Shown: positions 1-64,000 of the stretch, piece by piece
How positions within the stretch are numbered: position 1 is the stretch's first letter
Layout: every line of letters begins with the position of its first letter
Assembly: GCA_905221615.1 (NCBI GenBank)
Contig: CAJNDT010000139.1
Location: 142,501 to 206,500, forward strand
Direction of reading: 5' to 3'
DNA length: 64,000 nt
DNA from: Symbiodinium sp. CCMP2592
Lineage: Eukaryota > Sar > Dinophyceae > Suessiales > Symbiodiniaceae
Translations under genes and position numbers: made by a program
The notes under the pieces: model-generated
Databases searched by the model: none
What the model saw: only the letters and a program-made list of their open reading frames with translations
Told to the model about the DNA's origin: nothing

Positions 1-43
1 TCATAGAAGGAGAAAGCACCACCCTGCGCTCGATTTTCCACAG

Positions 44-3000
44 GAGACGGAAGCCGGCCAACGAGAGCAGCGGCGAGTGCTTCAGCCTGCGCGGAGTCCT
101 GTGCTGCGCCGCACCTCGGCCGCCTCGGCTGGGCACAGTGAACTGGGTAGCATTGTTTGGAACGCAGGTTAGCTTCGGCTTGACCTTTTACCTGGGCGGA
201 GTGCAGATGGAGGCGGGATGCGAATGGGGGAATGAGAAAGCATCGATGTCAGCCCCACTTCTGGCAAGGTGTCGGTGCTCACCAGCCTGCCAGTTCCCCG
301 AGCCGGTGAAGTCGATCTGTCAAAGTTGCCGCACCCCGGCCCTTGCGCAGAGCAGCGAAGGTTGGGGCAAGGGGTGCGGGTACGTGCCAAGGGCCATGCC
401 GAGTGCCCCGAGCTTCCTGTCGGCCTCGGAGGCTGCGTGAGCCGGTGCAGTGGACTTGCTGATGCTTTGCCTCAATGGTCCAGAAGGATCAGGCTTGCTG
501 CTGTGAGGCGGATCTACCGGTTATGACATCCTCTGCATCTACGCAGGAGACAGATCGAGTCAGGTTAGCTGTGCGGAACACAACTGAAAGGTTCAGCCAC
601 AGAAAGCATGCGGCGCTCGTACAGGAGGCTGGCTTGACATCCAGCACGGCGCCAGCAACGGGAGAGCCAGCTGTGGCCGCTGCCTACATGGTTCGAACTG
701 CAGCAGCAACAGGTGCAGCAGCATTGAAATGAATCGCAAGGAGTTTGCCTGACAGTAAGGCCGTCAGCTCGCCGCCATCCACCACAGTTCCAGTCGGAGA
801 AATTGGTTACGTGATTCCAAGAAATGACCAGTGTCCCAAAGGCCCGCAGCCTTGGCCGAGTGTCCGAAGACGTCCGAAGTGTGTTGGTGTGGTATTTGCA
901 GCAGAAGCTTTGACATGATCAGGCACGGATCAGGTCGCTTGCCTTACTTTGGCGGCACGTGCAGATTGTAGAGCTTGAGTTGTAAAAGATATCCGGCCTG
1001 TTGGTGAGGTCATGGACTTGCAGATGTGTTTGGAAGCTGCAGCTTACCTGAAGAAGCGGCTTGACTGCTGGGGCATCGTGTGAGCAAGGATGCTCTACAT
1101 CCTGTGCGGATTTTCTGCCTTTGAGGAAGTTGATGTCAAGCTCCATATTTACTGCGGAGCATGACCCTCCGGGCTGTATTTACCGATCTTCGGACCGGGT
1201 GATTCAGCTGCAGGAGTCAATCAAGAGCGAAATCCATTGCTTTGCTTCGGAGCCCTCTCGACAGAGCGGACGGCGGTCGCTTTGTGGGCTGCATGTCTTG
1301 CGCTCTTGACTTAGGACATCTTCTTCAATGGTCATCCGGAAGGAGGTCACAACCCGGATCGACGGCCTGTCTGCCGAGGAAGCGCGTGTGGGTGGTTGCC
1401 GTGGCTTTCCAAGGCTGAACAGACACGAAGAGACCCACTCCATGGTGGCTCCGAGTCAGCAGCTTCAAAGCGGAAATAGAATCTGGGCCGCCCTTCCGAA
1501 GCCCAACACACTGGCACTGGCAGGAGCCATTGGCCTTTCCGGCATCTCGCAGCAGAACATCAAGCCCGTTGCTGCTTGGGATCAGGCCAGGCGGCGCTCT
1601 TTTTGTTTCTTCGTGTTGGGTGGATTGTTGGCTTGTTTGAGCCTTTTCGGGCCTCTGCAAGGCTCCCGAAGCGATTCGGGAAGAGGCCAGGCAGAGACCG
1701 TGCCGTTCTGCAGGGATGTCGTGGACAAGTCCACTCAGGGATGATACAGGAATTGCTGTTCGGAAGGGAAAAGTATCTATCTTGACTGCCATCCAAGCCA
1801 GGCTTCTCGCATCCGCCTGTTCTGCTTTGCATGGACGCCATTTCGTCCGAGCGACGAGGCCATTCATCAGGTATAGTGAGTGTAATGTGGTCAGCAAGAG
1901 CTGAGCTCAGCAGGCTCGTAGCATAGGGCCAGATGTGCCACTAGCACGCATCAGCAATGCTGAATTTGAGAGATGCTCGGGAGTCCCTGCCTTTGCAGAG
2001 GCGGTGCTTCAAGAAGTGAGGACACAGTTCTCCAAGTGCGATGGCCATGCCTTCTTCAGCGCCTCAGAGACGGAAAGGTATGTGAGGCACGCACTTGTCT
2101 GGATTTTCGGCAGACACAAGCAGGTGTGCAAACGACTTGGGATTTCGGGGATGAGGATTGCTCAGGTGATCGTCATCCACATGGTGAGACGGATGACGTG
2201 ATCATTGTGAAAGTTCCGGAGCAGAGGGTGCCAAGGACAGATGGCCAATGGTTGCGTTGGCCTCAGAAGCCATTTTCGGACTTGGTGGGCCTGTGTTCTC
2301 TCTTTGGATTCAAAGTCATGAAGGTATCACCGCAACATGGTCGGCTTGATGCCCACATGGACTCATCTTCTGAAGACCGGAATGGCAGAGGAGTACGAGA
2401 CTTGTCTTGGCTGGCCCTGTCTTGCGTTGATGAGGCCTTTCTTCAGTTTCGCTTTGGTGGAAAGACTCGCCCTTAACTTGAAGATGTGTCAAGGACTGGG
2501 TGTTGAACGCCGAGTGTGGGCCTCGGCCAGGAAGCTTCGCACATGCACCGAAGCGGAGTGGAGGCTGGACCACTTCACGAGTCCCAGCAGGTGCCGCTTG
2601 GGCATCGTCAGCCGTTCGGCTGCAAGATCCCCCTTGAGCCCAAACCCTCTGTCTATCTCTGTCTCGCAGCCTTGGAGGCTACCTTGAGAACTTGAGGAGC
2701 GGCTCCGGCAAAGAGCAGCTTGGCAGCTCTTGAGTATTCCTAGCGCAAGCAGGGTGAGTTTACTCCGAATCGCAGGCAGCGCCTTGCCAGTGGTGCCCTG
2801 ATGTTGATGTGGGGGAATGCCTTTGCTGCCAGGCTGCAGTCAAAAACTCTCTGACAGCGACGCTTTGCGCAAAGTGCAACGTGCTTTGAGCAGCTCCGCC
2901 GAGGTCTTCAACAAGAAGATGGTGACCTCAATGCGTGAGCAGTGGAAGTTTCTCGGGGTCACGGAGAAAGAGAAATCGGTCGGCGTCGGATGCCCCCAGT

Positions 3001-6000
3001 TCATGCGTGGGCGGCAGGAGCTGTTTCAGGGGCATCGAAGCAAGCGAGCAGCTTCCTTGCATAGTAATCTGTGAGATTGCGTGCAGTGCTACGGGCGATT
3101 GCATCAGGAGTGGCCTCAACATTGCTCTCAAGACATCGTGCCGCTTCTCTTGCATGCCGAAATGGTTTGTTTTGCACGGTGCACATAGGCCACTGTTGAT
3201 CCGGCAGAAGCAGGAGCTTAGCCGCTCGCACTCTTGGACTGCCAGCCTACAGTCCCTCCTGTGCTCTGCAAGCCTTCCTGCTTCGGCCAAGGTATCCGAA
3301 CATGCTGGACGGAGTGATGCGAGGACAGGCGGAGGCAGGCTTTCGGCACAGCTGGTGTCCAAGTCACCAGTGGCAAACAAAGCAAGTTTGGGGCTTTTGA
3401 GCCTTTTTCTTGAGGCAGTTGGAAGATCTGGCTGCGGTCAGCCGGATGCCACCAACGGGCTTCTCAGTTGCGGGCAGTGGCTTCAACTCTGTGTCCTCAG
3501 CCGGAGCCTACAGTTCTAATCATCCGAGGAGAGGTGTCCTCTTCCAGTTGGGCTGCTGGGAGATGCAGAAGAATCCGTTTGGCATGTCGGAGGAAGGCCT
3601 TTTCCTGCGACATGCTCCAAAGCATCGAAGTCTTGGGATCTTCTGTGGTCAGGTGAAATGGATGCTATTCGGGAATTTGCCATCATCCAGGGCATGAAGG
3701 ACCAGCTGACGGGTGCCTTACATCTTGAATCTCTCATCTGGCAGCCAGTCTGTGACCCGGCAAGGATCAAGGAGAAGCGCGGAAGCGGTATGCTGGAACG
3801 GATCAAGTGCCCCGCCATGGCGAATCACGATCCAACGCCGGTGCTTAGCTTTGATGCGTACCGCAGACACCGTGGCTGCAGGCTGACAATGTGAAGCTTT
3901 GGTTTTCCGCCAAGAATGTTCCAGATCCTCGGATGCACCCTGATAAGGCTATATATCTTGTTCTGGTGCACAAAGAGTTGTCTTGCTGTACCTGTGCAAG
4001 GTCATACACCACATAGTGAGTGCCGACGTCCACAAGCTGGCCCGTGAACTGCTGGACCCAGAGCCAGAGCTCCAAAAAGAAGCTACTATTTGCAGAGTGT
4101 TTGTTGCAAGTCGCAGAGTGGGAGGCCAGTGCGGCCAGCAAGCAGATGGAAGAAGGCAGACCAGACTGCTCCAATTTGTTGCCGTTTGCTTCTTCGTGAC
4201 CTGCGAAAAGAGGACTCGAAAACGCTGCGGGGCTGGCCTTGTCCTCGGCTCTCGAGAGTTGCGCGCTTATTGCCGTGGCTCAACGAAGAGAGAAGCTGCG
4301 ATTCAACGTGGAGCTTGTCGGCATGGCGGGGGGGAGGGAGCACATGCTCTTCTTCGTCCTGAAAGCCCGAAGCCATGACCTCGCATGCCTTGGGAAACTC
4401 TGCAAGAGCACGAGGTTCCTGCATCGATGGCATCATCATTGAAACGATCCTGTCAGGACGCTCCCTCAACACAGAACGTGTCCTGGCGCGCGAGAGCTAA
4501 GAGCTTGGTCCGCTTGGTGCTTTGAAAGCCGCAGGATCTTGAGTCAAGCCTGACGCAGCTGCGGGCTTGCCAGAGCCCCAGGTCCCCAAGACCTGGCGCG
4601 CAGCATGAGCCGGGCGTTAGCCGTGTTCTTGTCCTTGTTTCCTCAGGGTGTTCGTGACGTTGCTACTTCAGGCTTCCAGCCGCCCATGGCTCCTTCTGCA
4701 GACTCTTTGCGGCCTTTGCGCTTGCTCCTCCTGGCAGTGCAGCACGCCCGCGAGGTGCTGTGTAGCAGCACTTTCATCCTGTCTACAGTCTACAGTACAG
4801 AGTGCACCAGAATGTTGACCGAAGTTTCTACGTTCGTAAGGGTTCATCAGGCAACATTACGTGCTCGATCAGCACGTGTGGCCGGCCCACTAAATCTAGC
4901 TGGAAGTCATGCTCAAGGTTTTGCCCCAAACCCGGGCCCGACCAGGGACCTCGGCCTCCGTCGCGAGCCTTCGGGAAGTGTCGGAATTTCGGGAATGCCG
5001 CCGAAGGCGTACAGCTCTGACCCATCGATTTCCATCAAGGCCGCGACAAAGACGTCCCTTGGCTCCGAAAGACGGGAGACCCTTTTGGAAGACTGACTAC
5101 ACTATACCTGCTCGTCGCGTCACTTCAGCTCACTTCGCGTTTTGCAACCTGGGTCAGATGATGTGATTCCTCTGCCCAGCAGACCAGGAGCGGTGAAGAT
5201 ACAGAGCAAGCAGAGGCCGTGAGTTCTTGCAGCGCAGCGCAGCCCTGTCTGTGTGTGTTTTGGAACTGTACGCACCTATTTACTGGGACTATCGGCCGTT
5301 TTCTCTGCCTGTGTACCTGCTAGCTCTCGAACAACAAGCATTGAGCTATATTGAGCTGCCAGCTCGAAAGCAAAGACCCTCATTGCAGGAAGTCCTTGCT
5401 GTGCCGCAGCTTGGACTTGGGCGCGAAAAGCACCTGAAAACCTTGCTGGGAGGCTCAGACTCGGCTCATAGGCTTCAGAGCTCCAAGGCTTCAAGTGTGG
5501 TGCCCTCTTTCGCGACTGGCTTGTCTGCCGGCTTTCTCAAGAAAATCGTTGCGGACCCATGCCTGGCGAGAATTTCACTGCAAAGTCTCAGTGAAGCAGG
5601 AGGTATCATTAAGCATCAATGGCTGCCCAAGAGCATGACAAGATTGCCCAAGGTCGGAGATTCTTCCACTGTCACAGATCCATGATGCTCTTCAGTACAT
5701 GCCTTAGCAGCCACCGCAGTCCGGGCCTGTCAAAGTGTTCGACACGGCTGCTCATCGAAGTCTGCTCGTGTGAATGCAGCGTACCAACACTTCCTCGCCC
5801 AGGCAGCATCTAGAACAACTTCCAAGTTCATCTGCATCTCCACTGGCACCCTTCACCAGGCAGTGAGGCACTCGGTACTCGTACGTGTAGGGCGCTGCAT
5901 GTTTGATTGCTTTGCTTCGACCACGCAGGGCACGTGCAAAGTTTGCGTGGCCCGGGTCGGCTTGAACTGTGGGCCTGCAATAACGGCTTAGGATCCTGCA

Positions 6001-6100
6001 GCTGTCCAGGGCTCTGCTACTGGGCGGGCTTCAGGCAGATGGTGGTAAGCACTCTGGATCGTCATAGACGCGCTCCATGTCTACCGTAGTCCTTTCAGGC
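44..6100 (+). CDS. MDN1: Probable upstream (linker) exons of midasin, boundaries unclear
   Basis: The stretch just before the certain midasin exons has many short + strand open blocks with splice-like edges. Examples are an exon after the acceptor at 41-43, a block around 549-650 (ETDRVRLAVRNTTERF), 1030-1074 (MCLEAAAYLKKRLDCW), 2011-2078 (AVLQEVRTQFSKCDGHAF) ending on GTATGTGAG, 2340-2575, 2880-2970, 3980-4110 (SADVHKLARELLDPEPELQ) and 5540-5680. No family motif could be matched. The midasin linker is long and poorly conserved, so assignment rests on position and strand only. Some of these blocks may be chance reading frames. Confidence 0.4.
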
Positions 6101-6179
6101 CTCCTTGGCAACGGCACAGGTTTCGCCTGATCCTCATAAACATGCAACCCGATTCACGGACGGCACGAGTCTCGGTCGG

Positions 6180-7650
6180 ATAAGGTTTGAGCTTCTTCGG
6201 CTGGTATGCTTCCTGATGGAGCCTTCATCTGCATGCTGTTGCTTCCGTCCACCACCTCACAAGTCTCACACACCCTCCGTCCAGGAGAAAGGCCTCAACT
6301 CCAAAGAAGAGGAGGAGGAAGGGGAAGGTGAAGGCCACACTCCGCAAAGCCTGCCATCAAGAGAAGTCGGATGGAGACTTAATTGCCCAGGCGAGGGTGG
6401 CACGGAGTGGCAGACTGGGACTGGCATGGGTCCCTTGGCACCTTAGGATGGCGGCTTTGCTCCGTTCAGTCCGTGTTGCCACAGCATAGACACGGAGTTG
6501 AGCCCTCGTAAAGTTCCATCACCAGTGAGTGAGCACGTCTTCGTTTGATGTGCTAATGCTGTAGTCTGACACAACCGCATCTCGGAAGGTGAGGGTGAGG
6601 GCATGAAGGATGTTACGGACGAGATCGAGGAGCACCTGCCCCTGTGGAAGAGTGGGCTAGGCGGCTAGGCGGCCCGGCCTAAGAGGCTTGTGCCTGAGCA
6701 GGACGATGCTCAGCTCGAGGGCACTCGCAACGAGCAGCAGGAGCAGCAGCACTGGACCCAGGGTGGATCCTTACATCTCTGCAGAGTTTTTCTCGAGTCC
6801 CTGCAAAGAGGCCGGAGCCTGAGCAGCCCAAACCGAGCGAGGACTCTTTGTCGCTCTGTCACTACACCTTTTTTTGTCATGAGCCGTGCATAGCCGTGCT
6901 GCTCCGTGCCGCTCCGTGCCGGTTGCAGGATAATGCGAGGGAGGTGGGCTTCGACTTAGACACGGAAGCAAAAGCCATGCCACAGGAGGCGCATGAATGT
7001 TACTCAGATTTGTCGAGGGCATTGGCAATGAAGCAGCTCTAGGAAGATGACAAAAAGCAAGATGAGGAGAAGGAAAATGAGGAGGAGCTCTTGCCTCAGC
7101 ATTCCACTGGCCAAGCCGCGTTTGCGGAAATACTGCAGCAGTGTGGCAGTGTGCTGTCACCAGCCGTGCCACATGTTGCTCGGCTGGCGTAAACAAAGCT
7201 TCACACCTCTCCAAGATCAGAGTCACGTCAAGTTCAGAGCTGATTGTGAGGCAGGATCTGGATCGTCAACAAGGCAGGCCCAAGACCATGAAGCAAGAAG
7301 CAGCTGACGATTCTGTGCTTGTTTCTCGTGTGGTGGCAACTGCTAGTGACGGCAGGTGATGTGGACCTTTCGAAGGGCGGCATGCTCGACGAGAAGTTAT
7401 GGAACGGAGAGGACGAGGACAGAAAGGGAGCTATCACTGTCCCAATCGCAGCAGGCTGCTGGCAGCTGGCTTGCATGTAAAGCTGTATCTGCCGGAAGGA
7501 CGACAAAGAAGATGAGAAAGATGGCGATCGCCCCAGCGGTTTTATAGAATAGCGATCTCGGTGCCAAGGGTGCATTGCTGGAGATCGAGGAGATGAGCCT
7601 GAGGAGAAGGAGACGGGACCGCAAGAGGACATCGAGGCGCCAGACCCGTC
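6180..7650 (+). CDS. MDN1: Midasin exons: entry to the Asp/Glu-rich region
   Basis: Successive exons read FELLRLVCFLMEP (about 6187-6225), EKGLNSKEEEEEGEGEG (about 6286-6335), GTEWQTGTGMG (about 6397-6430), GEGEGMKDVTDEIE (about 6590-6633), QDDAQLEGTRNEQQEQQ (about 6698-6750), DNAREVGFDLDTEA (about 6931-6972), EDDKKQDEEKENEEEL (about 7044-7091), DVDLSKGGMLDEKLWNGEDE (about 7360-7425) and DEPEEKETGPQEDIEAPD (about 7591-7645). The order and the phrases GTGMGEGEG.KDV..IE and LDEKLW match the start of the midasin acidic tail. The junction DEIE|QDDAQ joins in frame if the donor at about 6634 is GA (GAGCAC) and the acceptor is the AG at about 6697. Confidence 0.85.
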
Positions 7651-7957
7651 TTGACAACTGGCATTTGTCTCACGGTTTTGCTTACCCCACGCTGTACCGG
7701 CATGCTCCAGGAACCTCGGGAATCATGACACTAGTTCAGACTGCATATTGCTTACCCTATTATGATTATGATTATTGTTATTATATACACCTGCAAAAGT
7801 TTCCATTTTCAGTTGTCAGATGTGCAATGCCCTGCGGAGCGACTTGGTTATCTGAAATAATTATACGAATTCGCACGACTCAGCTTCGGTACGCCGAAAG
7901 CAGGCCTAACAACGGAGCAAGTTGAATCGAACAAAGCAAGAACCACGTGACTTGCAC

Positions 7958-8000
<43 letters not shown>

Positions 8001-11000
8001 TTTGCACTGCTCTGGAATAGCTGTACACTGTTCCTAAATAAATGTATGTCTTGCGACGAATCCTATGATCGGCTTCTTCGAAATGCTGTTTGCATCCTGC
8101 AGGTAAGGCCACATTGGCAGACCACAAGTGACCCATGTATCGAGTCCTGCAGCAAGCGCTTGCCAATCAGCTGGGCATAGTCCTAGGACTCTCCGGCCAA
8201 CGCCTTCTTGGTACTTTCAGATCGAAGGGTGGTACAAATATGAGCAACGGTCGTTTCAGCACTGTCTCGTGGTTCGAAGCAAGGCAGCCGAGACTTGACC
8301 TTTGGGCAATGATAAACACTCTTTTGTTCGGAACAGTCGCGAGCCTGTTAACGGCCGCAGTTCAAGTTCTGCGCGGCAAGCACAAAAGATGATACAAGTG
8401 CTTTGCGAGTCAAGTGCGATTGAAGAGGGTTGGGCATGTTAGGCTTCAGGGTGTCTAGGGTTTGTAGTTTTGGGGTTTAGGGTGCCGTGCCAGGGTGTTT
8501 AGTGTTACAGGTTTGGGTTTCAGGTTTTTGGGTTCAGGGTTGCACGGTTTAGAGCTAGTGATTAATTGCAACAGATCTCAGGGTTATTCAGATATAGAGA
8601 GTTTTGGGTTCTAGGGGTTCTACGGGTTCACGGTTTTGAGACTTCACATGGTGTTTAGGTTTTATGGTTTTCGGGTTTGAAGTCTAGTGGGGTAGGGAGC
8701 GAGAGAGAGCGAGCGAGAGAGAGAGAGAGTGTGTGTGTGTGTGTGTGCGAAAGAGTTGAAGAAGCGTGTGTGAGAGAGAGAGGTGTGTGTGCGCATGCTA
8801 GTGTGTGTGTGTGTGCGCGTGTGTGTTTGGTGATGTTGATGTCCACTGTGAGTGCATATACATACGCACACATACAGACATACAGCATCAATCCACGCAT
8901 ACTTGGCACATGGTTGCAACTGCTCAGCCTAGTCGCAGGCACATGGAGCGCAGGGCGAGGGCGAAGCAGCAGGGCACTTACGGGTAGGATGACACTTGCT
9001 TCTCTTTTGATGCGCAGGTGCCAGCTTCTGGAACCTTTGAGCTTTGATCTGACCTGGGATCAACTCCCGACCTGTACACAACGCACTCAATCACTAGATG
9101 TACCGAGACTGGCTGGACTAGCTCGTCTACACGTCCAGACAGACAAAGTGAATGTAGCAAGGTCATCGTGAGAAGGCTTCGGTTCAGCATGGTTCAGCAG
9201 CTCTGCCGTGGTGTCGGACGTGGTTGAAGCCAGTGCATGTGCTGAAGGACACAACTGCAAAGGACGAGAACGACAGCCCCTGCCTGAGTTCCAACGTGTC
9301 ATGTGTCTGTGGTCGATACCACCTTTAAACCTTCCGGCGCCTCGCAGCTTGAAGGCAAGTCAAAGAAGCAGCCACCTTTAGAGGATCAAAAGGACGACAA
9401 GGCCGATGCCAAGGAGGCGCCGGAACAGGACTGAATGAGGGATTGCGTGGACGCGGGTCTTTGTTTCTGTCTCCTGGCTAGCAGTGCAGGATCCACAGGA
9501 ACCCGACAAGACGGAGTTTGAAGACAAGGATGCGCAGTTTGACGTCCAAATGCCCCAAGGGTGCGGGTCCGAGTGCGTGCATCGGTATCGGTATTGCTTG
9601 CTTTATGCTATAGCCAGGAACGATGGTGCAGACGGCGAAGGCGAAGGCGAAGGTGAAGGCCGGCCCTGAAAGCCATGGACAGCGAGTGCGGAGGGGCCGT
9701 AGATGTCCCCACGACCTGCCAGTGTCGCGATTTCATGGTCCACGGCGCATCTCAGCACAGCTCAGGTGAGGGAGAAGGCCAGGGCGAAGGAGAAGGAGAT
9801 GCCGACTCAGACTTCATCAAGGACATGGAGGGATTGGTGGGTATGTCTGTGCTGACCTGACGGACATCGAATCCGTTTAGACTGGCAAGCAACTTGTGCG
9901 CTCGGAGTCCGACATCGATATGGACGGAGATGGGGAAGGTGGTGACGACGGCGAAGGATCAGAAGGAAGCAAGTGTGAAGAGGCACGCAGCATAGAAGTT
10001 GTCAACCGTGGAGTGGGGCTAGAATGCGCAGAGACACAGACACATACACGCTGACACAAAATGTCAGACAAGTGTGTCAGTTTGCATGCAGGCATGCAGG
10101 CATGCATGCATTCGTGCATCATTAACTACACAGCTGCGCACATAGATCTACATACGTGCCTACGGGCATACATCAATACATGCGCACGTCGCACTTCGGC
10201 TTCTTAAGGACATTGGTGACTTGGATGCTGCTGATCCCGGAGTCAGCTGCCAAGCTGTGTCTTCGTACGGACGTACGGATGCTGCTGCAATGGCTGCAAG
10301 ATGGAGGAGCTTGGCACAATTGCATGCAAGGTCCCTGAAGAGAAGCTTCCAGACGATGCCGGCGCTGAAGAGCTTTCGACTCAACAAGCCGAACCATGTT
10401 GGTTCCATGCTGCTATGTGCAAGATTAAATATGTTCGCAACGGCTCTTATTGGCAGAACGTACTGCGATGTGCACGCAGACTATCAGAACCTACTTGGCC
10501 GAGGCAGGAAGGAGTGGAGCCCTGCGTCACTTCCTGAGACGCGTTGAAAAGAAGGCCAGAGCTCCTGAGTAAAACTTTTCCCAGGTCCAGGGAGAACAGA
10601 AGCCCGAAGAGCAGCAAGAGCAGCAGGACAGGCAGAACATGCCAGCGGTGGCATCCTCCCTAGGGGACCTTGGAAGGATCAGGATGGTGAGAAGCCGCAA
10701 AACGTCGATCCTTCGAAGGCGCCGGGCGCCCAGTCCCGGGCAGTCCCGGGCAGTGCCGGGCAGCTCGTCGCTGCGTGTCTGCGTCCGCTGCTCCGCTCCG
10801 TGAGCAAAGGCAGAGGCCCGAGGAGAAGGCGAAGGCTCCCGAAGAGCCGTGCGAGCCAAAGAACTCGCAGTGAAGAGCCACGGGATACTAAGTGTTGCTG
10901 CTGTTGCTGTGGCTTGTCCCCGGTCTCAGGCTGAAGCAGGGAGATCCTGGAGCTTCTGGCAAGGTGCAAAGGGCCCAGTCCCCTTGCTCTCACCAAGAAG

Positions 11001-14000
11001 TGGCTTCTGCAGGACACCACAGCACCCCAAAAGCAGCAGCAGGACGGAACACGAGACGATGCGGATTGCTCCCTCGGAAAGGTGTCGAAGCCATTGCAAC
11101 CCCTGAAGCTTGGGAAACCGCGGTTGGAAAGTTGCGAGAACTAGAGCACCAGACTCTTCAGATACCGACAGGGTGCCGTGTTCTGCTTGAGGCTGCTTTA
11201 GGCTACGTATCACCCAAATCTGCCCGCTTGGGGACAACCAAGTCTTTCTATTCAAGGGGGCTTAAGCCTTGAGTAGAACCGCCAAACGCAATTCCTTCCG
11301 CGTCTGTGCGAGGACGAGCAGATGTTTGGAGGAAGCACAGGTGAAGCTGCCAACTTCGAGCCGGCTGCCCAGCAGTCTCTGTGGACATTTCTCGTTTTTC
11401 ACGGGACGGAGCTGGCCTGCCAGCCTTTTCCAAAGCATGCTGAGGTCTCAGGCTCAACAGGACGCGCAAGAAGCTTCTGCTGGAGATGAACGAGGAGGCA
11501 TGGATCTTAACCTGTGCCAAGACTGTGTCCCGGTCAAGAAAGCCTTCGTTTGCCAGAAGATTGTGGCAGGCTCAACAGCGACCGCGACCGATTCAAAAGG
11601 CGACGCAGCCGAAATGACTTCCGTCGCCTCCTTGACCATAAGAACCTTTCTGCCAGCTAAGAGGTTTCTGAGGTGCATCGAGCTTGGATGAATGGACTCT
11701 ATGTGTTGTCTTGGCACATGCTGAGGCCAAGCCGCAGAAGTCAAGCGCAGCCGACAAGAAGCGGGGCTGGCAATTGTTAAAGAGCTGACACACCCGATAT
11801 TGAATGCCGTCCAGTGCCTACCCTTTGTCGCCAGCCCGGGGAGGCAGCAGAAGCGCAAACGTGATGTGACCGGCAGCAGCATGCGTCATCAGTAAACATG
11901 CCAGGAAGTCTCCTGCAAAGCCGAGCCCTGCAGACACAGGGGCCAACGAGGACGGGTCTTTCGGGTTTTGAGCAAGTCAAGCCGGTTTGCTCCCTCTCCT
12001 CTTGACCAGATTCGACCAACAGGAAACGGCTTTATAAGACCATGAGTTGAGACGTAGGCTTCCCTCTTCAGCCCAACATCCCAGAGACAGAGTTCAGTAT
12101 GCTAGCAGCCTCAAGTAGCTGATGCAGGCTTGTCGAAAGTCGATGGCATGCGGGGGCCTGATGTTGAGCACTAAAAGAACTGAAGGAGCGCCGCCTGCAA
12201 AAGCTCGACATCTTGCGAGAGGCTGACGGCGGAAACGATGTCCGGACCTGAAGCTTCGAGGGGTCCGTGAGACAACCAATCAGGAGAAAAACAACTGTCA
12301 ACCTTGTTGGTGCTCTTCCGTGTATTTTCGTGTAAGTCTTCTTCGTGGGCTGTCCAAGGCCATGGGCGATCAGCAGGAAGCTGGTGCCGAGCCCGGTCCT
12401 TGGGAAGCAGAGCGCTCGTTCTGGACTTGGGTTCTGCTCAACACGGAGTAGCATTTGGAGTTCAGACTCAGGCAAGGGCTGCACCTCGCAGATCCAAAAA
12501 GCGGGCTGGAAGCCTTGGGTGAGTGCCAAGATGCAGCGACACACTGAGTTGTTGTTCGTGGCTTGCATCGGAACAACCCTGCTCTTGCTACTTGCTTGTT
12601 CTTTCTCTTCGCAGGCAGGTGCAGATCAAAAGGCGCTGGGCGCGGATGGGCAGGCCATTGATCGGAATTAAAATCACTGCGTCGGACTGACACTTCCAAA
12701 AGCCAGCCGCACCGCTACAAGCTTTTGAAACCCAGTGCAGCATTCAGCCACGCCTACAGCACCTGTGCCTTGCGGACACTGCAGGCGGAAGAGGAGAGTG
12801 AGAACGAGGCTCCGGCGATGGAGGAAGATACAGCAGGCAGAGTCGGCTACCACTACAATCAGCTACTTACAAAGCTTCGAGTGCATCGGTGCAGGAATTC
12901 GTAGGTCAGTCGATGATTGATGCACCAGGCCCAGACCAAAACAAGATGCTGCCAGCGACCTATCTCTGTACTTTGTACCATCTGGCCGTTGGTGTTTCAT
13001 GTTGTGCAGAGAGCCTGAACCGGACGGAGGCCCAACATGCGACTCCAGGAGACTGTCCTTCGTAGTGGATCCGGTTGCGCGTTTGTCAGGTGGATTTTGG
13101 TATGGGGTGTAATGTAGTGGCTCTGCTGTTCAATAAGAGCACATCCCCCGCCGGGTGGAAGATGTGTGGTGGAGTAGCATTGCGCAGTGTGGAAGAAGCA
13201 TGTGGCACATGATGCCGGGTGTGAGGGTTCACGTCGCTGTCCATAGCTCGTCGTCGCTCACATCTGCAATGCTATTCAAGGGTTGTAATGATTCCTTTTC
13301 TTGGCGAGGAGGGAGGTGACCGCTGTTGCAGCCAGTGTAGTTTTGATTCTCTTCGACGGAGCCGCATCTCGAGGAGTTGGAAGGTGCTCAAGCTCAAGAA
13401 GAGTCAGGCAAGCAGCTTTTCCCTGCTATTTGACTGGTGATGTGAGAGCCTTGTTGGCGTGGAGAGGCAAGCCCAGAGATCCTTCGCAGAACGACGTCGA
13501 CGACATGAAGCTGGAGGCACGCGGGCGATCTTCTGACTTTGACTTCTGGCCATGCACACCAGCAGTTGCAGGGCTTCCGCGGTGGAGCCAGCTCTGTGCA
13601 TGCTGCGCCGACGGCTCTTGCTTCAGTACAGGAGGCCTGTCCTCTTCGTGTGCCGAGTGATACAGGGCGTTAGAGGAGGGCAGGAACATGGTGGAGAGTC
13701 GTATAAAGGTGCTCGCGCAGAACAGACAGGGGTGCATAAGACGCCTTGCCGGCAGGAAATCCGCTGTGGCCTCACAGTGGATCAAGTCTGTCGACCAAAA
13801 ACGCTTGATGCCAGCTTCTACAGTCCTACATGTCTTCCTGGTTGCAACCAAATGTGGAACAATTGCGTGGGAGCGTACAAGATGGTGGCTTTCTGTAAGC
13901 GAACTGCTATGACCCGTAGCATCTCTCCCCAGAAAGCTGTCATCCATTGCCGGACAACCCAGTCGCAAAACACGGTTAGAGTACTTTCAACGTCAGCCCT

Positions 14001-14389
14001 CTTCAGGCGACGGGTGACAACATGGACGTCGACGACGAAGGTGAAGGTGGCTGGAGGAAGAGGCTGAGATCCAGCTCGCTCTAGTGGAATGCCTATTAGT
14101 TCCCAGTGGAGAATGTCTGGTTTGTGCAGGTCTGAGCACGAAGCTATGCAGCTCTGGGGTCAGCTTGGTCCTTAGCGGGCCATCTCAGGGTCGGAATGTC
14201 CATGCCTTGTTGGCTAAGACAAAGACTGTTTTCTGTTCTTCGGAAGTTTTCCGAACGACCTCCAGAAATCTGCTACGTTTCGTAGGTGCTAGAGCAGCCA
14301 TCCGCTCCACACGGTGCACACGCGATGGCTTGTCAGGACAAGGTTATTCCCTGCTCTTAGCAGCAGTAGTAGTGGTAGTGGTAGTGGTA

Positions 14390-14465
<76 letters not shown>

Positions 14466-14595
14466 CAGTGGCAGTGGCAGTGGCAGTGGCAGTGGCAGTG
14501 GCAGTGGCAGTGGCAGTGGCAGTGGCAGTGGCAGTGGTAGTGGTAGTGGTAGTGGTAGTGGTATGGTAGTGGTAGTGGTAATGGCAGTGGTAGTC

Positions 14596-14677
<82 letters not shown>

Positions 14678-17600
14678 CCGCCACGGCTCAGACGTTTTGG
14701 AAGTTTCGCGCTGGCTTTCGAACAGGCTCTGGATTCCAACCTTGCGTTGCTAGAGGTCTCAAACAGGCCTCTCTCCGAACGACTAAGGGTTGGTTCCTCA
14801 CGCTGATCCATGTGCCATGTGCCAACAGTTTGCGTCTGAGCCGCCAGGTCCCAATTCCTGGACCCAGTACCCTGTCTCAACACGGGCCCACTGGGCAGGC
14901 GGTAGGGTTTCCACTAGCCGCGTGGTGGAGGGAGTCACTAGGCTTGCCTTGTGACGAAATAGCGGATGGCGCTGCTCCCAGTGCACTCACACAATTATTC
15001 TCAGATCAGGAAGAATTCTTTCAAGCATGTTTGCCGACAGGTGGCTGCCAGCCACCAGCCTGTCTCTTACCGAGGTCAGGTTCTGACCCCGGCTCTTCTT
15101 AGGCGGATGGGCAATTGCCCGCCACAGCCTGGCCCCAAGCGGTCTTTTGCACCACGATCTCGGGCAGGTCAGGCCACCAGGCCCCTCCGAGTACTGTCCT
15201 GGAATGCCGGCCATCTTGGCCAGCAACAATGGTCGGAAGTCAAGTCATGGCTCTCCACTGAGGCCAAACTCGTCTGCGATGTGTTAGTCCTGCAGGAGAC
15301 ACACTGGCAAGCCACGGCCGAATTTAGTGTTGCAGGCTGGTATTGCGTCTCGTCTGCATCGGCGGCTGATCCGAAAGCCTCTAGGCGAAAGCAACGCGGG
15401 GGCAAGGCCCACAAACAGCCACCTGCAGAGGCAATGCCTACTGACGATAAGACGACCCCACCCCGCAAGGAGCCCTCAACAACTCGCGCGGACGGGTCAT
15501 GGTCTTCCTGTCCCCACACATCCTGCCCAAGAGTGTGCGCTGGCAGGAACATGTCATAGGCAGAGCCCTGGAAGTCAGGTTTGACTGGCATGGGGCCCGC
15601 ATGACGCTAGTTGCTGTCTACCAACACGTTTGGTCCCCGTCCAAGCAGGTGCAGACTAACCGTCAGGACAGAGCGCACGTCCTGAAGGCTCTCGGCCGAT
15701 GCGTGCAGCGAGTGCCGCACAGAGACACGCTCATCCTGGCAGGAGACTTCAATAGCTCCTTACACAAGCAGCCTAGGCTGGTAGGTCCCGGGACCATCTG
15801 CCCACAAGAACCGAGGCCCGACGAGCCAGAGCTAACCAACTTTCTACTCAATCATCGCTTAGTTGCTCTCAACACGTGGAGGCCTCAGCCGACACATACA
15901 TTTTGGCAAGGGGAAACGCGCACTCAGATTGACTTTGTGCTCACGAGGGAGGTCTCTGCTGGTGGCTATGCCAAAGCCTCTACGCCGCTGGCGGATTTCC
16001 CGCTGGGCAGCTGGAAAAAAGGCGGGCACTTGCCCATAAGTGCCACTGTCAAGCCAGTTCGGCACTGGAACCTGCCTGCTCCTCAGCTACAGCAACATCA
16101 CTACGACTCTGCTGCCCTGCAAGCAGCTGTCAGGGACAACACGTTGCCAGCCCAGCAAATGCTCGAATGGGTCAAAGCACGCCTCACCCCGGACATGCAG
16201 CCGGCGTCTTGGGATCGTCTCCTTGGCGAAGCGACATCTAGGTTTTTCCCTAAGACCCCGGTGGCAATGCCAGATAGTCCGGAAACGCGCATAGCCAGAC
16301 GCATGTGGCGCTCTGCACGTGGGAGCAATGCTCACCCCAGGGCAGAGTCATCGCCGGATGATGAGGCCCGACAAACCCTGTGTGAGCAGCATAAACAAGC
16401 GGTTAAGCAGGCTCGAAAATGCCAAACAAAGCGGTTTCTTGCTGAGGTGGATCAGGCTCTGAGCCAGGGCGACCAGCACCTTGCATATCAGACACTCAAG
16501 CATCTCCGTCCGTGGAAACCGGCCTTGAAAGCACAGCTCAAGGACGAGCAGGGCTTCCTGCTCAGTCCCGCGAACGAACTGGATGAACTGGGGCAGTATG
16601 CAGCCAAGGTCTTCGCGGCGCATCCACAGCTTCCGTCAGACTCGGGACTGTTGCCCCGCTTGCCACAGACCAAGTTAGCGAAGCACATTGCCTCGATCAA
16701 ACCTGGCAAGGCAGTTCCAAAAGGAGCGGCACCGGCCGCAGCCTGGAAACTTTGCGCTCAGCCGGTCTCAGAAGCACTTTCGCAGTACTGTTCCAGTCTG
16801 GCGCAGGACCAGTCCCTGGACGACGATCTGACACGCGCGGATCTTTGCCTCATACCAAAACCGGGTAAACCGGCAGACAAGCCTTCCCAACTAAGGCCAC
16901 TGGGCATCCTTCGCCCGGATGCTAAGGGACTGGCGGGCACGGCCAAGGAGCTCCTGGAGCCTCTCACAGTGCCGTACATGAAGCCACTGCCCCAGTTTGC
17001 GTACCTCCCTGGGAGAGGTCTCTCTGACGCGCAGAGTAGAGTGGTTCAGCACTTGAGGGAAGCCAGGCAACTCTGTCGCAATGCGAATCTCACCCGAGCA
17101 GATCAACAGCGGGGACAATGTCCTGTGGGTCTAGTCGGCGGCATCACTTTCGCTCTTGACCTTTCACAGGCATTCGACACTGTCTCTCGCAGTGAGATTC
17201 TGTCCCTGCTCGATGAACTGGGCGCGGACCCCTCCCTTCAGAAGCTCATACATGGCCTTCATCATCGGTCCAAGTACAGGCTTCACTCTCAGGGGGCCTC
17301 CAAGGACGTGGAAACCACCACGGGCATCAAACAAGGCTGCAAGTTGGCCCCCACGTTGTTTTCTGTGCTCACGGGCCGCCTTCTTCATAGGTTGATCGAC
17401 ACGTTTGGCTGGGACAATGTCCGCAAATACTTCACAGGATACGCGGACGATTTCACCATGCATCGCACCATCCGCAGCAAAGCTGACGTGGACGCAGCTC
17501 ACAAGATGATCCTACAGCTTCTGTCGGAGGTGGAGAAACTGGGATTGCGCGTCAACCCGGCCAAATGTGCCATACTCGTCAAGCTTAACGGCAGGGAGGC

Positions 17601-20600
17601 GGAGGCCATAATTCAGAAACACACCTGCTGGCTCCCCGACTCGGAGGGCAAGCTACAGAGGCATTGGCGCTTAGGCAGGCACAAATCTTTCCCTGCCTAC
17701 AGACTTGAGACGCAAGTCAAGTACCTGGGCATCCAAATCTCCTATGGTAACTTTGAAATGCAGACGCTGCGCTTCCGCATAGCAGAGGCTGCCAAAAAGC
17801 TCCAGCAGGTTAAGCGATTCGTTTACAATCGCCGTACCGCGGGGCCCATGGCCAGGCTGAAGGTTTGGTTCACCACCGTATGGGCCACTTTGGTCACGGG
17901 ACTTCCCGAAGTCGGCCTCACGGAGGAGACGGCCAGGCATCTCAGAGGATGGTATGCGCACAAGATACGCTCAGTCCTCAATCAACCTGCTCATGTAAGC
18001 CACACGCCCACAGCAGACCTGTACCGTCTGCACTCAATCCAGGACCCGGTGGCTAAAAAATTCAAGCTAGGATGACTTCCAGACTTAAGCGATTGTGTAA
18101 AAGACCCAGCAACCCCGAGGCCATCCCCTCAGCCCTGCCGGCGAACATTCTAAGCGCATCCTCGGTGACGCGAGGCCCCTGGGCCCAGCTGGGTCCCTCA
18201 GCAACGAGATCAGAAGCACACCGGCAGCCGTCACGGCCAGCTACATATGGTGATGTCACGCAAATGAGTCACGTTGTACAGGACCTGCAGGACATGCTGA
18301 GAGAGGTCGAAAACCTTCCGGCATCTACTGAAGCCTCGCAGCAGAGACTTCATTCCTGCCCTCACTGCGGGTCTGGCTTTGTCTCTGCACACGGCTTACA
18401 CATGCACGTTACGCGAATGCATCGAGAACACGTGTCGAGGTACATTCCCCCCTCCTTTGATCGCAGTCGGCATTCTAAGGATGGTCTACCTGTCTGTTCT
18501 GCATGCGACAAGGCCTTCCATCAATGGAAAGGCCTACGCGACCATCTCTTGTCGGGGCCTGCACGCAGCCGGATCGCCTGCGCCAGATCTCCCTCACCAC
18601 GGAGGAACAGCTGCAAGGTCAGGCCCTCCAGGGCTTGGCGGCCTTCCGAGCTAAGGTGCAGAGCTCGCCAAGCAACCGACTCAGTGCCCTTGCCACCCAG
18701 CCCGAAGCTCAGGAGCTCAAACATCGGTGCATCTTGTGCGGTTTTTGGACCCCGGACCACACCAAGATGAAAAATCATCACAGACAGGCCCATGCACTGG
18801 CCTGGCAACGTGACGGTCCGGCAGCAATTCAGCTTTGCAGGGCATATTCAGTGCAGATGATCAAGGGGCACCCGTGTCCCTTCTGTAAGCTGCAGGTATA
18901 TGACAAACGCAAGCACCCGGAGCAGTGCATTGTCCTGTTTCAGGTCCTGCTTGGGTGGCACAAGGTACAAGGCACCGACAAGATGCGGGAACAATGTTCC
19001 AAACCTCATCCAAAGACCGCGGTGACAATGTCACTTAGTGGTTTTTTCGCGGCTGCAGACAAGCCAGCTGCCGTGGCTTCATCGTCACCTGTCGCCATGG
19101 CAGCGACAGGTGCCGCCGGCAGCACTCTCCCGCCGGGCCTGTACTCTCGTATGCGGCACATGTTGAACTCGGGTAACACATGCTACGTCAACGCGACCAT
19201 TCAAGCCCTCTTAGCGGCGCTTGACTCTGCGTCCAATGTAGCGGAGCTGGAACCACTGGTTCAACACTGCACAAGCACGGAAGCGGATCCAATGGATGCG
19301 AGGCCCATCAATCCTCCAAGCCTCTTCGCTCTCCGGTCCCTAGTGCCAAGATGGCGATTCGATGGCCGTCAACAAGACGCCTCCGAATTTGCAACGTATC
19401 TGGTAGAGCACAACACGGGAACTCTGCAACCAGCTCGCTGGGAGGGACGCACCAATGGAGTGCCGGAAAGTGAGGACGATGGTCTCACGCCGCTCCTGCT
19501 GCCGCTTTCCTCCGCCTGTCGCACACTGCAGCAGGCCTGTACGGCTTGGTACAACCACATGTTCCAGCGCGCCCTGTCATGGGCCCCAGACATCTTACCA
19601 GTCACTGTTGCTCGATGGATGGATGGCACAAAGCGACGAACCCCGTTAGACCTGCGCAGGCACATCTCTCTGCCGTCTTGGACTGAGGGACAGGTCCGGC
19701 AATGGCACCAGTACGCAGTCATTTCGGGAGTCTTTCACAAAGGTGCTGACATACACACCGGGCACTACCGGTCCTTCTGGATTCATCCCAACGGAGGCGT
19801 ACTATATGTGGGTGATGACGCCACCCGCCCATACCCGGCCTCTGCCTCAGATCGCAAACATGTAATGGAAGACTGCTACCTCCTTTTCTTGAGAAGACAG
19901 GAGTGACTCTGACTCACCCTCAAGGGGTGAGTGCTGGCCCTCCCCGACTAGGAACGCGTGCACCAATAGGGTGCCTGTGCGTGGGAAGGCCGGACCCCAC
20001 AATAGGTGGGCATGGCCCTCCCCACGTCAAGGCCAAGCATGCTTTAGGCATGCGCAGGCTTACCCGCAGCTTTTAAGGCTGACCCAGCATGGCTGATAAG
20101 ATTCACAGCCCAGACCACCAACATGGTCGCACCACCTCTCCCCTAGCTCCGGATTCACAAATGGGAGAGCCTTCCGAGCCTTTTGGGGTCGACACTCGAC
20201 GCCAGACATCTGGCGGCGGCAAGCAGCGGTCAGGCAGAGCCCTGCATGCCATCTCCAACGCTGAGCTGGCTCAGACTCTGGGGCCAGTGGCAGCCGCTCC
20301 TGGCATCAGTGAGTCCTACCTGACACATATGGTGCCAATGGCAGAATGCGCAAGTAGCAGCGGAGGCAATGCCTGTTTCTTCGTGTCTCTTCCAAGACGG
20401 ACTGAAAGCCCTTCTGCTTGATGCCGCCGCTGTCAGTCGGAAAAACATGCCCAAGCCTGCTGCCAGACACGTTACAGCTGTGCGCGTCGTCGGATAACCA
20501 CCTGAAAACGGCCTCAAGGCAACCCCCCTCTCCCGGGCCGGGAGAGAGGGGTTGCTTTTAGGGAGCTCGGTGCTACAGGCCTCCCGACGCAAGGCCGTTG

Positions 20601-20934
20601 CGGAGCTGCTGCCGCAACCGCATTGCTGCCAGCATGCACCACGAGGATCATATCCCGACATCAGGTACGTCACAACAAGCTGGAGCTCGATATTTTGCAG
20701 CCTGCAAAATAGCTTTGGCTGATCTCTGCCAGTTCGCTTAAAGCCTGTAGGCCGCAAAAGCTCTCTCATCGGTCTTTCTGACCTGGGCTGATCAGCTATA
20801 GGGTCTGAGTCAGTTTCACACCAAAGTGAGTGCACCGCGGCAATCGCCCGCTATGTGCAGAGCCCGCTCGCACAGCGTTCAATAAATAAATAGTGGTAGT
20901 AGTAGTAGTAGTAGAAGTAGTAGTGGTAGTAGTG

Positions 20935-20966
<32 letters not shown>

Positions 20967-23900
20967 AGTGGTAGCAGTAGTAACAGTCGTAGTAGTGGTG
21001 GTGGTGGTGGTAGTAGTAGTACCAGCAGCAGCAGTAGTGGCAGCAAGAGGAGGAGTAGCAGTAGCAGTATGGTATAGTAGTACTGTTAGTGCATTGTTCT
21101 TGATCGAGAAGCAACTCTGAGAGCCCGGGCTGTGAGGTTGGAGAGAAGCACAGCGCCCTTGTCTGCTGCTCTTTGTGAACAGCTCAGGATCGAAACGCAA
21201 TTTTTCCGGGGCTTAAAAGTGCCTCTGCAAGTCTTTAGTCTTACTGCGAGATTTCCGAGAGCTGGTTTCGATCGTGAAGCTTCGACAGGACGATCCTGGA
21301 GCCCACTCTCAAAGGCAGGAAACATCGCGAAGCTTCTAGAGCATTGAAACGTGTCCATTCACTCCGAAGTCCCCACGTTTTCCTTGCTCGTGCCGTCATA
21401 GGCATGCCAATGCAATCTCAGAACCGTTTCTGCGATCCAACTGCAAAGTTTCTGGTCAGGTCGTTTGCAGGGCTACTTCCGCACCGGAAAGCGTATCTCG
21501 ATGAGACGCGCTGGAGACTCACTTGTTGCTGCTGTGCGGAACAAGTATCTGTCTATCATACCGCTACTGGTGTAGCGGAAAACAAGTCATTAGTGAGGGA
21601 CGGGATAACTGCCTGGAGCATCTCAGAGAAAGCAATGCTTGAGGTGATCCCATTCATCGCCTCGAATTACCGCAGGGACAAGATTTGGCTGAGACGGACG
21701 AAGCCCTCGAAGCGGGAATACCAGGCAGGGAGGTTTGGCGGTCACGTTCTGCAGCCGGACGCCCCAACATAGCTTTGGCCGCGGCCCTTGACCAACAACC
21801 GGGCAAGAAACAAGACAGGTTTGGGTACTCATTCTGGCAAAGTGAGCCTGAGTAACAGTCATGTCGAACCGAGGCAGCAACTGCAGGTTTTCCTCTTTTG
21901 TTTTGATGTTCTTCACCCTCAGATCGTTGTGGCCATCGACAACTCTCGGAGCATGTTTCAGCCTCAGATATTCCCGTTTTCGCCCATGCCATCTGCATGT
22001 GCGAGAGTGTAACTTCGACAAGGAAAGAGTGCGGCGTCGGCCCCAATGCGCTGCAGACTCTCTGCGTTCTGTGCCAGGCGAGTGCGGACCAGTTGCCATA
22101 CAGCTTTGCTGAACTTTGCAGTCACGTCACCTGTGCCGAAGGCATTGGCCCAACTCGAAGTGGGTGAGTATGCTGTTCTCGCCTTTGGCAGTGCCGGGTT
22201 CTAAAACCTCCCGCAAGTGCTGTGCTTGAATGCAAGTGCATGCGCCGATTGGACATCATGAGGCAACTCCACGTGTGCTTCTGCCTTTGGGCTCCGGGTC
22301 GCAAGCTCATGAATTTTGCGAACCTGCAATGGCTCCGGGTCACATGCGGCATGGTGTGGCCTGAGGCAGCCGCACGCAAGCAGCTTCAACTGGACGCAAG
22401 CCGGACCTCTGCTCCGGGAGAACTGGACTCAGAGCCTCCTGCATGTCTGTTGGCTCCCTTCTCGTGTTCGTTCCGTCAGGTTCACCTTTGAGGAGGAATC
22501 TGTTCAGTTGCGAGCTCAGAGATACTGGGAGATCTGAAATTTGAATCACTCATGCGATCGTTTCGAAGTTGCCTGTGGCTTGCCGAGGCATTTTCCGAGC
22601 AGCAAAGTGTAACATAGACAGCGGTCATGTTCTTCGGCAAGGTACCAGGATGTTCAAGGTAAATGCAAAGTGTCGGCCTGTAGGCTTTCTGTCGTCTTGG
22701 CAATGCACAGGCGGTAGGCAAAGGAAGAGCCCGCAGCTTTCCAACACATCCCTGAGCACCAGCTTTCTGAGGAGCCACAACCGGAGTCTGGCGGACCTGA
22801 TGCGCCTCAGCTCCGAGCTCTTCGACGAGCCTCCTCCCCAGAGACCACACGGCACACATGGCACTATGCGCAAAAAAGGTTCAAGAAGATGAAGTACTCG
22901 TGGCAGGGGCTGATCCGTCTGGAGTAGCACCTGAATCACGGAACCACAGCGAAGCATGCTGTTTCTAGTTGTCTTCCGATCTAGGCTACTTGTAGAGGCG
23001 AGCAAGACCTTTGGACCTTCAAGACTCGGCCTTAACTCCAAACTTCAGCTTGCGACGACAGGCGCAACGGACCAAATCCTGCGCGACCATTCAGCCAGAC
23101 CCTAAGGCTGTGCAGCATTTTGCAGACCATCCACAGACGTCTGGGCAAATTCAGTATCCAGACGGCACCTTGCCGATGAAACACGCTGCAGTCCGGAACG
23201 ACCAGGCCAGATGAGCATCATCATCTCCGATGGTCGCTTCAACAAGAACAAGGTACGCCCATGGGTTTGGCGCCCAGTCCTTGCAAAGTTACTGGAGAAG
23301 CTCCGGCTAAGCCAGGCCTCGCAGTCAGCGATACTAGTGGCATTTTTCTTAGTAGCGGCAGTGAGAAAAGCCGTGAGTGCAGAGGTGCATGCTGCGCTGG
23401 CTCGGCAGCAGCTGCCACTGCTGATCATCGTGGATGCAGAATCTGCCCACGACTTGACTGTGGCACAAGCTTGGAGAGGGGCAGCTTTCGTTGCCTGCCA
23501 AGGAAACTCCGGCAGCGAACGTACGGAACTCGGCGGGCTGCACAGCGGGGCTTCACTGGGATATGTGGATGCCGTGAAGGCCTCGGGCTCCAAACGAAGC
23601 GTCTTCGACCTGCGTGCCGTGACTTATGAGGGAGGCAACTGCCAGGCTCACGGGCTTGCCGCAAGGATGACGTCTGAGTTGCTTAGACGTTTGCTGCCGG
23701 CGAATGATATTCTGCTACTCTTGGGCCGGGCGATGCATTGCTGCACTTTGATGCATCCCGATTGCAGGTCGTTCCGTATTTGTCCGACTTTCCATTCCCC
23801 TACTACGTGGTCGTGCAGGACTTGCGTTGACGTGCCCCTGCTGATCCATCAACTGTTCTTCCTCGACCGTCTCAGGACTTGCAGACTTTGCCCGCCATTC

Positions 23901-24021
23901 TCAGTGACGTGATGAAACAGTGGTTGTGGGCTTGGTTTGTGCGACTGTCGCTGACATTTGCTGACAACTTTAGACTGCAGATCTGGATTCGAAACGCCTC
24001 GTCATACGGGGAGTATGCGTG
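6180..24021 (+). CDS. MDN1: Midasin (MDN1/Rea1) AAA ATPase, C-terminal part, many exons
   Basis: Midasin is the giant dynein-like AAA ATPase that removes assembly factors such as Rsa4 and Ytm1 from pre-60S ribosomes in the nucleus. Seen here, in family order: the Gly/acidic entry to the D/E-rich tail (GTGMG then GEGEGMKDVTDEIE), LDEKLW, further acidic exons, LCEQLR, ILEPTL, YFRTGKRISM, VIPFIASNYRRDKIWLRR, KPSKREYQ, the MIDAS motif IVVAIDNSRSM, ISDGRF, FPFPYYVVVQDL and LPAILSDVMKQW. Several conserved blocks join in frame across introns (EYQ to IVV, CQ to ALAQ). The family is about 4,900-5,600 residues, so the AAA ring lies upstream of the window. Exons are roughly 30-120 nt. Donors include GT (23253), GC (21725, 22078) and probably GA (23819). 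A 6.2 kb LINE sits in one intron. The stop at 24019-24021 is the in-frame end of the last recognised exon; a further intron is possible. Confidence 0.92.
7959..7993 (+). repeat. Homopolymer T tract (35 nt)
   Basis: Thirty-five consecutive T, followed by AAG and a shorter T run. On the minus strand it would be a poly-A tail, so it may mark an old retrocopy inserted in reverse. No matching coding sequence was seen next to it. Confidence 0.9.
8423..8668 (+). repeat. Degenerate interstitial telomere-like repeats (TTTAGGG type)
   Basis: About 245 nt of diverged GGGTTTAGGG, GGGTTCAGGG and GGTTTAGAG units in the G-rich strand orientation. TTTAGGG is the plant and dinoflagellate telomere unit. The copies are too degenerate for an active telomere and are best read as interstitial remnants. 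Confidence 0.75.
8697..8833 (+). repeat. GA/GT dinucleotide microsatellite
   Basis: Alternating (GA)n and (GT)n runs with short interruptions. Reverse reading frames give spurious Leu-Ser and His-Thr peptides. Confidence 0.9.
9352..11510 (+). CDS. MDN1: Midasin exons: Asp/Glu/Gln-rich tail, middle part
   Basis: Short acidic blocks separated by introns: LEDQKDDKADAKEAPEQD (about 9379-9433), EPDKTEFEDKDAQFDVQ (about 9500-9552), GEGEGQGEGEGDADSDF (about 9766-9820), SESDIDMDGDGEGGDDGE (about 9905-9957), DIGDLDAADPGVS (about 10209-10247), VPEEKLPDDAGAEEL (about 10330-10376), VQGEQKPEEQQEQQDRQN (about 10586-10639), DQDGEKPQNVDPSKAPG (about 10677-10727), RPEEKAKAPEEPCEPKN (about 10813-10863), TTAPQKQQQDGTRDDAD (about 11021-11070), GEAANFEPAAQQSLW (about 11341-11385) and DAQEASAGDERGG (about 11461-11500). 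Composition fits the low-complexity acidic tail of midasin. Individual exon order and edges are inferred, because this region is not conserved at residue level. Confidence 0.7.
12616..14066 (+). CDS. MDN1: Midasin exons: last acidic blocks before the LINE-bearing intron
   Basis: The block at about 12620-12665 reads ADQKALGADGQAID, like the QALG..T.EQ signature near the end of the midasin acidic tail. Then come AEEESENEAPAMEEDTAG (about 12787-12838) after an acceptor AG, and TGDNMDVDDEGEGGWRKR (about 14003-14060). The conserved partner LCEQLR appears only at about 21160, downstream of the LINE. The element therefore interrupts the gene between the acidic tail and the C-terminal region. Confidence 0.65.
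14361..14677 (+). repeat. Trinucleotide/hexanucleotide microsatellite (GTA, GTGGTC, GTGGCA)
   Basis: A 317-nt tract of GTG-GTA, GTG-GTC and GTG-GCA hexamers grading into a pure (TAG)n run that stops abruptly at 14677. It forms the left edge of the LINE. The pseudo-proteins it encodes (Val, Ser-Gly, Arg-Gly, Tyr or Thr runs) are artefacts. Confidence 0.95.
14966..15559 (+). CDS. LINE: N-terminal part of APE-type endonuclease
   Basis: An open frame of 197 codons. After about 70 Pro/Arg-rich residues it reads LRVLSWNAGHLG and later VLVLQETHW. These are the first two signature blocks of the endonuclease/exonuclease/phosphatase fold, with the metal-binding Glu of QET. The rest of the domain continues in another frame: from about 15451 the downstream frame is open and reads GALNNSRGRVMVFLSPH. 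The two frames overlap around a C-rich stretch (15456-15465). An indel or a programmed -1 shift is needed to make one polypeptide. The start at 14966 is the first in-frame one listed and is not certain. Confidence 0.75.
   Translation: MALLPVHSHNYSQIRKNSFKHVCRQVAASHQPVSYRGQVLTPALLRRMGNCPPQPGPKRSFAPRSRAGQATRPLRVLSWNAGHLGQQQWSEVKSWLSTEAKLVCDVLVLQETHWQATAEFSVAGWYCVSSASAADPKASRRKQRGGKAHKQPPAEAMPTDDKTTPPRKEPSTTRADGSWSSCPHTSCPRVCAGRNMS
15074..15088 (+). other. Small hairpin in the LINE 5' part
   Basis: GGTCAG-GTT-CTGACC, a perfect 6-bp stem with a 3-nt loop and flanking partial pairing. It lies inside the first open frame. Possibly an RNA structure, possibly chance. Confidence 0.4.
15499..18075 (+). 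CDS. LINE: endonuclease C-terminal part and reverse transcriptase
   Basis: An 858-codon frame. Endonuclease blocks follow in order: LILAGDFNSS (about residues 79-88, with GDFN at 82-85), TQIDFVLTRE (about 142-151) and GGHLPISATVK (His at about 177), equal to the D-N, D and H catalytic sites of APE-like nucleases. Reverse transcriptase follows: fingers LCLIPKPGKP...RPLGIL; motif A ALDLSQAFD with Asp at about 554; motif B GIKQGCKLAPTLFSVL; motif C YADD at 648-651; thumb VKYLGIQIS. All catalytic residues are present. The frame is open upstream to a TAA at 15448-15450. Its stop overlaps the next start as ATGA (18072-18075), the layout of coupled termination and reinitiation. Confidence 0.93.
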   Translation: MVFLSPHILPKSVRWQEHVIGRALEVRFDWHGARMTLVAVYQHVWSPSKQVQTNRQDRAHVLKALGRCVQRVPHRDTLILAGDFNSSLHKQPRLVGPGTICPQEPRPDEPELTNFLLNHRLVALNTWRPQPTHTFWQGETRTQIDFVLTREVSAGGYAKASTPLADFPLGSWKKGGHLPISATVKPVRHWNLPAPQLQQHHYDSAALQAAVRDNTLPAQQMLEWVKARLTPDMQPASWDRLLGEATSRFFPKTPVAMPDSPETRIARRMWRSARGSNAHPRAESSPDDEARQTLCEQHKQAVKQARKCQTKRFLAEVDQALSQGDQHLAYQTLKHLRPWKPALKAQLKDEQGFLLSPANELDELGQYAAKVFAAHPQLPSDSGLLPRLPQTKLAKHIASIKPGKAVPKGAAPAAAWKLCAQPVSEALSQYCSSLAQDQSLDDDLTRADLCLIPKPGKPADKPSQLRPLGILRPDAKGLAGTAKELLEPLTVPYMKPLPQFAYLPGRGLSDAQSRVVQHLREARQLCRNANLTRADQQRGQCPVGLVGGITFALDLSQAFDTVSRSEILSLLDELGADPSLQKLIHGLHHRSKYRLHSQGASKDVETTTGIKQGCKLAPTLFSVLTGRLLHRLIDTFGWDNVRKYFTGYADDFTMHRTIRSKADVDAAHKMILQLLSEVEKLGLRVNPAKCAILVKLNGREAEAIIQKHTCWLPDSEGKLQRHWRLGRHKSFPAYRLETQVKYLGIQISYGNFEMQTLRFRIAEAAKKLQQVKRFVYNRRTAGPMARLKVWFTTVWATLVTGLPEVGLTEETARHLRGWYAHKIRSVLNQPAHVSHTPTADLYRLHSIQDPVAKKFKLG
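18072..18770 (+). CDS. LINE: zinc-finger N-terminal part of the third ORF
   Basis: The ATG lies inside the preceding stop (ATGA). The first 90 residues are Ser/Pro-rich. Then come a typical C2H2 finger, CPHCGSGFVSAHGLHMHV with a following H, and a second finger-like block, CSACDKAFHQWKGLRDHL. After about 18550 the frame becomes Arg/Ser/Pro-rich and loses finger character, while the overlapping frame (18503-19906) reads on with further fingers and the protease. The two frames were therefore probably one protein, joined by a one-base shift near 18540-18570. A finger domain downstream of the RT, rather than in an upstream ORF1, is unusual. Confidence 0.75.
   Translation: MTSRLKRLCKRPSNPEAIPSALPANILSASSVTRGPWAQLGPSATRSEAHRQPSRPATYGDVTQMSHVVQDLQDMLREVENLPASTEASQQRLHSCPHCGSGFVSAHGLHMHVTRMHREHVSRYIPPSFDRSRHSKDGLPVCSACDKAFHQWKGLRDHLLSGPARSRIACARSPSPRRNSCKVRPSRAWRPSELRCRARQATDSVPLPPSPKLRSSNIGASCAVFGPRTTPR
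18503..19906 (+). CDS. LINE: zinc fingers plus ubiquitin-specific-protease-like (C19) domain
   Basis: A 467-codon frame. It has a C2H2 finger, CILCGFWTPDHTKMKNHH, and a C2HC-like block, CPFCKLQVYDKRKHPEQC. A C19-type protease domain follows: Cys box LNSGNTCYVNATIQALLAAL, with the nucleophile Cys at about residue 227; an RQQDASEFATYLV block; and His box KGADIHTGHYRSFW, with the catalytic His at about 421, ending DCYLLFLRR. These are the hallmark blocks of ubiquitin-specific proteases. The domain is about 250 residues, short for the family, and the Cys-rich zinc ribbon of many USPs was not seen. A deubiquitinase could protect element proteins from degradation; that role is inference. Confidence 0.88.
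   Translation: MRQGLPSMERPTRPSLVGACTQPDRLRQISLTTEEQLQGQALQGLAAFRAKVQSSPSNRLSALATQPEAQELKHRCILCGFWTPDHTKMKNHHRQAHALAWQRDGPAAIQLCRAYSVQMIKGHPCPFCKLQVYDKRKHPEQCIVLFQVLLGWHKVQGTDKMREQCSKPHPKTAVTMSLSGFFAAADKPAAVASSSPVAMAATGAAGSTLPPGLYSRMRHMLNSGNTCYVNATIQALLAALDSASNVAELEPLVQHCTSTEADPMDARPINPPSLFALRSLVPRWRFDGRQQDASEFATYLVEHNTGTLQPARWEGRTNGVPESEDDGLTPLLLPLSSACRTLQQACTAWYNHMFQRALSWAPDILPVTVARWMDGTKRRTPLDLRRHISLPSWTEGQVRQWHQYAVISGVFHKGADIHTGHYRSFWIHPNGGVLYVGDDATRPYPASASDRKHVMEDCYLLFLRRQE
19912..20081 (+). other. Array of short hairpins in the LINE 3' leader
   Basis: Five stem-loops follow the stop codon within 170 nt. They are ACTCACCC/GGGTGAGT (8 bp, loop TCAAG, 19912-19932); GCACC/GGTGC (loop AATAG, 19960-19974) with an outer wobble stem; CCCAC/GTGGG (loop AATAG, 19996-20010) with an outer GGCC/GGCC; GCATGC/GCATGC (loop TTTAG, 20037-20053); and CAGC/GCTG (loop TTTTAAG, 20067-20081). 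The first four have 5-nt loops and all five loops end in AG. Such regular structure suggests a protein-binding or RT-recognition region of the element RNA. Confidence 0.7.
20089..20421 (+). CDS. Small ORF in the LINE 3' region, unidentified
   Basis: 110 codons from an ATG directly after the hairpin array. Polar N-terminus (ADKIHSPDHQHGR) with an ISNAELAQTLG block. No domain recognised. It may be a fragment of element coding or a chance frame in the 3' leader. Confidence 0.25.
   Translation: MADKIHSPDHQHGRTTSPLAPDSQMGEPSEPFGVDTRRQTSGGGKQRSGRALHAISNAELAQTLGPVAAAPGISESYLTHMVPMAECASSSGGNACFFVSLPRRTESPSA
20521..20553 (+). other. GC-rich terminal hairpin of the LINE
   Basis: CTCTCCC pairs with GGGAGAG around the loop GGGCC (20535-20539). 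It extends after one mismatch by CCCC/GGGG and AA/TT, and is followed by TTGCTTTTA. It resembles an intrinsic terminator, but in this eukaryotic setting a 3' recognition stem for the element RT is likelier. Confidence 0.6.
20892..21090 (+). repeat. TAG/GTA trinucleotide microsatellite, right flank of the LINE
   Basis: Starts directly after AATAAATAAATA with GTGGTAGTAGTAG and continues as TAG, TCG and GTG units to about 21090. It is the same repeat family as the left flank (14361-14677). Confidence 0.9.
21123..24021 (+). CDS. MDN1: Midasin C-terminal exons with the MIDAS (VWA-like) domain
   Basis: Exons seen: LERSTAPLSAALCEQLR (about 21136-21188); ILEPTLKG (about 21294-21318); YFRTGKRISM (about 21474-21504); EVIPFIASNYRRDKIW to EYQ (21629-21724); IVVAIDNSRSM (from 21923); NALQTLCVLCQ (to 22077); ALAQLEVGEYAVLAFG (22142-22190); RSHNRSLADLMRLSSELF (about 22760-22840); SIIISDGRFNKNK (23211-23252); LARQQLPLLIIVDAE (about 23390-23443); SVFDLRAVTYEG (about 23598-23633); VVPYLSDFPFPYYVVVQ (23768-23818); DLQTLPAILSDVMKQW (from 23876). 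The MIDAS ligands D-x-S-x-S and the later SDG aspartate are all present, so the Rsa4/Ytm1-binding surface looks intact. Junctions EYQ|IVV and CQ|ALAQ use GC donors. Confidence 0.95.
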
Positions 24022-25200
24022 ATTGTCCAGTGAAGCTGCTCTTCTCGTGGACAGCTGCTTCCATACGCTGAAGCCCATGGTGTGGTTACGCATGTCGTTG
24101 TGTCACCGCGATGCTGATTCTTGCGTCCATGGCTTCACCCAAAATGCTAGGTTAAGACCGAAGAGTGTCTTCTGCACTTCGGTTTGCTGCTCTCCAGGTT
24201 CGAATTGGCATCACATGCCTGATGATGAGGCCTCCTCCGGCCGTCCCCTTTTGGCTTCTGAATGAGGGTTCGCGCGGTTTGGGGAGAGGCTTCCTTCACC
24301 TGCAGGCTTCCTGCAGCTTCAATCTAGTTTGTCTTCGGCCCTAGGCCTTCCCGATGACTGGAGAGTGCTCAGCTCGGGAGGTGTTCGCTAGCACGAGGAC
24401 GAGCAGGAGAGCCGCGACGCCGCGAGCCGACGAGTCGCTTCCCAGCCTCCAAGCGAGAGCCGGAAAAGCACTCTCTGGGCCGTGCCCCGGGCCTCCGGGG
24501 CCTGGACCTGCTGCTACAAGTAGGGTGGCCAAAGATGCCACCCAAGTGCGGATGCTGGTCCTGATCAGGTTTCCGATTCCAACCTTCCGACAGTTGCTTT
24601 CAGCACCAGCCGTTCCGCCGTAGAAGCTGCCAGCGGCAGCCAGCGCCTGGACAAGACGCGTGAGCCCTTTGAGCGAGCGTGCACCGGGGCTGGCTTAGGA
24701 CCGCTGTGGAGTTAGCTGCTCCCGCAGTCATTCGCAGTCTGCGTGATTCTGGAAAATATGATCCCTGGATTTGATTCAACATCGACCTGCGGCAGTTTAT
24801 GCTTGTTGAGATGGTGAAACCGTAGCAGAGGCAACGAGCATCAGCGAGCTGCATTTTCCAGGGGAGGGTACGCGCTGTCCCTTTGGCTGACATGCCTATT
24901 GTCTCTTGGTCCCTGGCTTCTAAGCAGAAGACCCGACAATGGACAAGTCTCCTTTTTTCAGCAAAGGCGTTAGGGACGATTAAGCTCAAACGGAGTTCGT
25001 TTCAACATCAGCTGGAAACAAAACTCCCCATCACAGATATCTAGCATTGGCCAGCCGAGTGAAGAGCGGCGTTCATGGTACAAGTAAGTTTGCTTTTGGA
25101 GTATATTTACCACACTATGTTCATGCAGATTTAATTCGCCATCGCGCGGCAGCGCGGCCTAGAGAATGTCGGATGGCGGCAGCATACCCGCTTCACTAAT
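24022..25200 (+). other. Region after midasin with one candidate exon
   Basis: Mostly without convincing coding. One block, 24775-24822, reads FNIDLRQFMLVEMVKP just before a TAG, preceded by VIRSLRDSGKYDPW (about 24727-24768) after an acceptor AG. It could be the 5' part of the next gene. No promoter elements could be recognised. Confidence 0.35.
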
Positions 25201-25319
25201 GCCTTGATCTTAGCATGCAGTGAGTGTGGGAAATTCAATCAAAAGGGCTGCTGGTGTCGCCCAGGTCTGATCTGGACGCCAGTAGCGAAGCTCTGCCAGC
25301 CGAAACATCGGTGCATGCC

Positions 25320-26031
25320 TTTCGAGAGAGTTTCGCGTGTTGACTCTCTGGACAAGCTGGCAGAGTCGTGCCGTGTTCTGTCAGAACTGCTGTCCAGTCT
25401 CAGGCTGCCTCGAACAGTTATGCACTGCCCATGGCATCCAGCCCTTGCCTTAGCGATCACAGCGGAAGCTTTACACCCGCTTTTCACGTAAGCATCCAGG
25501 CCTCGTTCTCCTTGCGTAATCCAGCTGAGGTCCGGACTCAGCCAGGGCCTGTCTTGCTTCGAGGGCTTTGTGCTCTGGACACCTCCAGCCGAAGAGGGCT
25601 GCACCATGCAAGTATCATCAAGCGCAACAGTCTGAAGCACACTCTCTGCTGTTGCCTTGGATCCTTTTCACCCTTTTGAGGCGCGGCTGTCTGTGGACTC
25701 TCCTGCAGACGGTCCTTTGCGTGTGACCCGGAAGATGCTCCTGCGAGCTGAGCCAAGGCAGGTTTGCCTTAGCTCTCTCAAATCTCAGCCCTCGAGGCTG
25801 CAGCCCGCAAGTGTGGACATTGTCGAGCCACGTCATCCCGGTATGAACGGCTTTGATCTCAGTCGGTCCATAGAGCCTGGCAAGTCGGCACGAAAGGATG
25901 AACACCTATATGCGAGGTGCTCCGAAGGTGGCATCGTCCCCCTCACAATCACGGTGCCGTGTCAACAAGTGGCAGGGAATCTCCATTTCTGCAGGTTCTT
26001 TCTTGGCTGTGCATCATTTCTGTCATTCTAG
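25320..26031 (+). CDS. Exons of an unidentified + strand gene
   Basis: The exon at about 25330-25491 reads SRVDSLDKLAESCRVLSELL and continues to EALHPLF before a GTAAGC donor (25491), a clear exon edge. Further open blocks follow: EVRTQPGPVLLRGLCALD (about 25527-25580), then a long open stretch 25657-26030 with ARLSVDSPADGPLRVTRKML and VDIVEPRHPGMNGFDLSRS. No domain was recognised. It may be one gene with the blocks up to 29.3 kb or several genes. Confidence 0.45.
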
Positions 26032-26310
26032 AGGCGACCGATTTGTGTTGCATCTGTGACAACCTGCTGCTTCATGCCTCTTGTCAGTTCCGTGCTAGAT
26101 ATTCTGGGAGTCAGCCCTTCATTCATGCAAAAGCTTCCAGGGTCCTGCACCCGAAAGATAGGACTCCTCGCTGTGCTCCTTGAGCCACGAGCCTCCGGAG
26201 CTCTGAGGATCCGCGAGGTCAAGGAGCGCTCTTCGCCGAGTGGGCCCAGGTGCAGCAGGGCGCAGTGGGTAGAGCAGAGCGAGCTTGAAAGATACTCATT
26301 GAGTTTTAGC

Positions 26311-26377
26311 GCTTTAGGGTTTGGGGTTTAGAGGTTCAGGGTTTAGGGCCTAGGGGGTTTAGGGTTTGGGGTTTTGG
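26311..26377 (+). repeat. Interstitial telomere-like repeats (TTTAGGG)
   Basis: About nine GGGTTTAGGG-like units in 67 nt in G-strand orientation, better preserved than those at 8.4 kb. Confidence 0.85.
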
Positions 26378-26882
26378 TCCCTGTGGTGCCTGCTCCAGAA
26401 AGATGACTCTTCTGCGAGATGGTCCTCTCACTCGCGGCAGGCGGCGTGTCTCGGGCCTCGCACGTCCTCCTCTCGAGGGCCGATGGCTTCAGCGCTTCGA
26501 GGTTGGGACGATCGCCACGTCTAATCCTCCTGAGATGGGCAAGCGCAAGGCATGTCACGCTGCCTCGAGCGAGCCGGAGCCTCCTTTCAGCATAGCGTTA
26601 TATAGCCTTCTCGTACTCGCTCAGCTGCCGGTGCCAGGAAATGAAGAGTAAGAGAGGAGTGGAAGCAATCCTTTGTTTCCACAAGGCGACCAGCAAGCGC
26701 CACGAGCAGTACTCGAGGTGCAAGCAGTCCAGGCGGGCAAGAAGTCGAGCGGGAAAAGCATTTTGGCGTTGCTCGTTGCTCTTGTTTTTCCAGGCTCCAG
26801 CCGGTCAGATCCGGTGCCGCATCGCATACTGAGGCACGCAAAGTTTCACTCCTGACCGGTTGGGCGGATTTTTGCGGAAGTC

Positions 26883-27411
26883 GTGGATAATCGGATGCAG
26901 CCGTCCCTCGTCCTGTCCAGGGCGGGCGATGCAGCGCAGGTCCGGGATGTCGTAGATTTTATGGTTGAAGCGTCGCGGAGAAAGTGGCTAGAGCTGGGAT
27001 GCAGGCAGCTTTAACCACGAAACTTGTTTGCCAAGCAAAAACGTAAAGTCATGAGCAAACCTGGTTCAGGACCATCAAAGGAGGCCGACTCCGTCAAAAA
27101 CAACGCGGGCTGAGGCGAATATGCGAAACCGCTTGGAGTGCGAGATAGCTTCACTGAAAAATGCCAGTGAGAAGGCAGCATGGACAGACTTTTGGTGGAG
27201 GCGATGTGCTGTTTGACTTGGAATGACAGCTGGGCCAGGTCACGAGTCGCAGTCGTGCAAAAGCCGACAGTTACGACAAACTGGAAGAGGAGGCCTCGGA
27301 CAGTTCGTGACACTTCGGGAAGTCCTTGAGCCCATTTTGCAGTTGAAGCGGTGTCACGTGCCCTCCGTAGAAGAGGTACTCTCCATGATGAGCGCTCTGC
27401 AGAGGCCGTGA
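26883..27411 (+). CDS. Two exons of an unidentified + strand gene
   Basis: Exon 26883-27013 reads MQPSLVLSRAGDAAQVRDVV and DFMVEASRRKWLELGC, a helical, coding-like segment. Exon 27304-27408 follows an acceptor CAG and reads FVTLREVLEPILQLKRCH then VPSVEEVLSMMSALQRP. Neither matches a family I know. They share strand with the flanking genes. Confidence 0.45.
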
Positions 27412-28659
27412 GATTCCTCAGAATAAGCGGCTCAGGAACAGGTCCCGAGATCTGTCCGGTTGGATACTGATGCTGATGCATGTCTCCCACGTACAAGAAC
27501 GTGCGCTTGACTTGCCTCTGAGGCGAGACGTCCCGCAGCTATGGGTGACAGCCTTCGGAAATCTGCTTGCAAGCTCATGCGATTCGGCTCCGCGCGTTTC
27601 TTCAAGGATCCATCGAAGCCTTCGGTCCCCCGAGCTGGACAAACGAATGGACGCGGCCTCGATCTGTCTCAGCCGACATGTGCACAGCAGCTCTTGACGT
27701 CGGTGGAGATGCAATAGTCTCGAGACCAGCCATGAAGATAGCGAAGACATGCGAAGACTCACGTACTGTACTACTGATTTTCCAGGTCGTCTCCGATCAC
27801 CTTCCCCTCGGGCAGGGCGCTCAGATTCAATCACTGTCTCGGCAGAAGAAACGGGCCCTGACGCCACGGTACAAGCCCATCCTCAAGCCATTTACGCGGT
27901 CGAGGGAAGCTTCACGCTGAAGGATCCACGTTTACGCACCGCAGATCGGGCTGCTGCTCGTCTTAGCACAGACGGAGGACCCACACGAGGGTGAACTGTG
28001 CTTGGTGATGTTGTGTCGATGTGAGTGTTTCCCTGTGTAGCAGTGGCAGCACGCGTGGTTGAGGAGTGAGTGTTTCCCTCTCCGCACGTGCTCGTCAGTC
28101 TGCAGGGTGTAGCTGGCATGTTGTAACTGATCATGGCAAGTAGATGGGCAGAAGTGCATTCGTCTGCTTGCAGCTTGGAGGTATCCGTTGCATGGCCGCT
28201 CTGCGCGCCAAGTCCCGACCCAGAAGGCCCCCGACGCGTCAGGATTGTATTCAAAAGAGACTTGCGAGACTGTAGCAAGATATCTGCGTTACCAACTATG
28301 GCCTCTGAGGCGGCGGCGCCGCAGCGCTCTCGTATGAAATCTGGGCCTGCCCGTGCTCCGGGAGTTATCGAAGGCTGTGTCCTCAAGTGGAGCCCCTCCT
28401 GCTTACAGGTACAAACAGTTTGGAGAGGACACGGCTACCGGAGTCCAATCACAAGTCAGCAGGTGCCTCTGGTGCTCAGCAATGCTCAGCAAAGCATTCC
28501 CATTCCGCTGGAGCAGAATTGAACTGAGGCAGAGAGCATGGAGGGCCTCATGCGGCTTTCGCACGCTCTTGGAGAGGCAGTCGCTCTGTCTACGAGTTGT
28601 GAGCACCACCCTTTCTGTGCTGCGCCACTGGCTGAAGTGAATAATCAATTCCAACACAG

Positions 28660-29300
28660 GCTCAGCGGGCGCTGGAGCTGCAGACGGAGGCAGGGCTGCA
28701 ACTTGGGCAAGCGCCAGCGAGATGTAGCCGTGAAGGCATTACGCTGTCCGCAGCAGAGCGATCTGCAAACTTCCAAGGCAGGTGAAGCCTGGATGATTCC
28801 TTCCCTCCCTCCCTCCCGCTCCCGTCTCGATCTCTGTCTTTGTTTGCTTTTTCTGTGCCTCGCTTTTGTAAGCACGTGCTTGCAGTTGCGAAGTCGCCAA
28901 GCTCTTGCAAATGGCTTCGTGGTTCCGGAAACAGGATTTTGAGCTGTTCGCTGGCAAGCTGCAGCGGCAGCTGGCAGAGGCCAGCAATATCTAGCATTGT
29001 TTTGCTGGTGCCTGCTATCGCCACCATGTCGTGGCCATACAAGCAAGCAGCGACATGCGAAAGTTGCTTCAGGCGCAATCTACCTCTCGCGCTCTGGGAG
29101 ACTACATTGCCTGGAGCTCAGCAGGTGCAAACGAGTTGAGGTCAGTGAGGCAGACCATGCGAACTCACTTCCGGGCCGAGGCTAAACGGCCGTCACCGCG
29201 AATCACAGCGCGGATGCCCGACGAACCACAGGCAGCGCGGCCTGAGGCACTCTGGCTGTTTGCTCTTTTGCTCACTGCAGGAGGTTCGTGGCTGGGTTGA
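28660..29300 (+). CDS. Helical exons of an unidentified + strand gene
   Basis: Three coding-like blocks. AQRALELQTEAGLQLGQAPA (28660-28728) follows a CAG acceptor. CEVAKLLQMASWFRKQDFEL then FAGKLQRQLAEASNI (28886-28991) runs up to a TAG. SDMRKLLQAQSTSRALGDY then IAWSSA (29031-29126) reads on in frame to 29300. High Leu/Gln/Ala content suggests alpha-helix or coiled coil. Function unknown. Confidence 0.5.
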
Positions 29301-29884
29301 GCTTAGCGGCTTAGAGTTTTTTGAAGAAACCTTCTGTCTTGACTTAGGCATTGCAGGTCATTGCAGGTAAGTCAGGTGGTGCAAGTGCTGACACCGTTTG
29401 GTACCTGACTGCTTTTTCGAGTGAACATATAGAGGTCGCCAGGTTGCGCTTAAAGGAGGCAAACTTTGGTACAAGCCCTTGTCTGTGGCCAGGAATCGCA
29501 TCAGCGGCGGCTTAATGGAAACCACATCACGAGCATGCCGATCCCGGAGGAGGCTTGAGCCGCTCCCGGCAGAGGTTTCCCATCGCCTCAGCCTACGAAG
29601 CGCTGGCACTGGCTGGGTACAAGACATCAGTTACTGTCCTGTCGTATGTGCAAGAATTCGATCACTGTGGAAGGGCAGCAGGCGCCAACGCCTCCCAAAA
29701 ACTTGTGTGTGTGTGTGAAGACATGCTTCAAACAAACTCCTTGCTAAATAGACTGCCATGAGTAGGTGCAAAACACGGGGATACCTAGTTCAAAATGCAG
29801 GCAAGCACAATACCTGCTATCTACCTCAGTTTTCAGCATGTACGTGCCACGCCTGACTATGGTGAGTCATGTGAGCCATCGAAA

Positions 29885-30550
29885 CAGCCTTGTTGTCGAA
29901 CAGCTGCGCTCATCACGGTCAGGCCGAGGAGTGCCCGGACGAGAAGTCCCGACTGGCTCCTGTGCAGGATAACCCCGAACAAGTCTGGTGCTCAGTAATC
30001 TCATCGTTGCTGCTGAGCGGGTTGTCTCCAGGATGATGTTTTTGGATGTGTGACAGCTGGCACGGTAAGCTAAGCGCATCCAAGGCACCATTGCTGTGTG
30101 CGGCATATTTGCATCCAAACACCGTGTGTTCAGCGTCATGCTTGCTTTGTGTGTTAATTCCCTGTGGACACGTGCAGAACGTAAGGGACGTGACACGATG
30201 CACATCCTTGCTAAATGCATGCATGGGCACCTGCCGGTCACCAGCATCTCTAAAAGAGCGCCTGCTGCCATGCATTGGGTTTTTCAGGGCGAGGAGCTTA
30301 GATCATTCAAGGTTCAGGTTTCACCTGGATGCCCGAACTAGCCTTACTGTGGCTACAGAAATCCTCACACCACGCTTTGAAGCTGTGCTATGTGGGATGC
30401 ATGTCCAGGTGTCTAGCCTTGTCGAAGAGCTGCGCTCGTCACGGTCAGGCCGAGGAGTGCGCCGACGAAAAGTCCCGGCAGGATTACCATGAACAGGCCT
30501 GGTGCCTAGTTTCTCAGAGCCATTTCATGCGAGCCGGTCGTCTCCAGGAT
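29885..30550 (+). repeat. Local direct duplication of about 140 bp
   Basis: Copy 1 (about 29885-30034) and copy 2 (about 30413-30550) share GAGCTGCGCTCRTCACGGTC, GGCCGAGGAGTG, AAGTCCC and, at the far end, GTCTCCAGGAT. Both also share GGTGC.nAGT in the middle. They lie about 525 bp apart with roughly 75 % identity by eye. Either a tandem segmental duplication or two copies of a dispersed repeat. Confidence 0.6.
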
Positions 30551-32134
30551 CACGCCTTGACCTTAAGGTTACACGACTAGCCTTGTTGCAATCCTGCAGA
30601 TTGTCAAGTTTGTTGCAAGCTCGCTACTCATGTGATGGTCCAATTGCCGCAAGCTTGCTTTGTGCGTTGTAGCAAGAGTCATCAGATCAGGGATTATTGG
30701 GTGGACAGTGAGGTCAAGCGCTTGTTAAGGAGTAGCCGTCCCCACGTCCAGGTTCCTGCCACACGACCAACATCCCAGGCTGTGCAGGGTAGTGGTGGTG
30801 GTGGCGGCGGCGATGTCGCTGGAGGGGACAGTGTCCGTGCCATTTCAGGCGGGTGGTGTCGCGGGAGGTCTCAGCCTGATCCGCCACGACATGCCAGGCT
30901 CTTGCGGTAGTGAAATGGACCGCGTTGAGTCTGTGGAGAAGGTGAGGAGGTGGTGCGTTCTGCAGCGCTCAACGGTGTCACTTCTGGAAAGGCTGCTCCG
31001 TTAGAGTCCACCGAGTCAGAGCCGCTTGGTCAAGGCACGCCTTGGATTGGCTATGACACACAGCGCGGACTGCAATAGTACGAGTCCTGTTCCAGGAAAT
31101 GCTTCATCACTGCCTGAATCTCACACTGACTGCACTATTTCGGCGGATTGTTTCGCCGACCGTTACGCCGACCTGTCAGGCCATGCCTTCGTCATCTGTA
31201 AGCACTTAGAATCATGTGAGTCAGCGAGCCATGCAACATCGTCCGTTGTCCGTCTAGACTTTGCAGGATGTTTTGCTCGCAGTTCGCACCGCGGCATAAG
31301 GTCTCCTCCAGCCGACGAGGTCCGGAGAGAAGACGAAGTGTTGGTGACCCAGACTTGCGGCAAGCAACGCTGCCGTTGTATGTTGCATCGTCTTGCCTTC
31401 TGCAGACGGATTTACGTGTTCAGAGATTGGAATCGAATGTGTCAAGGTCTGATCATCTCTGGGAGTCGCTGCCCGAGATCTTTTGAGCCGGCTTGGGCTG
31501 GAATCCTTCTTGAAGTCGAGGTTCGTGGTGCAGGGCCAAGTCCCTGGTGACGAGACTGCAGATACTCTCAGGAAGACGGTGACATGCTTCCCAGGCCCTT
31601 GGGGAGACAGGAGAGTCCAGTTACATTATGAAGAATCTGCCGTCCGCAAGGCGATGCTATGTCTCGTCTGACTGCGTGCAATGTAGCATGCGTCGGGTCC
31701 ACAGCCGTGCATCATGCAGCTGCAAAAGCATTTGCTGCCATTCTTTAAATTTCAGCCTCGTTCTCCTGGCTGTTGTTCCCCAACTGAGGTGTGTGCCCGT
31801 GGACACCGAGTAGATCCGACCGTACCGAATCAAGACGATTTGGTGTCTCGTGGCTCATGTTTGTTGATGTTTCCTTGCCAGCGCTGTTAGCAAACACGCA
31901 CTGTTTCGGCGAATGTGTCCACATCGTACGTCGAGGCTTGCGATGTGCTCCTGGGGCGATCAAGGCAGGGTGCCACAAGTTTCGAACATGTCACGAGTCA
32001 GAACAGGGTGCAATCGTGACCCATCACTGTAAGAACATCACTAGCTCCACGTTGCTGCCAACCTTGATTACGCGACGGAGGTTGGTGATGGTTTTGGATT
32101 GAGCGACCTCGTTCAGCAACATTGTTGACACCAG

Positions 32135-35100
32135 GAAGTGTGGCTCTGTACGGTGTCTTTGATGGCCATGGGCCTGCTGGGCATCGCTGTGCAGCAATCG
32201 CACGAGGACGGCGTTTTCAATTTGGACAGCTTGCATCGAGACAGGACATGGCCACTGTCAGGATTCCTGCCGGAGCGAATTTTCGGCGATCCAGATCTTC
32301 TGGTAAACCCGCCGGAGGTCCCTCCACATGCCGAGGACACAAGTCGTGGCTGGTAGCATAGCAAGATGGACTCGACAGGGCTGAAACTTTCGGGGCCCCT
32401 CTGAAGAGGAGAGAGGTTCGCAACACAAGTATGTTGTAGCAAAGAACGTGCAAACCGTAGCAGATGCAGACGATGAGTGGCGCCTTGTCCCTTGACTTCG
32501 TGCCGATGCAAAATCCCTCGACAATATGCAAATGCCCATCATCAGCCAGGAAACCACGCATGATCTGCTTCAAAGGTTCTCAAATCTGCTTTCGCCGAAG
32601 CTCAGCAAGACATGCTCAGGTGCCACTCTTAGTTAGGATCGCTGTCGGTTTGCACCAAGAAAGCGAGCAGATTTCTGGCCCGAGTGTTTGAGGCAGGTGC
32701 CTACCGATGCCTACAGCAGTGGGACTACAGCCACCATCGCGCTTGTTTTGCGGGGAGGCTCTTGCAACCGTCACATGGTCCTGTTGCGGCACGTTGCGCC
32801 TGTGCCTTCGCCTCTTGGAGGAGTTCAGACCGAGCGGGACCAGTCCAACTCTCAGCAAACCGCAGAACGACAGGAGTGCTGACTGATTTAGCATGACTTG
32901 GACTCCCGAGCTCTCTCAGCCCTCTGACATCGAAATCAGGTCCTCCAAGGCCGGCATCGGGCCAGGGACCACAGTGGGAAGCTCAGGAACGATCAGGTGG
33001 TGCAACGCTTTTGGAAGGCTTCAAGGTTTTGAGTCATGCTGTTGGACGGGCTTCGGATGTTGGGCTTGAGCCGTTGCATCAGCTGCCCTTGCCTGTTCTA
33101 TTCCTTGTGCGCATCGAGGTTCACACTGCTCATGTGGGAGACTCCCGTGCTATCCTGGTCGTCTGCTTGCACACAGCGGGGCATGGTCAGAGAGTGGGTG
33201 CGGGCATCGATCTATCTTGATCAGCATCTCTGCGTGTGCGTAGATCTAGAATCGGCGCGGAGCTTGACATGAGCCAAGGCACGATTATCGGATGCAGCAA
33301 AAGGTGGCAAGTGCTTCATCGCCTCAAACTCGGTCACAGCCGGCCGTTTGCTCCACTTGATAGGATGCTCAAGTACACTCATCAGTCACTCATCCGCTTG
33401 TATTCGCAGACTCGCCACAAAGGTCAAAGAGCTGACCAAAGATCACCGGCCTGACGACGAGGGCGAGGCGTGAGGGCTCCATGGTCCGATAGCGCTAAAG
33501 CCCATCAGAAAAGATGCGTGGCCGAAGTGCCCAAGTTCCGAGTTTGCTCGCAGTGTGGCAGGGTTTCCCTCCCATCTCCACCCGGACCTTGAGACCTCCT
33601 GTCCTGCGCGTAGCTGAGATGCGAGGCCCAGCGGATCAAAGATGCCGGAGGGCACATCTGCTTGGGCGGCGGCAAGCGGGCCGGGTGCTTGTGCTGACCG
33701 AGAAATCTAACTGGCCTGACTTCGCACACTTAGGCGAGGGTCATTTGCGAGTCTGTGCCCGGCCATCCCGGCTTTGCGCATCCCGGCTTTGTTGATTTTC
33801 CACAGTCATCTGCTTCGGGTTGGTTGAGCAACACTGTCCAGCCTACGCATAGCATGGTATCGCCCTATCCTTCAATACGGGTGAGATAGATGGGGCGGGA
33901 TCCAGTCGATAGTTTCCAGTCTGGGTGCCAAGCCATGCATAAGTGTCGACTCAGGCTGACTCGCTCGTTGGGCCTCGCCATTGGCCGTGACTGTGGCATC
34001 AGTGCTGAGCCACAGGCCGGGAAGCTTTGTACTTTATACAATCGGAAAAGCAGACGTGGTCTCACATGTCAGATCGTGTCACGGCAGGTTTTTTCTCACC
34101 ATTTGCCGGCTGACGCAGAAGCCCTTCTCATCTTAGGCCAGGTCAGCGACACAGTCATAGTTTTAACGCTACGCCGCCCGCCTCGGCTCTTTAGCGGCAG
34201 GTCGAGGGGGCAGTGGATGTCGTATACACCATGCTGGGTGTCCAGTGTGGGAACGCCATCTTCCTACCTTACTGCTCTTCTGCTACTCATGCGGCCAAAG
34301 GGGGGGGGAGGGGGGAGCGGGGGGGAGGGGGGGGGGGGAGAGGGGGAGGGGGAGGGAGCCTGCAAATCAGGTAAAATGCAGGGAAGCCGGGCAAGGAACG
34401 CAAAAACAGGGTGTCTCCAAACTTTCGGACTGCAGGGAGGAGGATTAGGTGGAGGGTACCTGAGGTAATCCGCAAGACGCCTGGGCCTGTGGCCTCGGCG
34501 GATATCTTGAGCGAAGATGACTGAGAGACAAAGCGCAAGATAATGCAAGTGATCGTTTGAGGTAGTTATAGGAATTCCGGCCATTTCTGCGTTCGAGCGC
34601 CCGTCGAAATTAGCAACTCACATATTTGCATCGAGGATCGTGCCTGCCCAGAAGTCCAAGAAATGTCCTTACCCTTTCGCCTTTCGTTGCTGTGCTCCCA
34701 GGAACAGACGGCTTGTTCGAGTTCTGTGGAAGCCGCGCCGGCCTGTTGACGAAAGACACCAACTTTTCGGCTCGCCCATGCTCTTGTCAGTTTTTGAGGC
34801 TTGTTTGGCACTAGCTGGTGCTTATACTTTGGTGGCAAGCGTGTTCTCGTTTCAGGGCCAGTGGCGGTAGATGCTGTGTGCTGCTTCTCCACGCATGCCA
34901 GACCGGACGGTGGCTGGACACTTGCTGAAGCACGGTGTCACAGAGCGGGCGCTGGAGGAGGCCTGTTAGGACCTAATCGGCTAACTGGACCAAGGAAGCA
35001 ATCCTGCCACTTGCCCGACTGCCAAGTCGAGCTGCTGCAGGTAGTGCATGAAGCAATGAAACTATGGTCTGCGAACTCCTCGAACAGCACAGTGGTGCGG
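32135..35100 (+). CDS. PP2C-type (PPM) serine/threonine phosphatase gene, multi-exon
   Basis: PP2C enzymes are Mg/Mn-dependent phosphatases. Motifs appear in family order in separate exons: VALYGVFDGHGPAGHRC (32135-about 32203, with the metal-binding DGHG); GFLPERIFGDPDLLVNPPE (32262-32317); SGTTATIALVLRGG (about 32718-32759); VHTAHVGDSRAILV (about 33119-33160); KELTKDHRPDDEGE (33410-33467, GC donor); EAQRIKDAGGHI (about 33623-33658); RLTRSLGLAIGRDCGISAEP (33952-34014); GTDGLFEFC (about 34702-34728); HGVTERALEEAC (about 34930-34965); LLQVVHEAMKLWSANSS (about 35030-35080). The usual SRxxGD is SLGL here, so the GD aspartate is replaced or falls at an unseen splice. The first exon probably lies upstream of 32135 and was not fixed. 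Confidence 0.85.
34293..34355 (+). repeat. Poly-G tract with G-quadruplex potential
   Basis: Runs of 5 to 13 G separated by single A or C over about 60 nt, in a PP2C intron. Suited to forming G-quadruplexes. Confidence 0.9.
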
Positions 35101-35336
35101 GGCTCGGTACCCATCAAGTCAGATTGGTGCGGCATAGCTGCAGCTACCCTTCATCCCTGCTGCAGGATGATGCCACAGCCATAGCAGCCTCTCTGGGCCG
35201 TGTGCAGGGGAACAGTAAATGATGCTTTTGCTGTTTGAGAGTGGCACACCGCATGCCGGCATTCTAAGCCGACTCGTCGTTCAGCGTTGTCCGGAATCTT
35301 TCTGGGTTCCAGTCGGCTTCAGACAGGAGGCAGCGG

Positions 35337-36247
35337 TTGGGGCCGGTTGTTGGGGTGTTTGTTTCCTCGGAGCCATGCCGGTGTACCAATGTCAGTACAC
35401 TGCAGGCTGTAAATGTACTCACAGGCAGCATGGATGATCCCGGGCAGCTTTCTGGCTTGGTGACGATTCTGGAAGGGTTGAAACATGTGTTGGTTGCTGT
35501 TAGGCTCACCCATGCTGATGGTCTACTTAGACTTAGACTCGGTCCAGGCCAGAGGAAAAGATTGAGCACGCACACAGGAACGATGGCTGGCAGTGCAGCT
35601 TCTGCACTCCGGATGCTACTGTCATCGGTGCCCTTCCGAGCGTACTTGGCTCAACAGAGAAACCAGCTACAGTGTTTTGCAGTGCTGTGGACAGCCCAGA
35701 CGCCACTTCAAGCTTCTACAGTAGCTGCAGACTTCGTGGAGTTCTGCCGGACCTGGTTGGGCGCGCCATGTTGAAAGCCTGAGCGTGTGATGGCTCTGCG
35801 GCAGCCCTGGCTTCACTTGCGCTGGGCGAGACGTTTGCGGCCAGACTGCCATCAGGTCATCAAGTGATCTCATGTCCACGTCACATCTTGCGTCTGGAGC
35901 TTCGTGTGCCAAGGCAGCTTCAAAGCAAGGGCGGCGCCCTGTCTCAGCTCCTAGGACAACCGAGGCACTGCACCTTTGCCGAGCCTACTTCGGCAAAGCC
36001 TGAGACAGCTGAGAGATACCGAGTTGGAGGTGCCTGGCAGGTCCTGCGGCACAGCCGCGCTCCGATGAAGGCTCCGAGATTCGAAGCAACTTCTGTTCCC
36101 CATTCGGGCTGCCAGCTGACATGCGAAGGCTTGCAGGCTTCACCTGTGCTGGACCTTACGACGAAGAGCGTCGTGCGAATCAGCAGAAAGTTGACTGTCG
36201 GCCAAGTGGCAGGACTCGATGTCAGGCAACAATTTGCTTCGTCTTGA
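35337..36247 (+). CDS. Possible exons after PP2C, unidentified
   Basis: Two long open stretches on + (35337-35774 and 35864-36247). The first contains DPGQLSGLVTILEGLKHVLV. The second contains LRVPRQLQSKGGALSQLLG and VVRISRKLTVGQVAGLD. No motif was recognised. They could be the 3' end of the phosphatase gene, a new gene, or in part chance. Confidence 0.3.
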
Positions 36248-36774
36248 ATCAGAGGGGAGATGGGGGAGAGAACAGCACCTGCAGGAGCCTTGTTACAAAC
36301 GCAGCCCTTTTTGCAGTCGAGCAAGGGACGGCTCATCTTGGAGGCGATGGTGTGCGCGTGGCGAAGTGTGTCACTTCCTCGATCTCTGTCACTTCCATGC
36401 TGCTCTGCCTCAGCTTCTTGACCAGAAATGCAGGCCGAAAACGATGCTTCCTTGAGCGTGGCTTTGAATGCCCTGGCCTTGTGCAACAGGCAGCACTGGA
36501 GCACGATCCCAGACAGGTCAACATGCGCGTACCATGCCACGGCTGCAGGCGACTGTCCAAAGCTGCAGCGAAGCAGCGCATCGCCTTCGTGCCTGTGGTT
36601 CGCGTCTTCCGATACCAGGAGCCTGGCAAGGCGTCGCAACAGGGCCTACCTGTGGCACAACGGTTGCTGCTTCTTGATGCTTCTTGTGCAACTTGCTCCA
36701 ACTGATGTCTGTGTCCGCAACTTTCCAGTTTGGTGCATCTGCGCGCGTAGGCCGCTGTGCACCTACGCCGCGCG

Positions 36775-37858
36775 ATGCAGCTCCTGCTACATGCTTGGGA
36801 TGCTGCGAAAGTCGTGGTCGTGCGGCGGAAGATTGCACAGGAGGCTCCGGACGTTGCCGCTCGAATAAGCATCGTGCATGTCAATACTTCCGACGGTTGC
36901 GGGCATTCTGGGGGAAGCTGTGCTGCTCTGAGGTAAGTGTGAGGGGAGATACAGATCTGAGACGCTTGAGCGGCCTGGTGCAGTCACGCTTCCAGCAATC
37001 CTGCGTTGGGATAGAGGTTTCCTGGCTGACTACGGAACGCTTTAGGCTTCAGTACCGCCGGTTGCAATTGACCGCCTCGTTTGTCATTGGTTAAACAGCA
37101 CGGCAAACGGAGCCTCAACCATGATTCCGTAAACGAACACACACAGGAGCTTGTGGTCGTTCGGTCCATGGGGAGCCAAGCAATCGACAAAATGGTGCCT
37201 CAACTTGGTTATGCTTCAAGATGCTGGAACCATGGATCTGCATGTCGCATGTGCCGTACACTCCCCGAAGATAGAACGCAGAGCGAAGTCCGCTACATTG
37301 CAGTAGGTCAAAGCTCTCGCCGCCGCGTGGCAGCGCTGCGCACGCACTCACGAAGGCCATCTGAGAGAGGCTGGCAGGGGACAGAATCAGAAAAACGCAC
37401 AGCAAAACATCATAAAGCCTCTCTGTGATCAGTGCGAAGTCCGGGTTTCCGTTGGGCAGAAAGACTTGCCGCTAATTTTGGCAATGAGCAGCGAGTCAAG
37501 GGCTTTTTCATTTAAGCATGTCGCAGGAAAGTCTGAGGGCATCAGCCGTCGCATCGACAGTAACGTGCAGTTTAGGATTCCGTTGGGTTTTATGTTCGGC
37601 CGAGTTTAGATTCAGATGCTCGGAGCAGCGACGACCCGTCAAACATCTTCAACACTGGCCCCAATAGATGTTGTCTCCGAGGCCGGCTTCCATTGCTACA
37701 TCGAGCATCAGCGCACACCCAGTGTCGGCTGCCAGAAGCTCGTCTACAGCGGTGTGGAGTGCACGTTGCTGCCCGGATCAGAAAGAGCCGACGTTGCAGA
37801 GGAATCCAAAACTTGTCGCAATTGCGGAGCAGTCTTTGCCTGGTTCCTTCACCTGTAG
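36775..37858 (+). CDS. Exons of an unidentified + strand gene
   Basis: Exon 36775-36897 reads MQLLLHAWDAAKVVVVRRKI, AQEAPDVAARISIVHV and NTSDG, clearly coding-like. A second block, 37672-37830, reads SEAGFHCYIEHQRTPSVGCQ, KLVYSGVECTLLPGSE; the Q.LVYSG.E.TL pattern is loosely like a ubiquitin-like fold. The two need not belong to the same gene. No function is assigned. Confidence 0.4.
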
Positions 37859-38472
37859 AATGGCTTGGCATACGGAACGCGGGATCGTTTGCAAGTTTTT
37901 GGGTCGATTTGTTGATGAAGCCATGACTCGACACAAACTGCACTCGCAGCCATCTAGAGTCTAGCTCCATTTAGGACAACAGCTGGTCAGCACATGCGGA
38001 CAGCAGCGCAGCTCTGCATCACTCGACAGTCCTTTGCACCCGAGCTTTTCGTCAGAAGTCCAGTTTATGCGGGAGATGCTCCATCTCTCCCTCTCGAGAT
38101 TACATGTACACATGATCATCCAAATATCAGTAGACCCGTGAGCTGCAGTGCAGCCGATAAGACGCTGGCAGCACCGTGCTGAACTTAGACATACGAATCG
38201 ACGAAATCTCCGTGCGTTGCGGGTCCAGTGATCACCTTGCTGCACTACTCGTGCTCGAGGTGTTTTGGCGTGTGTCTGTTCGGGCGCGATGGCTGCTGTA
38301 GCGACTGTCGATGAGGACAAGGTAAGCGTGGTAAGGGTGAGTGGTGAGGGTGGTGTCTGCGGCAAATCGCCTTAAGATTGTCGTATCTAAGGTGACAGTT
38401 AGACCGTATAGAGTGCTGTGATTCTACTGCCGACACTTCACAGAAGCTTTCTTTGTACTGGATGTGCAGTTA

Positions 38473-41400
38473 TGCATCCACGCGTGTCTCCGTGGCACCT
38501 TGAGGAAAAGGAGCGCGTAATGTCGCTGCCACAGCTGCAAAATCTCATGAAGAGGGACCCCGAGGTGGGGCCTTCGTCATCAAAGGTCTATGTTCGAGGA
38601 TTCTTGCTGCGGAGGCGTACTCAGTAGAGTTCGACCAGCAGTGGTCCGTGTCCTAGACCTTCCCTGGGCATGTGTGGTATGTCTGGGCTGGGCCCTAGCA
38701 CTGTGCAAGGTCCCACTTCGACAGCCAGATGGAGATCTTCAAGCTGAAGCCACAGAAGCCCTCAAGCTCTTTTGCGGAACAGGCGCGGCGAACTCCGGTT
38801 CGCAATGCGACATGCAAGTGGCGAACGACCGCGTGCTCGCAGGTGATGTTCCTAGCGCATGTGGCTCCAAGCTTTCCAGACCGGGCCAAGGCGACGGGAA
38901 CATTTGCTCCAAAGTTTCATTTCGACACTGCAGTCATTAGCTCATGGGCACCTGATGCTCGAAGGCCTTTCCAGACCTTTTGATCAGTGGTAAACTGAGT
39001 TTTCTTCCAAAGCAGCGGCTTTGTGCGGTCCTTCAGAGACCTCTAATAACTCTAATATTGCCGAGCCAGGTGCATTGAACGACCACTTCGAAGTCATGCA
39101 CAGCAACATGCGGACAACGCTTGTGCAGGCAATCTCCAGCACCTGTCTGTCGGATAGATAAGTACGAGCATGCAGCATTTAACTTCTCGTTCAGGCCCTG
39201 ATTCTGCTTCGCAACCGGAACCAGCCCGCCGCTCACGCTCCACTTTTCGTTGTCGATCCATTCTCATTGCCTTCCTCAGGTTTCCGTGCAGCAAGACGCT
39301 GCCGGTATACTTCAAGCTCTTCAAGTCGCAGGCGTTTCAAATTATGTCCTGATTTCTGGCCCTTGAGGGCATCCCATGCCACCATACCCTCTTCGTTATT
39401 GCCTTTTCGGACCATCAGGATGCCATACTCTACCACAGCCCTTCAAATACTGTTGCACCCAATTTATGATGCCTGGGTGCATCGCCATGCAGGACAAAGG
39501 TTTGCGAAAAAGCATCTTCACCCACATCGTTCGGGACATTGCGCACATGAACCAAAAGTCCAAGAATCAGAAAGTCATGCTCTCAGGCTGAAGCTGCCGG
39601 TGAGAAATTGGGTTTTGTCGCGCTTCAACTGCCTCCTTGTATCTCCTTGCAGCGCTCAATGTCCATCATATTGTCGAGTCGTACTTCTGTGCCGCTATCT
39701 GCTGCAGCGTCCTGACACTGCTGGTCATTCTTATACACATATCTGAAATCATCGGGTTGTCGCAGTACTATATTGCCACCGTACAACGCCACTCGGCAGC
39801 AGGCCACTATACTCTTAAGTTCAGGTACCCGCCCGTCAATTTTACCATGATACCTCAATGCTAAATACCGCCACAGTCTTGTGTGACAAAACTAGGAAGC
39901 CGTTGCGAGCAGTGCTAGTGAACTTCGTTTGAGTCAAAAGCCCGGGCGATTGTGTGCCACATGAGCACTAAGGTCAACTTCGAGCTGCGTGACTTTTTCT
40001 TCGCACGGCTGAAGGAATCCGAGACCGAGGCACCTGGGCCTCTGAGGGGATGTTGTCACGGGGCAAGAGCATAGAAGACTCGGAGTAGACATATCCAGAA
40101 CAACAACTCCAGGAGCCATGAGGACAATGCTCGTAGCAGTATTGAAAGGCACATCTCAAGTAGTTCATGGCAGTAAGAATGCTGACAATGCAAATGCTCT
40201 TGGTGTAGCTTTGTTATGTAGCAGTACAGATACAAATATGACTGGCATCAGTAAGCGACTGATAACAGTAATCAAGCAAAAGGAACAGGATCACCGCATC
40301 ACCGTTGGGTTTGGGGTTTGGGGCTGTGGGAGCTTGGTGGCAGAAGTAACTGCCACGACGCGGCTGAGTCAATTCGTGAGAAGGAGGAGTATACGGACGG
40401 AGTTTGACATGCCAGGCAAGTTAGGCGAACTTTAACGGTAGAAAGCATAGTGAACAATCGTATCACACTGCAGCTTTTCAGTGGTCCTTTATCTCGTCGG
40501 CTAACTCTCCCTTCCAGTTTCTTCTGCAGATTGCTTTGTGCCCGTCGCTACCTGGACCCGAAGGGCCAGGGAGCAGTGAAAATCGAAGTCATTGTATGTG
40601 GATAGCAAGTGGCGATGCCTATTCCTCTGCTTGCGCAGGTCTGCCGGCATGCTTGTGCTGTCTTCATTACCATGACGCTGGGCTGCATGAATTTGGATTG
40701 ATATACCAACTGTCCGAGATTCGAAGCAACGGACTGCTGCAATCCGGGGCCTCCTGAAATCCACTTCCTGAAAAAATCCACAGGCAAGTTCATTTCGATC
40801 AGTGGTCATGCGTCTTTCAGCCTGCCTCAAAAGTTCAGACTCTATCTTCGCCAGAGCTCAAGGTACCGACAAAATGTTAGATCCTCAGATGCAGCCGATG
40901 CATGAGTCTTGGCTGCTGCTACTTGCAGTGTCGAGATCGGGAAGAACTCCTGAGGTCTGGTGCGACACGCATGTGGCAAACCTCATGAGCAGGGTCCCCA
41001 GAACTGCTGTGGCTTCCGGCAGTTCAGACCGATGTTGCTGAGGTGCCGGGCTGCTGCATCCTGATTTGAAGATTGCGGCTGTGGGAACCCTGACAGCCGT
41101 GCCTCGCTCCATTCTCCGCGAAGCGTCCTCCAAGGCATTGGCACACTTATTCCTTGGGAACAAGACCAAGGCCGAACACGGCCGAACGACTGCACCTGTC
41201 GGAGTCTGTGCGCAGCTTCGTTAAATGTCTGGCAGCTGGCAGGGACTCGAGGGCATCCTCGACGAGAGTGACGACGAAGAAGAGGACGACAATATCAACG
41301 AGGCCTGGGGGTGGTTCAAAGCGGAGTCTGACTCTGCAGTGCCCTGAGTTGAACTACTATGCTTCCGAATCGCAGGCCGTCATGGGCATTGTTGGTGCCA

Positions 41401-41964
41401 AGAAGACGGGCAACAGAGTGAAAAGGCTCAAAAGGGCCAAGAAAGTGCCTCGGATGCAAACCATGCAAACATATGCAAACCAACTAACTAGTTGCCATGG
41501 CTTAGGGTTTTGGCACCAGCACCGTATCGTGCTTCAGGCTGCCAAAAAAGCAGTGCCCGACTTACTCCCTTATCGATGCGACATCTGTGAGCTCATCCGA
41601 GATCTGTTGCTGTTGTTACCTCTGTCGGACATGTCGATTGCCCGGCAGGCGAGAAAAAACGGCAAAAAAGACAACTCAGCCGTGAGCTTCGTTGCCATTG
41701 CTCGAAACTCACTGGGTTTTGATCTGTGCATCCGGACACTGCTGAATGATACAGCTGCCCTGAGGATTTGCTGAACGACCCGCAGACTCTGGCCGAAAAG
41801 CTGCTGCAGCGCTTGAGCAAGGAGCGTTGCAACATGAAGTGAAAGTGGCATACATTCATACATACATGCAGGGAAACATGTATACGTATATATTTATTTA
41901 TACGTGTATATATATATATATATATATGCACCTGCATATTTATGTGTGTACATCTATATCTATA

Positions 41965-42000
<36 letters not shown>

Positions 42001-45000
42001 TATATATGCACCAGGGTCTGGGATCGAGCGGTGCAACAGCGCACCGTATTGCCCAAGACCCCAGTGCTTCGGTATATGGCCCATGGCTGGTGGGAAGGGA
42101 GCACGCTGTTTCCAGCCCAGATGTCGGACATGTGGATGTTGTGCATGGCCTGGCTACCGCGATGTGACGGTGGGACATACTGCATTTCCAGGGTACAAGG
42201 ACTTCTGTGCATGTGCTACAACGCTGAGTGTTATGGAAGATGCCCCGTGGGTTGATTTGCAGCCGGCAGCAGACTACAACGTCAAGGGTTACCGGTGGCA
42301 GGATGGTCCCGCGGAGTTTGCATGTTGCAATGACTTTGACGCTGCAGGGATCCTTTGGTTTGACAACACTAGCTCAACTGATCTTGCGGCCAATCATGTG
42401 CTTTGCGATGGCCCGAGTGGGAATACGCTTTGCCGAGATGAGAATGCCACGACGGCGAGGCATGATTGCCCGGATGGGAACACATGCATTGCGTGCGTAG
42501 ATCCAGATGGCATTGACAGTGTGGTCGTCATTTCGGGTGGGGAGGCTGTTGGTGGCCTTTGCCAGAATGCACGCCAGCATACTTGCCCTGACTTTGTGGA
42601 ATCCTTCTTTCTTGAGTCAGGTGAGCCAATGGCTAGCAGGGGCATGGTTTTGTTCACGGAGCTGCCTGACACAGTGGGCATCTCCGCTGTGTGGCGTGGA
42701 GTGTGGGAGCCTCTGCCAGAGACGGCGTCTGGTTCTGCAAGTTGTGTCGGGAGTTCGGTTGGTGATGCCTGCTGGGAGCTTTTCTGCATCGGGCATGGCA
42801 TCCCGCCCGACAGACAGCTGCTTTACAGGACCAGCGGTGGTGGCGATGATGCCTTTGATCTGTCTTGCGTGGTTCTCGCGCATGCGGTCGTGGACCACAG
42901 GTGCACAGGAAATTACTGGTTGCTTCTCTTGTCAGACCTGCTCTTTGCAAGTACGGAAGCTGCTACTGACTGTTTGGCCCAAGGACCGGATGCGATTGAG
43001 GGCAGGATCGTTGTTTCGGTCTTTGGTCGACTCGTCAGGCAGCTGGCCGACAGCTACGGAGCGCTCGGCGTAGGTAACGCTTGCAGCACAGCAAGTTTGA
43101 GGCATGCTAGAGGTTCCGGACCTGGCTTTGGATATCCGCTGCTGGAGCGCATGCTGCTGGACGGAGAGTTGAATGAAAGTTGGCATCATCGAGTTCCGTA
43201 CGAATCTGGTGCCATACCACTGCATCCGCTTGTGGACTACATCCCTGAAACGGTCATCCTTACGGGATTGGTCCGCCTTCAACTGGTCGCGATCAATATG
43301 GTTGTCCCTAATCTGGTTGCCATGTTGGTTACGTCTGTTGTACTCCACAGTACACACACATGGCCCGCTGCATTATGTACTATAGTAATGTCATACAGAG
43401 ATGCCCTTTCGCGGTCATTCATGGGGGGCCTGACTGGCACAGGTGCGATTTTGCAGACGACGTTTGCTTGTATATGTTCCGCTGAACCGGCAGATTTCTG
43501 CACCAGCTCGCATAGTGGGGGTGAGTGCATACTGCCGCACTGACTTAGTCAGTGTTGTGATTTTGGTTTCGTTTGGTGGGCTAAGGCTGTTGAGGGACGG
43601 TTTTTCGCAGTTGCGCCGGTTAAATCCCTTCTGCCATGCCCACCGGCTGAGTGCAAACTGGGCGACGGTTTATTCTTTCAAGTCCAGATTTCTGTTCCAG
43701 CCAATCCCCAAGTTTTAATTAGGTGCAAGCATCGGCTGCGTCAAACTTTGACTCAACGCCACGAAAGAGAAAGAGAAAGATATATATGCACCTGCATATT
43801 TATGTGTGTACATCTATATCTATATCTGTATATATATATATTCACATATAGATATATATATATATATATATGTATTCACATTATAGAGCGCCCATCAGTC
43901 AGGCGGGTGTAGGCTTGGATCCCCATGTAAGTGCAGGGGCGAGGTGTACTGTTCCCTTCCCACGTGAAAAGACATGGTCTCTCATGCCCTAAACCCCTAA
44001 ACCCTAAACCCCTAAACCGCAGTTTTTCGCCAGGGCGGCGAGCCCTTCCTTTTTCGACTGCTGATGCTGCACCTCGTTGCCAGGCAGTGTCCGGGGCAGT
44101 GCCAGCAAAAAATGAAGCAACGGAGTCGAGTCCAGCGGAGGGATGTCAGGAGCCGCGTTCACCGAAGAAACCAAGAGTTTACAAGCTGCGAATAGAGTGC
44201 CCATGGTGCCAAGCCCGAAATCCGAAGCATGTGCCCTTCGAAAAGTGTGAACATTGAGAGCCCACGACCCGGTGCCTCTCCGGGAACGTTCTGTGTGGAT
44301 CAGGTTAATCGGTCGGCATCAACTGCAGGTGCTGAACTTGTATCCGCCCCTTGGCATCCATCGATCCAGTTCCTTCCCAAACTGGAGCACTTGGTCTGGA
44401 ATTGGGCAATAGAGCCGTAGCTGGCATGCGGTGTCGTGAAGATTGTTGAAGGGTCTCCGAGAGGGTAGTCAAGCAGGTCCAAGAAGGCACACGTGATTGT
44501 TAGAAGCCGGCCTCCAGACTTGCGAAGGTTCTTGCAGAAGTATTTGGCTGCTGTCTCAGCTAAGTGCCCAAAAGGAAGAAAGTCTCAGTCGGAGAATGAC
44601 TCGGTCAAAGGTCCCAACGCAGAAGGAGGTTACGAAAGTGATGGCCGCGTTGGTAGAGGTGGTTCAGCGCCCCAGCAAGGGCCGCAGTGGATTTGTGCAC
44701 ATCGATTGCCAGGCATCGCATCCCGCTGTGCCACCTGCCAGCCTGGCTCGTGGCAACAAGCTGGTAGCTCGTCGCGAATGTCATACGCGGCATCAGCAAG
44801 CGCTTTCTGCCAGGACGACGTCCGACCGGTCATCTTGCACATAGCAGCTCGCCTGCACAGTTGCTTCGCGCAGCCTTGGGCAGTTGAAGTGCAGTCTGCT
44901 CTGAGACAGGACAGGATCAGGTACCGTTTCGTATCTACATACTCAATCCTTCAGATGGTGATCGGAATTTTGTTGACTCGCCAGCGTGTTTCAGTGTGCA

Positions 45001-45054
45001 AGGTTCGGTACTTCGTCACGGAGGCAAACTCCCCTGAGATCATCGAAGTTGGTG
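38473..45054 (+). CDS. SDA1: SDA1 homologue (SDAD1), 60S ribosome biogenesis factor, multi-exon
   Basis: SDA1 is an alpha-solenoid nuclear protein of pre-60S particles needed for 60S maturation and export. Exons match the family in order: [13 protein letters not shown] (to 38564); [10 protein letters not shown] (from 38616); [18 protein letters not shown] (38729-38782); [13 protein letters not shown] (from 38843); NMRTTLVQ (to 39128); [10 protein letters not shown] (from 39195); VYFKLFKSQ (39280-39331); [20 protein letters not shown] (39493-39586); [18 protein letters not shown] (about 39970-40023); acidic [18 protein letters not shown] (41243-41338); the basic [15 protein letters not shown] (41376-41444); [18 protein letters not shown] (41755-41838); [10 protein letters not shown] (about 44055-44083); [16 protein letters not shown] (44611-44658); [11 protein letters not shown] (44713-44760); and [16 protein letters not shown] (45003-45054). 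Many donors are GC. The ATG at 38473 is a plausible start. The C-terminal third beyond 45054 was not found with confidence. Confidence 0.9.
41886..42009 (+). repeat. TA-rich microsatellite, left side of the direct-repeat segment
   Basis: TATACG and (TA)n runs around the 60-bp repeat copy at 41921-41980. Confidence 0.9.
41921..43840 (+). mobile_element. 1.9 kb segment bounded by identical 60-bp direct repeats inside an SDA1 intron
   Basis: Bases 41921-41980 and 43781-43840 are identical over 60 nt, exactly 1860 apart. The copies include the non-repetitive core GCACCTGCATATTTATGTGT as well as TA-rich sequence. The segment carries a long intronless ORF and lies between SDA1 exons ending at 41838 and starting near 44055. 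It may be a mobile or retroposed insert, or a product of recombination between repeats. No terminal inverted repeats or RT were seen. Confidence 0.55.
42003..43543 (+). CDS. Long intronless Cys-rich ORF with C-terminal hydrophobic segments, unidentified
   Basis: The frame is open from the TA microsatellite at 41942; real coding probably begins after the AG near 42014. About 510 codons without an intron, unlike neighbouring genes with 30-120 nt exons. The N-terminal half is Cys-rich ([36 protein letters not shown]) with Asn-x-Ser/Thr sites (NTSS, NATT), suggesting an extracellular or lumenal part. The C-terminal half has hydrophobic stretches [11 protein letters not shown] and [29 protein letters not shown], so membrane spans are likely. 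A TGA closes it at 43541-43543. No family recognised. The proximity of direct repeats suggests it entered as a unit. Confidence 0.6.
43781..43872 (+). repeat. TA-rich microsatellite, right side of the direct-repeat segment
   Basis: Second 60-bp copy followed by TTCACATATAGATATATA and (TA)n. Confidence 0.9.
43987..44018 (-). repeat. Interstitial telomere repeats, C-strand orientation
   Basis: Four to five CCCTAAA/CCCCTAAA units in 32 nt, directly before the SDA1 exon near 44055. Their orientation is opposite to the copies at 8.4 and 26.3 kb. Confidence 0.85.
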
Positions 45055-46283
45055 GAAAGCTTATCCTGTCTGATGCTGGACGCATCGAGAGAGATGATCA
45101 GGTTTCGGTTTTCACTCGCTCTTTGGAACCCTCGCGTGAGGCTTGAACACGATCCGAGAAGTGTGTGCCAGGCAGGAGTCTCACTCGTCCATGCACCGGC
45201 ATACTTCAACTTGCGCAGAATCACCAAAAGGTCCATCAACATACTGACCGAAGATGAGTTGCAACCTCAAATCCTGGAATTCTCCGCACACGCTGTTTCC
45301 AGCTAGTTCATCCAAACTCTTCTGTGCGAGAGGGCCATTGACTGCTGTGTAAGGCTGGCCGATCTTTGCAGCTTTCGCAAGCACAAAAACAAAGGCCATT
45401 CTGCAACGCTTGCAGATGGTGGCAGCCGCAGTGCGGCTTCGTCAAGTGCTCGTCTCGATCCCTTTTTTTGGCCAGGAGTATCGATGGCAGCAGCTTGCCC
45501 AGCACTGTTGCGGTAGAAGTCTTGTGTGTGAGACGTAGCCGTCTGGAGGGGACAACAGCTTTCTCGGTCTGCCGGCAGATGGCACTCATGAGGTGAAGAG
45601 TCTCATCAACACCTACCGTGAGCTCTGACCTTGGATGTGAGGGCCAAGGTAGATCTCGTTCTTACTTCACCTAGCAGACTTCTCTTCAAAGCCCCAGCCA
45701 CTGCATCGGACCCAAACAAGCGAAAGAGACAGGCACATCTTTATTCCTCATCTCCGCTTTCTACTGTCTTGAAATGCAAGATCGTTCGCTTAGCACAGTC
45801 GTTGTAAAACTAAACGGATACTGTCGTACTTAAGCGTCTGGTATCCATCGCCATGATCTACATGTTGTTGTGCCGGCTGGATGGGCTGTGGTATTTCGGG
45901 CAAAAGACATGGACAGCTCAACTTAAATCCGACTGTGCACCGTTTTTGAAATTTAATCAATGGCGCATGTTGCATCAAGGATTCAGGTGACTGCGTGCTG
46001 GCGTCAAGCAGCTCTCCTTTTGTTTTCCGGCTTCAGGCTTCATCCACAGCTGCTACACCGCTCACTACGTGGTCGAGAAGCGACGATGGCCGTCAGCGTG
46101 GCCCCTGGAATAAGAGGGTAGAGCAGTCAGTCTGCAGCAGGCCTCGTTCGCATGATCTCGGTGTGGTGGAGAACGATGCCCTGAAAGACAGCGGTGCCAG
46201 ATAATCGGGCAACCGAATCTTTTTGAGGGTCTTCGTTTCCTAGGCAGAGGAGAAGTGCAGACCCCGCAGTTCGGCGAGCTCCA

Positions 46284-46539
46284 GGCAAGAGACAGCTTTG
46301 CAATGCAAAATGGTTTGCTCATGCTTGGCGGCTTCGAGGCATCGGAGCAGATCGAAGGGCTTGACCTACTTGCGGCATCCAAGAAGCACAAGGCCTTTCT
46401 GACTATGGCACAACGCGGTAGATTATCTACCTGCTGTGTCAGCAACCTGCCATCGGATTTCAGAGGACAGTCCAAACTGGAGAATCCTCCCATCTCACGC
46501 ATTGCACGAGACAGCCACACCGCAAACAGCAGCTTCTAA
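46284..46539 (+). CDS. Candidate late exon, possibly SDA1 C-terminal region
   Basis: Open block with FAMQNGLLMLGGFEASEQIE and GLDLLAASKKHKAFLTMAQR. In SDA1 proteins a GxELLE-like segment follows the solenoid, so this could be a downstream exon, but the match is weak. Alternatively a separate gene. Confidence 0.3.
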
Positions 46540-46950
46540 GTTGAAAGGTCGCGTGTGACAGACTTGCCGGATGGACGGAGACGTTGGTGAACACTCGCCC
46601 GCGAGGTGGAAGATGGGACTGCTGCGGATGCGCCGCGTCCTTGAGTTGTCTATTTCAGTTGACAGCGAACTCTGTGCTGCAGAGTTGGGCTTCCGTCCTT
46701 CGGAGAGTTTTGTTTTTGCCATGTCCATGACATGCGTGAGGAAAGATCTCATGGCCGAGAAGGCTCGCTGGGTACTCATACATCTACTCATCTGGCCATC
46801 CAACCATACATCCATGCCTGCCTGGATGCATGCCAATACTCGTACCTACGCACATACGCATACACATACGCACTCACCTACACACACATACACATCTGCC
46901 TGTACATGCGCATAGACATATGCACAGACATACATACATCCGTTCGTTCT

Positions 46951-48430
46951 GTTCATTCATTCATTCATTCATTCATTCATTAGTTCATTCATTCATGCAT
47001 TCATGCATTTATGCATTCATGCATTCATTCATTCATTCGTGCATTCTTGCATTCATGCATTCATTCATTCATTGTTGCATTCACGCATTCATTCATTCAT
47101 TCGTTCGTTCGTTCATTCATTCATTCATTCGTTCATTCATACATTCATTCATTCATCCATTCATCCATTCATCCATTCATCCATTCATCCATTCATCCAT
47201 TCATCCATTCATCCATCCATTCATCCATTCATCCATTCATCCATTCATCCATCCATCCATCCATCCATCCATGCATCCATGCATCCATGCATCCATGCAT
47301 CCATGCATCCATGCATCCCTTCATCCCTTCATCCGTTCATCCGTTCATCCATTCATCCATTCATCCATTCATCCATTCATCCGTTCATCCGTTCATCCGT
47401 TCATCCGTTCATCCGTCCATCCATTCATCCATTCATCCATTCATCCATTCATCCATTCATCCATTCATCCATTCATCCATTCATGCATTCATTCATTCAT
47501 TCAATCAATCAATCATTCATTCATTCGTTCATTCATTCATTCATTCATTCATTCATTTGTGAATTGTTGCATTCATGCATTCACTTATTCATTCATTCAT
47601 TCATTCCTTCATTCTTTCATTCCTTCATTCCTTCATTCCTTCCTTCCTTCCTTCCCTCCTTCCTTCCTTCCTTCATTCATTCATTCATGCATTCATGCAT
47701 TCATGCATTCATGCATTCATGCATTCGTGCATTCATGCATTCATGCATTCATGCATTCATGCATTCATGCATTCATGCATTCATGCATTCATGCATTCAT
47801 GCATTCATGCATTCATGCATTCATGCATTCATGCATTTCATGCATGCATTCATGCATGCATTCATGCATGCATTCATGCATTCATGCATTCATTCATGCA
47901 TTCATTCATGCACTCATCCATGCATTCATTCATTCATTCATTCATGCATTCATTCATGCATTCATTCATGCATTCATTCATGCATTCATTCATGCATTCA
48001 TTCATGCATTCATTCATGCATTCATTCATGCATTCATTCATTTCATTCATCATTCCATTCATTCCTTTCATTCCATTCATTCCATTCATTCCGTTCATTT
48101 CATTCATTTCATTCATTTCATTCATTCATTCATTCATTCATTCATTCCATTCATTCCATTCATTCCATTCATTCCATTCATTCATTCATTCATTCCTTCA
48201 TTCCTTCATTCCTTCATTCCTTCATTCCTTCATTCCTTCATGCCTTCGTTCCTTCGTTCCTTCGTTCGTTCGTTCATTCATTCATTCATTCTTTCATTCA
48301 TTCATTCATTCATTCATTCATGCATTCATTCATTCATTTGTGAATTGTTGCATGCATGCATTCACTTGTTCATTCATTCATCCACTCATTCATTCGTGCA
48401 TTGTTGCATGGTTGCATTCATGCATTCATG
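46951..48430 (+). repeat. Long CATT tetranucleotide satellite
   Basis: About 1.5 kb of (CATT)n with blocks of variants: CATC, CATG, CGTT, CCTT and ATTC units, some alternating as CATTCATGCATTCATG. It continues in decayed form to about 48560. Because the period is 4, all three + frames stay open for 550-1,800 nt and give Ile-His-Ser-Phe peptides; these are not genes. Confidence 0.97.
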
Positions 48431-48610
48431 CATACATGCATGCTGCATACATGCATACCTGCAACCTGCAAACATGCATCCAGCACACATACGTGCATGT
48501 TACGTGCATACAGACATACATGCATGCATACATACATGCATACGTGCAACATGCATACGTACATACTTGGTTGCCTGCCTGCCTGACTGCATGCATACGG
48601 ACCTGTACTT

Positions 48611-49096
48611 TGTCGTGATCTGACATAGCTGCGGTCTAGGCCTCGGGGTGCATTCACAAGTTTGCCAGACGACTAGAGCGAATCCGAGAAGCAGACCCAG
48701 CAGACGCTCAATTTGTAGCTGTCGCGGTCTGTTGAATGCAGCAATTCCAACCACATTGCTCATGTCTTGCCGACACTGCAACTGAGATATTGATAAAATC
48801 ACCAGCAGAGTTGGGAGGTCTTGAGCCCGGATGACTTCAAGCAGCTTCGAAAGCTTCGTCTGCAGAAGTCCATCGAGTGCCCTGATGACAGACCGTTTCC
48901 AGGAATTTGGAATTCCAGGTTGTTGCTTCTTGATGCGGACGTCTGAAGCTTCTGTTTGGGAGCCAACATATCCAAGACTACTTCCTCCGATTTGGGGAAC
49001 CCCCGCAGGCTCCAAATGGGCCGCAAGCGACCAGCGGAGGAGTCGCTGTAGTGGTAGTGCTTGTCGCAGCAGCGACTGGTGGCAGTTTTGTGCCAT
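48611..49096 (-). CDS. Candidate minus-strand exon, unidentified
   Basis: Open minus frame with RALDGLLQTKLSKLLEVIRA, LPTLLVILSISQLQCRQDM and a hydrophobic LLGLLLGFALVVW segment. Composition looks coding, but no motif was recognised. It would be the only gene on this strand. The opposite strand shows nothing convincing here. Confidence 0.3.
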
Positions 49097-49099
49097 CGC

Positions 49100-50660
49100 G
49101 AATCTCGGAGTCTGCTAGGAGATGAGCTCTTCTTCAAACTCCGGCAGTGCGACGCTTGAATTGTCCGTGACAAGAAGAGATTCTGTTTTGATTCGCAGCC
49201 GCAGCCTGGGCTTGGGCATGAGAACAGGGCAGTGGCCGGGTTAAGAGATCGGGTGGACCAAGGCGATTCCGATGCTGATGCAGAGGAGGACGAGCGCGGG
49301 CTCACAGGCGACCAGAAGCGTGTGCAGTGGTGTGCAGTCAGGCGTTCAGTTCAAGCAGCTAAGTTAAGTTAGGCCAGACTACAGTTTCTGCAGCTGGAAT
49401 GCTGCGCCCCTAGATGTTGTTGGTTTGACCGAATCGGCACTGAAAAGGCCGTCTGCCGGATCAAGTTTCCGCAGACATGCTCGCTGCTGCCCCCAAAAGG
49501 GCGCCAGCACCTGAGTACTGCTGTTGCAGGGGTCTGAGCCATTGCAGCCTTACATTGCATAGGTAAGGGTAGACCCGGGCCTCCCTTTCTGACAAAGAAG
49601 TGAGCACGAAGTAGGCGTGAAGTAGGTGGCGCGAGGTTGCACAATTCACGGGAAAAGGGTGAGGAGTCAGGAATCTCTTCGCGGCCTGAATATATCAACA
49701 GCAGTGTTCTGCTAACCAGAGGCGGACCAAAGCAGAACGCCTTGCCAGGGTGCGCATCTCAGTGAGTCTTGCTTTGCCGCTTCTCGCTGTCTGTGCACCA
49801 AAGTAAATGCTACAGCGAACAAATGTTCATCACTCAAGTTCGGACATCCGGCTGATCATCCCTTGATTATCTGAGTTTGCGGATGTATTCCATGTGTTGA
49901 GACATTACGAAATCGAAAGTAAGGGACCGCGACCGCAGCTGCTTGTTTTGTCTACCAGGTGAGGCTCTGGCAGCTTCTCAGACAACACTGTCAATCATAC
50001 ATGCACATATCCCACTGCCAGCACACTTATTTAACGTTTCGATTGTTGAAGGTCTTCCAGTTTGGATGGGCACCCTCGCATAGCAAGTATGACAATCCAA
50101 GCCGAAGCCGCAGAAGCAACAACTGCAGATTGCTAGTGCTTCAACACGAAAGCCACAAGCGCGGATGTTCTATCGTTTGGTCTTCTTTCTGCTGGCTGCC
50201 TTCGTCCCTTGCATGCACCTAGCGCGCGAGCTAGGAAATCAGTAGCAGGTTATCAGCTTGAGACACAGAGCAGAGGTTTTCAAGACATGTGGTTCAAAAT
50301 GGAGACAAGAACAGGTGAAGCAATGTGACCGCATGGTGAAAGCGCTGCCGAAACCAAGCGTACGCCCAAACTTCCTGAAGAGCTTTTTTACCAACAGTTG
50401 GAGCGCAGGAATCAGGCCCAGGCCGACCGAGCCTGGCCCAAGTCCCTCGGCAAAAATCCGAATCGCAGCTTGTGCACTCAGCCATCCGATCAGCCCTGAG
50501 CAATCCAAGGGACTCCTCAGAGTTTGATATTGCGTATGTCTACCCTTTCTACGCACACGGTTCTGTAAGTTCGGTCTGCCACCAGCACGATGTACTTCAG
50601 TAACAGTCGCCAGCAATCCGCATACGGCAAGTGTTGGAATTGTCCCGGACATTGGCTAAG
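49100..50660 (+). other. Stretch without supported genes
   Basis: Short open frames only, none with splice edges or motifs that stand out. It may hold the 5' exons and signal peptide of the Cys-rich gene that follows. Confidence 0.4.
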
Positions 50661-53600
50661 GGCACTACATTCGCCTGCAACGATGGGTGTGTGATATCCT
50701 CAACCTTCCTGAACGACGATCATTGTGACTGTGCCGAATGCGAGGACGAAACCAGCTGGGACTGTGTCATTTGCCCCTGTCCTAGCAGATGCGGTCAATA
50801 CACGAGCTGTCTGTCAAGCCCGGGTGGATACGGCAGCCCCGGATACGGCAGCCCCGGCTACGGTGACGGGCCAACGGGGGACGGTGGTGGGAGTCCCACA
50901 TGCAACGATGGCTGCGATCCTGGCTCCTTTGCCATAAACGATGGTTACTGCGATTGCGCCGACTGTGAGGACGAAGAGGATTGGACCTGCGACCTTTGCG
51001 CCCAAGGCTGTTCTGCAACTAGCTGCGCCATGGAAAACAAATGGTGCTCATGGTTTCCAGGAATCCAAGCTGCAACCCATTTAGGGACTAGCGAGCATCG
51101 GTAGAGCGTGGACCTGTGGCTTCGAAGCTGATACGCAGTAAGGCGACAACTTTACTTGCAACGACGGTTGTGCCATCGACGGCACGAAGATCAACAACGG
51201 CTTTTGCGATTGTGGGCAGTGTGAAGATGAGGTGCTGCTTCAGAAAGCCATTTAGTTTTGCTGATTTTGTGTGGCTTTGTTAAGCTTTTTGGCACGTAGC
51301 CCTGCCTTGCTTGAGGTGCATTGGTCCTGCGAGGAGTGTGGCTGCCCTACAAGCTGCGGCGAACCCGGCAAGCCTTGTCCTGCTGCTTGGACGATGGTTC
51401 TTCAAAGACTTGCAAGTTCACGCGCTGCCGGGTTGCGGGTGATCAGTCTGTATCGTGACGTTCTGAGCATTGATACGCTTCATGGAGCGATTTAGCTTGT
51501 ACTTCGCCGTTTGCATTGTCTTGTGCAGCAACGCGTGCATGTCGCATGCGTCTAGGATCCCGTGTAGGTCAATGCTTTACTGGAGTACCCGGGCCTTGAA
51601 GCGGGTATGATCTGCCTGAGTCAGTGTGTGCCTAATGTATGCCCGCGCACGCTCATTTTTGGCGTGTGGCGGGGGGGGGGGGGGGGGCTTTTATTTGCAT
51701 GCTGGACCGTCGCAACAGCGATTCTCCTAACAACCCAGGTAAAATTCGAGTGCAACGATGGCTGCACATTGCCAAACTCTACCAGGAACGACAACAAGTG
51801 CGACTGCACCGGGTGTGAAGATGAAGATCGATGGGATTGCACGACGTGTAGCTGCCCTTCCGGCGAGCTGGATTGCGGAACAGGTTTCGGATGCGGGCCA
51901 AGAGCTGGAGATCTCTTCTTCGCCTGTGAAAGATGCTGGATTCCCTTGTTACAGAGGAACGACGGCGAGTGCAACTGCGAGGAATGTGCCGCTTTATTTC
52001 TTTATTCATCATGTTTGCTGGGTGTTTGTTCCGTGGTTCTCAAGTCTTTTGAACAAGAATTCCGCTGTCAAGGAAGATGAAGCAAACTGGACCTGTGCCA
52101 GCTGTGGCGGCTGTCCCGACAAGTGTGGCCCGGGAGGATCTGCGGTTGTTTGCGTCCGGTGCACAGTCGACGAGGTTAATGTTTGTTCTCATTCTGCACG
52201 CGGCTTCGAGAAGTGGCTTGTGAGCGGCTTCACTCCTTCTCCCAGTCTCTCTCTCTCTCTCTCTCTCTCCCTCTCTCTCTACGCCGTCTACGCCTGGGTT
52301 GTGCCGTGGATCTTATTGCCTCAGGCATCGCTCCTCAGAACACTATTCTTACTTCTGATCCAACTGGGCCTAGCCGATGTCGTTGAACTGTGGAACCCCG
52401 TGCTTCCAGCTTCGATCAACTGAAACTGGCTCGAAGCCGTGACGACGAAGCAAACTAGTCTACTTAACTATTGAATCTGCGACAAAAATTGCCAGGGGCA
52501 GCTGTCTCGATGGAGCCCAAAGCTCAATATCCAGACTGCCGCAACCAAGCCGCCTCACCCCGCTCTCAACAAGCAAGCACATGGAGATTCGGTTTCCTTT
52601 CGGGCGCCTGTTACGGTCCATTGTATCGGCTTGGTGGGTTGCCGGGTTAAGATTTTCGGAGACTAGTTGAGCCCGACCTGGACCAAGACCACAACGACCA
52701 CAACGACCACAACCACCACAACCACCACGACAACCACGACAACCACGACGACAACGACGACAACGACCACAACCACAACGACAACAACGACCACAACGAC
52801 AACGACGACAACGACAACGACGACAACGACAACGACCACAACTACAACGACAACGACCACAACTACAACGACGACCACGACCACAACGACCACAACGACC
52901 ACAACGACAACGACGACAACGACCACAACTACCACGACGACAACGACCACAACGACCACAACGACCACAACGACAACGACGACAACAACGACCACGACAC
53001 CGATGCCGGTCACGGATGTGCCTTGGGATGCAAGCCGAATGACATTTGTTCAAGGTCGAACGTTTTCGGGTTGGCAGCCAAAGCGGCAGTTAGCGGCGCA
53101 GGAGGCTGTTTGCTGTGAGTATCTGACGGGTCTTGTGGGAAGGTGGGGCACGGGGCGGCGCAGGTCTTCATCACGGAGATTGCTGATCCGAGAAACAACG
53201 CCGGAGGGCGCTATGTCGAGTTGTACTCCGTGAACGGCCAGTCTCTCGCCGGTCCTCCCCTTTGGTTTCGGCATGCTTCCGTTTGTTTCTGTGGGTACGG
53301 TTGCCTCACTATCATTGTCAAGACTAAAGGTGCGTAGTTGTCGTTGTCTGGATGCTCGTTCAATGGTAGGCCTCCGCTTGGTGCAGTGGACGAAACCTTC
53401 TCCGCACTTCTGTATGCGTTCGTGCCAAGTTTGTTAGATCTCAATAATACGTAGAAGCTTCAGGAGGGAAAGTTCAGACCACTGAGGAACGGCAACCTTG
53501 TGTATTCGTCCTCCTCGGCAACGGACCTGGGAACCTTGACATCTCTCCCCCCTAGTGGCTTCCTCATCGTTTGCTCTGACAAAGCTATATTCGATTCCTT

Positions 53601-53922
53601 GTACACACCTGCCACATGCCATCATGAAGCAAGTGCAGCGGACTCCAACGGTGGCGACAGCATTGGAATCATAGATGTCTCAGACAACATCATCGATATC
53701 TTTGGGATTCCCGGTGAGCTCGGAGTTGGCACTGCACGCGACTTCGTGGGTGGTCGGGTGGAGCGCAGGGAAGGTGTTAACTCATCCAGAGCTGCTTGGC
53801 GTGCCGCCTATTGGAATATTCAAAGCGGCGCAGATGCGCCGGGAAGCTTCGATCCACACAGATGGGTTGGAGCTCCCGCGGTTTCAACAGTGAAGGCACT
53901 GTCTGAATACGCAGCGTCCTGA
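50661..53922 (+). CDS. Multi-exon gene: Cys-rich NDGxCDC modules, Thr-rich linker, lamin-tail domain
   Basis: Exon 1 (50661-about 51045) has two modules, CNDGCVISSTFLNDDHCDCA and CNDGCDPGSFAINDGYCDCA, each followed by CEDE.xW.C..C and separated by a GYGSP repeat. More modules lie in 51143-51231 + 51316-about 51390 (GT donor 51232), 51739-51987 (two modules) and 52073-about 52171. The pattern C.DG...NDG.CDC..CEDE resembles the calcium-binding LDLR-A-like domain of glucosidase II beta. Next come a Thr-rich exon (about 52667-53101) and a lamin-tail domain: VFITEIADPRNNAGGRYVEL (from 53164) and, from about 53464, SDNIIDIFGIPGELG, ARDFVGGRVERR, PGSFDPHRWVG. Probably secreted or surface-bound; function unknown. 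The N-terminus was not identified. Confidence 0.85.
51669..51687 (+). repeat. Poly-G run
   Basis: About 19 G in an intron of the Cys-rich gene. Confidence 0.9.
52246..52280 (+). repeat. (CT)n microsatellite in an intron
   Basis: TCTCTC run with one CCC interruption, upstream of the Thr-rich exon. It can act as a polypyrimidine tract. Confidence 0.9.
52678..53002 (+). repeat. ACC/ACA/ACG repeat encoding poly-Thr
   Basis: About 108 consecutive ACN codons in the frame that starts at 52667. Only the third base varies (C, A, G), so the frame is pure Thr. The other + frames read Pro/Gln/Arg or Asn/Asp/His. Confidence 0.9.
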
Positions 53923-54136
53923 GTGGGCTGTGGTTGATAGCTGTTGGATCCCGAGTTACGGTGTCGCACCAGGGTCTGCTACTGCTCCTATGGCAGCCTT
54001 TTCTTGTGGAAGTGCCACCACTGCTGCATTGACAATGACGACGAAAACTACCACCGCTGTCAATACTACTGTTCCCATGGTCGCCTGCAGGAAATGAACT
54101 ACTAGTAACGGGTACTACGACTGATCGCTTTTCATA

Positions 54137-54500
54137 CTATGAGAACGCAGTCGTAGTAGTAGTAGCAGTAGTAGTAGTCGTCGTAGTAGTAGCAGCAGTG
54201 GCAGCAGTAGCAGCAGTAGCAGTAGCAGCAGCAGCAGCAGTACTAACCGTGGTGGTGGTGGTGGTGGTGGTGATGCTGGTGGTGGTCGTGGTAGTAGCAG
54301 TAGTAGCAGCAGCAGCAGTAGTAATACTACTACTGGTGGTGGCGGAATTGGTGGTCGGGGTGGTCGTAGCAGTACTACTAGCTACTACCACCACCACTAC
54401 TTCTGCTTGTACCACGTCAACTTCTACTGCTTGCACTGCCTACGACTGCGGCTACGACAGCGACGACGACCATTAGCACTACTACTGGTACAGTACTGTG
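54137..54500 (+). repeat. TAG/AGC trinucleotide microsatellite turning into CTA orientation
   Basis: GTA, GCA and GTG units to about 54380, then ACC/ACT units. It is continued on the far side of the foldback element at 55896. Confidence 0.9.
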
Positions 54501-54573
54501 CCACTCCTACTGTCTTCTAGTGCTACTGTTGATGGAGGAATTCTTGCACCAGTTTAATTGGCCAAGCCAAGCA

Positions 54574-54700
54574 GACACCCCACTCCCCCTTTTTAACATT
54601 GACCGGTGATCCTCGGAAGTGCCGTGGGTTCCAATGACAAAAATCTTGCACCACCTCGGTATCCATCATCTTCAATGTTAAAACGGGGGTGCGGGGTTAT
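54574..54700 (+). repeat. Dispersed repeat with short inverted ends
   Basis: Left arm CACTCCCCCTTTTTAACATTGA and right arm (reverse complement) CACCCCCGTTTTAACATTGA bound about 125 nt. The right half, read on the minus strand, resembles 57806-57865 (CCCCGCA.CCCC...AACRTTG and GGTGCAAGATTTT). Likely two diverged copies of one repeat family. Confidence 0.5.
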
Positions 54701-55091
54701 GCTCAAGTGTCGTGTCACCTGTTACTAGGCAGATGGTGCAAGATTTCCTCCATCAGCCGACAGGATCCTTCTCGCTGAGACAAAGTAGCCTGTGTCTTCA
54801 ATCGACTGCACCACGCATCCTGTGACGGGTACCATCCACATGCAGACCAAGCCCGATACATGTCCGAGAAAGCGATACGGCAAGCTTGTTGGCACCGCTG
54901 CTTGCTATAGGTACGGCCCAAGACCACACAAGCCGACTGTGGTTGCAGGCTTCCAGGATGCGACTTTTTTAGCACCCTGACCCGGGTACTCCACTTCGAT
55001 CCAAGTCTGCTCCATGCCGCTCCGCGGCACTCCGGTGGGACTCCCACAGCTCCTCGTGTATTTTGGCTTAGTGTAAAATCCTTACATTTCC

Positions 55092-55893
55092 CACAGTTAA
55101 CGCTCAGTTAACACTCAGTTAACACTCAGTTAACACTACAGTTAACACTACAGTTAACACTGCCGAAATGCCGCAAAAATCAGCTTTTTGCAGCATACAC
55201 GCATTTTAAAAAGAAAAACTGGTAGTTTTAGTGTCTTTTATACACATTTGAAGAGAAGGATCCTGTCGTACCTTACACTGTCGTCACAGTAAGCAGTATG
55301 CAAGTGATGACAAGCCACAATATCGATCCCTCACCATCTCACCATGCGTGTCGGTGTGTCATTGTGTGTCAAGGACCGGGGTACTTCTAAGGCAGATTTG
55401 AGGAAAGGCAGGTTTTCCTTGCATTTCGGCAGAGTAATAAGTGTTAACTGCATAGTGTGCCGTTTCTACAGTTAACACTCAGTTAACACTCAGTTAACAC
55501 TACAGTTAACACTACAGTTAACACTTGCAAAAACCAGCATTTTCTTCAAATGTGTATAAAAGACACTAAAACTACCAGTTTTTCTTTTTAAAATGCGTGT
55601 ATTCTGCAAAAAGCTGGTTTTTGCGGTATTTCGGCAGTGTTAACTGTAGTGTTAACTGTAGTGTTAACTGAGTGTTAACTGAGTGTTAACTGTAGAAACG
55701 GCACACTATGCAGTTAACACTTATTACTCTGCCGAAATGCAAGGAAAACCTGCCTTTCCTCAAATCTGCCTTAGAAGTACCCCGGTCCTTGACACACAGT
55801 GACACACCGACACACATGGTGAGATGGTGAGGGATCGATATTGTGGCTTGTCATCACTTGCATACTGCTTACTGTGACGACAGTGTAAGGTAC
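55092..55893. mobile_element. Foldback (inverted-repeat) element with GTTAAC iterons
   Basis: Arms 55268-55524 and 55637-55893 are 257 nt each and near-perfect reverse complements (two mismatches noticed), around a 112-nt centre. The outer ends read GTACCTTACACTG and its complement. The inner arm ends carry five GTTAAC iterons at 11,11,12,12-nt spacing, mirrored in the right arm. A partial copy (55092-55253), with six iterons and the central sequence inverted, lies directly upstream. No ORF. Resembles a non-autonomous foldback or MITE-type transposon. A target-site duplication could not be settled because GTAC is palindromic. Confidence 0.8.
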
Positions 55894-55895
55894 CG

Positions 55896-56449
55896 TACTA
55901 CTGCTATTGCTACTGCTGCCGCTACTGCTGCTGCTGCTGCCACTGCCCATGCTGCTGCTACCGGTGCTACGGCCACTGTCACACGGGCACGACTACTGCT
56001 ACTGACTACGGCGACAGTCAAGTGCGAACACCATTACCACTACTACTACTACTACTCCTCCTGCTGCTGCTACTACTGCTGCTACTGCTACTGCTACTGC
56101 TACTGCTACTGCTACTGCTACTGCTACTGCTACTGCTACTGCTACTGCTACTGCTACTGCTACTGCTGCTACTACTACTACTACTTCTTCTACTACTACT
56201 ACTACTGCTACTACTAGTAGTAGTACTGGTACTACTCCTGCTGCTGCTGCTGCTGCTGCTACTACTGCTACGACTACTACAACTGCTGCTGCTGCTGGTC
56301 CTGCTCCTGCTCCTGCTCCTGTTCCTGCTGTTGCTGCTGTTGCTGCTACTGCTATTGCTACGGCTACTGCTGCTGCTGCTGCTGCTGCTACGGGTACTAC
56401 TAATTACTAATGACGACTACTACTACGACAACGACTACTGCTGCTGCTG

Positions 56450-56490
<41 letters not shown>

Positions 56491-56505
56491 ACTACGACCA
56501 CGACT

Positions 56506-56566
<61 letters not shown>

Positions 56567-56578
56567 AGACTACTACTT
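55896..56578 (+). repeat. CTA/CTG trinucleotide microsatellite
   Basis: About 680 nt of TAC-TGC, CTA, CTG and GAC units directly after the foldback element. The Leu, Tyr/Cys and Thr pseudo-proteins are artefacts. Confidence 0.95.
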
Positions 56579-56657
56579 TTATTTTAAACGCTTCGCGTCG
56601 TCCGCCTCGGCCCGGCCGTGACGGAAGCAAGCGCACTGTGAAGGCGTCCTTGAAGGA

Positions 56658-56812
56658 CCCTCAAACCCTAAAACTTAGTCTAAGTGGTATCCATTTTTCC
56701 TTTGTTTTCCCGGCTCTTAGGGTTGGATGAGGTATGCAAACTGCGCACCTTCATCCCGTAACGACTTGCTCCCTCAAACGGTTTAGGGTTTAGGGCAGGG
56801 CAGGGCAGGGCG
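56658..56812 (+). repeat. Short telomere-like motifs and GGGCA repeats
   Basis: AAACCCTAAAA (about 56662), GGTTTAGGGTTTAGGG (about 56780), then GGGCA pentamers to about 56820. Confidence 0.75.
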
Positions 56813-57359
56813 GGGCAGAGCAGGAGCGTGATTTAGAGAACTACTTATGCGATTGATGTGAAATTGTTGCATCTCCGAATCCTCTGCCTGATATTCGACA
56901 TAGCCCCTAGCTGGGCGATAGTGATGCTTGAATCTCCAATGCCCGCAATCCGCCAAAGGGTTAACTCGTGGAACCCTGCACCTTCCTGCCTAAAACCTTC
57001 AAGACCAAATTTCCGAGCCTGTAAGTTTTGTAGCCGACAGCTCGCAAGCTTCAGCTTCTGAGCCTTGTACAAGTCGTAGCAGCAGCGGATGGAGCTTGCG
57101 CTGGCACCGGAACGACCGCTGCCTGTTTGAGACGCGGAACATGCTTTTTGACAGAGGCGTGGGGTTTAGGAAGTTTGGGGGAAAGGAGGGGAGCGGGGAG
57201 AGGGGGAGCGGAGGAGGAAGGTGGGTGGGACTGCCTACAGAGAACCAAAATCCGTTAGAGAAGGCGAGAATTCACCGTAGGGGGGCGAGGGTCCAGCAGT
57301 GGGGATCAAGAGGTGGGGAATACAGGGAATCCGAATAGGAACCTCTGACCGCTTCGGCT

Positions 57360-58340
57360 GGGCCGAGGCGAATTACTTTTACTACTATCACCACTAGTAC
57401 TTTCTCTTGTTGCTGCGACAACCACCACTACTATTGCCACTACCCTAACTCCGCAAAAATCTGTGATTTTCGGCATTTTCATGCCCTTTCCAGATCACCC
57501 TGGACGTGTGCGGGTGCTTGACCAGGGGAGATAACGCCACCACATTCTACCACTGCCTACGACGGCTCAAGGACTACTATATAGTTCCCCAAACAATGTT
57601 GCAACTCGAAGGGGTTCTTACATGCAGAGCAACATGATTTGGACAGTTCTGCGAGGTGTGTCCGACCAGGATGCCAGATTCATTGTAAATTTCTTCCAAC
57701 TTGACGAATCGTGCACCCGCCAGAGCGCCCTGCACTGCTGTTGATGCCCAAGATCATGCATGACCTAGGTCATCGCACATAGCTCACGTTGCGCTGTCCT
57801 TTTCCCCGCAACCCCTTAATTTCAACGTTGGACCACCATGGGGTCATGCAAGATTTTGGGCATTCGCACAGGCCTTGGTTTGAATCCCTGCATCAATGCA
57901 ATATTAAGATTAGGGGTGGCAGGGGAGCTGTGGTAATGTGCAAAGTCATGCAGGATTTTGAGCATCAACCGTATGGGGGCGTTGTTGGGTGGACTTGCAC
58001 TCTCCCCACATCCTGCAACAGCCCCATGCTCATCCTTGCTATGAAATGGCCAGAAAGTGCTCGAATACAGGGCAGGATATTCGCCTCGGGGCTTTTGGTG
58101 CGGGGGCTCGAGATTCTTCCGCGGCGTCGTGCTTCCGTCACAGCGACGTGTGCATTTTTGTCCGGAGAGTCTGAGGGAGGGGGTCATTCTCGGGCTCATG
58201 GGGTGGAGTCTTGGGTGCTCCCTCACTGCTTGCGGTCCGCGCTTATTTTCTAGTCGCCACTGCTATTATTGCTGCTGCCGCCATCAACCCACCCGCAGCA
58301 GTCATGCGCACGCACTTTGCACGTAACCCTGCGCACGGCC
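57360..58340 (+). other. Region without supported genes, with dispersed-repeat copies
   Basis: Contains short ACT/CAC repeats, a copy of the 54.6 kb dispersed repeat (57806-57865) and a second TCATGCARGATTTTGRGCAT motif at about 57947-57966. No exon was recognised. Confidence 0.4.
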
Positions 58341-58351
58341 TTTGAAAGAAG

Positions 58352-58488
58352 CTGGCCGAGGTCGCCGAGGAACTGAGTCCGTTTGTGTCCCTGGCCTTGG
58401 ACGCAGCAAGGACCGATCTCTCCAAGACGCAGGCGCGATATCGTTCCCGTGAGAGGCAAGACAACGCCGTTGCCAGTACCATTGCCAG
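58352..58488 (+). CDS. Exon of an unidentified + strand gene (coiled-coil-like)
   Basis: After an AG acceptor it reads LAEVAEELSPFVSLALDA, ARTDLSKTQARYRSRERQ and DNAVASTIAR, ending on a GTAACA donor at 58489. Heptad-like and charged. Probably the same gene as the exons to 61742. Confidence 0.6.
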
Positions 58489-60899
58489 GTAACACTGGCG
58501 AGAAGTGATACAGTGCTCGGTGCCATTCTAGCTCTTACGCTGCTGACGAACCCGTATGCAGCAGACTCGAACCTTGGAGTGCCCACTTAAGCCTGCTCGC
58601 TACAGAAGCCTTTTTGGGTGGTTCTGCCTTCGTGATGTCTCCATGAACTGTGATCTTTCCCATGCTTTCCCACCAAGCACGAAACTTGAGCGGCATGTTT
58701 CTTTCTCCTATCGAGCTTAGGCCGCCGTCTTTGATACAAGTGGAGGCGGCGAGACCAGGCGACACTCGTTCCGTTTTTGCAGCATTCTCAAATGCGCTAC
58801 TTGGCTTGCAAGAAACATCGGCACGGCATTGGCATTTGTGAGCAAGGGGCCTCGGAGATGTGAGCAAGACTTCCAAGTGCACGTTGCCGTGTCCAACAAT
58901 CCTCACCGCAATCGGTATTCCTCAGTGCTGAAGGCATGAGTGGCCAGTATACCCCGAAGTGCGAGGTACGTCCAGCAGCTGCTATACCCGGCGCTATTGG
59001 TTCTGGCCCTAATGTCAAGATGCTGGAGCCACGGTGCTTGCTGCATGAGCCTGAGAAATCAGGTCGGCGCCATAGATGAGCGTGAAAACATAGCAACCTG
59101 GATTCCTCCAACTGCCGCATATCGTCCCTCGGGCGGAGAGCCTCTCGTCTGGTCGGAATGTTGAGTCATTGCAGCAGCGGCACAGCACCCATCAGCACTC
59201 TCTGCTTCCAAGCCTGCGGGGTGTGAGGACGATATCTGTGGGCACTGCCAGTGGAAGGCTTGGACATCATTTTCTCCACGCAGCTGACTTGAATTTCATT
59301 CCTAGCATCGAACCAAGTGGGGACATCCTGTCCAGCATGCGGCGAAGGGAACATTGCTCCCGGAAAGAACATTGAGTTGTCAGGACTCGGTCATGGAGTC
59401 ATGCATCCTGCATTGTTAGTCCCCCGACGTTGCTGGTGCCACCAGGGGTAAAGCTGACACGGGCAGCAAAGGCGAATCTTGCGACTGTGGAGTCTCAGTC
59501 CTGGGCCGACATCGTGGTGGCTCGCTCTGGTTTGAAGATGTCGCAGCAACAGGAACTCGTGAAAGGATTAGAAGGGCAGTAAGACTGCGGAGAGGTTGGA
59601 ATTGCTGTGCCCGTAAAGACACACTCTGTGCCAGCCCCCGGCACTGGAGCGCCGAAGCCGAAGAATTCAGATTGCTTCCTTGCCTGTCCACTCCCATGTT
59701 CAAATCGTCCGAAATTCCCACGCTGTAGCGGGCTGTAGGAAGCTGATTCACAGGGGGGCAGCTTGAGTCTTAGAGCCAATCTCTTGACATGCGCAGTTTT
59801 GGCGAGTAATGCCTGCCAGCTGTTCAGACAGGAAGCCCAGGCACACCCAAACATGAGAGGTTGCAAATGCAAGATCAGGATGAAGAATAAGAGCAACATC
59901 ATCCGGGGACGAAAACAGCAATGACTCAAAGTGTCAAGGGTCGGTGTTCGGGTTGTTGTAATGATCGGATGTCTGTTTGGTTGGATTGTGCTTTGATGGG
60001 TTTCGAGTGTTCAACTTTTGTTGGCCTGTCGCAGACTGAGGGAAGCCCTGCGACCGCGAAGACCTATTGGAGGCTGCGGATGCTTTCTCTTGCCCGGCGG
60101 GCTCTCTCCGGCCGAGGAGCACCGTAGGACTGTAGGACCCGTGATGAGCAGGTTGACGCAGAACACATCGTACCCTGCCCGCGCAGCCTGCGTCCGGCTT
60201 GGCGCCGACAACACGTGGACGCAGGACCCCGTTCCGGTCATGTTTGTGAGACATCACAATCCAGAGTCCTGAGTCAATTGCATGGCCCTGCAGGCAGCAG
60301 TCTCTCGCCCAACCGCCACAGAGCTGCAAGCTGCAGGCATTACAGCAGTGCCATGTCTGCAAGATGCTTCTTCAAATGTTCCGTGCATGAATCACCTTGA
60401 GAGATCAACGCTTGGAAGTCGCCAGGGACCGTTGGATGAGCTTCCTGTCAAGCTGCAAAGCAGTTGTCGGGACATGTCGTGGGAAGGAATAGAAAGAAGC
60501 ACGTCGTGCACCGGTGAGTTCTGACGAGCTTCAGAAGATAAGCAGGCTCAGGGATTGGGATTCTCGGCCCGGCAGTTCGAAAAGTCTGACCATTCGCCTG
60601 CAGACTGAGGACCTCAGTGGGTTCTGGTGCGTGGCCGCGCGGGGTTTCGGTTTATTCGGCATCTTCGTTCCGTTCGCTGCTCGACACAAATTCGGGTTGT
60701 TCGGATGTTCACTCTGGAGCCATAGTCGTCGTTTCTCCTATCCTTGAATTACATGCTATAGACTATAGATGTATCATCAACGGAACCGGCACTGTGGCAA
60801 CGCTCTCAGAGATGCCTTGGGAGAGGCATCCGAAACCACAACGCCAGAGCCGAGTACGACGACTGAAGCATCCGTGGCCCAAGACGTGCAGGGCCAGGC

Positions 60900-61742
60900 C
60901 TGCCATGGCTTTCGGAGTTGAAGGGTTTGGGACCTTCAGGAGTCTGGTGTGTGACTCGGGGCGAAGCAATCCTCGTCTTCTTTTTTTTTCTCTCTGTCTC
61001 TCTCTCTCTCTTTCTCTCCCTCGCTTTCTCTTTTGCGCTCTCTCGCGGAAATGCTCTCTACTGCACGGGCTTTGGTGGCGGGGGCTGCAGCATTTTGTCA
61101 AGTTCGCATTCGATCTTGCTACCACTTGCAAAGATGTGCGCGAACCCATTCGCTGTTCGTCTCTCGCCGTTTTCTGCAAGTTCGTCCACGTTGCAGAGCA
61201 GGGCTCATGGCATGAAAAGGTTGTGTCGCTGGCGAGCGCACTGGTCGCCGACACCATCAGTCAAGCGTTACAAGATCCATCGAATCCTGCAACTTGGCGC
61301 CTGAACGTGCCAATGTCCATCTTCGAAGCAGAGCAAGCATCTGCAATCTGACAGCGATAGTCGTGTTCCCTGCAGATGTCGTAGGATTCTCTGCCAAGAA
61401 TTGCCAAGCACAGTTGAGAACGAAGCAGCCCTCCAGCCTTTCGAAAGGCATTCTGCCAGCCCTCGGTTTCAAAGGACTGTGCAGACTCCCACGGCTGAGT
61501 CTCGTGTCCAATCAGCCCAGGTGGTCGTGCCAAAACCAAATCCACCGGTCGGGACAACGGTGGACCTCATCACTCTTCCCGTTCCCGGCGCGCAGCCTGC
61601 CTGCAACCCACACCTAACTTCGAGTGCCATGGTACGCGGTGCTTTTGTAAGCTCACTGAGGGACAGTTCGTCATTTCTGACGCTGACGAAGCCCGATGAG
61701 GGAGCGATCCCGATTGCCATCCCGACGGCGCCTGAACCTTAG
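60900..61742 (+). CDS. 3' exons of an unidentified + strand gene
   Basis: Open blocks include HFVKFAFDLATTCKDVREP and EKVVSLASALVADTISQALQ (61093-61350). The final frame, 61401-61742, reads FQRTVQTPTAESRVQSAQVV and TLTKPDEGAIPIAIPTAPEP before a TAG at 61740-61742. The Pro/Ser/Thr-rich C-terminus and the stop suggest the end of the gene begun near 58.3 kb. An upstream block near 58730-58810 (EAARPGDTRSVFAAFSNALL) may be another exon. Confidence 0.4.
60978..61047 (+). repeat. Pyrimidine (TC)n tract
   Basis: T and CT-rich run of about 70 nt just upstream of a candidate acceptor region. Confidence 0.85.
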
Positions 61743-63477
61743 TTGTTTGCCGCCGTCGTTTGCAAGGACACCGCGACAGAAGGTCGGAATCTACCACGAG
61801 AGAGTGCAGAGAGGGAGGCATATGGAAAGAAAGACTCCAGAGGGTTCGCGACAGACCGCATGTGCCCTGATGCCTTGTAGAGAACGCGAGGGAGAGAGAG
61901 AAAGAGAGACGTCACAAGTTTCGACGTGGGGTGAAGATCTGCGCCACCTCGTGGATTTCTCTTCGTACAATTCAATACCGCATGTTGAGGAGCCAGGATA
62001 GTTACTTATAGTGAATCCTCGTTATTGCTGTTTGATTGCACTGGAACTAGCAAGGCCCTCACAAACGTGTTGCTAATGCTCGGGAATGCAAGCCGCTCGA
62101 AATAATTCCCCAGTGCTCCAACGAATAAGATGTATTGACCGAGACGGCAAGTATCCTAATTCAGGCACGTGTGCAGTAACGGTCGGTGTCCTCGAAAAAC
62201 TGTAAATTTTGAAGGCTGACGCCTTGGACGGGGCCTTCCTTGCACGGCACAGTAGTAATGTTTGAACTTGAGGGCCCACCAATTTTTAGATGATAGCTAG
62301 CGAAAGCCATTTGCATCACAATCAGCGTTCTAGTTAGAACGATGACAGGATTCAGCGTGTAGTCGCCTCAAAACTTCGCACTTCCAGTATCTGCACGACG
62401 GTGGTGTTGGCTGCAGCTGGCATAATTACTCAGCAGAAGCGGCAGAAGCAGGTCACCCAAACTTCATCGGAGTCACAGCACTGCATACATAATCATTAGT
62501 TGCTGCCAATGTTATTTCTCAACATTGATCGTTGAAGCTGCTACTAGTCCTCGTTCTTCACCATCATGTAAGACATCTGGCTCATCACAGCGATGAACAT
62601 CCAGCAGCTTTAATGCCAGTCTTGATGAACTTAAGAACACTGAAGGAACATGATAAGCCCACTGTTTACAGGAGTCAGACAAAAGGTCAAACCAATGTCA
62701 GGGTCATATGAAAGGTCAAGCTATTGTCATGCAGTCGATCCTGCTCATTTTGTTCGCGTGTCATTTCTCTTCCACAAGCACAGGCATCCGTCCTAATGGC
62801 CATAATTGACCGAAGCGCTATACATGTGATAGCTACCAGAAGTGCTACAAGTAGTCGTAAGGCTCAGCCGCAATAGTCGCAATGACCTCAAATCTCCGGA
62901 GGCATACGAAGCCAAAGCAGAAAGATTATCATAGTCATGGCCAGCTAATCACAAGAGCCGTTTGAATCAGCATATCCCCACTGGCAATGATAAACAGAGA
63001 CCATTATCATGGTCCGATTGCTCATAGATGACGAAAGCACCGGCATGTACATGACAAAGCAAACTTTGCCGTATCAATGAGGGCAATCACCGCTGCGTGT
63101 AGAAAATAGGTATTTGGAGTTGACCTGTGGAAAGGGGCCGCGCTCCAAACGCGTGGATTCCACGTTTCCAGATCCAATTGCGCAGGTTCCGAATGTTTGG
63201 TTGTCGTAGGGAAGAGCCGCCACCATCCTGGCGCCTCCTGCCATACAGCGCTCGAGACTGATGGTGCCTAACGCGCTGAAGGTCGCCAGTTCGATGAGTC
63301 CACGTGGGCTGCATTGACCCGAGTTCCAGAATGTTGGGCCGTTGGCACACTCAACACAAGTCTTGCGGCGACCCAAACAGAGGCGACTGCGATGGCCTCA
63401 CAACCAGATGTAGTTCTTTAGCCATCCTATTCCGATCCCTCAGGAGTTGCTCCCACTCCTGACAGCGCTACCTCCCC
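61743..63477 (+). other. Intergenic stretch, no gene seen
   Basis: Less GC-rich than the genes. It has short imperfect repeats of AAAGGTCAA.C.AATGTCA around 62680-62735 and a GA-rich run at 61886-61910. Otherwise nothing supported. Confidence 0.45.
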
Positions 63478-63912
63478 TTGTCGACAACGTCTCGTGCCAC
63501 ACTGGCCAGCCACCAGCTAGTTCCTAAAACGCCATGGGTTGGCCCAAGGTTATCTGTTCGGTCAAGTGGCATGACTCTCACTCACTTCACGTGCGAGAGT
63601 TCCGTAACAGGACAACTGTTCGTCATTGACGATGGTCCTCCCGCGAGCATCGAGCCTGCTTCTTCAGGCTCCGGTCCTCCATTGCCGCACCCTACGCGGC
63701 TGTTTTGGTCGCCGCCTGAGCAAGATGCAGTTGGGAGTAATTCTTTGAATGGCAGGCATGGCCAGACCCATGAACACAAACCGGGCTGCACCGTTAGCTG
63801 GACGCGGTTTTCGTTGGGCGGAGGGAATACCATCGGAAACCAACAAATGCAAGGGAAGGCATTTATGCTTCAACTGCACGCCGGTACCCAGTGGCAACAA
63901 CTATCATGCTAG
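63478..63912 (+). CDS. Candidate ORF, unidentified
   Basis: 144 open codons with QLFVIDDGPPASIEPASSGS and RFSLGGGNTIGNQQMQGKAF. Pro/Gly-rich, no motif. Could be an exon of a gene running out of the window. Confidence 0.3.
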   Translation: MSTTSRATLASHQLVPKTPWVGPRLSVRSSGMTLTHFTCESSVTGQLFVIDDGPPASIEPASSGSGPPLPHPTRLFWSPPEQDAVGSNSLNGRHGQTHEHKPGCTVSWTRFSLGGGNTIGNQQMQGKAFMLQLHAGTQWQQLSC

Positions 63913-64000
63913 CAGCTGCTAGCTGCTAGCAGCTGTCCAATTCGCCCCTCTTGCCCAGGTCGCCCAAGTCCAGGTTGAGCAATCGAATTTGGAAGCACTG

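Follow-up and report, generated by a model that had tools for sequence, protein, structure and literature searches.

A LINE family of Symbiodinium whose polypeptide ends in a ubiquitin-specific protease domain, and relatives with an overprinted reading frame

The window analysed here, a 64-kb stretch of the genome of Symbiodinium sp. CCMP2592, carries on its forward strand one copy of a LINE of ~6.2 kb (about 14681–20890), delimited by homology to other copies and flanked by two microsatellites. The 5′ array, of TAG/AGTGGT type (14365–14677), adjoins the element, and only about 285 bases lie between it and the first open reading frame (ORF). This frame (14966–15556, + strand) encodes the N-terminal part of the polyprotein and the first part of an APE-type endonuclease (EN), matching positions 1–54 of the Pfam profile Exo_endo_phos (E = 0.037, below cut-off), and is broken near 15.5 kb. 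The second (15499–18075, +) contains the remaining endonuclease (Exo_endo_phos_2, E = 8.9e-5, below cut-off) and the reverse transcriptase (RT; RVT_1, E = 4.3e-23), whose best matches in the PDB were 8c8j, an RNA-directed DNA polymerase chain (E = 1e-9), and human LINE-1 ORF2p (8uw3, E = 3e-9); its frame is broken at its end. Since the endonuclease pieces were found in two different frames, the copy is already broken at its 5′ side. Downstream lie first C2H2-like zinc fingers (ZnF; 18072–18770, +; zf-C2H2_4, E = 4e-5, below cut-off) and a last piece of 467 amino acids (18503–19906, +), which comprises a CILC (18728) and a CPFC (18875) finger, a short linker, a ubiquitin-specific protease (USP) domain and the stop codon. 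The 3′ UTR of about 1 kb (19907–20890, +), common to the copies, four of which are without about 140 bp of it, ends in AATAAATAAATAG directly before a TAG-type microsatellite (20891–21082) that represents the tail, the target or both. Elsewhere in the window, a 1.5-kb array (46952–48441) holds 185 copies of an 8-base unit (TTCATTCA), and short TTTAGGG/CCCTAAA-like repeats, which resemble plant-type telomere units, occur at 26305–26374 and 43987–44018. A tRNA search of the 64-kb window found none.

The sequence-only reading of this locus had described the last ORF as a USP-like deubiquitinase placed after the RT. The Pfam search assigned the ORF at 18503–19906 to the UCH family (peptidase C19) with E = 1.9e-10 and 41.2 bits, against a cut-off of 23.9. 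Judging from the Pfam match, the invariant residues and a profile alignment to USP12, the domain spans ORF residues 221–444 (19163–19834, +), with catalytic codons at 19181 (Cys), 19763 (His) and 19814 and 19817 (Asp), all on the + strand. The Cys box, the RQQDASEF block and the GHY box are as described in that reading, and the adjoining upstream ORF is indeed a LINE RT by its RVT_1 match. It had also reported several C2H2/C2HC fingers; C2H2-like fingers are present, but below the Pfam cut-offs in the window.

Searches of the window's own genome (1.098 Gb, 5383 contigs) yielded two intact family members, L039 (contig C63) and L040 (C715), in which EN, RT, fingers and USP are read through in single frames of 1647 and 1651 amino acids, respectively, beginning with MALLPVHSQNYSQ after one residue. 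Pfam matches above cut-off were Exo_endo_phos (2.4e-8), RVT_1 (7.5e-22) and UCH (8e-11) in L039, and the same three in L040 (3.3e-9, 7.2e-22 and 6.2e-8); in both, the first zinc fingers are in frame with the RT. Compared with these intact relatives, the window copy shows frame changes in the endonuclease (~15.5 kb), just past the RT (~18.07 kb) and in the finger region (~18.55 kb), the last being placed there because the ORF at 18503–19903 aligns to most copies from residue 16 onward only. Given the single frames of the intact copies, the three-ORF layout is the damaged form of one polypeptide; the separate third ORF of the sequence-only reading thus has to be given up, the ORFs at 18072–18770 and 18503–19906 being pieces of one protein. 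Termination-reinitiation at the ATGA of 18072, which would give a separate third ORF, was set aside, as the intact copies read through in one frame. The window element is therefore a frameshifted member of a high-copy APE-type LINE family, in which the intact copies encode a single polypeptide with the order EN-RT-zinc fingers-USP. Its assignment to the APE-type LINEs draws on an RVT_1-type RT with a YADD motif, on an N-terminal Exo_endo_phos domain above cut-off in L039, L040 and three members of related families (L012, L023 and L025; it is absent from the frame of L027, whose start is near the RT), and on dispersed copies that share a 3′ end.

With the window ORF at 18503–19903 as query, we found at least 91 copies (91 scored of 2393 candidates), and with the window RT at least 89 (89 scored of 3360 candidates). 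Among the matches listed, 73 of the 89 RT matches had a USP match less than 3 kb downstream on the same strand, with an RT-USP gap of 496 nt in 30 copies and 490 nt in 28, so that the fusion is retained by other copies. In 46 copies among the matches listed, RT and USP lay in open frames of equal length of at least 1560 amino acids, a shared frame being judged from equal frame length, strand and distance, and 42 of the 91 USP matches listed were in frames of at least 1640 amino acids. Four of the 16 RT matches without a listed USP partner were read: three had the USP region broken up and one ended before the USP. Among the matches listed for the USP-ORF query, 22 copies share one bit score (982.1), which suggests a recent expansion, and we infer that the window family spread recently. 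Relatives were also sought in viral contigs and in bacterial and archaeal genome contigs, and none were found there.

The ends of the element were defined by comparing the window with nine further loci (L030–L038). Homology among copies starts immediately 3′ of the 5′ microsatellite; it runs through the USP in all nine and, in eight, on through the 3′ UTR of about 1 kb into the TAG-type microsatellite from 20891, stopping at about 20.4 kb in L038. A TAG-type microsatellite directly precedes the element in all five family copies compared (the window and contigs C63, C715, C94 and C5295). This homology, running through the USP to both ends, places the USP inside a mobile unit of about 6.2 kb. 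Among nine other RT loci scanned, five have TAG/CTA-type microsatellite ends, seen at both ends in L012 and L013 and at one end in L022, L026 and L028. Insertion targeted to TAG microsatellites is thus possible, a target-site duplication being indistinguishable in such DNA. These copy data also decide whether a host USP gene came to lie by chance beside an old LINE, or was inserted once, as could be imagined from the many USP matches of the genome that have no RT nearby (11 of 20 fetched loci). The RT-USP linkage in 73 of 89 RT matches and the equal frames in 46 copies (both among the matches listed), homology through the USP and 3′ UTR to the tail in eight of nine loci, and the same domain order in copies about 25–31% identical in RT rule this out, leaving it a practically nil probability. 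The UCH match and the retention of the domain in other copies accordingly bear out the claim that the USP is no chance insertion.

We then considered more distant relatives in the same genome. A UCH search (149 of 1369 candidates scored, 148 matches) provided 20 loci that were fetched with their surroundings, 19 of them picked for long open frames. Nine contained an RT, and all nine also had the USP and an additional overlapping frame, termed ORFX and described below; in the other 11, the fetched stretch contained a USP and no RT. Of the nine RT-bearing loci, eight show one open frame of 1776–3013 amino acids within the stretch, some running beyond it, up to 3423. L012, L023 and L025 were above the Pfam cut-offs for EN, RT and UCH, and L027, whose frame starts near the RT, for RT and UCH. 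In the eight other copies with the same C-terminal USP, the RT is 25–31% identical to that of the window. No supported conflict was seen among the RT, USP and ORFX trees, the deep USP branches being unresolved. In L025, a stop-free frame (2–8938) upstream of the LINE endonuclease matches the Copia-type profile RVT_2 at residues 616–848; the LINE may lie within a Copia element or be read jointly with one. Contigs C994, C2844, C1987 and C3007 (L014, L015, L018 and L019) each carry several USP matches close together, where the USP is near the start of open frames of up to about 1,870 amino acids and no RT was found in the fetched upstream stretch.

Selection on the polypeptide was evaluated from dN/dS (Nei-Gojobori, own script), given here as point estimates without a significance test. 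Between L039 and L040, dN/dS was 0.043 in the RT (dS 0.92) and 0.126 in the USP (dS 0.62; 253 codons with 80 synonymous and 42 non-synonymous differences), and the catalytic Cys, His and Asp are present in both. Two other close pairs gave USP values of 0.169 and 0.115, with 0.042 and 0.022 in the EN and 0.061 and 0.076 in the RT, whereas their N-terminal regions were weakly constrained (0.376 and 0.628); in the pair L012/L022, which is near saturation, USP and RT values were 0.199 and 0.190. The USP is hence under less constraint than EN or RT (0.12–0.17 vs 0.02–0.08). Its dN/dS nonetheless shows purifying selection, and the catalytic residues are invariant in the nine aligned sequences; across a wider group of such LINEs in this genome, the USP is maintained by selection.

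The LINE USP is small, about 250 amino acids. UCH scored above the Pfam cut-off in all seven frames scanned (window, L039, L040, L012, L023, L025 and L027), reaching only 33–43 bits in the window's family. In an alignment of nine LINE USPs (the window and eight others), the Cys of CYxN, the QxDxxEF block, H-x-G, GHY and DD are invariant, and no CxxC..CxxC zinc site was seen; a further LINE USP, L050 on contig C1, departs from the nine in having CYxH for CYxN and EL for EF. The single window USP retrieved USP46, USP35 and USP12 as best PDB matches (E about 1e-3). A profile of the nine aligned to USP12 with E = 5.7e-20, matching at the Cys box, GHY and DD, the closest solved relatives by profile being USP12/46, then USP35 and USP7. 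Like human USP12 and USP46 (5k16, 5l8h), the LINE domains thus align at the Cys box, QxD block, GHY and DD; unlike them, they have a smaller core (272 profile positions vs solved chains of 331–376 residues), and overall identity is low. In a tree, one branch with 97/99 support separated 11 LINE USPs from 13 other USPs of the genome, in a limited sample with long branches flagged by the program and a comparison set in which 11 of 13 are without RT in the fetched upstream stretch, L001 and L007 being seen with 1.5-kb flanks only. Such a split would fit a single capture.

From these motifs, the C-terminal USP is predicted to be an active deubiquitinase. One might instead suspect a catalytically dead domain, or one that merely binds ubiquitin, given how far the sequences have diverged (18–28% identity between the window USP and the other eight) and the modest Pfam scores of 33–43 bits in the window's family. 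We regard this as quite improbable, since Cys, His and Asp are invariant in all nine aligned sequences and present in both intact family members.

In the related families, the stretch directly before the USP has a second coding capacity. ORFX lies in the +1 frame, overlaps the ZnF-USP linker and is open for 265–445 amino acids, with ATGs, in all eight loci compared, ending 263–297 amino acids before the end of the main frame (L012, 7049–8059; L013, 7264–8067; L022, 7379–8173; L023, 1745–2851 on the − strand; L024, 1733–2839 on the − strand; L025, 6816–8150; L026, 7124–8122; L027, 7198–8181). Main-frame dS in the linker is very low, at 0.106 between L012 and L013, against 1.06–1.93 in other segments, and 0.022 between L023 and L024, against 0.10–0.26, and linker substitutions shift from the third to the first codon position (with small counts in L023/L024). 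The ORFX proteins are homologous, all 28 pairs matching by blastp at 1.3e-9 or better. Read in the ORFX frame, two close pairs gave dN/dS of 0.102 and 0.098, whereas the main (USP) frame over the same columns gave 3.6 and 1.3; for two more distant pairs the values were 0.212 and 0.279 vs 1.8 and 1.4. When synonymous codons of ORFX were shuffled in six loci (L013 and L024 being left out as near-duplicates), a mean of 5–10 main-frame stops appeared where none is observed (P of 0.0014 or less, with a bias because the loci had been picked for long frames), which suggests that the main frame over ORFX is also kept open.

One ORFX as genome query gave at least 144 matches, down to 26% identity (143 of 1427 candidates scored, 144 matches), and 40 of the 148 UCH matches listed have an ORFX match ending at most 0.9 kb upstream. 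Among these listed pairs, the spacing is a multiple of three, that is, the same +1 relation, in 36 of 40; 17 lie in main frames of at least 1394 amino acids and nine in frames of less than 560, which close inside the ORFX-USP stretch. Two ORFX loci outside the UCH list, on contigs C2225 and C1 (L050), both have a USP next to them in the same frame relation. Searches of ORFX against Pfam (three copies) and the PDB (a profile of eight) gave no convincing match, the best E being 0.17 in each. In several copies, a segment close to the N-terminus is rich in Lys and Arg, as might be expected of an RNA-binding protein of the ORF1 type.

No ORFX match was found in the window or in the nine window-family loci searched, and the linker of this family shows no dip in dS between L039 and L040. 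In the RT tree, the family clusters with a copy that has ORFX, with 84/85 support only, which makes loss of ORFX likelier than primitive absence. We consider it rather probable that these elements form a LINE group of their own. Its coding unit would comprise one EN-RT-ZnF-USP polypeptide and, in the +1 frame over the ZnF-USP linker, the overprinted ORFX, with the linker amino acids nearly free and the frame kept open. The same DNA would then serve as a spacer in one frame and, in the other, encode a conserved protein that may be the missing ORF1p/RNA chaperone; the window family would be a branch that expanded recently, retaining the deubiquitinase and losing ORFX.

As for what the USP does, the reading that best explains the observations as a whole, with a probability of about 0.5, is that the EN-RT-ZnF-USP protein of the intact copies carries an active deubiquitinase protecting the element. 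The protein would be made in one piece and bind its own RNA, nick DNA, probably in TAG microsatellites, and reverse-transcribe there. Most likely, the USP would take ubiquitin off the element's own protein or RNP, or off host factors bound to it at the target, and the EN-RT chain would thereby be shielded from the proteasome or from ubiquitin-marked removal during integration. In the related families, the DNA that encodes the ZnF-USP linker would also be translated in the +1 frame, yielding ORFX as a second protein. As the USP is fused in cis to the replication protein, self-protection is the simplest role.

USPs cleave after the Gly-Gly of ubiquitin. One could envisage that the USP processes the EN-RT-ZnF-USP chain proteolytically, as the protease domain forms the C-terminus of polyproteins that reach about 3,000 amino acids; the finding of no ubiquitin-like domain at Pfam E up to 0.1 in six long frames (L023 and L025 within the fetched stretch) disfavours it, and we think it unlikely. 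The main rival to self-protection, though rather doubtful, is an active USP with a host target, deubiquitinating chromatin or repair proteins where the element inserts. Being fused to EN and RT, the USP would be brought to the nick, the best PDB matches are USP46, USP35 and USP12 for the single sequence and USP12/46 for the profile, and a ubiquitin-pathway role in transposition and repair has been proposed for other elements (PMC2836005). The similarity to USP12/46 is low, however (E about 1e-3 for the single sequence), and says little on substrate, and canonical nucleosomes are said to be rare in dinoflagellates (PMC5890265). Self-protection remains our preferred role.

Human LINE-1 ORF2p shares the EN-RT order and has a Cys-rich C-terminal domain; the window LINE resembles it in RT (8uw3, E = 3e-9) and differs in ending in a USP, which ORF2p is not known to carry. 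Dinoflagellate LINE proteins ending in USP-like sequence may be present in public protein sets. In the open-access literature, with subscription papers and preprint servers largely outside, no USP on a LINE appeared among the matches listed. Captured domains in other mobile elements offer three precedents. The SymbioLINE-Dnmt elements are Symbiodinium LINEs with DNMTs under purifying selection (Ka/Ks under 0.2; PMC5890265) and, like the window LINE, dinoflagellate EN-RT LINEs with an acquired enzyme; theirs is a cytosine methyltransferase encoded upstream in an ORF1 of its own, whereas that of the window family is a USP at the EN-RT C-terminus. No methyltransferase domain was among the Pfam matches of six long LINE frames scanned, and the words 'ubiquitin' and 'protease' have 0 occurrences in the main text of PMC5890265. 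Utopia-1_TSP and nematode NeSL LINEs likewise carry a cysteine protease of ubiquitin-like-protein type, but it is an N-terminal Ulp1-like protease in LINEs with a restriction-like endonuclease (PMC4640811), in contrast to the C-terminal C19 protease of an APE-type LINE in the window family; the six long frames had no Pfam match to an N-terminal Ulp1-like protease. Finally, Ginger1 DNA transposons bear a C-terminal OTU or Ulp1 domain, and a Trichomonas vaginalis transposase_11 is joined to peptidase C19 (PMC2836005). In these too, an enzyme of transposition carries a domain of deubiquitinase type, located at the C-terminus in Ginger1 and belonging to C19 in one case, but they are DNA transposons, whereas the window element is a retrotransposon.

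Mobile elements with captured enzymes are thus already known, and a USP in an APE-type LINE and an overprinted ORFX appear to be new variants. USPs in APE-type LINEs would thereby join Ulp1, OTU and DNMT among the domains that mobile elements have captured. ORFX would be a conserved gene missed by annotation that takes the longest frame only, and it may turn out to be the ORF1-type protein of these LINEs. If it is true that a LINE carries its own deubiquitinase, the ubiquitin system would be a direct partner or opponent of LINE replication.
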